This document shows, in pieces, positions 1-64,000 of a stretch of DNA of 64,000 bases (the first letter of the stretch is position 1; the number at the start of each line of letters is the position of its first letter). The translations under genes and the position numbers were made by a program. The notes under the pieces were generated by a model, which had not been told where the DNA came from, ran no database searches, and saw only the letters and a program-made list of their open reading frames with translations. Origin of the DNA: Actinoalloteichus caeruleus DSM 43889 (GTDB taxonomy: Bacteria > Actinomycetota > Actinomycetes > Mycobacteriales > Pseudonocardiaceae); contig NZ_AUBJ02000001.1 of assembly GCF_000429185.2 (NCBI RefSeq), forward strand, positions 2,046,001 to 2,110,000, read 5' to 3'.

Positions 1-1045
1 GTCGGCGGGTGACGTAGGCGCAGGCGTACTCCTCCCCCTGCGACACCCAGGCCGCCGAACCGCCGGCTCCGCCCATCGCCACCTCGTCGCCGGACAGTTG
101 GAAACCGAGGGACCAGGTCACCTCGTGGCCCAGGAACAGGTCCGTTCCCCGGGCCTGCGGGCTGAGGAGTTCCCGGTGCACCCGCTCCCCCAGCAACCCG
201 GCTACCGGGCCGCCGGGGTCGACAAGTCCGGCGTAGAACTTCCCGATCGCGGACGCCGTGGTGTGCAGGCCGATCGCCGGGAACTCGGCGCGGCGCCAGG
301 CGGGGCCGTTCAGCACCTCGACGTCGAGTGCCCCGGTCGGCCGGGTCATCGCCCGGTGTTCCAGGGAGCCGGACTCCCCGGCCGTCGCCGTGGGCCACCG
401 GGCGTCGCCGTACTCGAGGTCGGCGACCCGGGGCAGGTCCTGGGCGGGCACGCCGAAGTGGGCGTCGAGACCCAGCGGCCGGGCGATGCGGTCGCGGAAC
501 ACCTGGCCGAGGGAGGCGGCTCCGGTTCCCCGGAGGACGCCGTCGAGGAGGTGACCGTAGGTCAGGGCGTGTTCGGCGTGGGCGGTTCCGGGGGCGAACT
601 CGGGTTCCGCCCGGGCGAGGGCGGCGCGGAGTTGGTCGTCGGCGAGCAGGGGGAGGTGGGCGGCGGTCTCGGGGAAGGCGGGCAGGCCGCCCTGGTGGGC
701 GAGCAGGTGGCGGAGTGTCGTCCGTTCCTTGCCGGCCTGGCCGTACTCGGGCCACACGTCGGTGACGGGGTCGTCCAGGTCGAGGGCGCCGTCGGTGACG
801 GCGGTCAGGGTGGCGAGGGCGGCGAGGGGTTTGCCGACGGAGTAGGTGTGGACGAGGGTGTCGGCGGTCCAGGGGTGGGTGCGGTGCTGGTCCCGCCAGC
901 CTCCCCAGATCTCGACGACGGGCCGTCCCCGGTGCAGGACGGCGACGGCGGCGCCGGTCTCGCGTCCGGTGTGGAGCAGGTCGAGGAAGGCGTCGCGGAC
1001 GGCGGCGAAGGCGGGGGTGGTGTGGCCGCCGTGGGGCACGGTCAT
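1..1045 (-). CDS. Serine hydrolase, beta-lactamase/EstB-like family (3' end cut by window)
   Basis: The reading frame runs from an ATG preceded by a GGAG-type site to the window edge without a stop, so the C-terminus is missing. Residues 69-72 form the catalytic SxxK motif (SVGK). A conserved LRHLLAHQGGLP segment follows near residue 112, and a Tyr-containing segment (HALTYG) sits where class C enzymes carry YxN. A GGAGGS turn near residue 330 replaces KTG. These features are typical of the penicillin-binding-protein/class C beta-lactamase fold used by esterases and peptidases. No signal peptide is visible, so a cytoplasmic esterase/peptidase is more likely than a resistance enzyme. It lies downstream of the amidohydrolase on the same strand. 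The substrate is unknown. Confidence 0.85.
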   Translation of the reverse strand, partial: MTVPHGGHTTPAFAAVRDAFLDLLHTGRETGAAVAVLHRGRPVVEIWGGWRDQHRTHPWTADTLVHTYSVGKPLAALATLTAVTDGALDLDDPVTDVWPEYGQAGKERTTLRHLLAHQGGLPAFPETAAHLPLLADDQLRAALARAEPEFAPGTAHAEHALTYGHLLDGVLRGTGAASLGQVFRDRIARPLGLDAHFGVPAQDLPRVADLEYGDARWPTATAGESGSLEHRAMTRPTGALDVEVLNGPAWRRAEFPAIGLHTTASAIGKFYAGLVDPGGPVAGLLGERVHRELLSPQARGTDLFLGHEVTWSLGFQLSGDEVAMGGAGGSAAWVSQGEEYACAYVTRR

Positions 1046-1153
1046 CGGTTCTCCTGGTGGGGGGTGGTGGTGTGCGCTCACCCGGCGGGGTGGGGTGCTC
1101 GGGCTCGCGGTGTGACCGGCGGCGTCGGGTTCCCGGTGGTCCGACCGTCCTCG

Positions 1154-2511
1154 CTACCAGGAGGTGGCGGTGGCGGCTCCGCTGTCCCACCACACCCGGC
1201 GGGCGCGCTCGTCGAGTTCGGCGAGTTCGTCTCCGGTGAGCAGCCCAGGGCCGTCCCTCCGGTAGCGGACGCGACCGCCGATGGTGGTCTCGACGACGTC
1301 GGCGCCGGTGGCGGCGAAGGCGAGGACGTCACGGGCGGTGGACAGGGGGCCGTTGGTGGCCAGCGGGCGCAGCCCGGGGCGGCGGGCGTCGAGCAGGACG
1401 AGGTCGGCGCGGCGGCCCGGTTCGATGGCGCCCCGCGTGTCGGGGGTGTCGAGGACGTCGGCGCCGCCGAGGGTGGCGAGTTCGATCAGCTGGGCGCCGT
1501 CGACGGCCTCCGGTCCCCATCGGGCGCGGGTGAGCAGCGCGGTGGCGCGGAGTTCGGCGAGGAGGTCCTCGGAGCCGGCCCAGGCGGAGCCGTCGGTGCC
1601 GAGGGCGAGGCGCGCGCCGGCGGCGAGGAGGGCGGGCAGGGGTGGGGTGCCGTCGCCGAGCAGGGCCTCGGAGGAGGGGGTCAGCACGACGGGGACGCGG
1701 TGGTCGGCGAGCAGGTCGATGTCGGCGGGTTCGACGGCGGTGCAGTGCACCGCGTAGAGGTGGTCGAGGAGTCCGAGTGCCTGGTAGTAGCGGATCGGGG
1801 AGCGGCCGGTGCGGGCCCGGGTCGTCTCGTGGCGGAGCGTGGTCTCGCTGACGTGGGTGTGGACCCGGATGCCGAGGTCGGCGGCGTGGGTGACGAGTTC
1901 CCGCAGGTATTCGGGGGTGTGGTCGGGGTCGTTCTCGTTGACGCCGGCGAGCATCGCCGAGCACCCGGTGTCCTGGACCTGGCGGAGGGTGTCGCGCCAG
2001 GCGGTGCCGCCGGGTTCGGGGTGCAGGGCGACGGTGGCGGGGATCCCGAGGTCGGCGGCGACCTCGGCGGCGACGACGGGGTCGAGGTACTCGTGGAGGC
2101 AGAGGGCGGTGGTGCCGGAACTGATCGCCTCGGTGATGGCCAATTTCGCGCTGAGCCGCAGGGTTTCCCGGTCGGCGGTCAGCGCGGCGTAGAGGCCGTC
2201 GGCGAGGGGTGGCCGTCCTGGTGGTCGATGGTGGTGGCGGCCAGGGCGGTGCGCAGCAGCGCCGGGGTGGGGTGGAGGTGGCCGTTGACGAGCCCGGGGA
2301 GCAGGACGTGGCCGGTGGCGTCGACGTGCTCGGCGGCGGGGTGGGAGGCCGGGGGCCACGTGTCGGGGGCGGAGCCGCCCCCGACGACGGCTCCGGTGGT
2401 GGGTCGGACGAAGGCGATGGTGTCGCCGTCGATGCCCACGTCCCCGACGAAGGGGTGGGCGTCGCGGGGTCCGGTCACGACCAGTGCCCCGTGGTAGATG
2501 CGGTCGACCAT
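1154..2511 (-). pseudogene. Amidohydrolase (chlorohydrolase/deaminase-like) with one frameshift
   Basis: The protein starts at ATG 2511 behind a GGAGGGG site. It carries the metal-binding HxH motif (GLVNGHLHP) near residue 75. The frame then breaks at the G-run 2206-2209 (a C-run on the coding strand). In the next frame it continues with no loss of family features: HTHVSE, the VHCT segment and GTDGS with the metal Asp. Adding one base in the run restores a single protein of about 452 residues, the normal length for the metal-dependent amidohydrolase superfamily (TrzN/AtzA/guanine-deaminase type). These enzymes hydrolyse C-N or C-Cl bonds on cyclic substrates; the substrate cannot be read here. 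It is either a recent pseudogene or, more likely, intact with an assembly error. Confidence 0.8.
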
Positions 2512-2711
2512 CCGCCTGCCCCTCCGGTGTGTCCCGCCCGGGTCTCCCGACGGCCGGGCCGGCGGAAGTATCGCGGCCGGTCCGGCCGGGGGGCAACCGG
2601 GTTTCGTGGTGTTCCGGAATGGTCACCGGGGTCCGGGTGTGGGTATCCGGTCCGGGCGTGGCCGGGTGGGGTGCTGCCGCCCGGCCAGGCCGGAGGGGGG
2701 CGAGGGGCCGC

Positions 2712-3611
2712 TCAGTGCTGGGGTGGGGTGGTGGGGACGTCCCGCAGGTCGGGTCCGGTGTAGTCGGCGAGCAGCGGGCGCGGGATCGGCCCCTTGATCC
2801 GGGTGCCCGACCGCCGTTCCTCCCAGGCGTGGGCGAGGATGCCGACCGAGCGGGACAGCACGAACAGGCCACGGCCGAGTTCGGGGGCGAAGCCGAGTTC
2901 CGAGTAGATCAGGGCGGTGGCGCCGTCGATGTTCATCGGCACGGGTCGGCGGCGGCCGGTGGCGAGGGCGTCCTCGAGGGCCAGGCCGATGGCCAGGTGG
3001 TCGCCGGGGACGACGCCGGCGTCCGCCGCCTCGGTGAGCAGGCCGAGCAGCGGGTCACGGCGCGGGTCCCTGGGGTGGAAGCGGTGGCCGAAGCCGGGGA
3101 CGTGGCGGCCGCCCTCGCGGTGTTCGGTGACGGCCCTGGCGGCGACGGCGTCGGGGGTCTCACCGGCGGCGACCTCGGTGTGGAGTCGGGCGAGGAGGTC
3201 CATGCACTGCTGGCCGGCGCCGCCGTGGACGTCGCCGAGGAGGTTGACGCCGGTGGCGACGGCGTTGTTGAGGCCGACCCCGCAGGTGGCGGCCATCCGC
3301 GCCGCGGCGATGGAGGGGGCCTGGGGGCCGTGGTCGACGGCGGAGACCAGGGCGGCCTCCAACAGCCGGCCCTGGCCGGGGGTGGGCAGGTCGCCGCGCA
3401 GCATCAGCCAGATGGTGTCGGCGAAGCCCGCACGGCCGATGAGCTGTTCGACGGGGTAGCCGCGCAGGGCGATCTCGCCGGGGTGGATGCGGGCGATGTC
3501 GGTGGCCCACCAGCCGGTGACCTTCTCGGTCGGGATCGTCGCCGCCTCCCCGGTGTCCCCGGTGGCGCTCGCCGTGTCGGCTGGCCGGGTGTTCTCGTCG
3601 TGCTGGGTCAT
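2712..3611 (-). CDS. Citryl-CoA lyase-like protein (citrate synthase fold)
   Basis: This 299-residue protein has the short form of the citrate synthase fold. It includes the central segment VPGFGHR with the conserved His, and an N-terminal stretch (ALRGYPVEQLIG) resembling the entry strand of citrate synthases. At 299 residues it is much shorter than a true citrate synthase (about 370-430), which favours the citryl-CoA lyase-like subfamily that cleaves or forms acyl-CoA thioesters. Its ATG overlaps the stop of the upstream CoA-transferase gene (ATGA), so the two are translationally coupled. A transferase making a hydroxyacyl-CoA and a lyase cleaving it would form a two-step catabolic module. 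Substrate unknown; citrate, citramalate or a related acid would fit the tct transporter nearby. Confidence 0.75.
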   Translation of the reverse strand: MTQHDENTRPADTASATGDTGEAATIPTEKVTGWWATDIARIHPGEIALRGYPVEQLIGRAGFADTIWLMLRGDLPTPGQGRLLEAALVSAVDHGPQAPSIAAARMAATCGVGLNNAVATGVNLLGDVHGGAGQQCMDLLARLHTEVAAGETPDAVAARAVTEHREGGRHVPGFGHRFHPRDPRRDPLLGLLTEAADAGVVPGDHLAIGLALEDALATGRRRPVPMNIDGATALIYSELGFAPELGRGLFVLSRSVGILAHAWEERRSGTRIKGPIPRPLLADYTGPDLRDVPTTPPQH

Positions 3612-4831
3612 ACCGCCCCTTCCTCGCGCAGTGCGCGGATCTCCTCGTCGGTGTAGCCGAGTTCCCGCAGCAGCGGGGTGGTGTGTTCACCGAGCACCGG
3701 GGGTGGGGCGCTGGGGGTGCTGGCGTGGCCGTCGACGCGGACGCCGTTACCGAGCACGCGCACCGTCCGGTCCGGGTCGGCCGGGTGGGGCAGGTCGTGG
3801 AGGAAGCCGCGTTCGGCGATCTGGTCGAGTTCGAGGGCCTGGCGGACGTCGAGGACGCGGGCCGCGGGGACGCCGGCCTCGGCGAGGGCGTTCTCCCAGT
3901 GCTCGGCGGGGTGGGAGGCGAGCGCGGCCTCGAGTGCGTCGCGCAGCGCCAGCCGGTGGGTCTTGCGGTCCTCGCGGCGGGCGAAGCGGGGGTCGGTGGC
4001 CAGGTCGGGGCGGCCGACGACCCGGCACACGGCCTCGAACTGCTCCTGCTTGTTGGCGGCGATGTTGAGGGCGCCGTGGCCGGTGCGGAAGGTGCCGGAG
4101 GGGGCGGCGGTGGCGTTCTCGTTGCCCATGGGCACGGGGTCGCGGCCGGCGATGAGGTGGTTGGAGGCGGCCCAGCCCAGGGCGGTGATCGCGCTCTCCA
4201 GCATGGAGACGTCGAGGCAGGAGCCGACCCCGGTGCGGGCCACCCGGACGAGGGCGGCGGCGACGGCCATGGCGGCGGCCAGACCGCCGAGGGTGTCGCC
4301 CACGGGGTAGCCGGCGCGCAGCGGGGCGGTGTCCTCGGTTCCGGTGACCGCCATCATCCCGGACAGGCCCTGGATGATCTGGTCGTAGGCGGGCCGGTCG
4401 CGCAGGGGGCCGCTCTGCCCGAAGCCGGAGATGGCGCAGTAGACGAGGCGCGGGTTGATCTCCTGGAGGCGTTCCCAGGGGAAGCCGAGGCGGGCGAGGA
4501 CTCCGGGGCGGAAGTTCTCCACGAGGACGTCGGCCTGGGCCACCAGGCGGGTGAAGACCTCCCGGCCGGCCTCGGACTTGAGGTTGACGGTGACCGAGCG
4601 TTTGCCGCCGTTCTGGGCGAGGAAGGACGCGCCGAGCAGGTCCCGGTTCAGGTCGGGGTCGGCGCCCAGCTGTCGGGCGAGGTCGCCGCTGCCGGGCACC
4701 TCGACCTTGATGACGTCGGCGCCGAACAGGCCGAGCTGGTAGCTGGCGTAGGGGCCGGCCAGGACGTTGCTGAGATCCAGCACCCGGACGCCGCTGAGCA
4801 GACCCTCGCCGTCGGTCGCCGCCGTGGGCAT
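3608..4831 (-). CDS. CaiB/BaiF family CoA-transferase
   Basis: This 407-residue family III CoA-transferase opens with GVRVLDLSNVLAGPYASYQL and GADVIKVEVPG. It carries the usual NGGKRSVTVNLK and VENFRPGVL segments that shape the CoA site and precede the catalytic Asp. Start ATG 4831 is chosen because a GGGAGG site sits just upstream and the family N-terminus begins there; longer upstream versions are Arg/Pro-rich and not conserved-looking. Family members move CoA between carboxylic acids in the cytoplasm. The gene is coupled (ATGA) to a citryl-CoA-lyase-like gene and lies downstream of tctCBA. A GAACCG-N4-GCGG motif lies 44 bp upstream of the start. Confidence 0.88.
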   Translation of the reverse strand: MPTAATDGEGLLSGVRVLDLSNVLAGPYASYQLGLFGADVIKVEVPGSGDLARQLGADPDLNRDLLGASFLAQNGGKRSVTVNLKSEAGREVFTRLVAQADVLVENFRPGVLARLGFPWERLQEINPRLVYCAISGFGQSGPLRDRPAYDQIIQGLSGMMAVTGTEDTAPLRAGYPVGDTLGGLAAAMAVAAALVRVARTGVGSCLDVSMLESAITALGWAASNHLIAGRDPVPMGNENATAAPSGTFRTGHGALNIAANKQEQFEAVCRVVGRPDLATDPRFARREDRKTHRLALRDALEAALASHPAEHWENALAEAGVPAARVLDVRQALELDQIAERGFLHDLPHPADPDRTVRVLGNGVRVDGHASTPSAPPPVLGEHTTPLLRELGYTDEEIRALREEGAV

Positions 4832-4874
4832 TCCTGACCTCCCTCGTCGTCGCGCCGTCCCCGACGCACCAGGT

Positions 4875-4891
4875 GAACCGTAGAGCGGTCT
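4875..4891. promoter_or_regulatory. Putative IclR-type operator upstream of CoA-transferase operon
   Basis: GAACCGTAGAGCGGTCT matches the GAACCG-N4-GCGG pattern also found at 8554 and 9253, the latter upstream of the IclR regulator gene. It is 44 bp upstream of the CoA-transferase start. Assignment to the IclR protein is an inference from co-occurrence only. Confidence 0.4.
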
Positions 4892-5095
4892 CACCGTACC
4901 ACTCAGCGGTACACCTCCAGCAGACCACGGCCGGAGCTGGTCAGCGGTCGGCGCGGGTGGCGGCGGGAGGGCGCGCCGCTCCCGGGCCCGGGATGGGCGG
5001 GGCCGGCACGAGGAGGTCGGGACGCCGGCGCGGGACGTCGCACCGGGCACCTGCCGAAGGGACGTCCCGGGGGCGGCCCGACCCCGGAACGCGAA

Positions 5096-5134
5096 CGTCG
5101 CGGTGCCCCCGGGGTTCCCGGGGACACCGCGACG
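5096..5134 (-). terminator. Hairpin terminator after tctA
   Basis: The arms CGTCGCGGTG (5096-5105) and CACCGCGACG (5125-5134) pair perfectly, and the loop itself contains a CCCCGG/CCGGGG inner stem. It lies just past the tctA stop, within the 339-bp gap before the CoA-transferase operon. It probably separates the two minus-strand units. There is no U-tract, as is common in actinomycetes. Confidence 0.6.
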
Positions 5135-5170
5135 ACGGCACCACGTGGCCGACCGGAGGCCGGCACCAGG

Positions 5171-6676
5171 TCAGATGTCCTGCCGCACCCTCCGGCGGAT
5201 CTTGTTGACCACCATGAACAGCACGGCCAGCGCCAGGATCACGTACAGCGTCACCGCGATGCCGCTGTCGAAGAGGATGCCCACGTCCCCCTCGCTGACG
5301 GCCAGTGCCCGGCGCAGCTCGGTCTCGGCCAGCGGCCCGAGGATCACCGCGATGAGCACCGGCGCCAGCGGTAGCCCGTACCGGCGCATCATGAACCCGA
5401 GCAGGCCGATGAGCAGCAACAACACCAGGTCGGCTGTCGAGGAGCTGGTGGCGTAGACCCCGAGGCCGCAGAACACCGAGATCCCGGCGTAGAGGTAGTG
5501 CTTGGGGATCATCAGCAGCTTCGCCCACAACGGCGCGAAGGGCAGGTTGAGGATCAGCAGCACCACCATGCCGATGAAGAGGCTGGCCAGCAGTGTCCAG
5601 ACCAGTTCGGCGTTGCGCTCGAACAGCAGCGGGCCGGGCTGCATGCCGTACTGCTGGAACGCGGCCAGCATGATCGCCGCCGTGGCCGAGGTCGGCAGGC
5701 CCAGGGCGAGCAGGGCGCCCATCGCGCTGCCCGCGGTCGCGTTGCCGGCCGCCTCCGGTGCGGCGACGCCCTGGATGGCGCCCTTGCCGAACATCGGGTT
5801 CTTCCGGCGGCGGTCCAACCGGCGTTCGGTGCCGTAGGCCATGAAGGTCGGGATCTCCGACCCGCCGACGGGGATGACCCCGAACGGGACGCCGAAGCCG
5901 GCGCCGCGCAGCCACGCCGGCCACGCCTTGCGGACGTCGGACCTGCTCAGCCAGGGCCGCCCGGTGAACGGGGTGGTGGTGCGCCCCTTGTCCCGGTGGA
6001 TGCGGGAGGCCACGAAGAGCACCTCGCCGAGCGCCAGCAGGCCGACGGTGATGACCACGATGGCCACGCCGTCGAACAGCTGGGGCATGCCGAGGGTGAA
6101 CCGGGACGCGCCCGAGGGGCCGTCGATGCCGACCATCGCCAGGGCCAGACCGATGACCAGGGCCGCCAGGCCCTTGATCACCGATTCGGCCACCACCGTC
6201 GCGGTGGCGACGAAGGCGAACACCGCCAGCGCGAAGTACTCGGCCGGACCGAACAGGCTGGCCAGCTCGGCCAGGTGGGGGGCGAAGAACACCACCAGGG
6301 TGGTGGCGATCATGCCGCCGGTGAACGCGCCGATCGCCGAGGTGGCCAGGGCCTGCGGTGCCCGCCCGGCCTTGGCCATCCGGTGGCCCTCGAAGGTGGT
6401 GGCGATCGCCGAGCTGTTGCCCGGGGTGTTGAGCAGGATGCCGGTGGTGGAGTCACCGAACAGACCGCCGTAGTAGACACCGGCGAACATGATGAACGCG
6501 CCGATGGGGTCGAGGCTGAAGGTGACGGGCAGCAGCAGGGCCACCGCCATCGCCGAGCCGAGACCGGGCAGGACACCGACGGCGGTGCCGAGCACCGCGC
6601 CCACCACGACCCACAGCAGGTTGATCGGGCTGACCGCGCCGGCGAAACCCTCGAAGAGGTTATTCAAGGCTTCCAT
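5171..6676 (-). CDS. tctA: Tripartite tricarboxylate transporter large permease TctA
   Basis: This 501-residue multi-helix membrane protein has the conserved TctA signatures GVLPGLGSAMAVALLLP, YYGGLFGDSTTGILLNTPG and GLPTSATAAIMLAAFQQYG. It is the large permease of a tripartite tricarboxylate transporter, which imports citrate-like or other carboxylates using an ion gradient. Its start overlaps the tctB stop (TGATG). The operon order tctC-tctB-tctA is standard. The ligand cannot be deduced from sequence; the neighbouring CoA-transferase, lyase and RraA-type aldolase suggest a di- or tricarboxylate or hydroxy acid. Confidence 0.93.
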   Translation of the reverse strand: MEALNNLFEGFAGAVSPINLLWVVVGAVLGTAVGVLPGLGSAMAVALLLPVTFSLDPIGAFIMFAGVYYGGLFGDSTTGILLNTPGNSSAIATTFEGHRMAKAGRAPQALATSAIGAFTGGMIATTLVVFFAPHLAELASLFGPAEYFALAVFAFVATATVVAESVIKGLAALVIGLALAMVGIDGPSGASRFTLGMPQLFDGVAIVVITVGLLALGEVLFVASRIHRDKGRTTTPFTGRPWLSRSDVRKAWPAWLRGAGFGVPFGVIPVGGSEIPTFMAYGTERRLDRRRKNPMFGKGAIQGVAAPEAAGNATAGSAMGALLALGLPTSATAAIMLAAFQQYGMQPGPLLFERNAELVWTLLASLFIGMVVLLILNLPFAPLWAKLLMIPKHYLYAGISVFCGLGVYATSSSTADLVLLLLIGLLGFMMRRYGLPLAPVLIAVILGPLAETELRRALAVSEGDVGILFDSGIAVTLYVILALAVLFMVVNKIRRRVRQDI

Positions 6677-7317
6677 CAGAACACCCCACCCAGGATTCCG
6701 GCGGGCAGGTTGAGCCCGAGGCCGGCGGAGAAGGCCAGCTGGATCACGGAGGAGACCACCAGCGCCACGCTGGCGTCGAACAGCGGGCGCTTGCCGTGCA
6801 GGGCGTATGTGACGCCCCAGAACAGCAGTGCTCCCGAGATCAGCCAGCCCACCGGCACCAGCAGGACGGTGAAGGCCACGAAGGAGGCGACCACGATGCC
6901 GACCGTCCGCCAGTCGGTGTGGGTGCGGTACCGCTCGACGGCCGGTCGCTCACCGGCGCCACCAGCGGAGGCCGGGGTCTCCTCGCCGGATGCCTCGGCC
7001 CCTTCCCCGGCGCCCTCCTCCTCGGCGGCGCCGTCGGTCTCCTCGGCGGCGGTTTCCTCCTGGGGGACGGAGGGGTGGCGGATGACCTGCACGGCCAGCA
7101 GGACCGCGAGCAGGTAGGTCAGCACCGTGACGATGGTCGGGAAGAACTGCGGTCCCGGTGAGCTGACGTTGGGCGGCACCTCCATGGTGAGGGTGCCGTA
7201 GGTGAGGAAGATCGCCAGCCCCAGCAGGAAGGCGGCGACGACGAGCCCACTCCGCCCGGTCCAGAACGATCTGTGTTCCGTCCCGGCACCCGAGGAGGAC
7301 TCCACGGTGCTGCTCAC
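6676..7317 (-). CDS. tctB: Tripartite tricarboxylate transporter small membrane protein TctB
   Basis: The 213-residue protein has about four hydrophobic helices, a short periplasm-facing PGPQFFPTIV motif typical of TctB, and an acidic Glu/Ala-rich linker in the middle (about residues 80-115) that is longer than usual. It is the small accessory permease subunit that works with TctA. Its start overlaps the tctC stop by four bases (ATGA), and its stop overlaps the tctA start, so expression is tightly coupled. Confidence 0.88.
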   Translation of the reverse strand: MSSTVESSSGAGTEHRSFWTGRSGLVVAAFLLGLAIFLTYGTLTMEVPPNVSSPGPQFFPTIVTVLTYLLAVLLAVQVIRHPSVPQEETAAEETDGAAEEEGAGEGAEASGEETPASAGGAGERPAVERYRTHTDWRTVGIVVASFVAFTVLLVPVGWLISGALLFWGVTYALHGKRPLFDASVALVVSSVIQLAFSAGLGLNLPAGILGGVF

Positions 7318-8300
7318 AGTCCCAGCTCCTCAATGACCTGTCGAATACGTGCGATGTCCTGGTCGAGGAACTCCTCGAACTCCTCGCCGACCATGAAGGT
7401 GTCCGCCCAGCGGTTGCGGTCCAGGGCGTCGGCCCACTCCTCGGTCTCGACCATCTCGGTGATGATGGCCTCCATTTCGGCCCTGGCCTCGTCGGTCAGT
7501 CCGGGCGGGGCCATCACGCCGCGCCAGTTGGGCAGCTCGACGTCCACGCCCTGCTCGATGAAGGTGGGGATCTCGATGCCTTCGACCGGCTCGGCGGCCG
7601 ATACCCCGAGCGCGCGCAGGCGACCGGCCTCGATCTGGTCGGAGAAGTCGTTGTAGCCGCTGACCCCCACGGCGACGGTGTGGGACAGCAGCGCGGTCAT
7701 CACCTCGCCGCCACCGGCGTAGGAGATGTAGTTGAGCGAGCCCGGGTCGACGCCGCCCTCCTGGGCGAGCAGGCCGGCGAGCAGGTGGTCGGTGCCGCCG
7801 AGGGAACCGCCGCCGATCGCGGTGCCGTGCGGGTTGCTCCGCCAGTCCGCCAGGAAGTCGTCCAGGGTCTGGTAGGGCGAGTCGGCGGGGACGACGACCA
7901 CGACGTAGTCGTCGGCGAGCCGGGCGATGGGGGTGACGTCGTCCAGGCCGTGCTCGGAGCCGTTGACCTCGACGGCGCCGAGCATGACGGTGCCGGTGAC
8001 CATCAGCGTGGTCTCGTCGCCGGCGCGGCCCACGGTCTGGCTCAGGCCGATGGTGCCGCCGGCTCCGGGGACGTTGACGACCTGGGCGTTGTTGACGACT
8101 CCCGAGGACCGCAGGGCCTGCTGGGACTCGCGGGCGGCGAGGTCCCAGCCGCCGCCGGGGGCGGCGGGGGCCATCAGGGTCAGCTTGTTTCTGGCGCTGG
8201 CACCGGCCGCGCTGTTCCCGGCGTCTATCCCGGCCAGCACGACGAGCGCGGCAACGACAACACCGTAGATGCCGGTGACAAGCGGTCGCTTGGGCCGCAT
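7314..8300 (-). CDS. tctC: Tripartite tricarboxylate transporter substrate-binding protein TctC
   Basis: This 328-residue Bug-family periplasmic-type binding protein starts at ATG 8300 behind an AAGGAG site. Residues 1-36 form a signal sequence (basic start, then GVVVAALVVLAG). The mature part carries the Bug motif APAAPGGGWDLAAR near the N-terminus and VVVPADSPYQTLDDFL, both typical for carboxylate capture between two lobes. It would be extracellular, most likely membrane-tethered or secreted, and would deliver the ligand to TctAB. It is the first gene of the operon. The 296-bp region upstream is shared with uspA and holds an IclR-like site (8554) and an imperfect AT-richer palindrome (8413-8430). 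Confidence 0.92.
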   Translation of the reverse strand: MRPKRPLVTGIYGVVVAALVVLAGIDAGNSAAGASARNKLTLMAPAAPGGGWDLAARESQQALRSSGVVNNAQVVNVPGAGGTIGLSQTVGRAGDETTLMVTGTVMLGAVEVNGSEHGLDDVTPIARLADDYVVVVVPADSPYQTLDDFLADWRSNPHGTAIGGGSLGGTDHLLAGLLAQEGGVDPGSLNYISYAGGGEVMTALLSHTVAVGVSGYNDFSDQIEAGRLRALGVSAAEPVEGIEIPTFIEQGVDVELPNWRGVMAPPGLTDEARAEMEAIITEMVETEEWADALDRNRWADTFMVGEEFEEFLDQDIARIRQVIEELGL

Positions 8301-8412
8301 GTCGAACTCCTTCCTGATGCCTGAACCGAGTCGCACCGGCCGTCGCCGACCCCGGCGAAACGGGGGACGACACAGGCCCGAGTAGGTCCGCCTGGCGATT
8401 CGGTCGTGCCAC

Positions 8413-8430
8413 CATAAGGGCTGCCCTATG
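8413..8430. promoter_or_regulatory. Imperfect palindrome in tctC/uspA divergent region
   Basis: CATAAGGGC-T-GCCCTATG is an imperfect inverted repeat about 115 bp upstream of tctC, in the most AT-rich part of the tctC/uspA gap. It could be an operator or promoter element for tctCBA. No regulator can be assigned. Confidence 0.3.
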
Positions 8431-8553
8431 AGTTGGGCTACAGTCCCGGCATCTTCGCAGGAGCAACGCGTCCTACCTGGGCCGCTGACCTGCGGCTGTG
8501 GACATGGGATGCTTTCGCGCATCACGGGCGAAGCAGAGGGAAACGGTCAAACC

Positions 8554-8569
8554 GAACCGCTCTGCGGAT
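8554..8569. promoter_or_regulatory. Putative IclR-type operator between tctC and uspA
   Basis: GAACCGCTCTGCGGAT has CCGC/GCGG arms and the same GAACCG-N4-GCGG layout as the sites at 4875 and 9253. It is 28 bp upstream of the uspA start and about 250 bp upstream of tctC. Confidence 0.4.
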
Positions 8570-8596
8570 CAGCTCCTAGTTGAAGAGGTGGACTGA

Positions 8597-8995
8597 ATGC
8601 CGATTGTCGTGGGATACCGGGACAACCCCGAGGGCCGCGCGGCCATCAGCCGCGCCGTCGAGGAGGCGACCCTGCGCGGGCAGTCACTGGTGGTGCTGCA
8701 CACCGAGCACGAGGAGAGCGGGGAGGACCACGGCGCGACCGACGCCGAGGTCGTCGCGCTGCGCGCGCGGTTGGACGAGACCGGGCTGGAGTACGAGGTG
8801 CGCACCGAGGGCAGGGACAGGGACGTCGCCGGCGCCCTCATCGACCTCGCCGTCGAGCGGGACGCCGCGCTCGTGGTGATCGGCATCCGCAAGCGCAGCC
8901 TGGTGGGCAAGTTCCTGCTGGGCAGCACCGCGCAGCGGGTGCTGCTGGACGCGCCCATGCCCGTGCTGGCGGTCAAGAGCGACGAGCGGGACTGA
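8597..8995 (+). CDS. Universal stress protein, UspA family
   Basis: This 132-residue single-domain Usp protein opens with MPIVVGYRDNPEG and ends with the nucleotide-loop region GIRKRSLVGKFLLGST and the closing strand PVLAVK. The G-x2-G-x9-G-S/T ATP-binding pattern appears in modified form, so ATP binding is likely but not certain. It is cytoplasmic and probably acts in stress adaptation or as a partner of the transporter genes: small Usp proteins are often found next to TRAP/TTT carboxylate transporters. A 36-bp perfect palindrome immediately follows the gene and should terminate it. Confidence 0.88.
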   Translation: MPIVVGYRDNPEGRAAISRAVEEATLRGQSLVVLHTEHEESGEDHGATDAEVVALRARLDETGLEYEVRTEGRDRDVAGALIDLAVERDAALVVIGIRKRSLVGKFLLGSTAQRVLLDAPMPVLAVKSDERD

Positions 8996-9008
8996 ACCCC
9001 CGTCGCCT

Positions 9009-9044
9009 CCCGGGTGGTCCCGTCACGTGACGGGACCACCCGGG
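9009..9044 (+). terminator. Perfect 36-bp palindromic terminator after uspA
   Basis: The arms 9009-9025 and 9028-9044 are exact complements (17 bp each, centre CG), starting CCCGGGTGGTCC. The element lies 14 bp past the uspA stop. There is no T-tract. The long loopless palindrome is unusual for a terminator and would form a cruciform. Confidence 0.7.
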
Positions 9045-9252
9045 CCGGGCTCGTCGGGGAGGGCCACCGGGCCGCGGCGCGCGGCGGCGCGCCGGTGTCT
9101 GGCATTCCATGGGCGGACGCGGGGCGGCCACCCGCGCCCCGGCCGTCCGCGACCTCGCCACCAGCGGCGACCGGCCCGGCACGCCGGCCGGCGGGTCGAG
9201 GACCTCCAGCGAGCGGCTGAGTGGACCACTGGCTCGATCCAGCCATCCGGTT

Positions 9253-9267
9253 GAACCGCACAGCGGA
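9253..9267. promoter_or_regulatory. Putative IclR autoregulatory operator
   Basis: GAACCGCACAGCGGA shares the GAACCG-N4-GCGG arrangement with sites at 4875 and 8554. It lies about 90 bp upstream of the chosen IclR start, next to a further half-like GTTCCGC at 9274. Autoregulation is usual for IclR proteins. Confidence 0.45.
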
Positions 9268-9342
9268 CTACTTGTTCCGCTCTGAGGTCGCATGAGAACC
9301 TGGGTGGCGTCCTTCCCCGCCCGGCCCACGAGGAGAGCCGCC

Positions 9343-10179
9343 ATGACCGAGACCGGCGCCCCACCCGGCGTCACCGAGTCCTCCGGCACGACCCGAAGCA
9401 CCTCGGACGAGGAGGGCGGCGGCGGCCGCATCCGCAGCGTCGCCCGCGCGGTCGAGGTGCTGGCCAGGTTCGACGAGGACACGCTGAGCTGGACGGTGAG
9501 CGACCTCGCCCGGGCCACCGGCCTGCCCAAGACCACGCTGGTCCGCATGGTCGACACCCTGGAGCAGACCGGGATGCTGTGGCTGCGCCCGGACGGCCAG
9601 ATCACCGTCGGCGCCGGCCTCCTCCGCTGGGCACGACTGGCCCGGGCCGCCTGGGAACTCCCCGAACCGGTCATGCAGGCCATGCGCCGGCTCGCCGACG
9701 AGTGCGGCGAGACCACCAGCTTCTACGTCCGGCAGGGACCGCACCGGATGTGCGTGGCCCAGCAGGAGGGCCCGCAGACCCTGCGGCAGGTGGTCCGCAT
9801 CGGCGACCGCCTCCCGCTGTGGGCGGGAGCCTCCAGCAAGGTGCTGCTCACCGGGGCGCCGGACGAGGTCGTCGAGGCCGCCGCCGTCAACTCGCCCTAC
9901 GGACCCGGCTACATCGCGCAACTGCGGGAACAGGTCGAACAGACCCGGGCCAACGGCTACGCCGTCACCCACGGCGAACGGGAGAACGGCGTCTCCGGCA
10001 TCGCCGCGCCCATCCTCGGCGGCGAGGGCCACCTCATCGCCGCCCTCGCGCTCGGCGGCCCCACCACCCGGTTCACCCCGGAACGGGTCTCCCGACTCGT
10101 CACGGCGGTGACCGCCGCCGCCCACTGGATCTCCGGGCTCCGACTCGCCGCGACCTTCCCACCCCCGGAGGACGGCTGA
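9343..10179 (+). CDS. IclR family transcriptional regulator
   Basis: This 278-residue regulator has an N-terminal winged HTH (from about residue 27: SVARAVEVLARF, with SDLARATGLPKTTLVRMVDTL as the recognition region). The C-terminal IclR effector domain ends in ISGLR. ATG 9343 is chosen over ATG 9292 because GAGGAG sits right before it. It heads a plus-strand set with the RraA-type aldolase and hydroxyacid dehydrogenase, and is divergent from the tct/CoA-transferase genes. IclR proteins commonly control catabolism of small organic acids and bind an acid in the C-terminal domain. Shared upstream motifs suggest it controls the whole island. Confidence 0.9.
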   Translation: MTETGAPPGVTESSGTTRSTSDEEGGGGRIRSVARAVEVLARFDEDTLSWTVSDLARATGLPKTTLVRMVDTLEQTGMLWLRPDGQITVGAGLLRWARLARAAWELPEPVMQAMRRLADECGETTSFYVRQGPHRMCVAQQEGPQTLRQVVRIGDRLPLWAGASSKVLLTGAPDEVVEAAAVNSPYGPGYIAQLREQVEQTRANGYAVTHGERENGVSGIAAPILGGEGHLIAALALGGPTTRFTPERVSRLVTAVTAAAHWISGLRLAATFPPPEDG

Positions 10180-10242
10180 CCCGCCCCCGCCCGTCCCTGA
10201 CGGCGCCCCCCGCCGAACCACCCGCTCGTCGAAAGGCACTCC

Positions 10243-10896
10243 ATGAGCCTGCTGCCCGTCACCGCCCCCGCCGAGGCACCCACCCCCACCATCCCGGAGG
10301 TGGACGCCGACCTCCTCGCCGCGCTCGCCGAGGTACCGGCGGCCAACCTCGGCGACGCGATGGGGCGCTTCAACGTCCTCGACTCGCGGATCCAGGCCAT
10401 CTGGCCGGGCGCGAGGCTGGCGGGCCGGGCCAGGACGGTGTGGACGCGGGCCGGCGACAACCTCTTCGTGCACCAGGCCATCGAACGCGCCGAACCCGGT
10501 GACGTCCTCGTCGTCAACGGTTTCGCCGACGAGTCCCGCGCGCTGATCGGCGAACTGATCGGGGTGAAGGCCAAGGCCCGGGGCATCGCCGGTTTCGTCC
10601 TCGACGGGGCCGCCCGCGACGCCGCCGACCTCGCGGCCCTGGGCCTGCCCGTCTTCGCCAGGGCCCTCACCCCAGCCGGCCCCTACAAGGACGGCCCCGG
10701 CGTCCTGGACACCACCATCGCCGTCGGCGGGGTCGCGGTCACGCCGGGCGACATCATCGTCGGTGACTCCGACGGGGTCGTCGTCGTCCCGCTCAGCGAG
10801 GCCGCCGGGGTACTCGACGGCGCGAGGGCCCTCCAGGAACGGGAGGCCGTCAAACGCGCCGCCAACCGCCAGGTGCCCGCCGGGGACCCGAGGTGA
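10243..10896 (+). CDS. RraA family aldolase (HMG/CHA aldolase-like)
   Basis: This 217-residue RraA-fold protein has the signature NLGDAMGR near residue 37 and the GGxxTDGxxRD-type region, here VLDGAARDAADLA, followed by PVFARALTP. The closing part GDIIVGDSDGVVVVP matches 4-hydroxy-4-methyl-2-oxoglutarate/4-carboxy-4-hydroxy-2-oxoadipate aldolases, which split these acids to pyruvate plus pyruvate or oxaloacetate. The canonical inhibitory-RraA role is unlikely outside an RNase E context. It sits directly between the IclR regulator and a hydroxyacid dehydrogenase and shares four bases with the latter (GTGA), so it is very probably catabolic. Confidence 0.85.
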   Translation: MSLLPVTAPAEAPTPTIPEVDADLLAALAEVPAANLGDAMGRFNVLDSRIQAIWPGARLAGRARTVWTRAGDNLFVHQAIERAEPGDVLVVNGFADESRALIGELIGVKAKARGIAGFVLDGAARDAADLAALGLPVFARALTPAGPYKDGPGVLDTTIAVGGVAVTPGDIIVGDSDGVVVVPLSEAAGVLDGARALQEREAVKRAANRQVPAGDPR

Positions 10897-11867
10897 CCGG
10901 CCCGTCGACCCCGGTGGTCTACGTCCCCCGGCCGGTGCACCCCGACGCGCTGGAACTCCTCGCCGGGCACGGCCGGGTCGTCCCCGGCTACGGGGCGGAC
11001 GCCGTGCCCTTCGAGCAGGTCGCCGACACCGTCGAAGCCGTCCTGCTCCGCACCGCCGAGCTCCGCGCGCCCAGCATCGACCGGGCACCCCGCCTGCGGG
11101 TGATCTCGCGGCACGGCGTGGGGGTGGACACCGTGGACGTCGCGGCCGCCACCGCCCGGGGCATCCCGGTGTGCGTCACGCCGGCCGCGAACACCCTGGC
11201 CGTCGCCGAGCACGCGGTGGCGCTGCTGCTCGCGGCGAGCCGGCTGGTGGCCCTGGCCGACCGGGGCGTCCGCCGGGGGGACCACGACCTGCGGCGCTCC
11301 CTCATCGGGACCCAGCTCACCGGCAAGCGGTTGGGTCTGGTCGGGTTCGGCCGCATCGGCGCCGAGGTGGCCCGCATCGCCCGGGCCGGGTTCCGGATGG
11401 AGATCGTCGCCCACGACCCCTTCCTCCGCGACGAGGAGGTCCGGGCCCGGGGCGGGTCACCGGTGGGCTTGGACGAGCTGCTGTCCACCTCCTCGGCGGT
11501 GAGCCTGCACCTGCCCAGGACCGACCGGACCGCCGGGCTGCTCGGTGCCCGGGAGCTGGGCCTGCTGCGGGCGGACGCGGTGCTGGTCAACACCGCCAGG
11601 GGCGGCATCGTCGACGAGGCCGCCCTCGTCGACGCGCTGCGGTCGGGGCGGCTGGCCGGCGCGGGCCTCGACGTCGTGGACACCGAACCGCTGCCGGCCG
11701 GGCACCCGTTGACCGAACTGGACAACGTCGTGCTCACCCCGCACGTCGGCGGCCAGACCAGGGAGTCGATGCGGCAGGTGGCGATGGACGCCGCGCGGGC
11801 CGTGGTGGACGTGTTCGAGGGCCGTCAACCCGCCCACGCCGTCAACCCCGAGGTGTTCTCCGCGTAG
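10893..11867 (+). CDS. D-2-hydroxyacid dehydrogenase (phosphoglycerate dehydrogenase-like)
   Basis: This 324-residue NAD-dependent D-isomer-specific 2-hydroxyacid dehydrogenase starts at GTG 10893 inside the previous gene's stop. It has RVISRHGVGVDTVDV, the Rossmann segment LGLVGFGRIGAEVARIA and the catalytic region VLVNTARGGIVDEAALVDAL. The Glu/His pair lies in the D-T-E-P-L and LTPHVGG segments. It interconverts a 2-keto and a D-2-hydroxy acid. Context suggests it feeds or drains the RraA-type aldolase step rather than serine synthesis, as it lacks the C-terminal ACT domain of SerA. Confidence 0.88.
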   Translation: MTGPSTPVVYVPRPVHPDALELLAGHGRVVPGYGADAVPFEQVADTVEAVLLRTAELRAPSIDRAPRLRVISRHGVGVDTVDVAAATARGIPVCVTPAANTLAVAEHAVALLLAASRLVALADRGVRRGDHDLRRSLIGTQLTGKRLGLVGFGRIGAEVARIARAGFRMEIVAHDPFLRDEEVRARGGSPVGLDELLSTSSAVSLHLPRTDRTAGLLGARELGLLRADAVLVNTARGGIVDEAALVDALRSGRLAGAGLDVVDTEPLPAGHPLTELDNVVLTPHVGGQTRESMRQVAMDAARAVVDVFEGRQPAHAVNPEVFSA

Positions 11868-11926
11868 TCCCCGACCGCCGCCGCTCCCGCCCGGGGTGGC
11901 GGTGGCGGGACCGGCCGGGGTGGGCC

Positions 11927-11967
11927 GGCGGGCGCCGGGTCGCGCGCGACACGACCCGGCGCCCGCC
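11927..11967. terminator. Bidirectional terminator between convergent genes
   Basis: A perfect 16-bp stem (11927-11942 with 11952-11967, arm GGCGGGCGCCGGGTCG) and a 9-nt loop lie in the 120-bp gap between the converging dehydrogenase and aldo/keto reductase genes. Confidence 0.75.
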
Positions 11968-11988
11968 CTCCGACGGCGTTCCTCCCGG

Positions 11989-13044
11989 TCAGGTCCCGGT
12001 GCGGGGCGCGTGCAGGCTGGCCGTCGCGGGCCCGAGCCGGTCCGAGGCGGACTGGCCCTGGTGCCAGTGCGGGTAGATCAGCCAGGGAGCGCTGACCTCG
12101 TCCAACGTCGCCCGTTCCTCGGCGGTGATGGTGAGGTCGGCGGCCGCGAGGTTGTCCACCAGCTGCTCGTCGCGGCGGGCACCGACGATCACCGAGGTGA
12201 CCCCGGGCCGGCCCAGCAGCCAGGCCAACGCGATTTGGGCGGCGGACACGCCGTGCCCGTCGGCGATCTCCACCAGGGTCTCGACCGTGTCGTAGAGCTT
12301 GTCGACGTCCCGCACCGGCGGTTCGCTCCACTCGGTGAGGTGCCGGGAGCCCTCCGGCGCCGGCTGGTTCCGCCGGTACTTGCCGGAGAGCAGGCCGCCG
12401 GCGAGGGGGCTCCACACGAGGATGCCCAGGCCCTGGTCCAGCGACAGCGGCACCAGCTCGTACTCGGCGTCGCGGGACTCCAGCGAGTAGTAGATCTGCT
12501 GTGCGACGAACCGCTGGTAGCCGTGCTGGTCGGCGGTGGCCAGCGCCTTCATCAGCTGCCAGCCCGAGTAGTTCGAGGCAGCCAGGTAGCGGACCTTCCC
12601 GGACCGGACGAGGGTGTCGAGGGCCTCCAACGTCTCCTCCAGCGGGGTCTCCCCGTCCCACTCGTGCACGTGGTAGATGTCGATGTGGTCGGTGCGCAGC
12701 CGCCGCAGGCTGGCCTCGACCTGCCGCAGGATGTGGTAGCGGGACAGGCCGCCGTCGTTGGGGCCGTCGCCGGTGACCAGGCGGACCTTGGTGGACAGCA
12801 GCAGCCGGTCCCGGCGGCCCTCCACCACCTCGCCGACGATCTCCTCGGACAACCCGTCGGAGTAGATGTCGGCGGTGTCGAAGAGGTTGATGCCGGCGTC
12901 GAGGCAGAGGTCGACCTGCCGCCGGGCCCCCGCCACGTCGGTGTCGCCGAGCGAGCTGAACCCGCCGCGTCCTCCGAAGGTCATGGTGCCCATCGTCAGC
13001 GTCGACACCCGAAGGCCGGACCGACCAAGTTGCCGGTACTCCAT
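11989..13044 (-). CDS. Aldo/keto reductase
   Basis: This 351-residue NADPH-dependent AKR begins MEYRQLGRSGLRVS, typical of the YghZ/Kv-beta-like group, behind a GAGAGGGG site. It carries the catalytic Asp-Tyr segment (NLFDTADIYSDG), Lys (LLLSTKVRL) and His (DIYHVHEWDG), plus the cofactor region SVIVGARRDEQL near the C-terminus. It is cytoplasmic and reduces aldehydes or ketones. It is monocistronic with its own terminator. The long upstream region (13045-13693) is shared with the divergent SnoaL-like gene. Confidence 0.9.
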   Translation of the reverse strand: MEYRQLGRSGLRVSTLTMGTMTFGGRGGFSSLGDTDVAGARRQVDLCLDAGINLFDTADIYSDGLSEEIVGEVVEGRRDRLLLSTKVRLVTGDGPNDGGLSRYHILRQVEASLRRLRTDHIDIYHVHEWDGETPLEETLEALDTLVRSGKVRYLAASNYSGWQLMKALATADQHGYQRFVAQQIYYSLESRDAEYELVPLSLDQGLGILVWSPLAGGLLSGKYRRNQPAPEGSRHLTEWSEPPVRDVDKLYDTVETLVEIADGHGVSAAQIALAWLLGRPGVTSVIVGARRDEQLVDNLAAADLTITAEERATLDEVSAPWLIYPHWHQGQSASDRLGPATASLHAPRTGT

Positions 13045-13693
13045 GCCGCAGCCCCTCTCACTGCTCGCGTCCGTCGTCTGGGGGTGGTTGCCCGGTCCCC
13101 GGTGGGCGTGCGCCCCGGGCCCCGAGTTGATCTCCACCCTGGGGGAGGTGGGAGTGGAGGGCAACAGGAAAAATCGGCGAGCCGGGGACGGACGTCCACC
13201 GGGGTGTGCCGACGGCGGGGTCGCGGCGGGCCGGTCCTCGGGCTGGCTCACCTCCGCCGCGCCCCACGAGGTCGGGACGACACCGACCGGCGAGGAGAGC
13301 TCCTGGGGGCCGCGGTCCGATCCTGCTCGGTCGCACCTCGACGGCCCCGTGCTGCTCACCCGACCGCTCGGGCACTCCGCCAAGCCGCTGACCGCGCGGC
13401 ACACCGGCACGCCGGCACGCCGGGACGTCCACCCCGGCACGACCAGCCCGGACCAGCGGGGCCGTTGGGGGCGGCGACGAGCCGAGGCCCCGGCCGACTG
13501 CCCGTCGAGGACGGACGGCGCGAGTTCGCCCGCCCCCGAGCACCGCCCGCGACGGTTCCGCCGGGCGCGCCGCTGGCGAGGCCGGGCGCGGTCGGCACGA
13601 GCCTCGCTCGGACAGCGCGCCGGGCGGCGAGCCTTGACCTCAACCAAGGTTCACGACGCAGGGTCGCTCCGTCCACAACGGGAGGAGAACAAC
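13045..13693. other. Intergenic region between divergent genes with possible MerR-type site
   Basis: No convincing gene lies in these 649 bp. At 13632-13649 the arms CCTTG and CAAGG flank 8 bp next to a TTGACC hexamer, an arrangement resembling MerR-family promoters, about 45 bp before the SnoaL-like gene. No MerR gene is in the window, so this is only suggestive. Confidence 0.3.
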
Positions 13694-14101
13694 GTGGCCA
13701 CCGGCAGCGACCGCATCCTGACCGCCCTGGTCAGGGACTACGAGCACGCCTGCAACACGAACGACGCCAGGTTCATGAACGACCTGTTCGCCGACGACCC
13801 CGTCTTCGTGACCTTCGGCGGCACCCTCGTCGACGGCAAGGAGGAGCTCTACCGCGCCCAGGCCGCCGTCCTCGCCCCGGGTGGCGTCCTCGAACACACC
13901 AACGTGAGCTACACGGTCGAGCGCATCACCCGCCTCGACACTGGCGTGGCGGTCATCCACGCCCGCCAGCGGACGCGGCACTCCGGCACCACCGACGAGC
14001 GGGCGGGCAAGCACCCCATGGAGTCGGTCCTCATGCTCGTCGCCCAGCTCGACGACCGTGGATGGCGGATCAGGATCGGGCAGAACACCCCCGTGACCTG
14101 A
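13694..14101 (+). CDS. SgcJ/EcaC-type SnoaL-like (NTF2-fold) protein
   Basis: This 135-residue protein starts at GTG 13694 behind a strong GGGAGGAG site. The fold is recognisable from ACNTNDARFMNDLFADDPVFVTFGG, followed by GKEELYRAQ and a closing strand DRGWRIRIGQNTP. Such small cone-shaped NTF2-like proteins act as cyclases, isomerases or ligand-binding domains, often dimeric and cytoplasmic. The exact reaction is unknown. It is followed by a strong hairpin (14277-14318) that separates it from the converging nucleotidase gene. Confidence 0.78.
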   Translation: MATGSDRILTALVRDYEHACNTNDARFMNDLFADDPVFVTFGGTLVDGKEELYRAQAAVLAPGGVLEHTNVSYTVERITRLDTGVAVIHARQRTRHSGTTDERAGKHPMESVLMLVAQLDDRGWRIRIGQNTPVT

Positions 14102-14276
14102 CAGCGGAGTCCACGCCGCCGCGCGGACCGCCCACCGGGCGCCGGGTCGAGGTCGGGCTCGTGATCACCGGGGCAGGAGCGGCGGGGACGGGCGGGAATG
14201 GGGCTGGTCGCGGCCCGTCGGCCGAGTGTCGGGTCCTCCGGGCCGCGTGGGGAGGCGCGCACCCCCGGAACACGGC

Positions 14277-14318
14277 GGAGGGCGCCGGCTCCGTCCCGCG
14301 ACGGACCCGACGCCCTCC
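14277..14318. terminator. Bidirectional terminator hairpin
   Basis: A 19-bp stem with two mismatches (14277-14295 with 14300-14318) and a 4-nt loop lies between the convergent SnoaL-like and 5'-nucleotidase genes. Confidence 0.7.
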
Positions 14319-14360
14319 GACCACCGAGGACCGGCGACGGACCTCGGGTGGGAGTGGAAC

Positions 14361-16223
14361 TCAGTCCTCGATCAGCAGCTCTTGCCCACCGAAGACCAGC
14401 CGCCAGTCCACCGAGTGGAACTCGTCGGAGTCGACGACCTCCCGCTCGGCCACCCAGTCGATCAGCAGCTGGCGGATCTCCGCCAGCTCGTCATAGACCA
14501 CGGGGGCCTCGGTGACGTGCGGGAAGTTCCCGCCGCCGGACTGGCGGTAGTTGTTCAGCGCCAGCACGAACTCCTGGTCGTCGGCCACCGCGACCCCGTC
14601 ATAGGCGAGGTCGACCACCCGCTGCCCCACCGGCTGCCCCAGGTCGAGGTCGTAGGTGAGGGCGGCGTCCAGTCCACCGACGATGTCGTACAGGTAGTCG
14701 GGGGTGCCGTAGGGCGCGGTGGCGGTGGGGGCGTTGGTCACGTCGTCGGCGGCGTGCGGGCCGGGGCCGTCCACCGACTGGTAGTACTCGGCCGACTTCT
14801 CCAGGAAGTCACGCAGCTGCGAACCGGTGAGCACGATCCCCAGCAGGGTGTTGTCGAACCCGTACAGGGAGGCGACGTCGCGGACGGTGACCTCGCCCTC
14901 GGGGATCACCGCGTCCCGGTTGAACGGGGCGGCGGCGGCCAGCACCGGCAGGTCGGCGTGCTCGGTGCCGGCCAACGCCCCCGCCACCGTCTCGGCCTGC
15001 ACCTGGTTGATCAGGTCGACGGCCGCGCTGTCCTCGTACCGGGAGGTCGCCGCGGACATGGCGCGGGCGTTGTGACCCACCGTGCTGTTCACGTAGGCGC
15101 GGGCCGCCTCGTGCTGCTCGGCGACGAGGTCGACGATCGCCGGGTCCTCCGGCACCGTCGCCGAGTCGAGTACGTGGGAACCCAGGCCGGTCACCGTCCA
15201 CCGGCCCCGCTCCATCCGCAGGTCGATGTCCATCACGGACAGGCGCTGCCCCCACTGCTTGGGCTGAGTGATCAGCACCTCCTGGCCGGTCTCCTCGTTG
15301 GTGACGAACCGTTCGGGCACCTCCTGGTGGGAGTGCCCGGCCAGGATCGCGTCGATCCCGGGCACCTGCTCGGCCAGCATGCCGCTGGCGTTCTCGGGGA
15401 ACGGCAGGGCGTCACCGTAGGAGGACGAGGGGTCGATCCCCGAGTGGGACAACGCGATGACGATGTCCGCGCCGGCCGCCCGCATCTCGGGCACGTAGGT
15501 GCGGGCCCGTTCCACGATCCCGTCGAACTCGAGGTGCCCCTCGACGTGGGCCCGGTCCCAGATCGCCGAGCCCGGGGTGGTCAGCCCGAGGAAGCCCACG
15601 CGGATCGCCCGTCCCCGGTCGGGGCGGACCGTCTCGATCGTGTAAGGCCGGTAGGCCGGTTCTCCCGTCCCCGCGTCCAGCACGTTCGCGCCGAGCAGCG
15701 GGAAGTCGGCCTGCTCCTCGAAGACGTCCAACACGTCCAGGCCGTAGTTGAACTCGTGGTTGCCGAGGGCGCTGGCGTCGTAGTCCAGGGCGTTCATCGC
15801 CGCCGCCATCGGATGCGTCTCCCCCGACTCGGTGATCGGGTCGACGACGGCGTGGTAGTAGGCCAGCGGGGTGCCCTGGATGGTGTCCCCCGCGTCGACC
15901 AACATCGTGCGGTGCGCGCCCCGGTCCTCCCGGACCTGGTTGACCAGCGTGGACACCTTCGCCAGGCCCACGTGGTCGCCCGAGGAGTCCGCGTACTCGG
16001 CGTCGGCGAAGTAGTCCCAGTTGAGCACGTTGCCGTGCAGGTCGGAGGTGCCCATCACGGTGAGCGTGAACTCGGGAACGCCCCGCCCGCGCACGTCGGC
16101 GCCGGCCGGCCCGGCCAGGGCGGGCAGCGCGACGGCCGCGCCGGCGAGGGCGACACCGAGTCTGGTGGCGGTTCGTCCCCGCCCCGGCAGCCGGCCGGAG
16201 CCGGTCGTTGGTCTGCTGTGCAC
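14361..16223 (-). CDS. Secreted 5'-nucleotidase / 2',3'-cyclic-nucleotide phosphodiesterase family protein
   Basis: A 620-residue protein. GTG 16223 is chosen because GGAGGA lies just upstream and the product then begins with a clean signal peptide (Arg-rich, then RLGVALAGAAVALPALAG, cut after GPAGA). The metallophosphatase domain shows the metal motifs TVMGTSDLHGN, VDAGDTIQGTPL, ALGNHEFNYG and AGHSHQEVP. The C-terminal 5'-nucleotidase domain carries the substrate-stacking region (LYGFDNTLLGIVLTG and NNYRQSGGGNFP). It is exported and releases phosphate from nucleotides outside the cell. No anchor is visible at the C-terminus, so it is probably free or wall-associated. Confidence 0.92.
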   Translation of the reverse strand: MHSRPTTGSGRLPGRGRTATRLGVALAGAAVALPALAGPAGADVRGRGVPEFTLTVMGTSDLHGNVLNWDYFADAEYADSSGDHVGLAKVSTLVNQVREDRGAHRTMLVDAGDTIQGTPLAYYHAVVDPITESGETHPMAAAMNALDYDASALGNHEFNYGLDVLDVFEEQADFPLLGANVLDAGTGEPAYRPYTIETVRPDRGRAIRVGFLGLTTPGSAIWDRAHVEGHLEFDGIVERARTYVPEMRAAGADIVIALSHSGIDPSSSYGDALPFPENASGMLAEQVPGIDAILAGHSHQEVPERFVTNEETGQEVLITQPKQWGQRLSVMDIDLRMERGRWTVTGLGSHVLDSATVPEDPAIVDLVAEQHEAARAYVNSTVGHNARAMSAATSRYEDSAAVDLINQVQAETVAGALAGTEHADLPVLAAAAPFNRDAVIPEGEVTVRDVASLYGFDNTLLGIVLTGSQLRDFLEKSAEYYQSVDGPGPHAADDVTNAPTATAPYGTPDYLYDIVGGLDAALTYDLDLGQPVGQRVVDLAYDGVAVADDQEFVLALNNYRQSGGGNFPHVTEAPVVYDELAEIRQLLIDWVAEREVVDSDEFHSVDWRLVFGGQELLIED

Positions 16224-16477
16224 CAGGTCCTCCGTAGAAGCATCGGTCGTCCGCCGCCCCACCGGCCCGGCTCGTCCGTCTCGTCGGGGGCGGGCGGCGT
16301 CGACCAGCACCCTACGTAAGAGGTGTCGTGGTCACACCGCATCGTCGGCGAAGTCTCGTGGTCCACCCGGTGACGGGCACCGGGCGTGCCCGGCCCGACA
16401 CGGGACGGCCCGGCCCCGGGGGTCCGTGCGGGTCACGCGGCACGGAGACCACCGCACCCCGCCCAGGTCCCCGCGCC

Positions 16478-17395
16478 TCACGGGGCGTCGACCGGATGTC
16501 GCGCGGCGGCACGTCGAGCGGGCGCCAGGCCCACCGCGAGGCCCGCCGCGATGAGGCCCATGCCCAGCCACGCCCCCGCCGAGGGCAGCGGCGCCCCGAA
16601 CGCGAACCCGCACAGCGCGGTGCTCGGCGCGGCGATCCCCGCCGTGAGCCCGGCGACGCCGGCCCCGACCCGTCGGACGCAGGTGAACCAGAGCACGAAC
16701 GCCACGGCCGTGCCGAGCAGGCCGAGGTACCCCACCGCGAGGAGCACGGCGGGGTCGGCGAACCCGGCCGGGTCCGGGCGTTCGACGACGACCGAGAGCA
16801 CCAGGAAGGAGGCGGCGGCGACACCGCAGGTCGCCGCCGAGTAGCTCCAAGCGCCCAGGCGTCCCACGACACGGGCCCCGAACAGCGTGAACGCGGCCTC
16901 GCACACGGGGAGGGACGCGGCGAGCAGGACCCCGGGGATGTCGGCGCGACTCCACCCGGCGACCGCGACGGCGCCCACGCTGACCACGACCGCGCCGGCC
17001 ACCAACCGCGCCGGGGGTCGCCCACCCCTGGCCATCGGACCGGCCACGGCGAGCACGATCGGCACGCAGGCGACGGCGGCACCGAACACACCCGGTTCGG
17101 TGTGCCGGGTGCCCAGCACCACCGCCAGGTTGAACAGGACCAGCCCGGACAGGGCTCCCGCCACCACCCACACCAGTTCGCGGCCCCGGGGCGGTACGAG
17201 CCGGACCCGCAGGCAACGGGCGACCGCCACGATCCCGAGGGCCGCGACGGCGTACCGGGCGGACTGCACCGCGAACGACGGCAGGTGGTGCGTCGCGCCG
17301 ATGACAGCGACGGTGCTGCCCAGCAACACCATGCCGCCCAACCCCGGCAGCACACCACGCCACGACGGGCCCCGCGGAACGTCCTCATTCGTCAT
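16478..17395 (-). CDS. EamA/DMT family transporter
   Basis: This 305-residue membrane protein has about ten hydrophobic helices arranged as two EamA repeats (for example AVQSARYAVAALGIVAV and GLTAGIAAPSTALCGFAFG). DMT transporters of this type export amino acids or other metabolites. No Shine-Dalgarno site precedes ATG 17395 and the divergent partner also lacks one, so both may be leaderless. It sits back-to-back with a MocR regulator, a common pairing where the regulator controls the exporter. Confidence 0.85.
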   Translation of the reverse strand: MTNEDVPRGPSWRGVLPGLGGMVLLGSTVAVIGATHHLPSFAVQSARYAVAALGIVAVARCLRVRLVPPRGRELVWVVAGALSGLVLFNLAVVLGTRHTEPGVFGAAVACVPIVLAVAGPMARGGRPPARLVAGAVVVSVGAVAVAGWSRADIPGVLLAASLPVCEAAFTLFGARVVGRLGAWSYSAATCGVAAASFLVLSVVVERPDPAGFADPAVLLAVGYLGLLGTAVAFVLWFTCVRRVGAGVAGLTAGIAAPSTALCGFAFGAPLPSAGAWLGMGLIAAGLAVGLAPARRAAARHPVDAP

Positions 17396-17460
17396 GCGCC
17401 CAGCCTGGGCGTCAGTCGGACCGTTCCACAGTGCCACGAACGGCTCGGTAGATTGGTCCA

Positions 17461-18954
17461 ATGACGGGTGGCTCGGACTTCCTCCAGCTCGACGGAAGCC
17501 GGGTCCGCCGGGGCGAACGCACCACCTGGCTCGCCGCCAGGCTGCGGGCCGCGATCGCCGACGGCACGCTGCCGTTGGGGGCCCGGTTACCGGCGACCAG
17601 GGTGCTCGCCGTCGAGCTGGGATTCTCCCGGGGCACCGTGTCCGAGGCATACCGCCGGCTGGCCGACGAGGGTCTGATCGAGGCCCGCGCCGGGGCGGGC
17701 AGCACGGTGGCCGCCCGGCCCGGTGGTCCACCGCCGGCCGCCGCTGGCCGTGCCGGTTCGTCCCGTGCCATCACCACGCCCACCGGGTCCCCCGTCGAAA
17801 CGGGCGGCGGCCCCGGCGGGCCCTCCGTCATCGACCTGGCCGCCGGACTCCCCGACCTCGCCTCGTTCCCCCGCGCCGCCTGGCTGCGCGCCGAACGGTC
17901 GGTGCTCGCCACCGCCTCGGCCCGGCAGCTCGGCTACGGCCCCCCGCAGGGGGTGCCGGAACTGCGGGAACAGCTGGCCGCGTGGCTGGGCCGGTCGCGG
18001 GGCGTGGTCGCCGCCCCGGACCGCATCGTGGTCACCTCGGGTGTGTCCGGGGCGCTCAGCCTGCTGGCCCAGGTCCTGCGGGATCGCGGTGTGGACGCGG
18101 TCGCGCTGGAGGACCCGGGCGCGGAGGGCAACCGGACGGTGTTGGGGCAGTGGCTGCCCAGGCTGCCACCCGTCGCGGTCGACGAGCACGGGCTGGACAC
18201 CGCCGCCCTGGCCCGGTCGGGGGCGGGCGCGGTGCTGGTGACCCCCGCCCACCAGTACCCGACGGGGGTGGTGCTCTCCCCGGCACGCCGGCGTTCCCTG
18301 CTGGCGTGGGCGGCCTCGCGGGACGGGCTGGTGATCGAGGACGACTACGACGCCGAGTACCGCTACGACCGGGCCCCGGTCCGCGCGGTCCAGCCGCTGT
18401 CCCCCCAGACCGTCGCCTACACGGCGAGCGTGTCCAAGACCCTGGCGCCGGGTCTGCGGCTGGGGTGGCTCGTGCCCCCCGACCACCTGCGCGAACCGCT
18501 GGTCAGGCTCCGCTGGGCCAGCGACCTGGGTTCGCCGGTCCTCCCCCAGCTGACCCTGGCGCGGCTGCTCGCCGAGGGGGTCCTCGAACGGCACCTGCGG
18601 GCGATGCGGGCCCGGCACCGGGCGCGCCGTGACGCGGTGGTCGCGGCGCTGCGCCGGTGGTTGCCGGACTGCCCGGTGCTCGGGGTCGCGGCGGGGCTGC
18701 ACGTGCTGGTCCTGCTCCCGACCGGCCAGGACGACGCGGAGATCGCCGGCCGCGCCCGGGCGCACGGCGTCCTGGTGCGGCCGTTGAGCCGGCACCGGGT
18801 CGCGCCGGGGCGGCCGGGGCTGGTGGTCAACTACGCGGGTCACCACCCGGAACGTTTGGACGCCGCGGTCGGGGTGCTGGCCCGGGTGATCGACCGGAGC
18901 CGGCGGCGCCCGGCGGGCCCGAGGATCGCCGTGCGCCGCCCTCCCCCGCCCTGA
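17461..18954 (+). CDS. MocR-type GntR/aminotransferase fusion regulator
   Basis: This 497-residue fusion has an N-terminal GntR winged HTH (residues 25-80: RLRAAIADGTLPLGARLPATRVLA with GFSRGTVSEAYRRLADEGLI). A C-terminal type I aminotransferase fold follows, with the PLP Lys in ASVSKTLAPGLRLGW and the Asp in IEDDYDAEYRYD. MocR proteins sense PLP or amino-type ligands. The gene starts at ATG 17461 with a TAGATT-like -10 about 8 bp upstream and no ribosome site, suggesting a leaderless transcript. It is divergent from the EamA exporter, 65 bp away. Confidence 0.92.
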   Translation: MTGGSDFLQLDGSRVRRGERTTWLAARLRAAIADGTLPLGARLPATRVLAVELGFSRGTVSEAYRRLADEGLIEARAGAGSTVAARPGGPPPAAAGRAGSSRAITTPTGSPVETGGGPGGPSVIDLAAGLPDLASFPRAAWLRAERSVLATASARQLGYGPPQGVPELREQLAAWLGRSRGVVAAPDRIVVTSGVSGALSLLAQVLRDRGVDAVALEDPGAEGNRTVLGQWLPRLPPVAVDEHGLDTAALARSGAGAVLVTPAHQYPTGVVLSPARRRSLLAWAASRDGLVIEDDYDAEYRYDRAPVRAVQPLSPQTVAYTASVSKTLAPGLRLGWLVPPDHLREPLVRLRWASDLGSPVLPQLTLARLLAEGVLERHLRAMRARHRARRDAVVAALRRWLPDCPVLGVAAGLHVLVLLPTGQDDAEIAGRARAHGVLVRPLSRHRVAPGRPGLVVNYAGHHPERLDAAVGVLARVIDRSRRRPAGPRIAVRRPPPP

Positions 18955-19121
18955 GCAGCGAGGACACCGCAGGCCGCCCGCGCCCGGAACAACGGGAGCG
19001 GCGGTCCCGCCCGAGTTCGCGCTGTCAAGTTCCAGCTGGGTGCGACGGCCTCGGGTCACTCGCACCGGTCACGGTGGTGTCGCGGGGGCTGCTCGGCCAT
19101 CAGGGTGTCCTGCCCTGCTCC

Positions 19122-21191
19122 CTACCTCCGGCGCGCGGACCCGTCCGTTCGGGACTGCCGCACGGCGGTGCGGAGCTCCGCCGCCAGATAACCCCGCACC
19201 TGCCGTACGCCGCCCTTCGGGTCCGCAACCCGGTCGCGGACCGGGCGGCAGCCGAGTTCGGCCAGGGTTCGCGCGAACCGCTTCGGGTCGACATCACCCA
19301 GGGCTGCCACGAGTTCGGCGGTCGGGACGAACTCCCGCCCTCCCTCACCGAGCTCGTCGCCCAGGTGGGCTACCACTGAGGCGAGCGGCTCGGGCAGTCC
19401 TTCCGGAGTCCACTCGCCCACCCGGGCGGGTTTCCTGGCTTCCGGGACCGCCGCCTCGGCGCACGCGGCGGACAGCGGGGGATCGGGGTCGTGGCCGGCC
19501 GCGTACCCCGTGAGTCGGCCCGCGTGACCGCGAAGTTGCCTTCCCCGCGCGCAGATCGTTCGCCAGTCCTCGTTGGGCAGGTAGTAGGTCCGCACCGTCA
19601 GGGCCAGCACCTCGCCGCCCTGGCTGATCTCACCGTCCGGTCGGAGGATGCCCACGCCCTTGTGCGCTGCGAGCAGTCGACTGCTGTCGTAGCCCCGGGT
19701 GTTCATCTGCTCGCCCAGAACCATGTTGGAGTCCCGCCAGTCCATGACTCGCAGTGCGAACCGGGAGCCGAGGACGGCGCGCAGTCCCGAGGGGATGGTC
19801 CTGGAGTCGGGCCGCTGCGTGGCCAGGATGAGCACGATCCCAGCTGCGGGTCCTTTCTTGGCCAGCCAGGTGAGCAGTTCTCCCACGTATTCCCCGGTGG
19901 TCAGCTTCCTGCCCTCCACCGTGATCGACGTCCGGTTCTCCAGAGGCACCTGTACCTCGTCGACCACCAGCACCGTGACCGGCATGTTCAGTGCGTCATC
20001 GCGGGAGATCGCCGGGGTGAGCTTGGATTCCGGGCAGGTCGTGTCGTCGAGTGTCCGCATCCGCCGGTAGCGGCCCTGGACCTCGCTGATCAGTTCGATG
20101 AGCCAGCCGAGCAACGCGAAGACGTCGTCGGTGTCGTCACCGGCGAGGAACCGGTGCGCGACCTGGCCGGCCGCGTCCCAGTCCTTCCCCGCCTTGAAGT
20201 CGGCGACGTAGAGGCGGGCGTGCGGATCGAGGACCGCGCCGGCGACGGCGAGCCGGGCGGCGAAGGTCTTGCCCTGGCGCGGGATCGCTCCGATCAGCAG
20301 GGACGTCCACACCAACGGTAGATCCACGCGGCTGCCCTGGGGGTCCCGGCCGAAGGGCACCGGTCGCCACACGTCCCACTGTTCCGCGTCGACCAGGGGC
20401 GTGCGGGTCGGTGGTGTGGAGTAGGGGTCCCGGTCGGCCACCCACAGCGCCACGCGCCCGGCATGCCCTCCGCGCCCTCGGACGCGGTTCACGATCAGCT
20501 GGACCTCGTCGACCGCGAGCGCCGAGGCCAGTGCCTCCCGGTTCTTCACCACGTCGGCGGCTTTGCGGGTCGCGGGTAGGTCCACGGTGATGGTCCAGCC
20601 CTCACCGGCTCGGGTCGCTCGTTCGACCAGGCGAAGGGTCTCGTCATTGCCGAGCAGTTTGGCGTCGCGGAACGCGTCCACCAGCACCTGCGGGTCCAAG
20701 CTCCACCGCAGGATCCGGGGGCCGGCCAGAACCGTCCTCCTACCGGGCAGTCCCCCGCCACGCCGACCCAACGCCGCCAGTGCGACGGCCCCGACGGCGC
20801 CCACGCACCACGGCCCGGACGGCCCGTGGACCGCGTGGAGGACGGCGAGCGCCAACCCAGCCCCGGCGATGACGCCGAGGGTCACCTTCCACCGGAAGAA
20901 ACTCAGGGCGCGGATCTCGGTGAACTTGTCGGCAAACTTCCCGGCGTCCCGTGCCGCGTCGGCGTAGTCCCGCACCCGCACCCACCGGCGCCACGACCGG
21001 TAGGCGGTGACCAGGCCGCGCAGTACCGCGCCGAGGAAACGGGCCGGGGACCGGAGGATCTCGGCGGTCCCGTCGCGCAGGAGTCGCCGTGCCCGCGTGG
21101 TTGGCCTCAGCGGGAGTGGGACCACCGCTGATCGCGACCGCCACTTGGTCAGTCGTGCTCCGAGTCCCTCGGGCGTCATCCGCTGGCTCAT
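19122..21191 (-). CDS. FtsK/SpoIIIE-type DNA translocase of an integrative element
   Basis: This 689-residue protein has N-terminal hydrophobic segments near residues 95-140 (KVTLGVIAGAGLALAVLHAV and WCVGAVGAVALAALG). A motor domain follows with Walker A GAIPRQGKTFAARL and Walker B VTVLVVDEVQ, then LILATQRPDSRTIPSGLRA. The last 100 residues resemble a winged-helix region. It matches the TraB/FtsK-like ATPases that move double-stranded DNA between mycelia in actinomycete integrative conjugative elements and plasmids, rather than the chromosomal FtsK. It overlaps the upstream membrane-protein gene by four bases (ATGA). No replication initiator or integrase follows it, unlike complete elements. 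Confidence 0.85.
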   Translation of the reverse strand: MSQRMTPEGLGARLTKWRSRSAVVPLPLRPTTRARRLLRDGTAEILRSPARFLGAVLRGLVTAYRSWRRWVRVRDYADAARDAGKFADKFTEIRALSFFRWKVTLGVIAGAGLALAVLHAVHGPSGPWCVGAVGAVALAALGRRGGGLPGRRTVLAGPRILRWSLDPQVLVDAFRDAKLLGNDETLRLVERATRAGEGWTITVDLPATRKAADVVKNREALASALAVDEVQLIVNRVRGRGGHAGRVALWVADRDPYSTPPTRTPLVDAEQWDVWRPVPFGRDPQGSRVDLPLVWTSLLIGAIPRQGKTFAARLAVAGAVLDPHARLYVADFKAGKDWDAAGQVAHRFLAGDDTDDVFALLGWLIELISEVQGRYRRMRTLDDTTCPESKLTPAISRDDALNMPVTVLVVDEVQVPLENRTSITVEGRKLTTGEYVGELLTWLAKKGPAAGIVLILATQRPDSRTIPSGLRAVLGSRFALRVMDWRDSNMVLGEQMNTRGYDSSRLLAAHKGVGILRPDGEISQGGEVLALTVRTYYLPNEDWRTICARGRQLRGHAGRLTGYAAGHDPDPPLSAACAEAAVPEARKPARVGEWTPEGLPEPLASVVAHLGDELGEGGREFVPTAELVAALGDVDPKRFARTLAELGCRPVRDRVADPKGGVRQVRGYLAAELRTAVRQSRTDGSARRR

Positions 21192-21514
21192 GATCCGTTC
21201 CGTCCCCGCCTTTCTCCACTCGGGATCACCAGGAGAGCCCTGGTCAGGGTGTGGGCGGTGATCAGGGCGGGGAGTAGCAGCGTGGCGAGCTGGCCCCAGG
21301 GGTTGGCGACGTGGGTGAGCAGGAGCCACTGCGCGGTGGTGATGAGGGTGGCGTTGGTCAGCACTCGGCTCGTGACCGACACGACCCGGGTCTCGGTCCG
21401 GTTCGCGGCGGTGCGCCGTCCCCGGCGAGCTCCCGCCCGCCACACCAGGACGAGGACGAGGAGGACGAGCGCGCCGCCGAGGACGACGGAGGAAGGGGCG
21501 CCGTTGGGGGTCAT
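21188..21514 (-). CDS. Small membrane protein of the FtsK element operon
   Basis: This 108-residue protein has one N-terminal transmembrane helix (VVLGGALVLLVLVLVW), a basic stretch and a hydrophobic C-terminal half (LLPALITAHTLTRALLV), ending in a basic tail. It is overlapped on both sides by ATGA junctions with the WhiB-like gene and the FtsK gene, so it belongs to the same transfer operon. No family is recognised. A role as membrane partner of the translocase is plausible but unproven. Confidence 0.65.
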   Translation of the reverse strand: MTPNGAPSSVVLGGALVLLVLVLVWRAGARRGRRTAANRTETRVVSVTSRVLTNATLITTAQWLLLTHVANPWGQLATLLLPALITAHTLTRALLVIPSGERRGRNGS

Positions 21515-21849
21515 CGTCGTTCTCCCTGGCTGTCGTCGGGGTCCTGCGTCGACCACGCCCGGTGCAGGTGGCGGATGTCGTCCTCGGTGAGCCCGCCCCA
21601 CACCCCGACCACGTCGGGGCTGGCGGAGCGGAGTTCGAGTTCCAGGCACGGGTCAGCGACGGGGCAGCCCGCGCACAGGTGGGCCGCGTGGTCCCGTTCG
21701 GTGAGACCGTGCGGTGGCTCCGCGGGGCTGCCCTGGGCACAGGCGCCGTCGCGGCGGACGAGCTCGGCGAGCAGGTTGGTGGGGACCCGGCGCAACCGGG
21801 TCAGCCGGCGGGAGGTCGCCGCGAGGTCCGGTGTGGGCTCGGTGCTCAT
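21511..21849 (-). CDS. WhiB-like iron-sulfur protein
   Basis: This 112-residue protein has the four-cysteine WhiB pattern. Cys37 (DGACAQG) is followed by a CxxC-x5-C cluster (LCAGCPVADPC), then the hallmark GVWGGLTEDD turn. WhiB-like proteins bind a [4Fe-4S] cluster and act with sigma factors as transcription regulators. Element-borne copies like this one are known on actinomycete plasmids and phages. It starts inside the stop of the excisionase-like gene and ends inside the start of the membrane-protein gene. Confidence 0.85.
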   Translation of the reverse strand: MSTEPTPDLAATSRRLTRLRRVPTNLLAELVRRDGACAQGSPAEPPHGLTERDHAAHLCAGCPVADPCLELELRSASPDVVGVWGGLTEDDIRHLHRAWSTQDPDDSQGERR

Positions 21850-22055
21850 CGGGCATCACCACCCGTCCGGCGAGTGGACAGCGGGCCGCGGAGCTCGGCG
21901 GTGGTGACGGCCGGGTGGGTGCGGCGCAGCAGGACGCGGATCACGCCAGGTCGCACCGCCCGGCGGACGGTTCTTTCCGGGACTCCGAGAATCCGGGCGG
22001 CCTGGCGCGGGGAATGGAATTCGGGACGTGCGAAGTCAGGGCGGGATGGGGGCAT
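21846..22055 (-). CDS. Excisionase-like / MerR-type small HTH protein
   Basis: This 69-residue basic protein has a helix-turn-helix SPRQAARILGVPERTVRRAVRPGVI (residues 15-39), with features of excisionases and small MerR-like DNA binders. It is the first gene of the four-gene overlapping element operon, divergent from the XRE regulator. It could be an excisionase (directionality factor) or a transfer-operon regulator; no integrase is present to decide between these. Confidence 0.6.
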   Translation of the reverse strand: MPPSRPDFARPEFHSPRQAARILGVPERTVRRAVRPGVIRVLLRRTHPAVTTAELRGPLSTRRTGGDAR

Positions 22056-22221
22056 GGCGGTGGTCCCTTCACAACAGAATTGTCGATTTCAGCAGCATGT
22101 TGCTGAAATCAGCGCACCAATGGACGGGGTGAGCGACGCGGGGCCATGAACCGCGATCAGGTCCCGCGACTAATGCGCTCAGCGGCTACTGTCTGCGCCG
22201 AGGCGGAGCGCGGAGGTATGC

Positions 22222-22611
22222 GTGTCGGACGACTGGGCAGCGGTCGCCAGAGTCATCAACGAGCGGGTGAACCAACTCGGGTGGCGACAGCGGGAACTCG
22301 CGGAACGGTCGCAGGTCTCGCAGGCGATCGTGCGGGAGATCCAGCACCACACCGTGGAGCGCCGGCGGAGCGCGCGCACGCTCGAAGCCCTCTCCACCAC
22401 CCTGGGACTGCACCCGCAGCACCTCCAGGCCGTGTTGGAGGGCAGCACTCCCCCCGAGCCAGGCGAGGCGGTACCGATGCCCGCTGAGGAGGACCGGCTC
22501 GCGGCCCGGCTGGCCGCCGTGGAGGAACGACTCGTCGACATCACCGAACGGCTGGACGCCATCAGCGCGGACCTGGCCGACGTCGCTCACCACGTGCGTG
22601 CCCGGCAGTGA
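22222..22611 (+). CDS. XRE family HTH regulator with C-terminal coiled coil
   Basis: This 129-residue protein starts at GTG 22222 behind GGAGG. Residues 10-70 form a Cro/C1-type HTH (QRELAERSQVSQAIVREIQ). Residues 90-125 are a heptad-rich helix (RLAAVEERLVDITERLDAI), probably a coiled coil for oligomerisation. It is divergent from the element operon, which it may repress in the manner of Kor-type regulators. Confidence 0.8.
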   Translation: MSDDWAAVARVINERVNQLGWRQRELAERSQVSQAIVREIQHHTVERRRSARTLEALSTTLGLHPQHLQAVLEGSTPPEPGEAVPMPAEEDRLAARLAAVEERLVDITERLDAISADLADVAHHVRARQ

Positions 22612-23718
22612 GGCGAGGACCAGTCCGGTGTGGTGCGTGGCGTCGCGCATACCCAGAATTCAAGGCCCACCAGCGCGGGCATCCCATGAACCGGAACTGC
22701 GGAAACACTGCGGAAACACCGCACATGACCTGTTCCCGATGACTCCCGAGAACTCGGCGGAGAATTCATGCACCCCGCGATCAGCAGTTCGGCGAGAACC
22801 GCTCCACGAAGCACAGCCCACACGGCTTCGTAGCCCGACATCCGCCACCTCCGCACCAGTAAGTGGATGCCGGCGGCCGGTCCCCCGAGGAGGAAGCTCC
22901 GCCTGTGCGCGGACGAGGACCGACCACCAGCCGACCCACGTCCAGGCCTCCTACGTGCTCCGGAAGTGGGTCTCACGACGCGAGTTCGCGTCACCAGCAC
23001 TGAACAACGTGAGGACGGATGTGAGCACGTGAGTGAGTAGCGGAATCACAAATGACTCCCGCCCCGGCGAATGCTTGGCACCACGCATGACCACCAGCCT
23101 GCTGCGCTGAGCGCGACTTCCCTCAGGGCGGGCATACGGAGCCCTGCTCTGACACTGTTCCTGCCGTCGTCCTCGCTGCTCACGTGGAGAGTTGGCGCAT
23201 GGAGACATCGCCCGGATCCGATGCGACTGGATGATCTTGGGCGTTCGCTGGTCGTGACTCTCGCCGCTCCCGAGTACTCGGAGGGGACGTCCTACCCTGA
23301 TCCTTGGCCTCGACGAAACCCGGCCCGCGAGGATGCGAGGGGAGCGGGACCCGTGACATCCTCCGCATTCGTTTCGGCACACCCCACGGCCCGGTCTGGC
23401 AGCCCGAAGGTGCCGCGGTGACAGCTTCGAGCCGCGAATCGGAGATCCTCCGTGGGAGAACACCCCACTCCGGCAGTCACCCGGCGGCGGGGCAGTGCTT
23501 CGACACGCCCCCGCGAACCCGGGTGGCCGGGCGACGCCACCCTTCCCCGACTGACGCTCACAAGGCCGATTCGGGCCCGGGACCGTCGGCGGTCGCCCTC
23601 CGCTCTTGTGCGGGTACCCAACGCGACCTTTACTTGCCCTACGCCGACGGCCGACGTGCTCCCGCTCCGCGCGGGGCGGGAGCACCACCAGCGGCCGCAC
23701 CGAGAGCGAGGAGGACGG
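22612..23718. other. 1.1-kb gap, no gene recognised
   Basis: Several open frames cross this stretch but all are Arg/Pro/Ser-rich with poor third-position bias and no ribosome sites. Base composition is somewhat less GC-rich than the rest. It probably marks the degraded edge of the mobile element. I found no attachment repeat longer than 9 bp (TGACTCCCG at about 22739 and 23052) and no tRNA. Confidence 0.4.
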
Positions 23719-25029
23719 ATGCCGACCGTGCGCCGAACCTTGGCCGCCATCACGGGAACCCTCATGCTGGGCACCTTCGGGGTACTGCCCACCGCGACGG
23801 CGGCGCCACCGCCGTCCACGGCGGACACCGCCCGGGACGCGCCTCGGCAGGAGCCGGCCGAGCGGTGCAGCACGCGTCCCCAGGACAACCCGGTCGACGC
23901 GTTCACCGACTACGAGGAGCTGCTGGTCGAACTCGACCGGATCGAGGCGGAGAGCCGGGGACGCGTCCAGGTCGACCAGATCGGCACCTCCAACCGTGGT
24001 CGTCTCATCCAGGCCGCGCGGGTCGGTGACGGTGACACGGTGGTGCTGCTGACCAGCGAGATCCACGGGAACGAGAAGACGGGCACCGACGCGATCCTGT
24101 GGCTGTTGGACCACCTGGGCCGGTCCAACTCCCGCTTCGCCCAGGAGGTCCGCTCGGAGCTCACGGTGGTCGCCGTGCCGAAGATGAACCCGGACGCGGC
24201 GGAGCTGAACCGGCGGGGCAACGACATGACCTGGGACGAGGTCGTGGACCTGCACCCGCAGCTGGCCGGGGCCGAGCCGGCGTGGAACTACATCACCAAC
24301 GTCCGGCAGGGCCACGACTACGGGCCGCGTCCCGGGTTCGACATCAACCGGGACTACAACCCGGACCTGTCCTACGTGCCCGACGCCGCCGACCTCCCCG
24401 GGAACTCGGCGCGGCCCGGCTGGTTCCTGAGCCCGGAGACGCAGGCGGTGCGGGACCTCTACGTGGACCTCACGGAGGAGTTCGGCACGGTCGACACCTA
24501 CGTGGACATCCACCACCAGGGCCCCTGCTACGTCATGCCGGGCACCGACGACTACGTGACGTTGAGCCTGTCGGGCAAGTTCGTCGCTGACCCGAACACC
24601 GAGGAGGGCGCCCGGTACGCCGAGTACGCCGACCGGTACGACCTCGACTACGCCAAGCAGCTGAACGTGGCCGCCTACGACGCGTTGCGGGACGCCTCGG
24701 CGCACCGGCCGGAGTTCGCCCACGTCTCCCTCTACCCCCAGGACGTGGACCTGCCTGGTACGGGTCTGGGTTCGTTCGCCCTCAACGGCAGCGGATCGGT
24801 GTTGTTCGAGGTGCGGGGGCAGAGCCAGGACCTCGGTGAGCGGCACCGCGTGATGCTCACGCAGGCGGTGTACGTCGGGGTGGAGGGCATCCTGCGGGGC
24901 GTGGCCAGCGGCCAGGTGCGGGATCTGGACCCGGCCGACTACGACGCGATCCCGCCCCGGGGTCCGGTGGTGACCACGGACCAGTCGCGCACGCTGGCGG
25001 ACCCGCTGCTCGACGTGTTGGAGCGGTGA
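23719..25029 (+). CDS. Secreted zinc carboxypeptidase, M14 family
   Basis: This 436-residue protein starts behind GAGGAGG. It has a signal peptide (residues 1-30: MPTVRRTLAAITGTLMLG..., cut near ATAA). The zinc ligands are HxxE in SEIHGNEKTG and the third His in YVDIHHQGP, and the catalytic Glu is in VLFEVRGQS. This is the M14 peptidase fold, exported, removing C-terminal residues from peptides. Cys residues (RCSTRP, GPCYV) may form a disulfide. It ends in a strong hairpin and stands alone. Confidence 0.9.
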   Translation: MPTVRRTLAAITGTLMLGTFGVLPTATAAPPPSTADTARDAPRQEPAERCSTRPQDNPVDAFTDYEELLVELDRIEAESRGRVQVDQIGTSNRGRLIQAARVGDGDTVVLLTSEIHGNEKTGTDAILWLLDHLGRSNSRFAQEVRSELTVVAVPKMNPDAAELNRRGNDMTWDEVVDLHPQLAGAEPAWNYITNVRQGHDYGPRPGFDINRDYNPDLSYVPDAADLPGNSARPGWFLSPETQAVRDLYVDLTEEFGTVDTYVDIHHQGPCYVMPGTDDYVTLSLSGKFVADPNTEEGARYAEYADRYDLDYAKQLNVAAYDALRDASAHRPEFAHVSLYPQDVDLPGTGLGSFALNGSGSVLFEVRGQSQDLGERHRVMLTQAVYVGVEGILRGVASGQVRDLDPADYDAIPPRGPVVTTDQSRTLADPLLDVLER

Positions 25030-25063
25030 TCGGGACGCGACGGGTGGGTTGACCGCTCGCGAG

Positions 25064-25095
25064 GGGAGCCCCTGACCGCTGGGTCGGGGGCTCCC
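25064..25095. terminator. Terminator between converging carboxypeptidase and ArsR genes
   Basis: The arms GGGAGCCCC (25064-25072) and GGGGCTCCC (25087-25095) pair perfectly with a 14-nt loop that can extend the stem. Confidence 0.65.
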
Positions 25096-25174
25096 GGTCG
25101 TCGTGGCGTACGGGCGGCGCCGCCGGCCCCTCGGGTCGGTGTCGGGGGTGCCCTGGCTCGCTGGGTGCGGCGGG

Positions 25175-25561
25175 TCAGGAGGTGGGATCGGGGTTCTGGT
25201 GGTGTTCGCCGGTGACGGGGTCCTGCCGCAGGCCGAGCCGGAGGTGTTCGATGTGGTAGACGGCCTCGTCGAGGAGCATGGCGACGTGGCTGTCGTAGAG
25301 GCTGTAGACGATGCTGCGGCCGTGGCGGGTGCCGGTGACGAGCCCGAGGTTGCGCAGTAGCCGGAGTTGGTGGGAGACCGCCGAGGTCTCCATGCCGACG
25401 GCCTCGGCGAGTTCGGCCACCGGGCAGGGGCTCTCCCGCAGCCGGGTGAGGATGAGCAGCCGGCTCGGGGTGGCCAGCGCCTGGAGGGTGGTGGCCACCG
25501 TCGCCGCGTCCTCGGGGGTGAGCCGGGCGGGCGGGGGGTGGTCGGGTCGGCGGTGGCCCAT
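25175..25561 (-). CDS. ArsR family transcriptional regulator
   Basis: This 128-residue winged-HTH protein shows LATPSRLLILTRLRESPCPVAELAEAVGMETSAVSHQLRLLRNLGLVTGTRHGRSIVYSLYD, a complete ArsR domain (quoted here only as a reading aid by its start LATPSRLLIL and end IVYSLYD). A Cys in the ESPCPV segment and the acidic/His C-terminus (GEHHQNPD) could bind metal. It is divergent from an MFS exporter, the usual ArsR-exporter arrangement; derepression by a metal or toxic ligand is likely. A candidate operator lies between the genes. Confidence 0.88.
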   Translation of the reverse strand: MGHRRPDHPPPARLTPEDAATVATTLQALATPSRLLILTRLRESPCPVAELAEAVGMETSAVSHQLRLLRNLGLVTGTRHGRSIVYSLYDSHVAMLLDEAVYHIEHLRLGLRQDPVTGEHHQNPDPTS

Positions 25562-25580
25562 GACGAGATCCTAGAGCACC

Positions 25581-25605
25581 ACATACTTGAAGAACTGTTC
25601 ATATG
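25581..25605. promoter_or_regulatory. Putative ArsR operator
   Basis: An AT-rich imperfect inverted repeat, ACATA-CTTGAA near the left end and TGTTCA-TATGT at the right, sits in the 78-bp ArsR/MFS divergent gap. This layout suits ArsR binding over both promoters. Confidence 0.5.
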
Positions 25606-25639
25606 TTCTAGTGTTGGTGATGGATGTCGGGAGGCCGTG

Positions 25640-26948
25640 ATGGGGATGTCGTCGTTGTTCGCGAACCGGGACTACCGCCACCTGTTCGGCGCGCAGGTGA
25701 CCGCGCTGCTCGGGACGGGGCTGGCCACGGTGGCGCTGGCCCTGTTGGCCTACGACCTCGCGGGCCCGCGCGCCGGCGCCGTCCTGGGCACGGCGCTGGC
25801 GATCAAGATGGTCGCCTATGTGACGGTGTCCTCGCTCGCCGGCGCCTACGCCGACCGGGTTCCTCGGCGCGCGATGCTGGTGGGGCTGGACCTGGTGCGG
25901 GCGGCGGTGGTGGTGGCGTTGCCGTTCGTCACCGAGGTCTGGCACGTGTACGTGCTGATCGCGGTGTTGCAGTCGGCGTCGGCGGCGTTCACGCCGACGT
26001 TCCAGTCGGCGTTGCCGGACATCCTGCCCGACGAGGGCGACTACACGCGGGCCTTGTCGGCCTCGCAGCTGGCGTCGAGCCTGGAGACGCTGCTGAGCCC
26101 GGTGGTGGCCGCGCTCGTGTTGACCGTCGTGGACTTCCCGTGGTTGTTCGCGGGCACCGCCGCCGGGTTCCTGGCCTCGGCGGCCCTGGTGGTCTCGGCG
26201 CGGGTTCCCCGGGCGCGGCCGAGTGGTCGGGTGCGGTTCGTCGAGCGGCTGGGGGCGGGGACGCGGATCTTCCTGGCGACGCCCCGACTGCGGGGGGTGT
26301 TGGGCCTGGATCTGGCGGTGGCCGGGGCGGGCGCGGTGGTCATGGTGAACACGGTCAACTACGCGCGGGACGAGTTGGGCCGGTCGGAGACGGAGGTGGC
26401 GGTTCTCCTGGCCGCCAACGGGGTGGGGACGATCCTGGTGGCGTTGGCGCTGCCCCGGGTGTTGGAGCGGGTCGCGGAGCGCGGGGTGATGCTGGCGGGC
26501 GCGGGGACGCTGTGCGCGGGTGTGGTCGGGGCTGTCGGTTTGTCGCTGGTGGACTCCGGTGCCTGGCGGTGGCCGGTGGCCCTGGGGTGTGGGCGGTGCT
26601 CGGCGCGGGGCTGGGCTGGTGTTGACGCCGGTGGGGCGGGTGTTGCGGCGGTCGTCGGGGCCCGGGGACCGGCCGGCGCTGTTCGCGGCGCAGTTCTCGC
26701 TGTCGCACGCCTGTTGGCTGCTGAGCTACCCGGTGGCGGGCTGGGTGGTCACCGCCGCCGGGTTCACCACGGGGTGGGTGCTGCTCGCCGCGCTCGCGGT
26801 CGCCGGAGCGGTGACCGCCGTGGTGGTGTGGCCGGCGGAACGACCGTCGGCCGTTCCGCCGGCGCCGATGCGGCGGAACGGTGGCACGCGTCTCGGCGCC
26901 CCCGGGCGGTCGGGCGAGGACGCGGCCGGCTCCCCCACCGGGCGGTGA
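25640..26948 (+). pseudogene. MFS exporter interrupted by two close frameshifts
   Basis: From ATG 25640 (GGGAGG upstream) the product begins MSSLFANRDYRHLFGAQV and shows the first nine or so helices of a 12-helix MFS drug-efflux protein, including the loop AYADRVPRRAML. The frame then changes twice within 45 bp, at the G-runs 26584-26587 and about 26607-26615. It continues as VLTPVGRVLRRSS to a hydrophobic end at 26948. Inserting one G at each run gives a single protein of about 436 residues, the normal length. The gene is divergent from ArsR and probably exports a toxic compound. It is broken only if the sequence is correct. Confidence 0.75.
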
Positions 26949-27013
26949 GGGACCCGGGCGCTGGAGGACGCCGTGCGGTCCCAGCTCCGCGTGCACGGCA
27001 CGCCCCCGGCGCC

Positions 27014-27818
27014 CTAGCCCTGAAGGCCCACGACGAGCAGGCCGGCGAGGTTGATGAGGTTGTGCAGCACGATCGCCGGCAGGAGGCTGCCGGTCCGCTC
27101 CCGCACCCAGACGAAGAAGATCCCGGCGACCAGGGTGCTGAGCACGTATCCGAGTTGGACGGTGAGGCCGTCGACCGGGTCCACGACGAGGCCGTGCCCG
27201 AGGGCGAACAGCAGGCTGGTGATGAGCATGGCCCAGGTGGCGCTGATGCCGGCGATCCGGCGGCGGGCGGGCAACGCCTGGAGCACCAGGGAGAACAGGA
27301 TCCCCCGGAAGAGGAACTCCTCCCACAGGCCGGGCATGACGGCGCTGTTGACGAAGGCCTCGGCGGTGGGTTCCGCGGACGGACCCATCCCGCCGACGGC
27401 GTACTGCACCACCAGGGCGCCGAGCGCGCCCCCGCGACCAGGGTCCACGACCCGGGTTTGGGCCGGGTCAGGCCCACCCCCTCCGGGGTGAGGCGGGGCC
27501 AGGCCAGGAGGAGACCGGCGGCGAAGGCCAGGGCCAGCAGTTGGCCCTGCCAGTTGCGGTCGAGGGACTCGAAGGGGCCGACGCGGGGCAGTGTCGTGAG
27601 GACGAGCACCGCGCCGTGCGCGCCGGCGACCGCCAGCAGGAGCCGTGCCGGGCTCGCGGGGTCCCGGTGGTCCTCGGGGCGGTCGGCCACCGGGGCGGGG
27701 CACCGGCGGGGACGACGGCCGCCCGCCGGAGGGTGAGCCAGACGCCGGGGCCGCAGAGCAGGGCCACGACGAGCAGGTGCAGTGCCCAGGTGAGCAGGGC
27801 GGCGGTCACGGTGGTCAA
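27014..27818 (-). pseudogene. CPBP intramembrane metalloprotease with frameshifts
   Basis: The reading begins at a TTG (27818) with MTTVTAALLTWALHLLVV. It changes frame near the G-runs 27692-27700 and again at the C-run 27429-27433. The final part has all CPBP/Abi motifs: EEFLFRGIL, FALGH and the HNLINL membrane motif. With one base restored at each run the protein would be about 268 residues with seven or eight helices. CPBP proteases (CAAX/RCE1-type) sit in the membrane and process or protect against peptides. Upstream is a TetR regulator on the same strand, overlapping or abutting it. Confidence 0.7.
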
Positions 27819-28449
27819 CGGGGGTCCTCGGTTCGGTGGCCGCCGGGGCGGGCGCGGTCGCGCGACGGAAGGTCTCGGCGAGTTCGGTGGCGTAGTGGGC
27901 CGGGTCGATGTCGGGTTCGCGGGCGAGGACGGCGGGGACGGCTTCGAGCGCGGCGAGCAGGGTGGCGGCCATCAGCGTCGGGGTGAAGGCCCCGTACTCG
28001 CCGGCGGCCTGGCCGTCGGCCAGTAGCCGCTCGAGGTCGGCGCGGCCCTGGTCGGGCCCGGCGTCGGCGGGTGCCATGCCGGCGGCCCGCAGCTCGGCGA
28101 GCGCGGTGAGGTCGCGGAGGTGGCCGGCGGCGTAGTGGACGTTGTGGGTGATCAGTGCGACCAGGGCCTCGGGGTAGGAGGCAGGGTTGGGCGTGGCGTC
28201 GCGGAGGCCGCGCCGCAGGTCGTCCACGACGCTGCTGGCCGCCTCGCGCATGAGGTCCGCGCGGTCGGCGAAGTGGTAGGAGATCAGCGAGGGGCTGATC
28301 GAGGCCCGGCGGGCGATGCGCGCGTAGGAGGCGCGGCCGTACCCGACCTCGCTGATGGTGTCGACGGCGGCGCGCACGATCTGTTCGCGGCGGGCCCGTT
28401 CGATGAACGACCTGCCCTGTTCGCTCGTCCCGTTTTTTGAATGCGCCAC
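27816..28449 (-). CDS. TetR family transcriptional regulator (3' end uncertain)
   Basis: The start at GTG 28449 follows an AATAAAC-like -10 with no ribosome site, so it may be leaderless. The N-terminal HTH is clear: ERARREQIVRAAVDTISEVG, then YARIARRASISPSLISYHFADRADLM. The C-terminal ligand domain follows (ALVALITHNVHYAAGHLRDLTALAELRAAG). As written, the frame runs on past the CPBP start. One more base in the G-run 27820-27824 would give a TGA overlapping the CPBP TTG, a typical coupled junction. Length would then be about 211 residues. Confidence 0.75.
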
Positions 28450-28768
28450 CAGTTTATTGTTCACCTGTTCAGGGCGTGGGTCAAGGCACGTCGCCCGCCC
28501 ACGGCCACCGGTCCCCGCCTCGCCCTCGGCCGGCGGCCCGACGTCCCCCGGGCCGGGGAGCACGCCGGGCCGGGTCACCTTCCTGACAGCGCCCAGGTCC
28601 GGTTGCTGACCGTCGACGCCCTGTTCCCGTGTCGTTCGGCGCGCGAAGCTTGTCCCTGTCACCGAGAGCGGAGACGGCCCCACCGGAAGAGGACGGGACC
28701 GCCGCGACGGGCCGGAACGCGAACCGGCGAGGTGACGGACCACCACGACGCGAAGGGAGGAGGGCGAC
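28450..28768. other. Gap between TetR and LanKC
   Basis: The first 40 bp are AT-rich and hold two direct TGAACA copies (minus strand, 8 bp apart), a candidate TetR site. No gene is seen in the rest; it must carry the lanKC promoter but no clear -35/-10 pair could be picked. Confidence 0.35.
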
Positions 28769-31396
28769 ATGCCAGCGGATCTGTCATTCACGTTCGCGAA
28801 CGACGATTTCTACGAGCCGCTTGCCGAGGCCCCGCCCGGCACCCGCTACACGCCCACCCGGATGCCCCCCGGCTGGGACCGTGCCGACCAGGACGTGTGG
28901 ACCCACTGGAGTCCGCCGCAGGCGCCGCCCCCGCCCGACCACGGTTGGAAGGTGCACGTCTCCAGCACCCCGGGCAACGCCCCGGCCGTCCTGGACGTCG
29001 TCGCTGCCGCCTGCGTGGACCTGGGTATCCCCTTCAAACACCTGGCCGGCCGCACCTACTTCCTGCTCCTGCACGGCAAGCACGCCTCCCGGCCGCAGAG
29101 CGGCAAGTTCTGCGCCCTCTACCCGGCCGACCCCCGCCAGGCCCACGAGGTCCTGCGTCGCCTGGAACACGACCTCGCCGGGGTGCCCGGCCCCTACGTG
29201 CTCACCGACCGCAGGTTCGGCTCCTCCCGGTGCGTCTCCTACCGCTACGGCGCCTTCCGCTCCCGTTACCGGCTGGAGGCCGACGGCACCCGCACCCCGG
29301 TGATGGCCGCCGCCGACGGGGACGAGATCCCCGACGACCGCCGCCCCGAGTTCCACCTCCCCGCCGGCGTCGCGGACCCCTTCGTCGAGGCCGAACCCGA
29401 CCTGTCCGACGGTCCGGTCGCCTTCCACGGCTACACCTTCGACGCCGTGCTCCAGCACAGCAACGCCGGCGGCGCCTACCGGGCCACCGACGCCACCGGC
29501 CGGCAGGTCTTCCTCAAGGAGGCCCGGTCCCACGTCGCCCACTCCGGCCGCGACGTCGACGCCCACGCCCGGCTCACCGCCGAGTACCTGGTGCTGCGGG
29601 CCCTGCACGCCAGGGCACCCGGACTGGCACCGGAACCCGTGGACCGGTTCGACCACTGGGAGCACGCCTACCTGGCGACCGAACTGGTCCCCGGCCGGCC
29701 CCTGAGCAGGTGGCTGATGGCGAACAACCCCGCCATCCGCGTCGACCAGCCCGCCGAGGCCTTCACCGACTACTACCGCAGGTGCGGGTTGATCCTGGAC
29801 CAGTTGCGCGACCAGCTCGACCGCCTCCACGAACTCGGCTACGTGTTCGTCGACGTCAGCCCGCGCAACGTGCTGGTCGACGACGAGGACCGCGTCCGGC
29901 TGGTCGACTTCGAGTCGACGCAGCGCCGGGACGCCACCATCCAGCCCCTGGCCACCCCCGGATTCGTCCCGCCGGAAGCCCTGAGCCCCGACGGCCGGGC
30001 CACGCTCGACCCGGTGCGCTACGACGACTACGGGTTGGCCGCGATCGCGCGGATGATGCTGGTCCCGACCATCCAGGTCGCCGAACGCAGCCCCTCGGCC
30101 GTGGACCACGTGACGGCCGCGCTGGAGGAACGCGCCCCGCTGCCGGCGACCCTCTGGGCGCGGGCGGACCGGTTCCGGGGCGTGCCCGCTCCGGGGCCGG
30201 CGCTGCCCTCCCCCGAGGCGGTGGCCGCCGAGCCCCACGAGTGGCTGAGCTGGCTACGGGACCACACCGCCAGCGCACTGCTCGCCCTCGCCGAACCCGA
30301 CCACCCGCGCCGGGTCTTCCCGACCATCCCCGACGGGCACCGGAGCAACACCCGGTGCGTGGCCTACGGCAGCGCCGGCGTCCTGCACGCCCTGCGGATG
30401 GCCGGACACCCGCCGGCGCCGGCGCTGGTCACCCGACTTCGCGACGAGTCGCTGGCCGGGTGGCGCGACATCCCCCCTGGCCTGTTGTTCGGCAGCGCCG
30501 GCATCGCCTGGGTGCTCGCCCAGGAGGGCGAGTGGGATGCCGCCGAACGCCTCCTCCGCCACGCCGGCCGGCACCCGCTGGTGACCCGCTCGGCCACCCT
30601 GGGCGGCGGATCCGCCGGCCTGGCACTGGCCGAACTGTCCCTGTACTGCCGCACGGGCGAGGAGTCGGCCCTGGACCGCGCCCGAGCCCTGCTGGAGACG
30701 CTGCCCACCGGCGAGGGCCTGACGCCCCTGCTGGGCGGCGACGACCGCTCCGGACTGGCCCAGGGCCGGCCCGGCGTGGCGTTGGCCCTGTACTACCTGG
30801 GTCGGCTGACCGGGGACGACGCGCCCCTGGAACGCGGGCTCGACCTGCTCCGCGCCGAACTCGTCCACGCCCAGCCGTGGGAGACCGGGGCGCTCGGGTT
30901 CCGGGTCTCGGCCAGGGACCGGCGCACCATGCCCTACCTGTACGCGGGCAGCGCCGGCTACGTCCACGTGCTCGCCCGGTACCTCGCCTGGCGGCCGGAC
31001 CCGCACCTGGCGGACGTGCTCGACCGGTGCGTGCGGGGCCTGCGCGTGCGGTTCACCATCGGCGGCGGGCTGTTCACCGGCCAGGCGGGGATGGGCTTCG
31101 TGCTCGGTGAGACGGCACGACTGCTGGGGGCCCCGGCGTCCACCGAGGACGCCGTTGCCTCCGGGCGGGCCCTGTTCCACCACGCCGTCCCCCACGCCAC
31201 GGGCGTGCGGTGGCCCGGCCTGCACGGCAACCGGTTGAGCGCCGAGCTGTGGAGCGGCGCGGCCGGTGTCCTGCTCGCCCTGCACCAGCTGGTCGACCCG
31301 GCGCCCGACCGCCTGTTCACCCTCGACCTGCCGGTGGCCGAACGGACCGGCCAGCCCGCCACGACCCGAACCGGGACGGCGCCGGCCCCGGTCTGA
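28769..31396 (+). CDS. lanKC: Class III lanthionine/labionin synthetase LanKC
   Basis: This 875-residue three-domain enzyme follows a GGGAGGAGG site. An N-terminal lyase region (to about residue 220) is followed by a Ser/Thr-kinase-like domain with the ATP Lys in VFLKEARSH (about residue 250), the catalytic loop VFVDVSPRNVLV (about 365) and the metal DFE (about 381). From about residue 525 comes a LanC-like domain whose helical repeats GSAGI, GRPGVALALYYLGR and GAAGVLLALH lack the Cys/Cys/His zinc ligands. That loss is normal for class III enzymes and separates them from class IV. It phosphorylates Ser/Thr in the precursor, eliminates phosphate and cyclises onto Cys. Three precursors follow directly. 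Confidence 0.93.
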   Translation: MPADLSFTFANDDFYEPLAEAPPGTRYTPTRMPPGWDRADQDVWTHWSPPQAPPPPDHGWKVHVSSTPGNAPAVLDVVAAACVDLGIPFKHLAGRTYFLLLHGKHASRPQSGKFCALYPADPRQAHEVLRRLEHDLAGVPGPYVLTDRRFGSSRCVSYRYGAFRSRYRLEADGTRTPVMAAADGDEIPDDRRPEFHLPAGVADPFVEAEPDLSDGPVAFHGYTFDAVLQHSNAGGAYRATDATGRQVFLKEARSHVAHSGRDVDAHARLTAEYLVLRALHARAPGLAPEPVDRFDHWEHAYLATELVPGRPLSRWLMANNPAIRVDQPAEAFTDYYRRCGLILDQLRDQLDRLHELGYVFVDVSPRNVLVDDEDRVRLVDFESTQRRDATIQPLATPGFVPPEALSPDGRATLDPVRYDDYGLAAIARMMLVPTIQVAERSPSAVDHVTAALEERAPLPATLWARADRFRGVPAPGPALPSPEAVAAEPHEWLSWLRDHTASALLALAEPDHPRRVFPTIPDGHRSNTRCVAYGSAGVLHALRMAGHPPAPALVTRLRDESLAGWRDIPPGLLFGSAGIAWVLAQEGEWDAAERLLRHAGRHPLVTRSATLGGGSAGLALAELSLYCRTGEESALDRARALLETLPTGEGLTPLLGGDDRSGLAQGRPGVALALYYLGRLTGDDAPLERGLDLLRAELVHAQPWETGALGFRVSARDRRTMPYLYAGSAGYVHVLARYLAWRPDPHLADVLDRCVRGLRVRFTIGGGLFTGQAGMGFVLGETARLLGAPASTEDAVASGRALFHHAVPHATGVRWPGLHGNRLSAELWSGAAGVLLALHQLVDPAPDRLFTLDLPVAERTGQPATTRTGTAPAPV

Positions 31397-31491
31397 CCGG
31401 CCCTGTCGGCCGTCGGACTCCGCGCCGCCCCGCCACCACCGACTTCCCTCCCACGACCGGTGGGAGGGGTGGAAGAAGAAGGAGAACCACC

Positions 31492-31608
31492 ATGAACGAC
31501 GCCCTGCGCCTCCAGGTCCAGCCCGACGCCGAGAACGACGTCGAGGACGACGCCCCCATCAGCACCACCAGCCTCGCCATCTGCGACATCGGGGAACAGA
31601 TCTCCTGA
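31492..31608 (+). CDS. Class III lanthipeptide precursor 1
   Basis: A 38-residue peptide behind AAGGAG. The leader starts MNDALRLQVQPDAENDVE (LRLQVQ is the counterpart of the helical ILELQ-type recognition motif) and runs to the acidic EDDAP. The core is ISTTSLAIC followed by DIGEQIS. S-T-T-S-L-A-I-C is exactly the S-x2-S-x3-C labionin pattern. It lies about 95 bp after lanKC. Cleavage after Pro22 would release a 16-residue product. Its sequence is identical to precursor 2 through residue 33. Confidence 0.9.
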   Translation: MNDALRLQVQPDAENDVEDDAPISTTSLAICDIGEQIS

Positions 31609-31754
31609 CCCCGAACCGGAACCGCGTCCGACCCGGTACCACGTCCGGACCCGCAACCGGCTCCAGACCGGGGAACGCGCAGCGCACCACCACTGATCCC
31701 GCGAACCCCAGCACCACGCCGCACCACACACACCACACACGAAGGAGAACCACC

Positions 31755-31868
31755 ATGAACGACGCCCTCCGTCTCCAGGTCCAGCCCGACGCCGAGAACG
31801 ACGTCGAGGACGACGCCCCCATCAGCACCACCAGCCTCGCCATCTGCGACATCAAGGAGATCTCCTGA
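31755..31868 (+). CDS. Class III lanthipeptide precursor 2
   Basis: A 37-residue near-duplicate of precursor 1, also behind AAGGAG. Leader and ring region (to CDI) are identical at protein level; only the tail differs (KEIS instead of GEQIS). The nucleotide differences are few and synonymous in the leader, indicating a recent tandem duplication. The ring motif is S-TT-S-LAI-C. Two hairpins follow the stop immediately. Confidence 0.9.
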   Translation: MNDALRLQVQPDAENDVEDDAPISTTSLAICDIKEIS

Positions 31869-31921
31869 CCGGAACCGGTTCCGGGCAGCGCCGCCACCGC
31901 ATGGCCCCGTGGTGGCGGCGC
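31869..31921 (+). terminator. Two hairpins after precursor 2 (partial terminator)
   Basis: A 16-bp perfect palindrome CCGGAACCGGTTCCGG (31869-31884) is followed by an 11-bp perfect stem GCGCCGCCACC (31888-31898 with 31911-31921, 12-nt loop). These could make precursor 1 and 2 transcripts end here or be stabilised, keeping precursors in excess over the downstream exporter and protease. Confidence 0.6.
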
Positions 31922-32156
31922 CCCGGCCCCGCCGGGGACGACCACGTCCGCCGGTCCCCCACGAACCAGCCGCCCGCGACGCGGGAGGCGAGATCCGCTG
32001 GCCGGTCGGGCACGGCGGCCCGGGCCGCCGTGCCTGGCGGCGGATCCGACCCGGGGTGCCGGGCCCAGCGCCGAGAGGCGGCCACGAACACCCGCCCCCG
32101 GCCCACCCCTCCCGTTCCCCTTCCCGTCCTTCCCCTTCCCGCGAGGAGTTCCCGCC

Positions 32157-32267
32157 ATGAGCGAAGCGCTCGCCCTGGCCGGCATGGAGTTCGGCGACGA
32201 CATCGACGACGACGCCCCGATCAGCGTGCTGTCGGTGTCCTACTGCGACGACGCCTTCTTCGGCTGA
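32157..32267 (+). CDS. Class III lanthipeptide precursor 3 (divergent)
   Basis: A 36-residue peptide behind GCGAGGAG. The leader begins MSEALALAGMEFGDD and ends IDDDAP, like the other two. The core is ISVLSVSYC followed by DDAFFG. S-V-L-S-V-S-Y-C keeps S-x2-S-x3-C, with an extra Ser in the ring and an aromatic tail. It is too short for routine gene calling but is supported by position, ribosome site and the shared DDAP-IS junction. Confidence 0.88.
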   Translation: MSEALALAGMEFGDDIDDDAPISVLSVSYCDDAFFG

Positions 32268-32298
32268 TCCCCGGCCGGACCCGACCCCAGGAGCCGCC

Positions 32299-32592
32299 AT
32301 GACCACGTCCCGTCCGGGCGTCCCGTCGCGGCCACGCCGCGACCACCTCCCGCAGCGGCGTGCCGCCGACATTCGCGGCCGCGACCACCACCGGGTCCCC
32401 GCCGGGGCCGGCCCCCGCGATGTGGCAGCCGGGCGAGCGGTCCGCCCCAGCCCGCCGCGTCACCGCCGGTGGCGGCCCTCCCCGTGCCCCACGGCCTCCC
32501 GGTTCGGCGACGCGCCCCCCACGACCGGATGCCGCTCCACCCGGCGCAGCGGCCCGCGCTGTCCCCGCACCGCGCGGGGGTGCCGGCGATGA
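32299..32592 (+). CDS. Small Arg/Pro-rich ORF with Cys-rich end, coupled to the MFS gene
   Basis: This 97-residue frame has an AGGAG site 5 bp before its ATG, more than 90% G/C at third codon positions, and a stop overlapping the MFS start (ATGA). The last 38 residues hold four Cys among Ser/Thr (PSPCPTASRF, TTGCRST, GPRCP, RGCRR). No family is recognised. It could be a further modified peptide, an accessory protein or a non-coding accident; the high Arg content is atypical of lanthipeptide leaders. Confidence 0.35.
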   Translation: MTTSRPGVPSRPRRDHLPQRRAADIRGRDHHRVPAGAGPRDVAAGRAVRPSPPRHRRWRPSPCPTASRFGDAPPTTGCRSTRRSGPRCPRTARGCRR

Positions 32593-33980
32593 CGGCCCGC
32601 ACCGTCGCCGACCGCGACTTCCGGTTGTTCCTGGTGGGTCAACTCGCCTCGGTGTTCGGCGGCACCCTGACCACGACCGCGATCTCGGTGATCGCGGTGA
32701 CCGGCCTCGGCGCCGGCCCTCGGGACGTCTCCCTGGTGGTGGCCGCCGGCATGCTGCCGGCGCTGCTGTTCGGACCGGTCTGCGGTGTCCTGCTCGACCG
32801 GGTCCGGCGCCCCAGGAGGGCGTTGATCGTCGCCGACCTGGGCGCGGCGGCGATGGTGGGGGCCTGCGCGGTCGCCGGTCTGACCGGGACGCTGAACCTC
32901 GGCTGGCTGGTGGCGCTCAACGTGGTGCTCGGCGTGGTCCACCTGACGGTGAACGGGCTCTACTTCTCCCATCTGCACTCGCTCGGGGTGTCGGACGTCG
33001 GTCGGGCCCGGGGCCGCCTCCAGTCCTCCGAGATGCTGGCCAGCTCCGTGGCGGGTTCCCTCGCCGGCCCGGTGGCCGCCGGGCTCGGGGCGGCGGTGCT
33101 GTTCGTCGGGGACGCCCTCGCCTACCTGTTCAGCGCCTACTGCCTGGTCCGGTTGCGTTCCCCCGACCACCGACCACCGTCCGGCCAGGCCAGGAAGAAG
33201 TTGACGGAGGAACTGGCGGACGGGCTGCGGGCGCTGCGGGGCAACCGGCTGCTGCTCGGCTACGCGGGGTTCCTCGTGCTCAGCGGGGTCGCCGCCAGCG
33301 GCATCGCCACCCAACGGGCGGTGTTCCTGCTGGACACGGTCGCGCTGCCGGTCGCCCTGTACACGCTGCCCACCGTGCTCGCCACCCTCCTGGGCGCCGG
33401 TGGCGCACTGCTCGCCCCCCGGCTGCTCGCCCGGGGGCACACCCCGCGCCGGCTCCTGCTGGTGGGACTGTCCGCCGCGGCGGTCGCCGGCGCGGTGCTG
33501 CCGCTGGCCGGTGGCCCGCTGGGGTGGGTCGTGACGGTGTCGGCGTTGAGCATCGCGCTCCCCCTGTTCTTCGGGGGGCTCGCGAACATCGCGCTGGTGA
33601 CGGTGATCGCCGACGACGTGGGGGACTCCTACTTCGCCAGGATCACCACCCTGCTCGGCTCGGTGGGGACGCTGGCGAACACGGCTGGCGCGCTGCTGGG
33701 AGGGGTGTTGGGGGAGGCGCTGGGCACCCGGGGCGGGATCTGGACGTGCGTCGGGGTGAACCTGGTGGCCGTCGCGGTGCTGTTGGCGGTGGCCGGCCGG
33801 CGCCCCGCCCGCTCCGCCACCGACCCGGTCGCGGCGGACGCCGACCACGCGCGGGCGACCCCGGGACCCTCCCGGGAGGACACCACCGCCCCGCCCGGCG
33901 TCGGGCCCGACGTCGAGGCGCCCCGCTCGGACGCGGCGCAGCCACCGCCACGGACCCTCACGGGAGGGAGGACACGATGA
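32589..33980 (+). CDS. MFS transporter of the class III lanthipeptide locus
   Basis: A 463-residue protein with 12 hydrophobic segments, beginning near TVADRDFRLFLVGQLASVFGG and with the loop GVLLDRVRRPRRALI, typical of EntS/DHA3-type MFS exporters. The C-terminal 60 residues are a soluble Pro/Ala/Asp-rich tail. ATG 32589 is chosen as the first start before the first helix. It ends in an ATGA overlap with the prolyl oligopeptidase gene. The likely role is export of the mature lanthipeptides. Class III loci more often carry ABC exporters, so this is an odd choice. Confidence 0.85.
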   Translation: MTARTVADRDFRLFLVGQLASVFGGTLTTTAISVIAVTGLGAGPRDVSLVVAAGMLPALLFGPVCGVLLDRVRRPRRALIVADLGAAAMVGACAVAGLTGTLNLGWLVALNVVLGVVHLTVNGLYFSHLHSLGVSDVGRARGRLQSSEMLASSVAGSLAGPVAAGLGAAVLFVGDALAYLFSAYCLVRLRSPDHRPPSGQARKKLTEELADGLRALRGNRLLLGYAGFLVLSGVAASGIATQRAVFLLDTVALPVALYTLPTVLATLLGAGGALLAPRLLARGHTPRRLLLVGLSAAAVAGAVLPLAGGPLGWVVTVSALSIALPLFFGGLANIALVTVIADDVGDSYFARITTLLGSVGTLANTAGALLGGVLGEALGTRGGIWTCVGVNLVAVAVLLAVAGRRPARSATDPVAADADHARATPGPSREDTTAPPGVGPDVEAPRSDAAQPPPRTLTGGRTR

Positions 33981-36010
33981 GCCCGGTCTACCCCGAGTGC
34001 CCCCGGACCGAGCGGATCGAGCTGGTGCACGGCCTGCGGGTCGACGATCCCTACCGGTGGTTGGAGGACCCGCTGTGCCCCGCGGCCCGCGACTGGGTCG
34101 CCGCCCAACAGGCGCTCGCCGAGGTCCACCTCAACGGCCTGCCCGGCCAGTCCGGTATCCGGCGGCTGCTGCGCGGCCTGGTCACCGGGCCGACGGCGTC
34201 CCCGGTGAAACCGGCCGGGGCCCGCCGGTTCCGGGTGGGGCGGTCCTCCGCGTTGCGGCGGTGGACCCTCCAGGTCGCCGACGAACCGGACGCGCCGTGG
34301 CGGGCGGTGGTGGACACCGCCCAGTTGGGCGGGGACGGGGTGACGGTGCGGCGTTGGCAGCCCTCCCCCGCCGGCCGCTACCTGGCCGTGCAGACCACGG
34401 TGGACGGCGCCGAGGACATCACCCCGCTGAACGTGGTCGACGTGGCGGCGCGGCGGGTGGTGGAGACCTCGCCGTTGACCCGCTACTCCTCGGTGTGCTG
34501 GCTGGCCGACGAACGGTCCTACTACTACGCCCGCCGACACCTGGACCGCCCGGGCAGCGGGGTCTACCTGCACCGGGTCGGGCACCCGTGGATCACCGAC
34601 CAGCTGGTGACCGGCGACGACGAGCCCGTCACCCGCTACCACCTGGCCCTGTGGCACGACCGGTGGCTGGTGGTGTGCCGCCGGCACGGCACCAGCCGGG
34701 ACACCACCCTGCTGGTCGCCGACCGGCACGCCGACGGCGAGGTCCGGGGGCTGGAGCTCACCGGCACCTCGGTGGGCGGGGTCCTGGTCGACCACGGAGG
34801 ACGGCTGTTCGCGGTGACCACCGAGGGCGCGCGTTTCGGCCGGCTCGTCGCGGCCGACCCCGACGCGGACGGCGCCTGGCGGTCCTGGCGCACCGTGCTG
34901 CCCGAGCAGCCACCGTCCGTGCTGACCTCGGTGAGCCTGGCCGGTGTCGAGGGCGCCGAACGCCTGGTGGCGTCGCGCACCCTCGACGGCTACAGCTCGC
35001 TGACCGTGCACGATGCCACCGACGGCCGGCTGTTGACCGACGTGCGGTTGCCCGGACCGGGCACCGTGTCGGCGGTCAACCCCACCGACCACCCGTTCGT
35101 CCTCGCCGTCAGCTACACCGACTGGGTGACACCGTTGTCGGTGTGGCGGGTCGACGTCCGCACCGGGGACATGACGCCGACCGAGGCGGTGACCCGCCGC
35201 GACGAGGTGGAGGTGCTGCGCACCAGCTACCCCTCCGACGACGGCACCGAGGTGCCGATGACGATCCTGGCGCTGCGCCAGCGCGGCGGCCGTCGGCCAC
35301 GGCCGACCGTGCTCACCTGCTACGGGGGCTTCGGGATCACCTTCCGCCCCGGGTTCCAACCCGACGCGCTCACCTGGGTGCTGGCCGGCGGGGTGATGGC
35401 CATCGCCGGGGTGCGTGGCGGCGGGGAACGCGGCCGCCAGTGGCACCTGGACGGCGCCGGACCGCACAAACCCAACGCGGTGCGCGACCTGCACGCGGCC
35501 GGCGACCACCTGGTGCGCCGCCGGTGGACGCGGCGGCCGCAGCTGGCGCTGCTGGGCGGCAGCAACGGCGGACTGGTGGTCACCGCGGCCACCGTGCAAC
35601 GGCCCAAGGCCTACGCGGCGGTGTCCAGCGCCGGCGCCCCCCTGGACATGGTCCGCTACGAACGGTGGGGGCTGGGCCGCGCGTGGCGCGCGGAGTACGG
35701 GGACGTCAGGGACCTCGCCGCGTTGGCGACCCTGCTCAGCTACTCGCCGTACCACAACGTGCGTCCCCAGCGCGGCAGGTTGCCGGCGATGCTGTTCACC
35801 ACCGGGGAGAACGACACCCGGGTGGACCCGGCGCACTCGCGGAAGATGGTGGCCGCGCTGCAACACCGCACGAGCGGCGGGCCCGTGCTGCTGCGGGTCA
35901 CCCCCGGCACCGGGCACGTCGGCGGGGGGCGCGAGTCGGAGGCCCTGGCCACGGCGATGCTGGCGTTCCTGGCCTGGCACACCGGGCTGAGGTTCGACGA
36001 CGACGGCTGA
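33977..36010 (+). CDS. Prolyl oligopeptidase (S9A), probable lanthipeptide leader protease
   Basis: A 677-residue S9A peptidase following GGGAGGGAGG, with a start in the MFS stop (ATGA). The N-terminal hallmark is VDDPYRWLEDP. A beta-propeller region spans about residues 60-420. The catalytic domain has Ser in GGSNGG (about 528), Asp in ENDTRVDP (about 614) and His in GTGHVGG (about 647). There is no signal peptide, so it is cytoplasmic. In the flavipeptin class III system a POP-type enzyme (FlaP) removes the leader C-terminal to Pro. All three precursors here have Pro immediately before the core, so the same role is a strong inference. Confidence 0.9.
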   Translation: MSPVYPECPRTERIELVHGLRVDDPYRWLEDPLCPAARDWVAAQQALAEVHLNGLPGQSGIRRLLRGLVTGPTASPVKPAGARRFRVGRSSALRRWTLQVADEPDAPWRAVVDTAQLGGDGVTVRRWQPSPAGRYLAVQTTVDGAEDITPLNVVDVAARRVVETSPLTRYSSVCWLADERSYYYARRHLDRPGSGVYLHRVGHPWITDQLVTGDDEPVTRYHLALWHDRWLVVCRRHGTSRDTTLLVADRHADGEVRGLELTGTSVGGVLVDHGGRLFAVTTEGARFGRLVAADPDADGAWRSWRTVLPEQPPSVLTSVSLAGVEGAERLVASRTLDGYSSLTVHDATDGRLLTDVRLPGPGTVSAVNPTDHPFVLAVSYTDWVTPLSVWRVDVRTGDMTPTEAVTRRDEVEVLRTSYPSDDGTEVPMTILALRQRGGRRPRPTVLTCYGGFGITFRPGFQPDALTWVLAGGVMAIAGVRGGGERGRQWHLDGAGPHKPNAVRDLHAAGDHLVRRRWTRRPQLALLGGSNGGLVVTAATVQRPKAYAAVSSAGAPLDMVRYERWGLGRAWRAEYGDVRDLAALATLLSYSPYHNVRPQRGRLPAMLFTTGENDTRVDPAHSRKMVAALQHRTSGGPVLLRVTPGTGHVGGGRESEALATAMLAFLAWHTGLRFDDDG

Positions 36011-36676
36011 CCGGGCCGGCACGCGTCCGCGACGGCGCGCGCCAACCGGACCGGGCACTCCCGGGCCGGCGAGGACGGGCGAGACGGGGGCGAGGACCGT
36101 GGGCGGGACCGGGTGGGAGCACCGGCGGCGCGGCGGGGGCTCGGGCCGGGGATTCCCCGAGCGGCCGTGTCGGCCCGACACCGGGCCCGTCCGGGCCCGC
36201 TGGGCCGGCGGATCGGCGGTCCCGAGTCCCCGGGCGGCGGGCGGGCCGACGTGCGTCGCCGGCGGCGGCCGCCGAGGTCCCCTCGCGGCCCCACCGCGCG
36301 GCGGTCGCCCCGACCGGGGCGGTCGTCCGACCATGACCCCGGGACGACCGCGGCCCACGCCGCGCCGGAGGCCGCCTGGCCCGGCCGGGCACCACCACCC
36401 CACGGCTCCGGAATCCCCCGGCGGTGAAGGGCGGGCCGGGGCGACGTCGAACGCCGCGACCGCCGGAGCATCCCCGGCCGACGGGTCATCCCCGGCCGGC
36501 GGGGCCCGACCGGGCACCGGGCCGGCCGGGACCGCCACCGAGGGGGCCGGGCGGCGTGGGGCTGCTCCCCGCCCCGACCGTCGCCGCGTTGGGCCGGGCA
36601 CCGCCCGCCGGTCCCCGGCCCGGCCCGCTCCCACCCGTTGACCCGCCGCCCGCGGCGCGGTGGCCCGCCGGACGCC
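36011..36676. other. 666-bp gap between convergent genes, no gene recognised
   Basis: Very GC-rich sequence open in several frames on both strands, giving only Arg/Pro/Gly-rich products with no ribosome site or motif. It lies between the protease gene and the converging LAL regulator gene. Confidence 0.4.
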
Positions 36677-39583
36677 TCAGCGGTGCTCGGCGGCCAGCTC
36701 CACCAGTCCCGCCCGGTCGGCCCGGCCCGTCTTGGTGATCAGGCTGGCCACGTGCTTCTCCACGGTGCGCGGCGAGATGTGCAGGCGGGTCGCGATGGCC
36801 TTGTTGCCCAGTCGGTGCACGAGCAGTTCCAGCACCTCGAACTCGCGGGAGGTGACACCGAGTTCCCGCAGCCCCACCGGGACCCGGTCGGTGCCGGCCC
36901 TGCGTTGCCGCACCGGCGCTCCCACCTGCCGCAGCAGCGCCCGGCAGGCGCTCGCCGGGGCGGCCACGCCCCGCTGGTGGAAGTACTCCTCGGCCTGCCG
37001 CAACCAGCCCGCCGGCTCACCCCACCCACCCCCGTGGGCGGCCTCGGCGACCAGCCGCAACCCCAGCGCCCGGCCGAGGGGGTAGGGCTCCGCCGCGTCC
37101 AGGGCGCGGCGGGCGGCGTCCTCGGCCCGGCCCGCGTCCCCGTCCCGCCCGTGCAGCACCGCCGTCGCCAACAGCACGAACTGCCGGTTCCACCGCATCC
37201 CGCCCGCCGGGGCGGCGGTCACCTCGGCGTGCTCGGCCCAGCCGGCGTCCCCGGCCACCACCCGCAGCAGCAGGTGCAGGCCGTGCCGCCCGGCGAGGAA
37301 GAAGGTGGTGGGGTTCTCCGCCTGCGCCGCGAGGACGGCGGCGAACTCGGCGCCGGCCGCCGCGTGGTCCTCCTCCAGCAGCGCGCACACCGCCCTGGCC
37401 AGTCCCAGGGCCAGCGGCTGCTCCTGCGAACCGGGGCCGCCGTGCCGGGCGAACTCCGCCAGTTCGCGGTCCATGCCCGGCCGGTCGGCCCGGTGCGCGG
37501 ACAGGACCGCCCTGGCCATGAGCACGTAACGGACGACCGCCGTCAGGTGCAGCCGGGTGGCGTCGGCGAGCACCGCGTCCAACCGGTGCGCCGCGACCTC
37601 GTGGTCGCCCCGCAGGACGGTGTCCAGGGCGAGGATCGCGTCCACGTTCACCGCCAGCGGCAACGCGCCCACCCGCAGCGCCTCCACCCGGGCGTGGGCC
37701 AGGACGCTGGTGTCCCCCTCGGCGAGCCAGGCGTTCCCGGCCAGGCCCATCAACGCGTAGATCCGCCAGATCGGCAGCCGGTGCTCCTCGGCCACCCGGC
37801 GGGCGCGGTCGAAGTGCCGCCACGCCTCGTCCAGGTCCCGTTCCCTGGCGACGGTGCCGATGGTGCGCCACGCCTGGCAGGCGATGACCGGCAGCGGAAC
37901 CCGGTCGGTGGCCGCCACCGCCCGCCGGGCCAGCTCCTCGGCCTCCCGGGTCCGGTGCCGTCCGGGCGCGTTCAACGCCAGCGACGCGGCCACCGCGTCA
38001 ACGGGGGCGGTGTGCTCGGGGGCCGCGTGCTCACCCAGGAGCCGGCGGGCCTCCCGCACCTGGGCGATCCCGTCCTCCCAGCGGCCGGCGATCTGGGTGA
38101 CCCAGGCGAGGCGGACGTGCAGGGCGGCGCGGCGGGTCCGGTCGGCGGCGGTGCCGTGGTCGTCGAGGGTCCCGGCGAGCTCGAAGGCCCGTTCCAGGTT
38201 CCCCGCCTCGGCCAGCGCGTAGAGCAGGGCCTCCACCACCTCCGCCCGGCTGGTGGGGTCCCCGTGGTCGGACAGCAGCCGTTCGGCCTGCTCCAGCAGG
38301 GTGATCGCGGACTGCGCGGCCCCGTCGGCCAGGGCACGCCGGCCGGCCTCCAGGTAGTGCCCCGCCGCCACCGAGGTCTCCCCGGCGGCACGGCGCAGCA
38401 CCGCGGTGAGCTGGCACCACTCGCCCGGCAGGTCCGGGTGCAGGGCGGTGACCACGTCGGCCGCCCTGGCGCTGAGGGCGGCCCGGTCGGTCGGGGTCAG
38501 CCGGGCCAGCAACGCCTCCGCCGTCAACGGGTGTTGGAAGGCGTACCAGTCGGGGCCCCGGTCGTCGGAGGCGACGAGTTGCGCGGCCACCGCCGACTGG
38601 AGGTGGCCCAGCAGCGTGTGGTCATCCATCCCGGTGACGCGTTGCACGATGGACAGCGGGAACCGGCGGCCGAGGACGGCGGCGGCGGAGAGCAGCGCCT
38701 CCCCCTTGGGGCCGAGCCGGTCGGCGCGTTGGGTGATGCTGCGCACCAGGGTGTCCGGCACCTCGGTGCGCAGGGCCCGCACCAGCTGCCAGCCCCCGGC
38801 GCCCGGCACCAGCCGGCCCGCGCTGACCATGCCCCGCAGCAGTTCCTCGACGACCAGCGGATTGCCGGCGCTGTCCTCCCACAGCCGGTCGGTGACCTCG
38901 ATTGGCACCCGCTCCGGGTCGCTGTCCAGGCAGGACGCCGCGAACACCCGTACCTGCGCCGCGCCGAGCCGTTCCAGGTGCAACGCCCGGCCGGTGTCCC
39001 GGCGGGTGGCCGAGTCCGCCAGGTCCAGCGCCGCCCCGGGTTCGGAGCGGACGGTGGCCAGGAGCACGCCGGGCTGGAGGTCGAGGTTGTCGCACAGGTA
39101 CTCCACGACCGCGAGGGTCTCCAGGTCGGCGTCGTGCAGGTCGTCGAGGACCAGCAGGCAACCCCGCTCACGTCCCACGACACCCATGAGCCGCAGCAGC
39201 GCCTCGGCCAACACCACGAACGAGGCGTCCCGTTGGGTGTCGCCGTGATCCCAGTCGGGCACCAGCCGCCCCAGGACGGGCCGGTAGGGGCCGAGATCGG
39301 CTTCGATGGCGGACGCCCCGCCCCGCACGAGGGAGAGCAACGCCTCGGCCAACGGACGGAACGGAACCGAGGGCCCGAACGATCCCGCCCGGCCGCGCAG
39401 CACGACCATGCCGGCCTCGTAGGCGGTACCGACCGCCTCGGCGGCGATCCGGGACTTGCCGATCCCGGGTTCGCCGACGACGAAGAGCGCGGAGCCGCGG
39501 CCCTTCCTGGCGTTGGCCAGGGCGGCACCGAGCTCCGCCAGCTCCGTGTCCCGTCCGATGAGGAGTGGCGCACGGATCCGCAT
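36677..39583 (-). CDS. LAL-type LuxR family regulator (large ATP-binding)
   Basis: This 968-residue regulator has an N-terminal AAA-type ATPase (Walker A FVVGEPGIGKSRIA near residue 40, Walker B GCLLVLDDLHDAD near 140). A long helical TPR-like middle follows, and a C-terminal LuxR HTH in the last 60 residues (TSREFEVLELLVHRLGNKAIA, then SPRTVEKHV). LAL proteins are large activators of secondary-metabolite clusters, switched by nucleotide or ligand binding. It sits between the class III operon and the LanM gene, so it may control either or both. No strong ribosome site precedes ATG 39583. Confidence 0.93.
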   Translation of the reverse strand: MRIRAPLLIGRDTELAELGAALANARKGRGSALFVVGEPGIGKSRIAAEAVGTAYEAGMVVLRGRAGSFGPSVPFRPLAEALLSLVRGGASAIEADLGPYRPVLGRLVPDWDHGDTQRDASFVVLAEALLRLMGVVGRERGCLLVLDDLHDADLETLAVVEYLCDNLDLQPGVLLATVRSEPGAALDLADSATRRDTGRALHLERLGAAQVRVFAASCLDSDPERVPIEVTDRLWEDSAGNPLVVEELLRGMVSAGRLVPGAGGWQLVRALRTEVPDTLVRSITQRADRLGPKGEALLSAAAVLGRRFPLSIVQRVTGMDDHTLLGHLQSAVAAQLVASDDRGPDWYAFQHPLTAEALLARLTPTDRAALSARAADVVTALHPDLPGEWCQLTAVLRRAAGETSVAAGHYLEAGRRALADGAAQSAITLLEQAERLLSDHGDPTSRAEVVEALLYALAEAGNLERAFELAGTLDDHGTAADRTRRAALHVRLAWVTQIAGRWEDGIAQVREARRLLGEHAAPEHTAPVDAVAASLALNAPGRHRTREAEELARRAVAATDRVPLPVIACQAWRTIGTVARERDLDEAWRHFDRARRVAEEHRLPIWRIYALMGLAGNAWLAEGDTSVLAHARVEALRVGALPLAVNVDAILALDTVLRGDHEVAAHRLDAVLADATRLHLTAVVRYVLMARAVLSAHRADRPGMDRELAEFARHGGPGSQEQPLALGLARAVCALLEEDHAAAGAEFAAVLAAQAENPTTFFLAGRHGLHLLLRVVAGDAGWAEHAEVTAAPAGGMRWNRQFVLLATAVLHGRDGDAGRAEDAARRALDAAEPYPLGRALGLRLVAEAAHGGGWGEPAGWLRQAEEYFHQRGVAAPASACRALLRQVGAPVRQRRAGTDRVPVGLRELGVTSREFEVLELLVHRLGNKAIATRLHISPRTVEKHVASLITKTGRADRAGLVELAAEHR

Positions 39584-39666
39584 ACCGGGACTCTAACGAC
39601 CCGGTACACGCAGCGACCGCTCGTTCACGGATTCGCAACGTCGTCGACCCGGCGACGCGGTAGGGC

Positions 39667-39899
39667 TCAGAGCTGCGTTCCCGGGCGCTGACGGTGGTCA
39701 GCGGCGGCAACCCGGAGGTGACGATCGCGCTGAGGGTGAGACCGGCGAGGACGCTGACCCGCGCCCCGACCGACAGGCGGGCAGGCGTGCGGGCCTCGCC
39801 GATCGGGTGGTCGTCCACGTTGGCGTGGGTCGGCGCCACGGGCGGCGCGTCGTGGTCGGTGCCGGCGGGGGCGGTGGTGGGGCGGTGGTCGGCGGTCAT
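39667..39899 (-). CDS. Small peptide ORF after lanM, candidate substrate (Cys-less)
   Basis: An ATG at 39899 with GAGGAG at good spacing follows the LanM stop by 146 bp. The product begins MTADHRPTTAPAGTD and has a hydrophobic Ser/Thr-containing stretch VSVLAGLTLSAIVTSGLPPL. As written, the frame runs on into the LAL gene region. One missing base near the CCCGGG at 39680 would end it at a TGA at 39667 (...SAPGTQL, about 77 residues), the same type of defect seen elsewhere here. It contains no Cys, which is unusual for a LanM substrate. It may instead be a small membrane peptide. Confidence 0.35.
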
Positions 39900-40045
39900 G
39901 GCGTTCTCCTCGTGGTGTCGGCGGGTGCCTCGTCGGACGGGAGGTTCCCGGGAATCGGGGGTGGTGGGTGTGGGTCGCGGGTGGTGCGGTGTCCGACTCC
40001 GGGGTGCTCCCTCCCGGGAACCGGACGTCGGGGTCGGGGCGCCGG

Positions 40046-43000
40046 TCAGGGACCGTCCCGCTGGGGCCGCCCGCGCGCCCGCCGCTCCACCACCTCCGGG
40101 GCGGGCCCCGGCGGGACACCGGTGGTGCCGGTACCCCACCTGGCGGTGGTCGGCGGCCGGGGTCCCGGGTGCAGGGCGAGCACGGAGGGCACCACGTCGG
40201 GCAGGGCGAGCCGCAGCAGCCCGTACCCGATGCCGGCCAACCCGGTCAGCAACCCCGGGGTGGTCAGGCCGGACGGGGTGCCGCACCGAGGACCGGTCCG
40301 TTCCAGGGCGCCCAACACCCGGGCCTGTCCGCGTTCGGCGGCGCCCAGCAGGTCGGGGCGACGGCGGGTGAGGGCGGTCAACGCCTCCACCACGCCCAGT
40401 TCTCCGTGGCAGGGGGTCAGGTCGGCGCGGGCCTCCCGCACGGTCAGCGCCTCCAGCGCCGCGTCCGGCAGCGGGTCGGTCCCACCCGATGCCCCGGGCG
40501 GGCCGCTGCCCGCGCCCGCCCACGCCAGGGCCGGACCGGCGATGCCGTGGCACCACGCGGAACCCCCGCGTGCCAGCAGCTCCCGGGTGGCCGCGTCCAG
40601 CAGCGCGGCACCGGAGGTCGTCAGCGACGGCCGCGCGGGCAGCACGGCGCCGGCCCGCAGCAGGGCCCACCCGACACCGGCCGTGCCGTGCGGGAACGAC
40701 GGATCGCCGCCGCCCCCCGACGGTCCACCGCCCAGGCCCCCGTCCCCGGCGACGTGGCGGTGCAGCCGGTCCGCCAGCGGCGCGAGCACCTCGGCGGCCT
40801 CCGGGGATCCCGTCTCCTCGTGCACCGAGGCCAGCACCGCCACCGCCCCGGCCCAGCCGGTCGCCAGACCCACCCCGTGCTCGGGGGCCTCCCCCTCGGG
40901 CCGGGCCGAGGCGGTGCGGCCGAGCAGCGGCAGCGACCGGTCCAGCCAGGCGCGGGGCTCCGGGTCGTCGAGCAGGGTGGACAGCCGCGCCAGGGCGTAG
41001 CTGATGCCGGCGAGGCCCTGGAACGCCCCCACGCCCACGGTCGTCGCCAGGGCCGGTTCGGCGTGGAACGCCGCCAGCAGCGCCGGCAGCGGGCGCACCG
41101 CGCGACGGGCCAGCCCGGTGTACCGGGGTATCCCGGTGAGCGCGCCGAGCTGGGCGAGGAACACCGCGACCCCGCAGTACCCGTCACCCAGGCCGGCGCC
41201 CATCGGCAACACCGCCCAGTAGCGGTCGTCCACCGGTTGCAGCCCGAGCCAGTTGGCCCGCCGCTCGTCGTGCTCGGCGGTGGCGACCAGTGAGTCGCCG
41301 ATCGCGCATGCCGCGGTGAGCAGGCGGTCCACGTCGGGGACCACCAGGGCGGTGGCGCCGGCGGGGACGGCCCGCGCGTGGTGGGACACCGCCGGGGTCC
41401 GGGTGTCCAACGCGGCCCGGATCAACCACTCCTGGTCGCGCCGGTCCACCTCGTCGAGCGCGCGCACCTTGCCGAGGACGGCGTCCAGGCCGGCGACCGG
41501 CAGCCGGTCGGGCACCACCCGGCCGGAGCCGGTGTGGACGTCCCGGCTGTCGGGGGTGGTGGTGAACAGCGGAACATCGCCCCGCCACAGCTCCGCCACC
41601 TCGCAGGGCACCAGGTCCCGCAGTTCCGGGCTCTGGGACAGCACAGCGAAGGCCCGGTCCCGGTCGGCTCCGGAGCGCACCGCGTCCGGGTGGGTCGATT
41701 CGGCCAGCAACGTCGCGTAGACGCTGGTGTCGCGGAACACCACCCGCTGCTCGGTCCCGGCGCAGTCCCGCAGCGGCCCGCCGTCGGCCAGCAGCTCGGC
41801 CCGGTGCGTGAGAACGGCCTCGTAGGTCGCGCGGAACCCGCCGACCAGGCCGTCGACGTGGGCGGCCGGTTCGACGTCCGGCGCCCCGGGCAGGCCCGGC
41901 CGGTTGCTGGCGGCCTCCACGGTGCCCGGGACGCGCTCCAACCGCATCGTGTCCCGCCCGGTGTCGACCCACCGCACCCCGTCGTCGGGGTGCCGCGCGC
42001 CCGGGTCGCCCCCCAGCCCCGACAGGTCCACCGCGCCCTCCGGCCCCAGCAGCATCCTCGGGAGCAGCGCGGTGCGGTGCACCGAGGCGAGCAGCGCCGT
42101 CAACGCCGGATCACCCCCGGTGGTGGTGCCGGGTGGGAACGCCGGGTGGAACAGGGTCTCCACGTCCACGACCACCGGGTGCTCGCCGTGCGCCACCAGG
42201 TTCTCGTAGTGGACGTCGGTGCCGTCCACCAGGTACAGCAGGGCCAGCAGGGCGCCCTGCCGGCGGTAGAAGCGGTCCACCCCGGTCAGCTCGGCGCACG
42301 GCAGGTGCTCGACGAACTCGGCCCACCCGTAGCCCCGGCCGGCCAGCTGCCGCACCGCCCGCAATCCCAGGTCCGGGACCCGGGCGTCCACCCAGTCGAC
42401 CAGGCGGGTGAAGCGGAGGGACAGGTCGACGGGGCGCGGCTTGTGGACGATCCGCCGGCCGTCGGCGAAGTGGAGCACGGCCACGGTCCGCCCGCCCCGA
42501 TGCCGGTCACCCATCCCCGGCGTGACCCGCACCAGCGGACCGGGATCGGTGCCCCCCAACAGGGTGGCGACGATCGCCGCCCGGTCCCGCAGGTAGCGGC
42601 CCACCAGTTCGGCCGCCGACTGGGCGTCCTGGGTGATGGTCTGGGCCAGCAGCCGGGCCAGCACCGGGTACCGCCGGACGAACCCGGTCAGGCCGGCCCT
42701 GGTCGCCGTGGCGGCGAGGAACCCGGCGAACCGGGACTCGGAGGTCGCTCCCGGCAAGGCGCCCCGGACGCGGTCGTGGTGCAGGTCCAGGACGAGGGCG
42801 CGGGCCGAGGTGCGGACCAGCCGGGCGCGGGTGGCCGCCAGCAGCCCGGCGCGAACGGTGTCGGCATCGACCAGCGCGGGGTGGGACGGCGCGGGCAGTG
42901 CGGCGTTCAGGTGGTCGGCGGCCACCGCCAGGAACGGCTCCAGGGCGGGCGCCAGGCACAGCACGTCGCCCGGCGTGGTCGCGGCGCCGTCCCCCCGCGA

Positions 43001-43294
43001 CGCCGCGACCTCCCCCCGAGCCCGGACCGCCCTGTCGGGAGTCCGGGACGCCTCCGACCCGCCGGCACCCGGTGAGGCCCCGCCGACCGGAGGGGCCTCG
43101 TCGGACGACGCCGCCAGCACGCGTTCCACGACCTCCGCCCACTCGGGCCGCTCCCCGGGGACCTGGGCGACCGGTTCGGGGCCGCCGCCCTCCGGCGGCC
43201 GGGTCGCGGCACGCTCGGCGGCGGAGAGCGCACCGGCCCACCACCGCGAATCGAGCGGCTCCTCGGCCGGGCTGAGTGTCGGTGAGGCGGTCAC
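40046..43294 (-). CDS. lanM: Class II lanthipeptide synthetase LanM
   Basis: About 1,082 residues from GTG 43294 (an ATG at 43330 is possible but sits inside a motif that looks like an operator). The N-terminal dehydratase domain shows QTITQDAQSAAELVGRYLRD, GRRIVHKPRPVDLSLRF and ALLYLVDGTDVHYENLVAHG with VDVETLFHP. The C-terminal LanC-like cyclase has the zinc ligands in WCHGIAG (about residue 914) and CHGELG (about 961-962), so cyclisation onto Cys should be possible. LanM dehydrates Ser/Thr and forms thioether rings. No clear Cys-bearing precursor is found within several kb apart from the class III ones. Confidence 0.93.
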   Translation of the reverse strand: MTASPTLSPAEEPLDSRWWAGALSAAERAATRPPEGGGPEPVAQVPGERPEWAEVVERVLAASSDEAPPVGGASPGAGGSEASRTPDRAVRARGEVAASRGDGAATTPGDVLCLAPALEPFLAVAADHLNAALPAPSHPALVDADTVRAGLLAATRARLVRTSARALVLDLHHDRVRGALPGATSESRFAGFLAATATRAGLTGFVRRYPVLARLLAQTITQDAQSAAELVGRYLRDRAAIVATLLGGTDPGPLVRVTPGMGDRHRGGRTVAVLHFADGRRIVHKPRPVDLSLRFTRLVDWVDARVPDLGLRAVRQLAGRGYGWAEFVEHLPCAELTGVDRFYRRQGALLALLYLVDGTDVHYENLVAHGEHPVVVDVETLFHPAFPPGTTTGGDPALTALLASVHRTALLPRMLLGPEGAVDLSGLGGDPGARHPDDGVRWVDTGRDTMRLERVPGTVEAASNRPGLPGAPDVEPAAHVDGLVGGFRATYEAVLTHRAELLADGGPLRDCAGTEQRVVFRDTSVYATLLAESTHPDAVRSGADRDRAFAVLSQSPELRDLVPCEVAELWRGDVPLFTTTPDSRDVHTGSGRVVPDRLPVAGLDAVLGKVRALDEVDRRDQEWLIRAALDTRTPAVSHHARAVPAGATALVVPDVDRLLTAACAIGDSLVATAEHDERRANWLGLQPVDDRYWAVLPMGAGLGDGYCGVAVFLAQLGALTGIPRYTGLARRAVRPLPALLAAFHAEPALATTVGVGAFQGLAGISYALARLSTLLDDPEPRAWLDRSLPLLGRTASARPEGEAPEHGVGLATGWAGAVAVLASVHEETGSPEAAEVLAPLADRLHRHVAGDGGLGGGPSGGGGDPSFPHGTAGVGWALLRAGAVLPARPSLTTSGAALLDAATRELLARGGSAWCHGIAGPALAWAGAGSGPPGASGGTDPLPDAALEALTVREARADLTPCHGELGVVEALTALTRRRPDLLGAAERGQARVLGALERTGPRCGTPSGLTTPGLLTGLAGIGYGLLRLALPDVVPSVLALHPGPRPPTTARWGTGTTGVPPGPAPEVVERRARGRPQRDGP

Positions 43295-43321
43295 GGGATC
43301 ACCGTGCCACGCACCCACCAC

Positions 43322-43335
43322 CACCGGCATGGGTG
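43322..43335. promoter_or_regulatory. Palindrome-like motif before lanM
   Basis: On the lanM strand this reads CACCCATGCCGGTG, matching 12 of 14 bases of the perfect palindrome at 43586 near the regulator gene. It lies 28 bp upstream of the chosen lanM start. Confidence 0.4.
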
Positions 43336-43585
43336 AGAGCCCCCCATATTCCCGGCACACCCCCCGTTGTCCCGCCGGCAGGCGTGCCGGGACAGCGGGT
43401 TCGCGCATGGCACCCGGAGCGGCGGGCGGGGGACACGGCCACACCCCCATGCGACGAACCGGGCGTTCGGGAGTGACCCCACCGACCGGAGACCACACCG
43501 GACCACGCCTGCCGCACCGCCACCCAGCGGAGAGCCACCCGCTCCCCCACCCGACCGCCCCGGGCTCGGAAATCCGGGTAGCCGC

Positions 43586-43599
43586 CACCCATGTGGGTG
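43586..43599. promoter_or_regulatory. 14-bp palindrome upstream of the TrmB/LuxR-like regulator
   Basis: CACCCA-TG-TGGGTG is a perfect inverted repeat, about 50 bp upstream of the leader ORF of the regulator. With the copy at 43322 it brackets the lanM/regulator divergent region, the expected layout for autoregulation plus lanM control. Confidence 0.45.
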
Positions 43600-43650
43600 A
43601 GCACGGGCGGCCTCCACACTGAGCACGGCCCACGACAGGAGGGAGAGGTC

Positions 43651-43701
43651 GTGACCGTCACCGCGCACCACCCCGACACCGCCCCGGAGCGGAGCGACTG
43701 A
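43651..43701 (+). CDS. 16-codon leader ORF coupled to the regulator
   Basis: A GTG preceded by AGGAGGGA, the best ribosome site in this region, opens a frame for MTVTAHHPDTAPERSD. Its stop overlaps the regulator ATG (TGATG). The regulator itself has only a weak site, so its translation probably depends on this leader. It could also be the true start region of an alternative product, but the frames differ. Confidence 0.45.
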   Translation: MTVTAHHPDTAPERSD

Positions 43702-44681
43702 TGGCCCTGCGGGATCTCGGTTTCACCGCCGAACAGGAACGCGTCTACCGCGCGCTGCTGGCCGATCCGGACAGCGACCTGGCCGGGCTCGCCCGCACCG
43801 GCACGCCGGGGACCGTCCGCGCAGCCCTGGCCGGCCTCGTCGAACTCGGCGTCGCCCGCTTCCGCGCCGACCGCCCCTCCGGGGTGGAACTGCCGCGCCC
43901 CTCGGTCGCCCTCGGCGACCTCATCGAACGCACCGAGGACGAACTCCTGCGCCGACACCGCCGGGTCGGCGACACCAGGAGCGAGGTGCCGGCACTGGCC
44001 GAACAACACGCCGGCACCACCGCCGGGCCACTCACCGGCCAGGGCGTGGAACGACTCACCGACGTCGACCAGGTACGGGAACGCCTCGCCGAGCTGTCCT
44101 TCTTCACCAGGACCAGCGTCTACTCCGTGCACCCCTCGGCGCGCCCCAGCCCGGAGTCGGTGGCCGCCGCCCGCCCGCTGGACGTGCGCAGCCAGCGACG
44201 GGGCGTGGAGATGCGGGTCATCCACGAGGCCAGCGTCGTCACCGACCACCGCGTCCGCGACCACCTGCGGGAGGCCGCCGCCTCCGGGGCGCGGATCCGG
44301 CTGTCCGACCTGCCCGTCGAGCGGATGATCATCATGGACGAGGAGGTCGTGGTCGTCCCCTCCGATCCGAGCGACACCCGGCGGGGCGCGTTGGTGGTGC
44401 GGCAGGCCGGCCTGGTGCGCGGGTTCCTGCACCTGTTCCACCGCATCTGGGCGGAGGCCGCCGACCTCACGACCAGCGACGACCCGCCAGCCGACCTGAC
44501 CGAGGAGGACCGCCAGCTCCTGGCGCTGCTGGCCGAGGGCCGCACCGACGAGACCGCCGCCCGCGCGGTGGGCGTGTCCGTCCGGCACCTGCGGCGCCGC
44601 ATCGCCCGCCTGATGCACCGACTCCAGGCGGCGAGCCGTTTCGAGGCCGGGGTGGCCGCCGCCCGCCGGGGCTGGCTGTGA
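43701..44681 (+). CDS. TrmB-like/LuxR-type HTH regulator
   Basis: A 326-residue protein with an N-terminal winged helix of TrmB/sugar-sensing type (LGFTAEQERVYRALLADP with TPGTVRAALAGLVELGVARF, residues 3-56). The central part resembles a phospholipase-D-like effector fold (VEMRVIHEASVV, RIRLSDLPVERMIIMDEEVV). A C-terminal LuxR-type HTH follows (EEDRQLLALLAEGRTDETAARAVG and SVRHLRRRI). Such regulators occur beside actinomycete peptide and secondary-metabolite genes. It is divergent from lanM with shared palindromes between, and a small peptide gene follows. Confidence 0.83.
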   Translation: MALRDLGFTAEQERVYRALLADPDSDLAGLARTGTPGTVRAALAGLVELGVARFRADRPSGVELPRPSVALGDLIERTEDELLRRHRRVGDTRSEVPALAEQHAGTTAGPLTGQGVERLTDVDQVRERLAELSFFTRTSVYSVHPSARPSPESVAAARPLDVRSQRRGVEMRVIHEASVVTDHRVRDHLREAAASGARIRLSDLPVERMIIMDEEVVVVPSDPSDTRRGALVVRQAGLVRGFLHLFHRIWAEAADLTTSDDPPADLTEEDRQLLALLAEGRTDETAARAVGVSVRHLRRRIARLMHRLQAASRFEAGVAAARRGWL

Positions 44682-44877
44682 CCGTGGCCCGCCGCACGCC
44701 GCGCCGCCCGGGGATCGGCCCGGCCCGCCGCGCCGGTGCCGCTCGACGGGGCGGGGCACCGGTCACCGCGCCGCCGTCCCGGCGCTCACCCCGAGCCGGT
44801 GCCGCCGACCCCCAGCCGGTCCGGTGCGAACACCGACCACGACCACCACGAGAACGCACGACGAAGGGATGACCAGC

Positions 44878-45060
44878 ATGCCCGCGACCAGGACAACCCG
44901 GCCCAGGGCCGCCCGCGCGGGTGGGCCCGAAGGCGGCACCCGCCCGCACGGTGGGCGGCTGCTCCCGCCCGCCGACGGCGCCGCGCCGCCGGCTCCGGAC
45001 CGGACCCAGCCGGCGCATGACCACGGCCCGTTGCCCCTCGGCGTCTTCGGCTGGGACTGA
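44878..45060 (+). CDS. Small peptide downstream of the regulator
   Basis: A 60-residue product with start ATG 44878 and GAAGGGA about 10 bp upstream; an in-frame ATG at 44869 is too close to the site. The body is Arg/Pro/Gly-rich and the end is a distinct hydrophobic tail, HDHGPLPLGVFGWD. It has no Cys, no signal peptide and no known family. Its position behind a regulator with a sensor-like middle domain suggests a signalling or cargo peptide, but nothing proves it. Confidence 0.45.
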   Translation: MPATRTTRPRAARAGGPEGGTRPHGGRLLPPADGAAPPAPDRTQPAHDHGPLPLGVFGWD

Positions 45061-45154
45061 GGCACTTCGTGACGGTCTCGGTGTCGGGTGGGCGCCGACG
45101 GCCCCGGCACGCACGGCGCCCACTCCCGGGCCGCGCCCCGACCTCCCGCCGTTC

Positions 45155-45240
45155 CGGATCCGGAGTCCGGGCTCCGGGCTCCGGGCTTCGGGCTTCGGGC
45201 TTCGGCTTCGGGGCTCGGGGCTTCGGCTTCGGGGCTCGGG
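45155..45240. repeat. Short tandem repeat (GGGCTCC/GGGCTTC family)
   Basis: Seven- to eight-base units (GGGCTCC, GGGCTTC) change into two copies of a 21-bp unit beginning GGGCTTCGGCTTC. It lies 30 bp past the acyl-CoA ligase stop, between converging genes. Confidence 0.65.
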
Positions 45241-45269
45241 GGAGGCGGGGACGAGGTGGCGCGTCGCCG

Positions 45270-46784
45270 TCAGTTCTCCGGCGGACGCACCGCACGCCGG
45301 AGGATCTTGCCCGTCAACCCCTTCGGCAGCTCCGGCACGAACCACAGATGACGGGGGTACTTGTAGGTGGCGACGCGTTCCCGCAGGAACTCACGCAGCT
45401 CGTCCTCGGTCACCGTCGCCCCCGGCTTCCGGGCGACGGCCGCGCCGACCTCCTCACCCAGCTCCGGGTGCGGCACACCGACGACCGCGACCTCCAGCAC
45501 GTCCGGGTGCTCGTAGCAGGCCTCCTCCACCTCGCGCGGGTACACGTTGTACCCGCCGCGCAGGATCAGGTCCTTCTTGCGGTCGACGATGTGGAAGAAG
45601 CCGTCCTCGTCCCGGCGCGCGAGGTCACCGGTGCGCAGCCACCCGTCGGGCATCGCCGCCTCGGTGGCCTCCGGGCGCCGCCAGTAACCCCGCATCACGT
45701 TGGGCCCCTGGATAACGATCTCCCCGACCTCCCCGTCGGGCAGCTCCACCCCGAGGTCGTCCACCACCCGCATCCGCACCCCCCGCACCGGAGTTCCGAT
45801 GGACCCGGCCTTGCGGGGCCGATCGGGGTGGTTGAACGAGGCGACCGGGGAGGTCTCGCTCAGGCCGTAGCCCTCCAGGATCTGGCAGCCGAACGCGTCC
45901 TCGAAGGCGGAGAGCAGCTCCAACGGCATCGCCGCGCCGCCCGAGATGCAGGTGCGCAGACTGGACACGTCCACCCCACTCCGGTCCGGGTGGTTGAGCA
46001 TCGCCCCGTACATGGTGGGCACGCCCTGGAACACCGTGACCCGGTCCCGTTCGACGACCTCCAACGCCCGCCCCGGGTCGAACCGGGGGATCAGCGTCAG
46101 GCTCGCGCCCGTCCGCACGGCCGCGAGCAGGCCACAGGTGAGCCCGAAGGAGTGAAACAGGGGAAGGCACCCCATGATCACGTCCTCCTCGGTGCACTCC
46201 AGGACGGTGGCGGCCGTCAGCTCCGCGTTGCCCCGCAGGTTGTCGTGGGTCAGTTCGGCGCCCTTGGGTTCCCCAGTGGTGCCCGAGGTGTAGAGGATCA
46301 GCGCGGTGGCCGTGGCGTCGATGGCGCCGGCCCGCTCCACGAGCTCCGCCACCTCCCCTTCTGGCGTGGGAGCCAGCAGGCCGGGAGTGTCGGCGAGTTC
46401 GGCCACGGTGAGCGCCGGCACCCCGACCTCACCGGCGGCGGGCGTCACCTGGTCCATCGCGGGCCCGTCCGACACCACCAGCGAGGCCTCCGCGTCGGAC
46501 AGCCGGTAGCGGATCTCCCGGGACCGGAGCAGCGGCGCCATCGGCACCGCGACGCCCCCGGCGAGCAGCACGCCGAAGAACACCACGGGGAACGCCGGAA
46601 CGTTCGGGAGGACGAGCCCCACCCGGTCGCCCGGCCGCACGTCCCGAGCCGCCAGGGACAAGGCCACGTCCGAGGCGCGGTGCAGGAGATCCCGGTAGGT
46701 CAGGACCTCCCCGTCGAGCCGCACGGCCGGCCGGTCCGGGTGTCGGGTCGCCGTCTCCGCCAGCATCGTCGCCAGGTTCGTCAT
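45270..46784 (-). CDS. AMP-dependent long-chain acyl-CoA synthetase/ligase
   Basis: A 504-residue adenylate-forming enzyme behind AAGGAG. The phosphate loop is LILYTSGTTGEPKGAELTH. Further motifs are LPLFHSFG, ILEGYGLSETSP, the hinge region GWLRTGDLARRDEDGFFHIVDRKKD (Asp of TGD) and the terminal catalytic Lys in PKGLTGKILRR. It activates a carboxylic, probably fatty, acid to acyl-AMP and then acyl-CoA in the cytoplasm. It is monocistronic. The upstream 314 bp contain a 20-bp tandem repeat. Confidence 0.92.
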   Translation of the reverse strand: MTNLATMLAETATRHPDRPAVRLDGEVLTYRDLLHRASDVALSLAARDVRPGDRVGLVLPNVPAFPVVFFGVLLAGGVAVPMAPLLRSREIRYRLSDAEASLVVSDGPAMDQVTPAAGEVGVPALTVAELADTPGLLAPTPEGEVAELVERAGAIDATATALILYTSGTTGEPKGAELTHDNLRGNAELTAATVLECTEEDVIMGCLPLFHSFGLTCGLLAAVRTGASLTLIPRFDPGRALEVVERDRVTVFQGVPTMYGAMLNHPDRSGVDVSSLRTCISGGAAMPLELLSAFEDAFGCQILEGYGLSETSPVASFNHPDRPRKAGSIGTPVRGVRMRVVDDLGVELPDGEVGEIVIQGPNVMRGYWRRPEATEAAMPDGWLRTGDLARRDEDGFFHIVDRKKDLILRGGYNVYPREVEEACYEHPDVLEVAVVGVPHPELGEEVGAAVARKPGATVTEDELREFLRERVATYKYPRHLWFVPELPKGLTGKILRRAVRPPEN

Positions 46785-46936
46785 CGGCTCGGCTCCTTCG
46801 CCTCGGACCGTCTCCTCCCAGCACGCTGACACTTCCGAGTGAGGGTTGGCAACCTGAACGGGCGCCGTGCCCGAGGGTTCGGACCAGCCGGGGCCGCGCC
46901 GCCGGCGCGGGGGCGGAGGTTCCCGGGCGCGGTCGG

Positions 46937-47013
46937 GCGGGCTGGGTCCGCCCGGCGGGGCTGGGTCGCGTTCGGCGGGGCTGGGCCGCGTTCGGCGGGG
47001 CTGGGTCGCCGGG
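46937..47013. repeat. 20-bp tandem repeat, three full copies plus a partial one
   Basis: Units at 46954, 46974 and 46994 read GGCGGGGCTGGGTCGCGTTC with one C/T change, exactly 20 bp apart; a degenerate copy precedes them. The repeat lies upstream of the acyl-CoA ligase and downstream of the NYN gene. Confidence 0.75.
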
Positions 47014-47098
47014 CCAGGCGGGAAGCGTGGCCCTCACCCACGACGCCCTCGGTCAGGCGGACCACCACCGCACCCACCCTCCGTGGTGCTCAGCGGGT

Positions 47099-48109
47099 TC
47101 AGCCAGGACCACCCGGTCCGCCCGCGTCCACCTGCTCCCAGAACCGGGCCCGGAGCCGGAACCGCACGCTGTCGGCGAGGTCGTCGATCCCCAACGCGTC
47201 GGACATGTCCAACAGCAACGCCCGGTCGACCTCCTTCGGGATGGACGGCCGGCTCGCTGCCAGCTCCGACCCCCGCCCGGCGTCGTCACCGTCCCACCAG
47301 GCCCGCAGCACCTTGTTCACGACCTGGTCGATCCGCTCCGCCATCTCCTCGTCAGCCCACAACCCCGGTGCCACCGTGGTGTCGGCGTCCGTGCTGCTGG
47401 AACAGACGAGGCGCACGTCGCTGCGACCACCGTTCTGCGCACGCGCCGCCGGGGAGACCGGCCGGGCGGCGGGCACGGCGGCGGGCGGCCGGGCGGCGAA
47501 CACGGCGGGCGACGGCACCGGGGGCCGACTCGCCGGAGCCTGCGGGACCGGCTTCGGCCGGGCGGACCGGGGGAGGATCGTGCTGTCGATCACCGCCGAG
47601 CTGATCAGGTCCAACCCGTCCGCCGCGCTCTGGAGGTGGCGACTGACACCGTGGGGCTTGTCGTCCCTGTTCGGCACGGCCAACACCGTGACCCGAACCC
47701 CGTGCGCCTGCGCCTCCTCGACGGCCTCGGTCAGGTCGTCGTCGCCGGAGACGAGGTAGATGGCGTCGACGGCGGCCTTGCGGGCGTGGGCCACCAGGTC
47801 GAGGCCGATCCGCAGGTCCACCCCCTTCTGCTCCCCGTCGAACCCGATGCGGCCCAGGCGGAGCTTGACGTGGGGCAGCAGCCCGATCTTCTCCTGCCGT
47901 GGGTCGGGCACCTTGTGACGGGCGGCGTCGTACCAGTGCACCCGCAGCAGCGGGAGCCCGGAGTGCTTGGTGGCGTGCGCGATGAGCGCCTCCACCAGCC
48001 GTTCGTGATCAGCCTCGATGCTCCCCAGCAGGGACGTACCGGTGATGCGTGTCGCCGACGCCGCCAGCAGGTAACCGGCGTCGACGTACACCGCGCACTG
48101 TGACCGCAC
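47099..48109 (-). CDS. NYN domain-containing protein (PIN-like RNase fold)
   Basis: A 336-residue protein. GTG 48109 is chosen because GGAGG precedes it and the NYN domain then begins at once (SQCAVYVDAGYLL). Acidic metal-binding residues appear in YVDAG, KGVDLRIGLDLV and LVSGDDDLTEAV, the NYN/LabA-like pattern of nucleases acting on RNA. A Pro/Ala/Arg linker (about 205-260) leads to a helical C-terminal part (EEMAERIDQVVNKVLRAWWDG). It is probably a cytoplasmic RNA-processing enzyme. It stands alone. Confidence 0.87.
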   Translation of the reverse strand: MRSQCAVYVDAGYLLAASATRITGTSLLGSIEADHERLVEALIAHATKHSGLPLLRVHWYDAARHKVPDPRQEKIGLLPHVKLRLGRIGFDGEQKGVDLRIGLDLVAHARKAAVDAIYLVSGDDDLTEAVEEAQAHGVRVTVLAVPNRDDKPHGVSRHLQSAADGLDLISSAVIDSTILPRSARPKPVPQAPASRPPVPSPAVFAARPPAAVPAARPVSPAARAQNGGRSDVRLVCSSSTDADTTVAPGLWADEEMAERIDQVVNKVLRAWWDGDDAGRGSELAASRPSIPKEVDRALLLDMSDALGIDDLADSVRFRLRARFWEQVDAGGPGGPG

Positions 48110-48634
48110 TACGGACCTCCCGTTCGCACCGGATGTTCCCCCCAGCATCCCCGAAGATGCGCAAAAGCAGGCTCCACAGCAGACGGAACCTGGACGGTCG
48201 CGGGCGTAGTTGCCGCCGTCGCCCCGAGGTGCCATGCGCCGGCCTGGAACGGACGCCTACGACGCGACGCACCGGGCTATCGTGCCCGCCACCACGGGAC
48301 GGAGCGGTCCGAAGAGCACGGCGACCGCATCCCCCGACGGTGCCCGAGCCGGGCGCGCCGAGGGGAGCACCCGCCTCCTCGGTGGCCAACGGATCACCTA
48401 TTCGCGGGAACCGGCCCCGCACCGCTGATGGTTGGGACATGCTGGGCCACAGCAGGGCTGCCGTCACCGTGGAGCTTCGCCGCACGGTGGTCAGCCCTCG
48501 TGCCCCGGTACCCGGTCGTCGGCCGGTCCGTCACCGTAGGCGGACGACGCGGCAGGCCGGTGGACAGCCGGCCAGACGAGTACGGGCACGATGGTTCCCC
48601 CTGGCCGAGCCGGCACGAGCGAACAGGAGATCGG
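48110..48634. other. 525-bp gap between divergent genes
   Basis: No gene is convincing here; open frames are Arg-rich and lack ribosome sites. It should carry the promoters of the NYN gene and the small hypothetical gene. Confidence 0.35.
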
Positions 48635-48886
48635 ATGGACTTCGTGGACACGCACCGTGGACAGGCACGGCTCTCCCTCGGTGACGCCGTCAACACGGGA
48701 CTCCCCAACGAGGAGCGCCTGGAGCGGGCCCACGTGGGCATCGGCTACGCGATCCTGGCGCTGGCGGATGCGATCGATCCGGACCCCTGTGGACATCAGG
48801 GCGCCCACCGCTTCCGCTGCGCCCGCCCCTCCGGACACGCGGGATTCCACCGCACTCGGATCGAAGGTTCCGACCACGTCTGGTAG
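48635..48886 (+). CDS. Hypothetical small protein
   Basis: An 83-residue protein behind AGGAG, beginning MDFVDTHRGQARLSLGDAV. It has a helical middle (ERAHVGIGYAILALADAID) and a C-terminal part with two Cys and several His (DPCGHQGAHRFRCARPSGHAGFH) that could bind a metal. No family is recognised, but codon bias and the ribosome site support a real gene. Confidence 0.6.
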   Translation: MDFVDTHRGQARLSLGDAVNTGLPNEERLERAHVGIGYAILALADAIDPDPCGHQGAHRFRCARPSGHAGFHRTRIEGSDHVW

Positions 48887-49062
48887 GCAGAGTCCCACCA
48901 GCCCTGGCTGATGCGCCCCGGCCGAGAGCCACCCGCCTGGGCAGCATCGTGATCGCAACGCGTGATCAGATCGGCACCGAACCGAAGCAAGTCTGGCGGC
49001 GCGCAGATCCAGGAACTGCGCGCGGACCTTCCTCCCAGGCTGGCAGCGGAGTTGGCCGGAGT

Positions 49063-49377
49063 CTAGGTTGTCTCCTCGTCCATCCATGCCAAGTAGGCAG
49101 GGTTGCCTGAGGTGATCGGGACGACGATGACCTCAGGCACGTCGTAGCTGTGAGCAGAACGCAGGTGCTCGACCAACCGTTCGCTGGCAGCGCCCGTGGT
49201 CTTGCAGACCACCTGCCACTCCCGGTCGGTCTGGACCTCCCCTTCCCAGCGGTACACGCTGGTGACCGGTCCCACGATCTGCGCACACGCTGCCAACCGC
49301 TCGTCTACCGCACTGCGCGCCAGGCTCTCAGCTGCCTCAACGGAGTCGGTCGTCGTAACGACAAGGGCGTAAGCCAT
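49063..49377 (-). CDS. cutA: CutA divalent-cation tolerance family protein
   Basis: A 104-residue protein with the full CutA pattern: VVTTTDSVEAAESLARSAVDERLAACAQI at the start, VYRWEGEVQTDREWQVVCKT in the middle, and SYDVPEVIVVPITSGNPAYLAWM at the end. CutA proteins form very stable trimers similar to PII proteins. The link to copper tolerance is historical and the function is unclear. Confidence 0.93.
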   Translation of the reverse strand: MAYALVVTTTDSVEAAESLARSAVDERLAACAQIVGPVTSVYRWEGEVQTDREWQVVCKTTGAASERLVEHLRSAHSYDVPEVIVVPITSGNPAYLAWMDEETT

Positions 49378-49532
49378 GTCCTCATGGTCCCAGCAAGGTC
49401 AACGAGGGCCGCAGCCGCGGATACTGCCGTCGCCGGCCTACGGCGTCGGCCCCGCCCAGCTGATGGTTCTCGACGCTCTGGACCGGCGGGTGACCACCGT
49501 GGCCACCATCGCGTAACCGTCCATCAGCGTGA

Positions 49533-49744
49533 GAAAGCCCCTATGGAAAGTGGGGCGGTCGCTTCCTCGAGAAACCGATCCTCCTCATCCCTTTCTGGGG
49601 TGCACGGCCTCCAACAAACCCAGTACGGTCCAGTACCGGTGGTGCGGATCACCAGAAAGCCCCGCACAAGCGGGGGTGAGCCGGGCCGGGGTGCAGCGCC
49701 GCCGAACGAGGGCGGGAAAGCCCCGCGCAAGCGGGTGGCTGCGG
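49533..49744. CRISPR. Degenerate CRISPR-like relic, type I-E-style repeats
   Basis: Two 29-bp repeat-like units start at 49655 and 49716, exactly 61 bp apart, leaving a 32-bp spacer. Each begins GAAAGCCCCGC and has AAGCGGG with dyad symmetry. The first ends GGGGGTGAGCCG and the second is diverged at its 3' end. A third unit sharing only GAAAGCCCC begins at 49533, exactly two periods upstream; the position between (49594) is not recognisable. The 29+32 bp period fits type I-E. No cas gene is in the window. Confidence 0.5.
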
Positions 49745-49945
49745 CTGGTTCTCGGTTCGGTCGTCTCGGTCGGTGGCGTGCGCGAGCCTGCTCGGCGGCT
49801 GTTGCGTTCGGCTGCGCGGCCTCGGATGATGCAGCGGTCGCGGCCGGCGTGTCCGCTTTCTCCGCTGTCACCAGCTTTGTCGCGACGCGGTGGGGCGACG
49901 ACGCGTCCCGCCGTGGGAGAACCAGAACCAACAGGAAGGACAAGG

Positions 49946-50974
49946 GTGAACGGCCCCTCGTTACGTCGCTGGTCCCTGGATCGGGACGAAGCCCCGGCGC
50001 GCGCGGTCAACGTGGTCACCGTGGGCTCGTCGACGATGGAAGGACACACGGGCGTCACGCCCACCCACCAGCCGGTGGCGGTCGCCGGCTTTCCCGGGAT
50101 GCTCGCCGCGCACCTGCCGTGGCAGAACGGTATCTACTACCCGTCGGCGTCCTGGGCGCACGGGTGGGCGACGGGCGGGCCGGCGACCACCACGCCGACG
50201 GACCTGGGTCAGCGGGCGATGCGGTTGGGCTCCGAGGCGTGGATCGAGCGGGTCATGCCGCGCTGTGAGGCGGTCTCGGTCCTGTTCATGACCGGGGAGG
50301 GCGGCGGCCGGTTCCGGGTGGTCATCGACGGCCACTCGCACACGGTGTCCCAACCGGACCCCTCGGCCCCTCCTCGCACGGCGACCGGCCGGTGGGTGTC
50401 CCCGCGACTCCAGCTCGGGGATCACCGGGTGCGCATCCAGGCGCTCTCGGGACACGCCGTGGTGGTCGCGGGTGCGTTCCGCCACGACCAGTGGGCTGGT
50501 GCCGGGGTCCGCGTGTACTCGGGTGGCCTGTCGGGGTCGGCCACGGACCGGTGGATCTCGGGCGCTGACGTGGAGCGCCACCTGACCAGGGTGCGCACCC
50601 TGGACCCCGGCCTGCTGATCGTGGCGATGGGGTCGAACGACTGGCGGTACGGGCATTCCGCGGACACCTTCGCGGCCAACCTGCGGACCATCATCAGCCA
50701 GCACCGCGCCGTCACGGACGCGAGCGTGTTGCTGCTCGCCCCGCACTGCCGGCTCGACATGCCCGGCCCCGGGTGGCTCGCCTACTGCGAGGCGATGGCC
50801 GACGTGGCCGCCGAGACCGGCTGCGATCATCTCGACCTGCAACACGAGTTCCCCGCCTCGGTGGCGGAGGACGATTCGCGACGTCCGCTGATCGCGCCGG
50901 ACCGGGTGCACCTCACCCCGCGTGGTCACGCCCGGCTCGGCCGGCTCGTCGCCGACCACCTCCGTGCCGCCTGA
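49946..50974 (+). CDS. SGNH/GDSL-like hydrolase
   Basis: A 342-residue protein starting at GTG 49946 behind AGGAAGG. Block I is VVTVGSSTMEG (GSS in place of GDS), block III is AMGSNDWRYG and block V is DRVHLTPRGH. An inserted beta-rich region (about residues 110-190) separates blocks I and III. There is no signal peptide. It is probably an esterase or acetylhydrolase; the substrate may be a carbohydrate or lipid. It follows the CRISPR-like relic. Confidence 0.8.
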   Translation: MNGPSLRRWSLDRDEAPARAVNVVTVGSSTMEGHTGVTPTHQPVAVAGFPGMLAAHLPWQNGIYYPSASWAHGWATGGPATTTPTDLGQRAMRLGSEAWIERVMPRCEAVSVLFMTGEGGGRFRVVIDGHSHTVSQPDPSAPPRTATGRWVSPRLQLGDHRVRIQALSGHAVVVAGAFRHDQWAGAGVRVYSGGLSGSATDRWISGADVERHLTRVRTLDPGLLIVAMGSNDWRYGHSADTFAANLRTIISQHRAVTDASVLLLAPHCRLDMPGPGWLAYCEAMADVAAETGCDHLDLQHEFPASVAEDDSRRPLIAPDRVHLTPRGHARLGRLVADHLRAA

Positions 50975-51588
50975 GGGGTGTCGTCTCCGGTCGGGCGGTG
51001 GAGGTGGGGACCGCCCGCCGACTGACCCCACGCGATCGGGTGCGTCGGGGCTGCCGGGGGCAGCGCTGGCCGACCCCCCGGCAACCACACCCTCGGGTGA
51101 GCGGGGGCGAGCCGGCGGCGGGTGCCGGGGGTGCCTTCGAGCGCCTGGCGCGAGTCGGGCGTGGGAGGGCGGGAACGCCCCTGACCGGCCAGGTCACCGC
51201 TCCCGCGCCGGGTGCGTGGTGATCCGGCCTCGTTCGCAAGGAGGGGCGAGCGAGGCCGGCGGCCACCTCCTTGCCAGCCCGGGTTCGGTGCCGCGCGGGC
51301 GGATGAGGCGGTTCGGCTCCACCGAGAACTCACCGGTCGGCGCTCACCACGACCTCGGCGGCGGCTTGGGTCCGGCAGCGCTCTTCACGAGGTGCCGACG
51401 TGGCTGGTCCAGTGGCGTCCCTCAGCACGGGCTGGTCGTCCCGGCACGTCCCACGCCGTCCCCCAGGCCCCGGTGCGTCCCCGCGCACCCCCACGTCCCG
51501 GGCGTCCACCGTGGATGCCGGTGGCGGCCGCGCGGGTGCGACGCCTTCCGTGGGATCCCGGTCCTCGTGGACGCGGGCGCCGTTCCGG
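50975..51588. other. 614-bp gap between convergent genes
   Basis: No gene recognised. An isolated sequence at 51086-51114 resembles the 3' half of the CRISPR-like repeat at 49655 (AGCGGGGGCGAGCCG against AGCGGGGGTGAGCCG). Confidence 0.35.
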
Positions 51589-52215
51589 TCAGGGCTGTTG
51601 CGCCCTGCGGAGGCCGACGATCGTGTCGGTCACCTCGGCCCGCTGGCCGTTCGGTCCGGTCGCGATCCGCTTCGGGGCCTCCAACACCTCCGGGGTCCAG
51701 TCCGGTCCGAGCCCGAGTGACTCGGCGAGCTCGGCCGGGGTCGGGAGCTCGTGGTCCGACGCCGAGCTCCACGACCACGGTGCGACCGAGCCGTGGTCGA
51801 CGATGAGCAGCGCGCCGCCGGGGTTCACGGATTCCGCCGCCCGCCGCAGCACGGCCTCCCGGTCTGGTGCGTAGAAGAAGCTCCCCCAGACCAGGTCGAA
51901 CGGGCCGGTGGGCAGGGGGTCAACCGTCACGTCGCGGCGGACGGCCGTCACCCTGGCGGCGAGTCCCTCCTCGGCGGCGCGGCGGGCGATCCGGTCGACC
52001 GCGGTCTGGGCGACGTCGAGTGCCGTCACCGCCCATCCCTGGGCGGCGAGCCAGAGTGCGTCGCCGCCGTGTCCGGCGCCGAGTTCGAGGGCGCGCCCGG
52101 GTTGGAGGTGTAGCCGGGGGATCGTCGCGACCACCGGCGCGTTCGGTGTCGTGCCCCAGGACGGGTCCGCCGACTGGTACTGCTTCTCCCAGAAGTTCGC
52201 GTCGTAGGTGGTCAT
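51589..52215 (-). CDS. Class I SAM-dependent methyltransferase
   Basis: A 208-residue Rossmann-type methyltransferase. The N-terminus MTTYDANFWEKQYQSADPSW is typical of the TehB/thiopurine-like small methyltransferases. Motif I is ALELGAGHGGDALWLA, the acidic residue is in VTALDVAQTA, and FDLVWGSFFYAPD is motif IV. The substrate is unknown. It stands alone, divergent from the zinc locus 570 bp away. Confidence 0.87.
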   Translation of the reverse strand: MTTYDANFWEKQYQSADPSWGTTPNAPVVATIPRLHLQPGRALELGAGHGGDALWLAAQGWAVTALDVAQTAVDRIARRAAEEGLAARVTAVRRDVTVDPLPTGPFDLVWGSFFYAPDREAVLRRAAESVNPGGALLIVDHGSVAPWSWSSASDHELPTPAELAESLGLGPDWTPEVLEAPKRIATGPNGQRAEVTDTIVGLRRAQQP

Positions 52216-52787
52216 CGCCACACTGGTCCTCTCAGACGTGCTCGTGGGCCGGGTGTGCCCGCGCACAGCCTGCGGAGCGACCGGGACCCGGAGCAAGGGA
52301 TGTTGCGGAAACGGCAAATCGCGCGGTTCTCACCCGCCGGGAGCGGGTGCCCGGCGGCCGGCGGGTTCGCCCGGGGCTGACGGTCGCGTCGGGGGCGGGG
52401 AGACGGGACCCGGACGCGCGGCCCACGGGATGGCGGCCGGAGCCGGCGACCTCGGTGGCGTCGAGCTGGGCCACGTCGCGCGGGCGCACCCCGAGGGGAG
52501 GGTGGCCGAGCGCGGGGAGCCGGTGCGTCCGCGCCCACCAGTCGTGTTGGTCGGTCCGGACGCCCCGCCCCGACGTGGCGTCCAGTCGACCGGCCGGCCC
52601 GACTCCTCCCCCGAGCCCGGACGGGGACGTGGTCGCGCGGCACCTCACACCGTGGTGCCGCCGCCCGGGTACGAGGGGGCCCGACTGGTCGAACCGGGCG
52701 ATCGGGAGCACCCCATCCGGACTAATGACAATCGTTTTCATTTTCAATACAGTCTGGTTGTCCTGATCACCTGTGAGAGGAACCGTG
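52216..52787. other. 572-bp gap upstream of the zinc locus
   Basis: Nothing coding is recognised. The last 60 bp are sharply AT-richer than the surroundings and carry the Zur-like box (52726) and a TACAGT-like -10 about 10 bp further on. Confidence 0.45.
52726..52740. promoter_or_regulatory. Zur-box-like palindrome
   Basis: TGACAATCGTTTTCA closely matches the actinobacterial Zur consensus TGAAAATGATTTTCA (imperfect palindrome, TGA-n-AA...TT-n-TCA). It lies 48 bp before the first gene of the locus and overlaps its presumed promoter. Zinc-replete Zur would block expression. Confidence 0.7.
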
Positions 52788-53414
52788 ATGCACGTTCGTA
52801 ATCGCGTGGGTGTGGGAGCCGTCGCCGTGGCGGCGGCGGCGCTCCTGGCGGGTGCCACCCCCGCCTACGCGCAGACCACCCTGTCGGAGGGACACGTGGA
52901 CGTGATCGACGTCCACCTCCACGGTGACCACTTCCACGTGCACGTCCACGCCGAGGACCTCGGGCAGTCCTTCGAGCCGTCGGAGGTCGTGTTCGAGGTC
53001 AACGACAACGCCGCGGGCACCATCACCGCCGAGAGCGCCTTCGTCGGCGCTCCCGTCGGCTCGGCCGCCTGGGTGTTACCGGCCGAGGCCACCGACGGGG
53101 TGCTCTTCGCCGGCTTCAGCGCGCATGACCTCGCCCCAGGGGACACCGACGACGACCAGGTGCACGTCGCGCTGACCGGCGTGTCCGGTCCCGGCGACAT
53201 CGGGCTGTGGGACGCCGACGACCTGAGCGTCGTGTTCAACTCCTTCGACGGCCTCGACTCCGAGGACGTGCTGACGCTGGGCCCCGACGCCCATTACCAC
53301 CCGGCCTGGGTTTTCACCGACGCCGGCCAGTACTTCCTGACGTTCGAGGTCTCGGCGCTGGTCGACGGGGCCACCATCACGGATGAGGCGACCCTGGAGT
53401 TCGTCGTCGGCTGA
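52788..53414 (+). CDS. Secreted His-rich single anchored-repeat-domain protein
   Basis: A 208-residue protein after AGAGGA. The signal peptide is residues 1-29 (VGVGAVAVAAAALLAG, cut at AYAQ). The mature start SEGHVDVIDVHLHGDHFHVH packs eight His into a short segment, a likely metal site. The rest is one copy of the actinobacterial surface-repeat domain (TIGR03769-like), seen again in the next genes: WVLPAE..DGVLFAGF, the GPGDIGLW turn, and DAHYHPAWVF. It has no anchor, so it is released or wall-bound. It is the first gene behind the Zur-like box and has its own terminators, so it may be the most abundant product. Confidence 0.8.
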   Translation: MHVRNRVGVGAVAVAAAALLAGATPAYAQTTLSEGHVDVIDVHLHGDHFHVHVHAEDLGQSFEPSEVVFEVNDNAAGTITAESAFVGAPVGSAAWVLPAEATDGVLFAGFSAHDLAPGDTDDDQVHVALTGVSGPGDIGLWDADDLSVVFNSFDGLDSEDVLTLGPDAHYHPAWVFTDAGQYFLTFEVSALVDGATITDEATLEFVVG

Positions 53415-53454
53415 CCCATCCGCCGTGCCGGGCGACGGGCCGGGGAGGCGGGGC

Positions 53455-53484
53455 CGCGTCCTGGTGGGAAGACGTCACCACCAG
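53455..53484 (+). terminator. Hairpin after the His-rich protein gene
   Basis: The arms GTCCTGGTGG (53455-53464) and CCACCAGGAC (53475-53484) pair perfectly; the loop is 10 nt. Confidence 0.6.
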
Positions 53485-53576
53485 GACATGCCCGCCGGAC
53501 CGTCGCCATGACCCCACGTCCCGAGTGGACCCGGACCTGACCGCTGGCGGGCACCCACCAGCGACCGGTCCTGCTC

Positions 53577-53619
53577 CGGCGTCCCCGCCCGGCCAGCCAC
53601 CACCCGGGCGGGGACGCCG
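53577..53619 (+). terminator. Strong terminator upstream of the surface-protein gene
   Basis: A perfect 16-bp stem (arm CGGCGTCCCCGCCCGG, 53577-53592 with 53604-53619) with an 11-nt loop. With the hairpin at 53455 it should stop most transcripts from the Zur-like promoter. Confidence 0.7.
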
Positions 53620-53812
53620 AAACGACCACGACAGGAGCCACCCCCGCGACGACGGCGGCCACCTGACCGGTCGAGACGGCACCCCCGGGACCCCGCCGCC
53701 CGGACCCACGAAACCTGCCGCCGTCCCCCTCGCGCCGACGACCGGTGCCCCGGCGTCGCCGAGCGCGTCCCCGTCGTCCGTCCCGTCTGGAAGCCGTCCG
53801 AAGGACACCACC

Positions 53813-55568
53813 GTGAGAACCGCACGACACACCACGCTCACCAGCCTGGTCGTGGCCGGCCTCCTCGCCGCGCCACCGCTGGCCTCGCACGCGAACCAGG
53901 ACGAGGAGCCCGCCCTCCACCTCGATCCGACCACGAGCGACGTGGACCTGCTGGCGCCACGGCAGGCTCCCGAGGGCATCGAGCTCCTCGTCCGCGCCGA
54001 GGAGTCGGGCGACGAGATCGTCACCGCGCCGGAGAACGTCCGGTTCGTCGCCGACGCGGACGCCCTCGCGGGTGTCGTGCCCGACGACGCGGCCCACTCC
54101 TTCCTCGGGGACCCGGGTGAGCAGGTCTGGCTCCTGCCGAACGGGGCCGGCACCGGCGGTCCGCGTCCCGGTGCGACGAGCCTCGGGTGGGACACCACCG
54201 GTCTGGGGGGCGGGTTCACCGACGAGGTCACCGTGCGCCTGCTGGCTGTCCGGGGTCCGGGGGCGCTCGCGGCCTTCACCCCGGGGGCAGCGACCCGGAG
54301 GGGCGGGTCGACCCGACGCCGTTGTTCTCCACCGCGTCCGCCGGGGACGACGTCGCGGAAGGCGCGTTGCCCACGGGGGCTCGGGGCGAGCTGGTCTGGG
54401 CGTTCACCGACCCCGGCCGGTACGAGGTGGACCTCGAGGTCGAGGCGCGCTCCCCCTCGGGCGATGCGCTGCTCGCCGACGCCACCTACTCGTTCGACCT
54501 CGTCCCGGCGGGGAGCGCTCCTCCCCCGCCGTCCTCCACCCCGCCGGACCCGACACCACCGCCCCCGTCCGCCTCGCCTCCCCCGTGGACGACTTCCCCG
54601 CACCGCCGCCCTCCCCGACCGAACCGCCCCCACCGGCCACCTCCCGTGACCCGTCGCCCCGCCTGCTGCCGGCCCAGCGCCAACAGCCGCCGCCCATCAG
54701 CAGTGAGCGAGGGCCGGTCGTCCTCGACGCCGGTCACGTCGACGTCGGGGCCCGGCTGATCGACGACGACCTCCGCATCCTGGTCAAGGACGGCACGGTC
54801 GCCGGGCGCACGGACTGGCGCGAACTGTCCACCGTGGTCTTCCACGTCGCGCCGGCCGCCAGGATCGAGGTGCCGGACAGTCCCCAGTTCGACTTCCTCG
54901 GGGAACCGGGTGACGACTCCTGGGTACTGCCCCAGGCGCAGCAGGCCGACATCCTCTGGCCCGGCTGGAACACGGAGGAGCTGTCGACCGACGACGTGGA
55001 CGGCCCCGTCCGGTTCTCGCTGCTCGACGTGGACGGTCCCGGTGAGTTCGCGCTGTTCGTCAACGGGTCCTTCGGGGCGCCGGAGGTGCTCTTCGACAGC
55101 TCCGACGGGACACCCGACGGTTTCGACATCCCCCTCGGCACCCACGCCCACGGGAACTGGGCCTTCTCCGACGAGGGCTTCTACGAGCTGACGCTGGAGA
55201 TGAGCGGGTCCGCCGGTGGAACGGCGGTCAGCGACCGGCGGGTGCTGCACGTGGCGGTGGGGGACGTCGACCCGGGCCAGGTCGACCCCGGCGACGGCGG
55301 CGACGGCGATGGCGGCGGTGGCGGCGGCGACGGCGGTGGCGGCGGTGGTGACCGGAACGACGACCCGGGGAACCGGGCCGATCCGCCGGGTGGCGGTGGC
55401 GGCCAGGACGACCAGACCCGGGTCCCGCCGGGCGGTGGCGTCGACAAGCTGGCGAAGACCGGCCCGGGAACGCTCCTCCCCCTGGCCGCCGTCGGCGGAA
55501 CGCTCGTCGCCCTCGGTGCCGTCCTCTTCCTCCTCGGTCGCCCGGCGCGCGGCTCCGCCCGGCCCTGA
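53813..55568 (+). pseudogene. Sortase-anchored surface protein with two repeat domains (two frameshifts)
   Basis: It starts at GTG 53813 behind AAGGAC. A signal peptide (TSLVVAGLLAAPPLAS) is followed by a first surface-repeat domain (HSFLGDPGEQVWLLPNGAG). The frame breaks at the G-run 54282-54286 and resumes as PEGRVDPTPLFSTASAGDD. It breaks again in a Pro-rich linker (about 54530-54600). The second domain has VVLDAGHVDVGARLIDDDL, ILWPGWNTEE and GTHAHGNWAFSDEG. The end is a Gly/Asp linker, then LAKTG, a hydrophobic helix and a basic tail, an LAxTG sortase signal. Restoring one base at each break gives one protein of about 585 residues displayed on the wall. Confidence 0.78.
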
Positions 55569-55605
55569 CCGGCGTCCGCGCCCCCTACGACGTGATCGGA
55601 ACGAC

Positions 55606-58593
55606 GTGAGAATGCGTGCGACGACACCACGAACCCGAAGGACCTGGACGGCGCTGATCGCCGCGGCGGCGACGGCGACGCTGCCGGGAGCCGTCCTCGC
55701 GACGGCGAGCCCCCTCGGACAGGAGGCCCTGGCCCTCACCCGGTCGGGCAGCGCGGCGGGCTCGCTGGAAGCTCAGGAGGCGACCGACGCGCCGGTGCTG
55801 CTGGCGACGGGGTCGGTGGAACTCCAGGCGAGGCTGGACGGATCGTCGCTCTCGGCGGGGTTCACCGATACCAGCGACCCCGAGGGGCCGGTCCGGTACG
55901 GGCCGGCGGAAGCCGCCCTGCACGTCCCGGCCGCCGCCGGGACCGCCCAACCCCCGCACCACTCGTTCCCCGCCGATCCCGGCGACCCCGTCTGGTCGCT
56001 GCCGGCGGCCGGCGCCGAGGGGTTGCCCCGGGTCGCGCTGAGCACCCGGGGCGTCGACCGCGCCGAGGTCACCGGACGCGTCGGCCTCGGGCTGGAGACG
56101 CTGAGCGGGCCCGGCGAGGTGGCGGTCTTCGTGACCGCCACCGGCGACCGCCCACCCTCGGCGGTCCGGTGGAACAGCAGGGACGGCCTGCCCGACGTCC
56201 ACGAGTACCCGCCGGATCGGGACGAGCGGCTGACCTGGAGTTTCTCGGCCGAGGGCACCTACTGCCTGGGGGTGCGGACGACGGCGACGCCCGGGTCGGG
56301 CGCCGAGGTCACCGGCCTCGACGTGCTCACCGTCGTCGTCGGGGACGTCTCACCCGGCGAGGTGCGGACCTGCGGCGCGGACCAGCCGGCGCCGGAGGAT
56401 CCGGTCCTCGTGCTGGACCGGGGGCACGTCGACGCCATCTACCCCCGGTTGGTCGACGACGAGCTGCGCCTCCAGCTGCGCGACGGCACGCGGCTGCACG
56501 ACGACGAGGAGGTCATGCGGGAGTTCGACGACGTCGTGCTCCACGCCGGCACCGCCTCGCGGACGACGATCCCCGAGGGCTCCGTCGCCGACTGGCTGGG
56601 CCGCCCGGCCGGTGATCCGATGTGGCTGCTGCCGCAGACGAGCCGGCCCGACGTGCTGTGGGCGGGGTGGGGTTCGGACATCCGCTGGCACGAGGAGGTG
56701 GTGCTCGGCAGCCTCGACTGGCGGCTCGACCACGTCACCGGGCCGGGGAACCTGGCGATGTACCTGTCGTCGGCGGCCAGGGACGGCGCGCCTCCGGTGT
56801 TCGTCAGCCGGGGCGGCAGCCCCAACGTGCGGATGATGAGCGTCCCGGCGCACACCCACGCCAACTGGGCGTTCACCGAGGAGGGCGTCTACTGCCTGAC
56901 GTTCTCGGCCAGCGGCACCCTGCTCGACGGGAGGACGGTGTCCGACCGGCAGCGCCTGACGCTCGCCGTGGGGGACGTCGCGGCGGAGGAGGTCGTCCCG
57001 TGCGGGCGGTCGGGCCCGGCTCCGGAACGGGAGCCCCGGGAGTCGCCGACCGAGCCCGCCGGGGACCCGGTGGTGCTCGGTGGCGACACCTCCTCCGAGC
57101 TGAGCGCGCGTTTCGTCGATGGCGAACTCCGTCTCGACGTCCGGTCGAACCGCGATGCCACCGACCCGAGGTACCACTCCCCCTCGGACGTCGTCCTCCA
57201 CACCACCGAGTCGGCCACGGTGCCCGCGTCGGGGTTCACCGGTTTCCTGGGGGAGCCCGGCGAACGGTACTGGCGGTTCCGGTCCACCCAGGGCGCGGGC
57301 TGGCCGGTGCTCGGTCTCGACACCGCCGACGTCTTGCCCGACCAGGTCGACGGGGGGACCCTCACCTGGCGGGTGCACGACGCCGGCAGCCCGGGGGATG
57401 TGGCGTTCTACGCGGTGGGACGGGGTGGCACGCGCATCCTCGACACGGTCGGCGGTGAGCACGCGTCGGTCCGGACCCGCGCGCACGGCACGCAGGTCCG
57501 CGAGTGGGCCTTCGTGGGCGCCGGCACCTACTGCGTGGACGTGGAGGTCAGCGCCACCCGGGCCGACGGGCGCGCCGTGTCCGACCGACAGCTGGTCACG
57601 GTGGTCGCCGGGGACGCGGACCCCTCGGCGGTGACACCCTGCGGCCGGGACGACGACGGCCCACCGCCGGACACCCCGACGCCGCCACCCTCCGACGAGC
57701 TCGTCGTCCTCGACGAGGGCCACGTGGACGTCGCCGCGCGGGTGCGGGAGGACGAGCTGAGGATGGCCGTCAAGGACGGCACCACCCCCGGCGTGGTGGA
57801 GTGGCGCGAGTTGGAGGACGTGCTCTTCCACGCCAACCCCGATTCGGGGACGACCGTTCCCGACGCCCCCGCCTACGACTTCCTGGGTGGGCCCGGCGAC
57901 CCGGTGTGGATCCTGCCGCAGACCCAGCTGGAGGGGGTGCTGTGGCCGGGGTGGAACACCGAGGAGATCCTTCCCGACCAGCTCGCCGGGGCGGTCCACT
58001 GGCGGCTCACCGCGGCGGAGGGGCCGGGGGCCTTCGTCCTCTACCAGGACGGGACGTTCGGGCCGAACGACCCGGTCCTCGACAGCCGGGACGCGCTCCC
58101 CACGGGCTTCGACGTGCCCCTCGGCCAGCACGCGCACGCCAACTGGGCGTTCACGGCGGAGGGCGTCTACTGCCTGTCCTTCACGATGTCGGCGACGACC
58201 CCGGCGGGCGGGTCCACCTCGGACGGCGGGACCCTGGCCGTCGCGGTGGGCGAGGTGGACGTGACCTCGGTGCCCCGGTGCGGGGAGGGCGACGATCCGG
58301 GGCCGAGTCCCACCCCACCACCCAGCACTTCCCCACCCCCCGGCCCGGGTGATCCGGGTGGCACCCCGCCGCCGACCACGACCGCCCCGTCCCACCCGGG
58401 TGGCGGTGGTCCCGGCGGCGGACCCGGGAACGACGGCCCCGGAGGCGGCGGTCCCCAGGGAGGGGGCGGCGGCCTCGCCTGGACCGGCACCGGATCGGCC
58501 CTGCCGCTGGCGGTGCTCGGCGGGCTCCTGCTGGTGCTCGGCGGCCTCGTGTGGTGGTTCGGCCGGACCCGCTCCCGCACCCCGACCGGATGA
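55606..58593 (+). CDS. Large sortase-anchored protein with four surface-repeat domains
   Basis: A 995-residue protein starting GTG 55606, 37 bp after the previous stop; ATG 55612 is an alternative. A signal peptide (WTALIAAAATATLPGAVLA) precedes four repeats of about 200 residues. Repeats 2 and 4 keep GHVD and the His motif HTHANWAF/HAHANWAF; repeats 1 and 3 do not. Each repeat ends with a Cys pair (YCL...CG) that could form a disulfide. A Pro/Gly-rich linker leads to LAWTG, a hydrophobic helix and RTRSR, a sortase signal. It belongs to the ABC-transporter-associated repeat family (TIGR03773-like). The likely role is capture of metal or a metal complex at the surface. Confidence 0.87.
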   Translation: MRMRATTPRTRRTWTALIAAAATATLPGAVLATASPLGQEALALTRSGSAAGSLEAQEATDAPVLLATGSVELQARLDGSSLSAGFTDTSDPEGPVRYGPAEAALHVPAAAGTAQPPHHSFPADPGDPVWSLPAAGAEGLPRVALSTRGVDRAEVTGRVGLGLETLSGPGEVAVFVTATGDRPPSAVRWNSRDGLPDVHEYPPDRDERLTWSFSAEGTYCLGVRTTATPGSGAEVTGLDVLTVVVGDVSPGEVRTCGADQPAPEDPVLVLDRGHVDAIYPRLVDDELRLQLRDGTRLHDDEEVMREFDDVVLHAGTASRTTIPEGSVADWLGRPAGDPMWLLPQTSRPDVLWAGWGSDIRWHEEVVLGSLDWRLDHVTGPGNLAMYLSSAARDGAPPVFVSRGGSPNVRMMSVPAHTHANWAFTEEGVYCLTFSASGTLLDGRTVSDRQRLTLAVGDVAAEEVVPCGRSGPAPEREPRESPTEPAGDPVVLGGDTSSELSARFVDGELRLDVRSNRDATDPRYHSPSDVVLHTTESATVPASGFTGFLGEPGERYWRFRSTQGAGWPVLGLDTADVLPDQVDGGTLTWRVHDAGSPGDVAFYAVGRGGTRILDTVGGEHASVRTRAHGTQVREWAFVGAGTYCVDVEVSATRADGRAVSDRQLVTVVAGDADPSAVTPCGRDDDGPPPDTPTPPPSDELVVLDEGHVDVAARVREDELRMAVKDGTTPGVVEWRELEDVLFHANPDSGTTVPDAPAYDFLGGPGDPVWILPQTQLEGVLWPGWNTEEILPDQLAGAVHWRLTAAEGPGAFVLYQDGTFGPNDPVLDSRDALPTGFDVPLGQHAHANWAFTAEGVYCLSFTMSATTPAGGSTSDGGTLAVAVGEVDVTSVPRCGEGDDPGPSPTPPPSTSPPPGPGDPGGTPPPTTTAPSHPGGGGPGGGPGNDGPGGGGPQGGGGGLAWTGTGSALPLAVLGGLLLVLGGLVWWFGRTRSRTPTG

Positions 58594-58727
58594 ACCGGGA
58601 ACGCGACGCCGGGAGCGCCGAGGCCCGGCGGGCCGGGCACGAGATGCCCCGCCAACGCACCGACCACGTAGGACGACCACCCACCCAGCGAGTGCCGGCA
58701 CCGCCGGCGGAAGACGAGGACACCGCG

Positions 58728-60275
58728 ATGCTCGTTCCCCGACGGGCGGTGTGCGCGGTCGCGACCGCGGCACTGCTGACGGCGACTTCGGCCTGTGCCG
58801 GAGCGAGTGGCGCCGACGACGGTGAGCTCGTCGTCATCAGCACGACCGAGATCATCGCCGACCTGGTGGCCAACGTGGGCGGTGACCGGGTGAGCAGCAG
58901 CTCACTGGTGCCTCCCGGTGGCGACCCCCACTCCTACGAGCCCACCCCGACGGACGCGGGACGCGTCACCAGGGCCGACGTGGCGTTCACCAACCACCTC
59001 CTCCTCGAGGAGCAGGCGCTGATCCGCACCATCGACAACAACCTGCCCGAGGACTCCCTGAACGTCTCGCTCGCCGAGATCTCCGAGAGTTACGGCGCCC
59101 GCGTCATCCCCCTGGTCGAGAACATCGGGCTCGACGTGCTCTGGCTCGGGCTCCGCGTGCGCGGCGACGGTGAGGAACACGGCGCCACCCGCTCCTCCCG
59201 GGTCGAGCTGCGGGCCACCGCGCTCGAGGGCCCCGGGGACCTGGCGGTCTACCTGACCCAGACCCTGGGTGTCCCGGAGGTCTACTACGACTCGGCGAAC
59301 GGTTTCGACGACACCGACCTCGCCGTCCTGCCACCGGCCGCGCACACCCACGTGAACTGGGCCTTCACCGAGCCCGGGGTGTACCGGCTTGGCCTGGAGG
59401 CGGCCCTGGACACCGGGGAGGGCGCCCCGGTGGAGCTGGGGCGGGACACCTTCACCTTCGCCGTCGGGGTCGACCCGCACACGGTGGAGGTGGAGGGGGA
59501 CGCCGTCATCCTCGACGACGGCCACACCGACCTGACCGTCGACCTCGACACCGGCGAGCTCTACGCCTACACCGACTCGGGCGCCGCCGGCGCCGAGCAG
59601 CTCGTCGTCCCCGCCGAGGACGCCGTGATCGACGTCCCCAACCGGGCACGGGAGGAGGTGCCCGGCGACGAGCGGTTCTCCTTCCTGGGAGAACCCGGGG
59701 CGCTGGTCTTCCAACTGCCGCAGGCCGTGCTCGGCAAGCACGTCCACGGCGAGATCGACCCCCACCTGTGGCAGAACGTGGAGAACGCCAGGGCCTACGT
59801 GCAACACATCCGCGACACCCTGGCCGAGGCCGACCCGGACGGCGCCGGGACGTACCACGAACGCGCCGAGGCCTACCTCGACGAGCTCGGCGAGGTGCAC
59901 GACCACGTGCGCCGCACGCTGGCCGAGATCCCGGAGGAGAACCGACAGTTGATCACCACCCACGACGCCTTCGGCTACCTCGCCGACGCCTACGACCTGA
60001 CCGTCGCCGGGTTCGTGGTGCCCAACCCGGCGCAGGAACCCAGCGTCCGGCAGGTCAACACCCTCACCGACACCATCCGCAACCTCGGGGTGCCCGCCGT
60101 GTTCATGGAACCGAACCTGGTGCGGCGCGCCTCGGTCCTGACCCAGGTGGCCGAGGACCAGGGTGTCGAGGTCTGCACCCTCTACGGGGACGCCTTCGGC
60201 GAGGACGTCGGCAGCTACGTCGAGATGATGCGGCACAACGCCGACGAGCTGCGTCGTTGCCTGGGAGGCGCGTGA
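58728..60275 (+). CDS. Zinc-type ABC substrate-binding lipoprotein with inserted surface-repeat domain
   Basis: A 515-residue protein of the anchored-repeat substrate-binding type (TIGR03772-like). A lipobox (LLTATSACAG) makes it a lipoprotein. The ZnuA/TroA fold supplies His in GDPHSYEPTP (about residue 66), His in IDPHLWQNV (about 344), His in ITTHDAFGYL (about 410) and the acidic EPN region (about 460). Between about residues 140 and 340 a surface-repeat domain is inserted (LDVLWLGLRVRG, PAAHTHVNWAFTEPG, FSFLGEPG). This nearly doubles the usual 300 residues. Its stop overlaps the next gene (TGATG). It should hand metal to the permease. Confidence 0.9.
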   Translation: MLVPRRAVCAVATAALLTATSACAGASGADDGELVVISTTEIIADLVANVGGDRVSSSSLVPPGGDPHSYEPTPTDAGRVTRADVAFTNHLLLEEQALIRTIDNNLPEDSLNVSLAEISESYGARVIPLVENIGLDVLWLGLRVRGDGEEHGATRSSRVELRATALEGPGDLAVYLTQTLGVPEVYYDSANGFDDTDLAVLPPAAHTHVNWAFTEPGVYRLGLEAALDTGEGAPVELGRDTFTFAVGVDPHTVEVEGDAVILDDGHTDLTVDLDTGELYAYTDSGAAGAEQLVVPAEDAVIDVPNRAREEVPGDERFSFLGEPGALVFQLPQAVLGKHVHGEIDPHLWQNVENARAYVQHIRDTLAEADPDGAGTYHERAEAYLDELGEVHDHVRRTLAEIPEENRQLITTHDAFGYLADAYDLTVAGFVVPNPAQEPSVRQVNTLTDTIRNLGVPAVFMEPNLVRRASVLTQVAEDQGVEVCTLYGDAFGEDVGSYVEMMRHNADELRRCLGGA

Positions 60276-61156
60276 TGCGGGGCCGGGAGGGGATCGGGGT
60301 GGCGGGCGTGGTCGGGGTGCTCGCTGTCGCGGTGGCACCGGTGGGCCTCGCCTCCCAGGCCGCCGACACCGGGGGCGAGCGGGTGGTCATCGCCGACGGC
60401 CACGTGGACATCGGACCCCGGTTCGAGGACGGGGCCTGGGTGCTGCGGGTGCGCGACGACACCGTGGACCCGCCGGCCTGGCGGGACCTGGACGACGTGG
60501 TGCTGCACGTCACCGACCTGGCCACCGCGGAGGTTCCCGAGGATGAGGCGTTCTCCTTCCTCGGCGCGCCCGGTGACGAGGTCTGGCTGCTGCCCCAGGC
60601 CCAGGTGGAGGGGGTGTTGTGGCCGGGGTGGAACACGCAGGACGCCGAGGTGGCCACCCGCGTGGCCCGGGAGGTCACCTGGTCGTTGCACGGAGTGGAG
60701 GGGCCCGGGGAGTTCGCCCTGTTCCTCAACGGGAGCTTCGGTGAGCCCGACCCCGTCTTCGACAGCCGGGAGGGGTTCCCCCAGGCCTCCGGCGTCGAGG
60801 TCAACACGCACGTGCACGGCAACTGGGCGTTCCTCGAACCCGGCGCGTACCTGCTCGACATCGAGATGAGCGCGCGGCTGGCGGACGGGGAGGAGGTCAG
60901 CGACCGGGGCACCCTCCGGTTCTTCGCCGGCGGGGGTGATCCCGAGGCGGCCTTCGACACCGAGCTGACCCGCGACGACGCCGAACCCTCCGATCCGGCG
61001 CCCGACGCCGACGGCCCAGACGCGGGTGAGGACGGCTCGACCGGCGGTCCCGTGGTGCTGGCCATCGTGGTCGGTGGCGCGGCCCTGGTGCTCGTGGTGG
61101 CCGGGCTGTGGTGGCACCGCCGCTCGAAGGGACGGGAGGGCACCCGACGTGGCTGA
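60275..61156 (+). CDS. Membrane-anchored single surface-repeat-domain protein
   Basis: A 293-residue protein with an N-terminal signal helix (GVAGVVGVLAVAVAPVGLA) and one complete repeat domain: ADGHVDIGPRFEDGAWVLRV, FLGAPGDEVWLLPQAQVEGV, LWPGWNTQD and THVHGNWAF. An acidic linker leads to a C-terminal helix (VVLAIVVGGAALVLVVAGLWW) and a basic tail. There is no LAxTG, so it stays in the membrane. It overlaps both the binding-protein and ATPase genes, suggesting a stoichiometric component of the transporter. Confidence 0.85.
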   Translation: MRGREGIGVAGVVGVLAVAVAPVGLASQAADTGGERVVIADGHVDIGPRFEDGAWVLRVRDDTVDPPAWRDLDDVVLHVTDLATAEVPEDEAFSFLGAPGDEVWLLPQAQVEGVLWPGWNTQDAEVATRVAREVTWSLHGVEGPGEFALFLNGSFGEPDPVFDSREGFPQASGVEVNTHVHGNWAFLEPGAYLLDIEMSARLADGEEVSDRGTLRFFAGGGDPEAAFDTELTRDDAEPSDPAPDADGPDAGEDGSTGGPVVLAIVVGGAALVLVVAGLWWHRRSKGREGTRRG

Positions 61157-61901
61157 ACCCCTGGTGCGGGTCGACGGGCTCTCCGTCGACCTCGGTGGCC
61201 GCACCGCCCTGCGGGACGTGGACCTGGCCGTGTCGGCGGGAGAACTGGTCGGGCTGATCGGCCCGAACGGCGCGGGGAAGACCACCCTGCTGCGCGCGGT
61301 CCTCGGGCTGCTCCCCCCGCGTGCCGGGACGATCCACCTGGGTGACCGCACCCCGGACCGGGCCAGGGGCACGGTCGGGTACGTGCCGCAACGGCACGAG
61401 TTCGCCTGGGACTTCCCGATCTCGGTGGAGAAGGCCGTGCTGACCGGCCGGGTCCACCGGGTGGGCTGGTTGCGGCGCCCCGGCGCGGTGGACCGGGACG
61501 CGGTGGACGAGGCCCTGGACCGGGTCTCGCTCGGCGGGCTCCGGCGCCGACCGGTCGGGGAGCTGTCCGGCGGGCAGCGGCAGCGGGTGCTGGTGGCCAG
61601 GGCGCTGGCCCTGCGCCCGGAGCTGCTGCTGCTCGACGAACCCTTCACGGGGTTGGACGTGCCGACCCAGGAGCTGCTCACCGAACTGTTCGAGGCGCTG
61701 CGTCGGGAGGGCAGGGCGCTGCTCATGACGACCCACGACCTGCCGGCGGCCGCGAGCCTGTCGACCCGGTTGTGCCTGCTCAACCGCACGGTGATCGCCG
61801 ACGGGCCGCCCGCCGGGCTGCGGGACCCGTCGGTGTGGCTGGCCGCCTTCGGCGTGGCCGGCTCGGCCTCGCTGTTGCGTTCCCTGGGGGTGGACACGTG
61901 A
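61149..61901 (+). CDS. ABC transporter ATP-binding protein (anchored-repeat zinc type)
   Basis: A 250-residue ATPase with Walker A GPNGAGKTTLL, the Q-loop in GYVPQRHEFAW, signature LSGGQRQRV, Walker B LLLLDEPF and the switch His in MTTHDL. It is of the ZnuC/MntB metal-import type. GTG 61149 lies inside the end of the preceding gene. It powers the permease encoded immediately downstream (GTGA overlap). Confidence 0.94.
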   Translation: MAEPLVRVDGLSVDLGGRTALRDVDLAVSAGELVGLIGPNGAGKTTLLRAVLGLLPPRAGTIHLGDRTPDRARGTVGYVPQRHEFAWDFPISVEKAVLTGRVHRVGWLRRPGAVDRDAVDEALDRVSLGGLRRRPVGELSGGQRQRVLVARALALRPELLLLDEPFTGLDVPTQELLTELFEALRREGRALLMTTHDLPAAASLSTRLCLLNRTVIADGPPAGLRDPSVWLAAFGVAGSASLLRSLGVDT

Positions 61902-62830
61902 GTGGTGTGCTCGACTTCCTCGTCGAACCGTGGGACCAGGTGTTCATGCGGCGGGCGTTCCTGGTCGCGATCATGTCCGGCGTGGTCTGCGGGGTCATCG
62001 GCACCCACGTGGTGCTGCGGGGCATGGCCTTCATCGGTGACGCCGTGTCGCACGCGGTGTTCCCGGGGGTGGCGGTGGCCTTCGTGCTTCAGGCGAACCT
62101 GGTCGTGGGGGGCGCGGTCGCCGGCCTGGTGACGGCGTTGCTGGTCGCCGTCTTCTCGCAGAACCGGCGGCTGCGGGAGGACACCGTCATCGGCGTCTTC
62201 TTCGCTGGTGCCTTCGGGCTCGGCATCGTCATCCTCAGCACCGCGCCGGGGTACAGCGGTTCGCTCGAGTCGTTCCTGTTCGGGTCGATCCTGGGGATCG
62301 GTGACTCCGACGTGCTCGGGGTGGCGCTGGTCGGCGGGGCCGTCGTCGTCTCGGCGCTCGCGTTGTCGAAGGAGATCGTGACCGTCAGCCTCGACCGGGA
62401 GACCGCCCGCTCGGTGGGGTTGCCGGTGTTCTGGTTGGACATGGCGCTCTACGCGATGGTCACCGTGGCCATCGTCATCTCGCTCCAGGCGGTCGGGAAC
62501 GTCCTGGTGTTGGCGCTGCTGATCACCCCGGCGGCGTGCGCGCGGCTGCTCACCGACCGGTTGGGGGTGATGACCCTGCTGGCCCCGGCCATCGGGGCGC
62601 TGTCGTCGGTGGTGGGGCTGTACCTCTCCTACGCGCTGGACCTGGCGGCGGGCGGGATGATCGTGTTGACCGCGACGGTGACGTTCCTGGTGTGCTGGTT
62701 CCTCGCTCCCCGGCACGGCCTGGTCTCCCGGTGGCGGGCCAGATCCCGCCCGTCCCAGGTGGACGGGGACGAGGACGACCGCGCGGCAGCCGTCTCGGAG
62801 GAGGGAACGGGGGCCTCCTCGGCCGGGTAG
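61898..62830 (+). CDS. Metal ABC transporter permease, ABC-3 family
   Basis: A 310-residue membrane protein with about eight helices, beginning LVEPWDQVFMRRAFLVAIMSG and carrying the family segment MAFIGDAVSHAVFPGVAVAF. The later helices match ZnuB/TroC permeases (ALLITPAACARLLTDRLGVM). It has a 40-residue charged cytoplasmic tail. The GTG start overlaps the ATPase stop. It is the last gene of the zinc-type locus. Confidence 0.93.
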   Translation: MSGVLDFLVEPWDQVFMRRAFLVAIMSGVVCGVIGTHVVLRGMAFIGDAVSHAVFPGVAVAFVLQANLVVGGAVAGLVTALLVAVFSQNRRLREDTVIGVFFAGAFGLGIVILSTAPGYSGSLESFLFGSILGIGDSDVLGVALVGGAVVVSALALSKEIVTVSLDRETARSVGLPVFWLDMALYAMVTVAIVISLQAVGNVLVLALLITPAACARLLTDRLGVMTLLAPAIGALSSVVGLYLSYALDLAAGGMIVLTATVTFLVCWFLAPRHGLVSRWRARSRPSQVDGDEDDRAAAVSEEGTGASSAG

Positions 62831-63182
62831 GAGGCACGCCGGCCCCCCGGTTCGTCCGCCGGGGAGGCGGCCGACCGCGCGCTCGGCGCCGCCTCGCCGA
62901 CCGCGCCGCCGGCGCGGGGCGGCTCGCCGGGTGGCGTCGGGCCGGCGGTGCCCAGGCCTGCGGGGGCGAGGCGGGACGAACCGCTGGTCGGGGACGGGAG
63001 GCGCCACGGCGCTGGGGCTGGCGGAGGAGCCGGTGGCCCGGGAACGGCGGGGGCGGACACCCGCCGCCGGCGGACCGACGCGCGGGTGCCCGGGGTGGGT
63101 CGGGGCCGGTGGGCGACCGCCGGGGCGTCGGCGTTCCCGGTGCCGCCACCGATGCCAGCGCGGTCTGACGGCTGCCCTGGTC
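62831..63182. other. 352-bp gap between converging genes
   Basis: GC-rich; frames are open on both strands but give only Arg/Gly/Pro-rich products. No clear terminator stem could be picked. Confidence 0.3.
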
Positions 63183-63773
63183 CTACCGGCGGCATCCCTC
63201 CAGCAACAGGCGCACGGTCAGCCGCGCGTCGTACTCGGGATCGACCCGCTCCGCGCCCGCGCAGATGTCACCGATCGCGCGGAGCAGTTGGTAGGCGGTG
63301 ACGTCAGCGGTGACCTCGCCGGCGTCCCGCGCGGCGGCGAGGATGTCGGCGAGCACCGGTACGAGCCGGTCGAGGAACAGTGCGTGCAGGGCCGCGAACC
63401 CGTCGGGGTCGTCGCGGATCGCGGCGGCGAGGCCGTGCTTGGTCACCAGGAAGTCCGTGAAGAGAGTGACCCACTGGCACATCGCGGCGAACGGTGACGG
63501 CTCCGCCGCGAGCAGGGCGGGGCCAGCCTCGGCGCACGCGTCGACCTGGTGCCGGTACACGGCCACGACGAGATCGGCACGCGTGGGGAAGTGCCGGTAG
63601 ATAGTCCCCATGCCCACGCCCGCCTCGGCGGCGATCCGGCGCACCGGCGCGTCCACTCCGTGCGTGACGAACACCGACGCCGCCGCGTCGAGCAGCGCCT
63701 TCTCGTTCCGCCGGGCGTCCGCCCGCTTGGCCGGGTTCCCGGTCGTCGACGACGGCTCCTCGCCCACACCCAC
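63183..63773 (-). CDS. TetR family transcriptional regulator
   Basis: A 196-residue protein. GTG 63773 is chosen because GAGAGGA sits 8 bp before it; a GTG at 63797 has no site. The HTH is NEKALLDAAASVFVTHGVDA, then VRRIAAEAGVGMGTIYRHFPTRADLV. The C-terminal domain (FAAMCQWVTLFTDFLVTKHGLA) is typical of small-ligand TetR repressors next to oxidoreductase or transporter genes. It is divergent from a gene cut by the window end, with two palindromic operators between. Confidence 0.9.
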   Translation of the reverse strand: MGVGEEPSSTTGNPAKRADARRNEKALLDAAASVFVTHGVDAPVRRIAAEAGVGMGTIYRHFPTRADLVVAVYRHQVDACAEAGPALLAAEPSPFAAMCQWVTLFTDFLVTKHGLAAAIRDDPDGFAALHALFLDRLVPVLADILAAARDAGEVTADVTAYQLLRAIGDICAGAERVDPEYDARLTVRLLLEGCRR

Positions 63774-63805
63774 GCGTCGTTCCTCTCCACGACCCACTTG
63801 GCAAC

Positions 63806-63841
63806 CGGAACACTGCTCCGTATATTCGGAACATCGCTCCG
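63806..63841. promoter_or_regulatory. Two tandem TetR-type operators
   Basis: CGGAACACTGCTCCG (63806-63820) and CGGAACATCGCTCCG (63827-63841) are near-identical imperfect palindromes, 21 bp centre to centre (two helical turns). The TATATT between them looks like a -10. Paired repressor dimers on one DNA face are expected. Confidence 0.6.
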
Positions 63842-63924
63842 GTTAGGAGTCTAGTCGGTGGTCCGCCCACCGGGTACCCGCGCCCACGGCGCTCACGAGC
63901 AGTCGAGAGAGGAAGCAACCCCCC

Positions 63925-64000
63925 ATGCCCGCACCCGACACGGTCGCCCCGAACACCGTCCCCGCGCCCACCCCGATCACCAGCGTCGAACCGGTCGTCC
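63925..64000 (+). CDS. Start of an unidentified gene (cut by window end)
   Basis: ATG 63925 follows GAGAGGAAG and opens a frame beginning MPAPDTVAPNTVPAPTPITS that runs off the window. Only 25 residues are visible, a Pro/Thr-rich start with no diagnostic motif. It is divergent from the TetR gene and probably its target. Confidence 0.55.
   Translation, partial: MPAPDTVAPNTVPAPTPITSVEPVV

Follow-up and report, generated by a model that had tools for sequence, protein, structure and literature searches.

A class III lanthipeptide operon of Actinoalloteichus caeruleus with a candidate prolyl leader protease of its own

How does a class III lanthipeptide shed its leader when the leader ends in proline and a prolyl oligopeptidase (POP) is encoded beside it? 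The question is raised by a locus within a 64,000-nucleotide stretch of the Actinoalloteichus caeruleus DSM 43889 genome (contig NZ_AUBJ02000001.1; the whole stretch is called the window), where a class III lanthionine synthetase (LanKC), three precursors, an MFS transporter, and a POP form one gene run at 28769-36010 (Table 1). Judged by sequence comparison, there are roughly two chances in three that the operon, of class III, supplies its own leader protease and that a POP cut after DDAP would free the whole core; the leaders end in proline and the gene of a proline-cutting enzyme adjoins them, so that one cut would probably release the finished peptide. The component parts are already known, and the arrangement is an uncommon variant. 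An earlier note on this DNA had confined the system to 31492-36010; the precursors, transporter, and POP do fall inside those limits, but LanKC lies before them.

Class III membership is clear for the synthetase (708.6 bits with NCBIfam lanthi_synth_III, cut-off 575). At the far end, the POP gene closes the operon, as the earlier note had it, its ATG overlapping the MFS stop codon; no terminator-like site was found in 28500-36700, and the strong hairpin between A2 and A3 is possibly an RNA stability or read-through element. The precursors (36-38 residues) all carry the DDAP-IS junction and an S-x2-S-x3-C core, and the core lengths of 16, 15, and 15 residues given earlier for A1, A2, and A3 are confirmed from the open reading frames. 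The LxLQ-type leader motif reads LRLQ in A1 and A2 and LALA instead in A3, which has little in common with the other two beyond DDAPIS and S-x2-S-x3-C; because A1 and A2 are near-identical copies, the three precursors count as two independent witnesses. An identical A2 peptide occurs in a same-genus contig (L054) that ends shortly past it, while counterparts of A3 were recognized by eye in three other loci (L036, L121, and L193). The closest relative is L036, from a genome of the same family (G213), with LanKC, DAP-IS precursors, MFS, POP, a LuxR-type regulator, a class II synthetase (LanM), and an HTH regulator in the same order; it differs in having four precursors and in protein identities of 46-62% (60-62% for LanKC, MFS, and POP). 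Since all four of its precursors read DAP-IS, the junction is not a matter of chance.

Table 1. Features of the lanthipeptide region, in window coordinates
Feature	Coordinates	Strand	Details
LanKC, class III lanthionine synthetase, 875 aa	28769..31396	+	RamC_N, Pkinase, LANC_like domains
Precursor A1	31492..31608	+	leader MNDALRLQVQPDAENDVEDDAP (LRLQ..DDAP), core ISTTSLAICDIGEQIS; similar precursors in L036
Precursor A2	31755..31868	+	leader identical to A1 leader; core ISTTSLAICDIKEIS
Strong hairpin between A2 and A3	31869..31935	+	-49.1 kcal/mol, z -4.45 vs shuffles
Precursor A3	32157..32267	+	leader MSEALALAGMEFGDDIDDDAP (LALA..DDAP), core ISVLSVSYCDDAFFG; second precursor type
MFS transporter	32589..33980	+	TIGR00900 1.8e-26, under that model's cut-off
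Prolyl oligopeptidase (S9A), 677 aa, proposed leader protease	33977..36010	+	Peptidase_S9_N 6.8e-42, Peptidase_S9 8e-39
LuxR-type regulator with AAA domain (LAL)	36677..39583	-	AAA_16 6e-25, GerE 1e-10
Candidate Cys-free LanM substrate	39657..39899	-	by-eye likeness to a 72-aa ORF, same place in L036
LanM, class II lanthionine synthetase	40046..43633	-	TIGR03897 667.5 bits vs cut-off 304
HTH regulator of the kind beside several class III loci	43701..44681	+	homologues listed by locus

The protease has the hallmarks of the S9A family: propeller and hydrolase domains, a Ser-Asp-His triad (S529, D613, H647), and a proline pocket (F452, N530, W570, Y574, R615, V616), all intact in the alignment columns, with residue roles assigned after pig POP. 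Among solved structures it matches prolyl endopeptidases best (2bkl, 2.6e-86), the top oligopeptidase B reaching 4.4e-30; no signal sequence is obvious by eye, and a scan of genome contigs with this POP as query turned up five distant S9 loci (26-35% identity). POP-type peptide cyclases stand lower in the structure list (5o3x, 4.2e-50); that the enzyme closes a ring as the mushroom and plant cyclases do, with no hydrolysis, is nevertheless highly improbable, given that the best matches are bacterial prolyl endopeptidases and that the tails of A1-type cores diverge widely and show no C-terminal recognition sequence in common.

Where hydrolysis would occur is best approached through the window and seven other class III loci whose POP keeps an intact pocket and is not of the flavipeptin type. 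Among 20 precursors found there by a pattern search that required Pro or Ala at P1 (all 20 fit; only finds of the open reading frame search are counted, and two pairs are near or full copies), the P1 residue, one residue ahead of the first ring Ser/Thr, is Pro in 18 and Ala in 2; this takes one L193 precursor as EEEAP-TS, and the pattern's own EEEA-PTS reading gives 17 and 3. The P1' position holds nine kinds of residue (I, W, L, F, C, V, T, D, and N). Near-constancy at P1 beside such variety at P1' points to a constraint on P1, as a POP cut predicts. The comparison of peptides and protease that the earlier note had proposed came out in its favor, pocket and triad included. Some points speak against it: alanine stands at P1 in one of six L193 precursors, and L194 keeps its POP with a leader devoid of Pro, although POP reportedly accepts Ala weakly in vitro (PMC5306367, available text); and POP is said to take peptides of fewer than 30 residues (PMC9147577, likewise in part), a size that these precursors, at 36-38, exceed.

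A cut directly before the core, as proposed earlier, is the likeliest reading, although that proposal had overlooked a second proline: A1 and A2 carry Pro at -12 besides Pro at -1, and A3 has Pro at -1 only. The position matters because -12 is where FlaP of the flavipeptin system (FlaA/FlaP, Kribbella flavida) reportedly cuts, 11 residues before the core, leaving residues -11 to -1 (PMC10885120, available text), so that two-step processing has to be weighed, with POP cutting inside the leader of A1 and A2 and an aminopeptidase trimming the remainder to ragged N-termini. The genome does encode one M1 peptidase elsewhere, and some inner leader Pro occurs in 13 of the 20 precursors. Its position, however, wanders from -8 to -30 and it is missing from the other 7; A3 retains the junction Pro with no inner one, and the L036 precursors keep DAP-IS in four of four cases while their inner Pro is absent, at -9, at -9, and at -11. 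A two-step route is on this evidence unlikely.

The likeness to flavipeptin holds for class III membership, a POP in the cluster, a leader Pro, and the presence of Pro at -12 in A1 and A2; it fails for Pro at -1, the single S-x2-S-x3-C cores, the MFS gene, and the several precursors. FlaP requires its peptide substrate to be modified. Neither the POP nor the LanKC of the window groups with those of ten flavipeptin-like loci (in a tree with no FlaP by name), the ten POPs of these LEAP-GG-type loci forming a clade with support 98/99. The parallel drawn earlier with FlaP stands at the level of a class III cluster with a POP, but the tree gives no support for orthology. POPs of the window, L036, and L121 form one clade (100/100, in a tree that omits L193 and L194); of 19 comparison POPs taken as lying away from LanKC matches, 16 fall in one clade. 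Other parallels are more distant. Family III 3 of Streptococcus pneumoniae pairs an Sx2Sx3C core with a POP gene (LanPB), as here, though it belongs to another phylum and has an additional CAAX protease (PMC7268733, in part), and POPs serve as leader proteases in other classes of bacterial RiPP, clavusporin (MpcP) and biarylitide (ProTM32), according to the available text of PMC12951456.

The remaining alternative is that POP has nothing to do with leader removal, or only degrades freed leaders, while maturation falls to a protease from elsewhere in the genome (M1, M16, or another type) and DDAP-IS serves for recognition by LanKC. As far as the available texts go, a protease gene is absent from most characterized class III clusters (PMC8960859) and AplP cuts a range of class III precursors (PMC10885120); moreover, 11 POP-less loci have Pro in the junction area. 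Against this, within the 16-locus LanKC clade of the window, the five POP loci have Pro (4/5) or Ala (1/5) and the POP-less loci never have the Pro motif (0/11; Fisher p 0.0027, the rows being related). The overlap of POP and MFS genes in the window and the position of POP next to LanKC in L036, L121, L193, and L194 also argue against this alternative, which we regard as quite improbable.

Taken over 125 class III loci, picked non-randomly from hit lists, the association of Pro with POP is moderate: Pro at -1/-2 occurs in 7/18 POP loci vs 11/95 scored loci without POP (p 0.009), the 12 loci that had no scorable precursor being excluded from the Fisher tests. L069 and L112 were rejected as POP loci and scored POP-less because their S9 proteins lack the pocket Trp, Tyr, and Arg; a count with them as POP loci had given 8/18 vs 9/89 (p 0.0014). 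Assessed on independent tree pairs from all lineages, the link falls short of significance (2.7 same and 1.0 opposite of 5, p 0.625), and a link proven across lineages is not supported. Individual cases point both ways. In favor, two plasmid loci for class V lanthipeptides that also carry a related POP have Pro close to the probable core start. Against, the corresponding place in L123 and L124 reads Pro-Pro-Cys although no POP was found in either locus, and six Brevibacterium class III loci with POP genes have a leader Pro in 1/6 precursors (PMC5719810, available text). In the same-genus genome G023, only a 42% identical POP was found, a result of little weight because the LanKC contig stops after A2 and the assembly is in about 890 pieces.

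For the preferred single cut, the following course can be envisioned. LanKC, to judge from its family, would dehydrate both serines of the S-x2-S-x3-C motif in every core and close the ring, a labionin or a lanthionine, at the Cys; POP, by its specificity and the comparison above, would then cut after the leader-ending Pro in a single step, leaving whole cores with Ile as N-terminal residue and computed [M+H]+ values, at two dehydrations, of 1614.804, 1557.819, and 1586.720 (A1, A2, and A3). Pro at -12 in A1 and A2 probably marks a second, non-essential leader cut. The MFS protein, whose homologue sits between precursors and POP in L036, L121, and L193, is probably the peptide exporter and would by its position carry out the products of 15-16 residues. 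The earlier description of leader removal as the least understood step of class III biosynthesis was too strong, FlaP and AplP-type M1, M16B, and S8 proteases having been reported (PMC10885120 and PMC8960859, in part).

Downstream lies a class II neighborhood, and the full layout with LanM and two regulators recurs in one other locus, L036. There, a protein 60% identical to the LuxR-type regulator occupies the corresponding position, and the HTH regulator has homologues in L036 (59%) and in L044-L048, L050, L081, and L194 (49-54%). By eye, LanM keeps its cyclase metal ligands (Cys and Cys-His), and its true start is probably about 100 codons inside the coordinates given. No Cys-containing LanM precursor was recognized among short open reading frames with a ribosome-site-like stretch (window 36000-46900; L036 1-8100). 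The candidate Cys-free substrate has no family match; its coordinates give the segment shown, the window frame remaining open past it. Similar by description are loci, mentioned in PMC7268733 (available text), that combine LanM with LanKC and have Cys-free LanM precursors. A broader reading is tentative and somewhat against the odds: a separate POP lineage may have co-evolved with its precursors, keeping Pro or Ala at P1 on the exact boundary for traceless one-cut maturation of diversified cores and one conserved partner core, and may in two genera form part of a composite locus in which a class II synthetase acts on a Cys-free peptide, possibly with a multi-component product exported by the MFS pump.

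Should the one-cut reading be true, a simple protease dedicated to class III lanthipeptides would exist whose sole demand is Pro (or Ala) ahead of the product and which allows many different residues behind the cut. Making class III peptides with defined N-termini in heterologous hosts would then become practical, and the junction rule would aid core prediction in other POP-bearing loci.

The six consecutive plus-strand genes at 28769-36010 encode a class III lanthionine synthetase (LanKC), three precursors (A1-A3), an MFS transporter and a prolyl oligopeptidase (POP); as the earlier note had claimed, the POP gene closes the operon, and it shares four bases with the MFS gene. The identical DDAP-IS junction (the hyphen marking the presumed leader/core boundary) and ring motif that the note saw in all three precursors were likewise recovered. 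A1 and A2 are near copies and were therefore counted once, while A3 has little in common with them beyond DDAPIS and the ring motif. The very stable hairpin in the A2-A3 gap (z -4.45) perhaps sets precursor dose relative to MFS and POP.

Features of the operon, its neighborhood and comparison loci
Feature	Position	Strand or orientation	Remark
LanKC	28769-31396	+	above class III equivalog cut-off
Precursor A1	31492-31608	+	
Precursor A2	31755-31868	+	
Hairpin	31869-31935		A2-A3 gap
Precursor A3	32157-32267	+	
MFS transporter	32589-33980	+	
POP	33977-36010	+	both S9 domains
LuxR-type regulator	36677-39583	convergent to operon	
Small Cys-free ORF	39657-39899		no early stop
Class II LanM	40046-43633	convergent to operon	
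HTH regulator	43701-44681	divergent, beyond LanM	
L036 small ORF	4815-5033		counterpart
L036 LanM	1954-4746		counterpart
L162 class V locus	4078-10025		plasmid, Nonomuraea gerenzanensis
L163 class V locus	2982-10145		plasmid, Streptomyces sp. ADI95-16
L161 MFS-POP pair	6166-11425		plasmid, Streptomyces sp. NBC_00503
L052 precursor	10673-10804		two-ring

The junction proline recurs in related loci of other genomes. In L036 (identity to the window 60% for LanKC, 62% each for MFS and POP), all four precursors read DAP-IS; L121 and L193 (LanKC 54%, POP 52%) read EEAP-W (twice), GP-L, EDAP-V, KAP-W, EEAP-T, EEAP-D, DGA-F and DAP-N; L194, its POP intact, has EEDAA-L; and the distant POP loci L049, L051 and L142 have LIP-C, LVP-C and DAP-F. 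Among these precursors and the window's three, 20 in all, the residue one before the first ring Ser/Thr is Pro in 18 and Ala in two, under a pattern that accepted only these residues and with one row re-read, and nine kinds of residue follow the presumed cut. Ala at P1 is compatible with POP cleavage, though weakly, since PMC5306367 reports that POP can also cleave behind Ala and Cys in vitro, albeit far less efficiently.

On a carefully built LanKC tree, rooted on six relatives of our choosing, the window falls within a clade of 16 loci (100/100). Five carry POP, four with the Pro motif and one with Ala; the other 11 have no POP within the stretches examined, and the motif is absent from all 11 precursors listed for them. 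Ten of these 11 form one subclade, so the comparison amounts to about two independent contrasts, not eleven. Across 125 class III loci (12 unscored), Pro at -1/-2 occurs in 7 of 18 POP loci versus 11 of 95 scored POP-less loci (p = 0.009); POP loci lacking it include ten flavipeptin-like ones, in which a Gly-rich segment comes after LEAP or similar residues. Independent tree pairs gave no significant association (p = 0.625), and the claim thus rests on P1 conservation within POP loci rather than wide correlation. In G023, a genome of the same genus, the LanKC contig stops after an A2 copy, and the rest of the assembly (~890 contigs in total) yielded no close POP.

L044-L048 and L050 hold LanKC relatives with MFS (POP not found) and 2-4 similar precursors with very short terminal cores, e.g., STASIVC. 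The L052 precursor, which we take to be SapB-like, belongs to the second class III locus of its genome, with no POP found within 19 kb examined. In L069 and L112, S9-family proteins adjoining LanKC keep the Ser and lack the proline pocket; their precursors have Asn-Pro ahead of the first Ser.

The window POP, whose top matches among solved structures are bacterial prolyl endopeptidases, keeps all nine catalytic and proline-pocket residues checked, their roles presumably as in pig POP. It groups with those of L036 and L121 (100/100), separately from the ten flavipeptin-like POPs (98/99) and from a clade of 16 of 19 POPs encoded elsewhere in genomes (100/100); the L142 enzyme (32% identity) sits on a long branch. 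POPs at 38-43% identity also occur in class V lanthipeptide (lxmK) loci L162 and L163, whose short ORFs have Pro near the probable core start. An overlapping MFS-POP pair in L161 adjoins an ATP-grasp gene, with no annotated lanthipeptide synthetase within 18 kb, and is perhaps another peptide system.

Beyond the operon, the LuxR-type regulator, LanM and HTH regulator are all present in L036 in the same order. HTH regulator homologues occur in class III stretches L044-L048, L050, L081 and L194, which places the LanM block between class III genes in the window and L036, representing two genera; no LanM or close LuxR-type match was found in the examined parts of L121 (~2.3 kb past POP), L193 and L194. 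The small Cys-free ORFs between LanM and LuxR-type regulator in the window and L036 share a similar stretch, and PMC7268733 mentions LanM-LanKC loci with Cys-less LanM precursors.

According to the review PMC10885120, FlaP, the flavipeptin POP, cuts efficiently after Pro(-12) only with a modified core, the remaining leader probably being removed by other enzymes. A1 and A2 have Pro at exactly this position, and a first POP cut there is possible; A3 has no inner Pro, and among the 20 precursors such a residue is present in 13 (-8 to -30) and absent in seven. The junction Pro is steadier in place, which favors the junction, as judged from sequence, as the cut that matters. The mostly non-subscription literature covered, with FlaP represented by later accounts, yielded no description of a POP whose cut in class III precursors falls right at the leader/core boundary. 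In the proposed pathway, rings would form in the cores, POP would cut after the junction Pro and the MFS protein would export the products; A1/A2 may act jointly with the better conserved A3.
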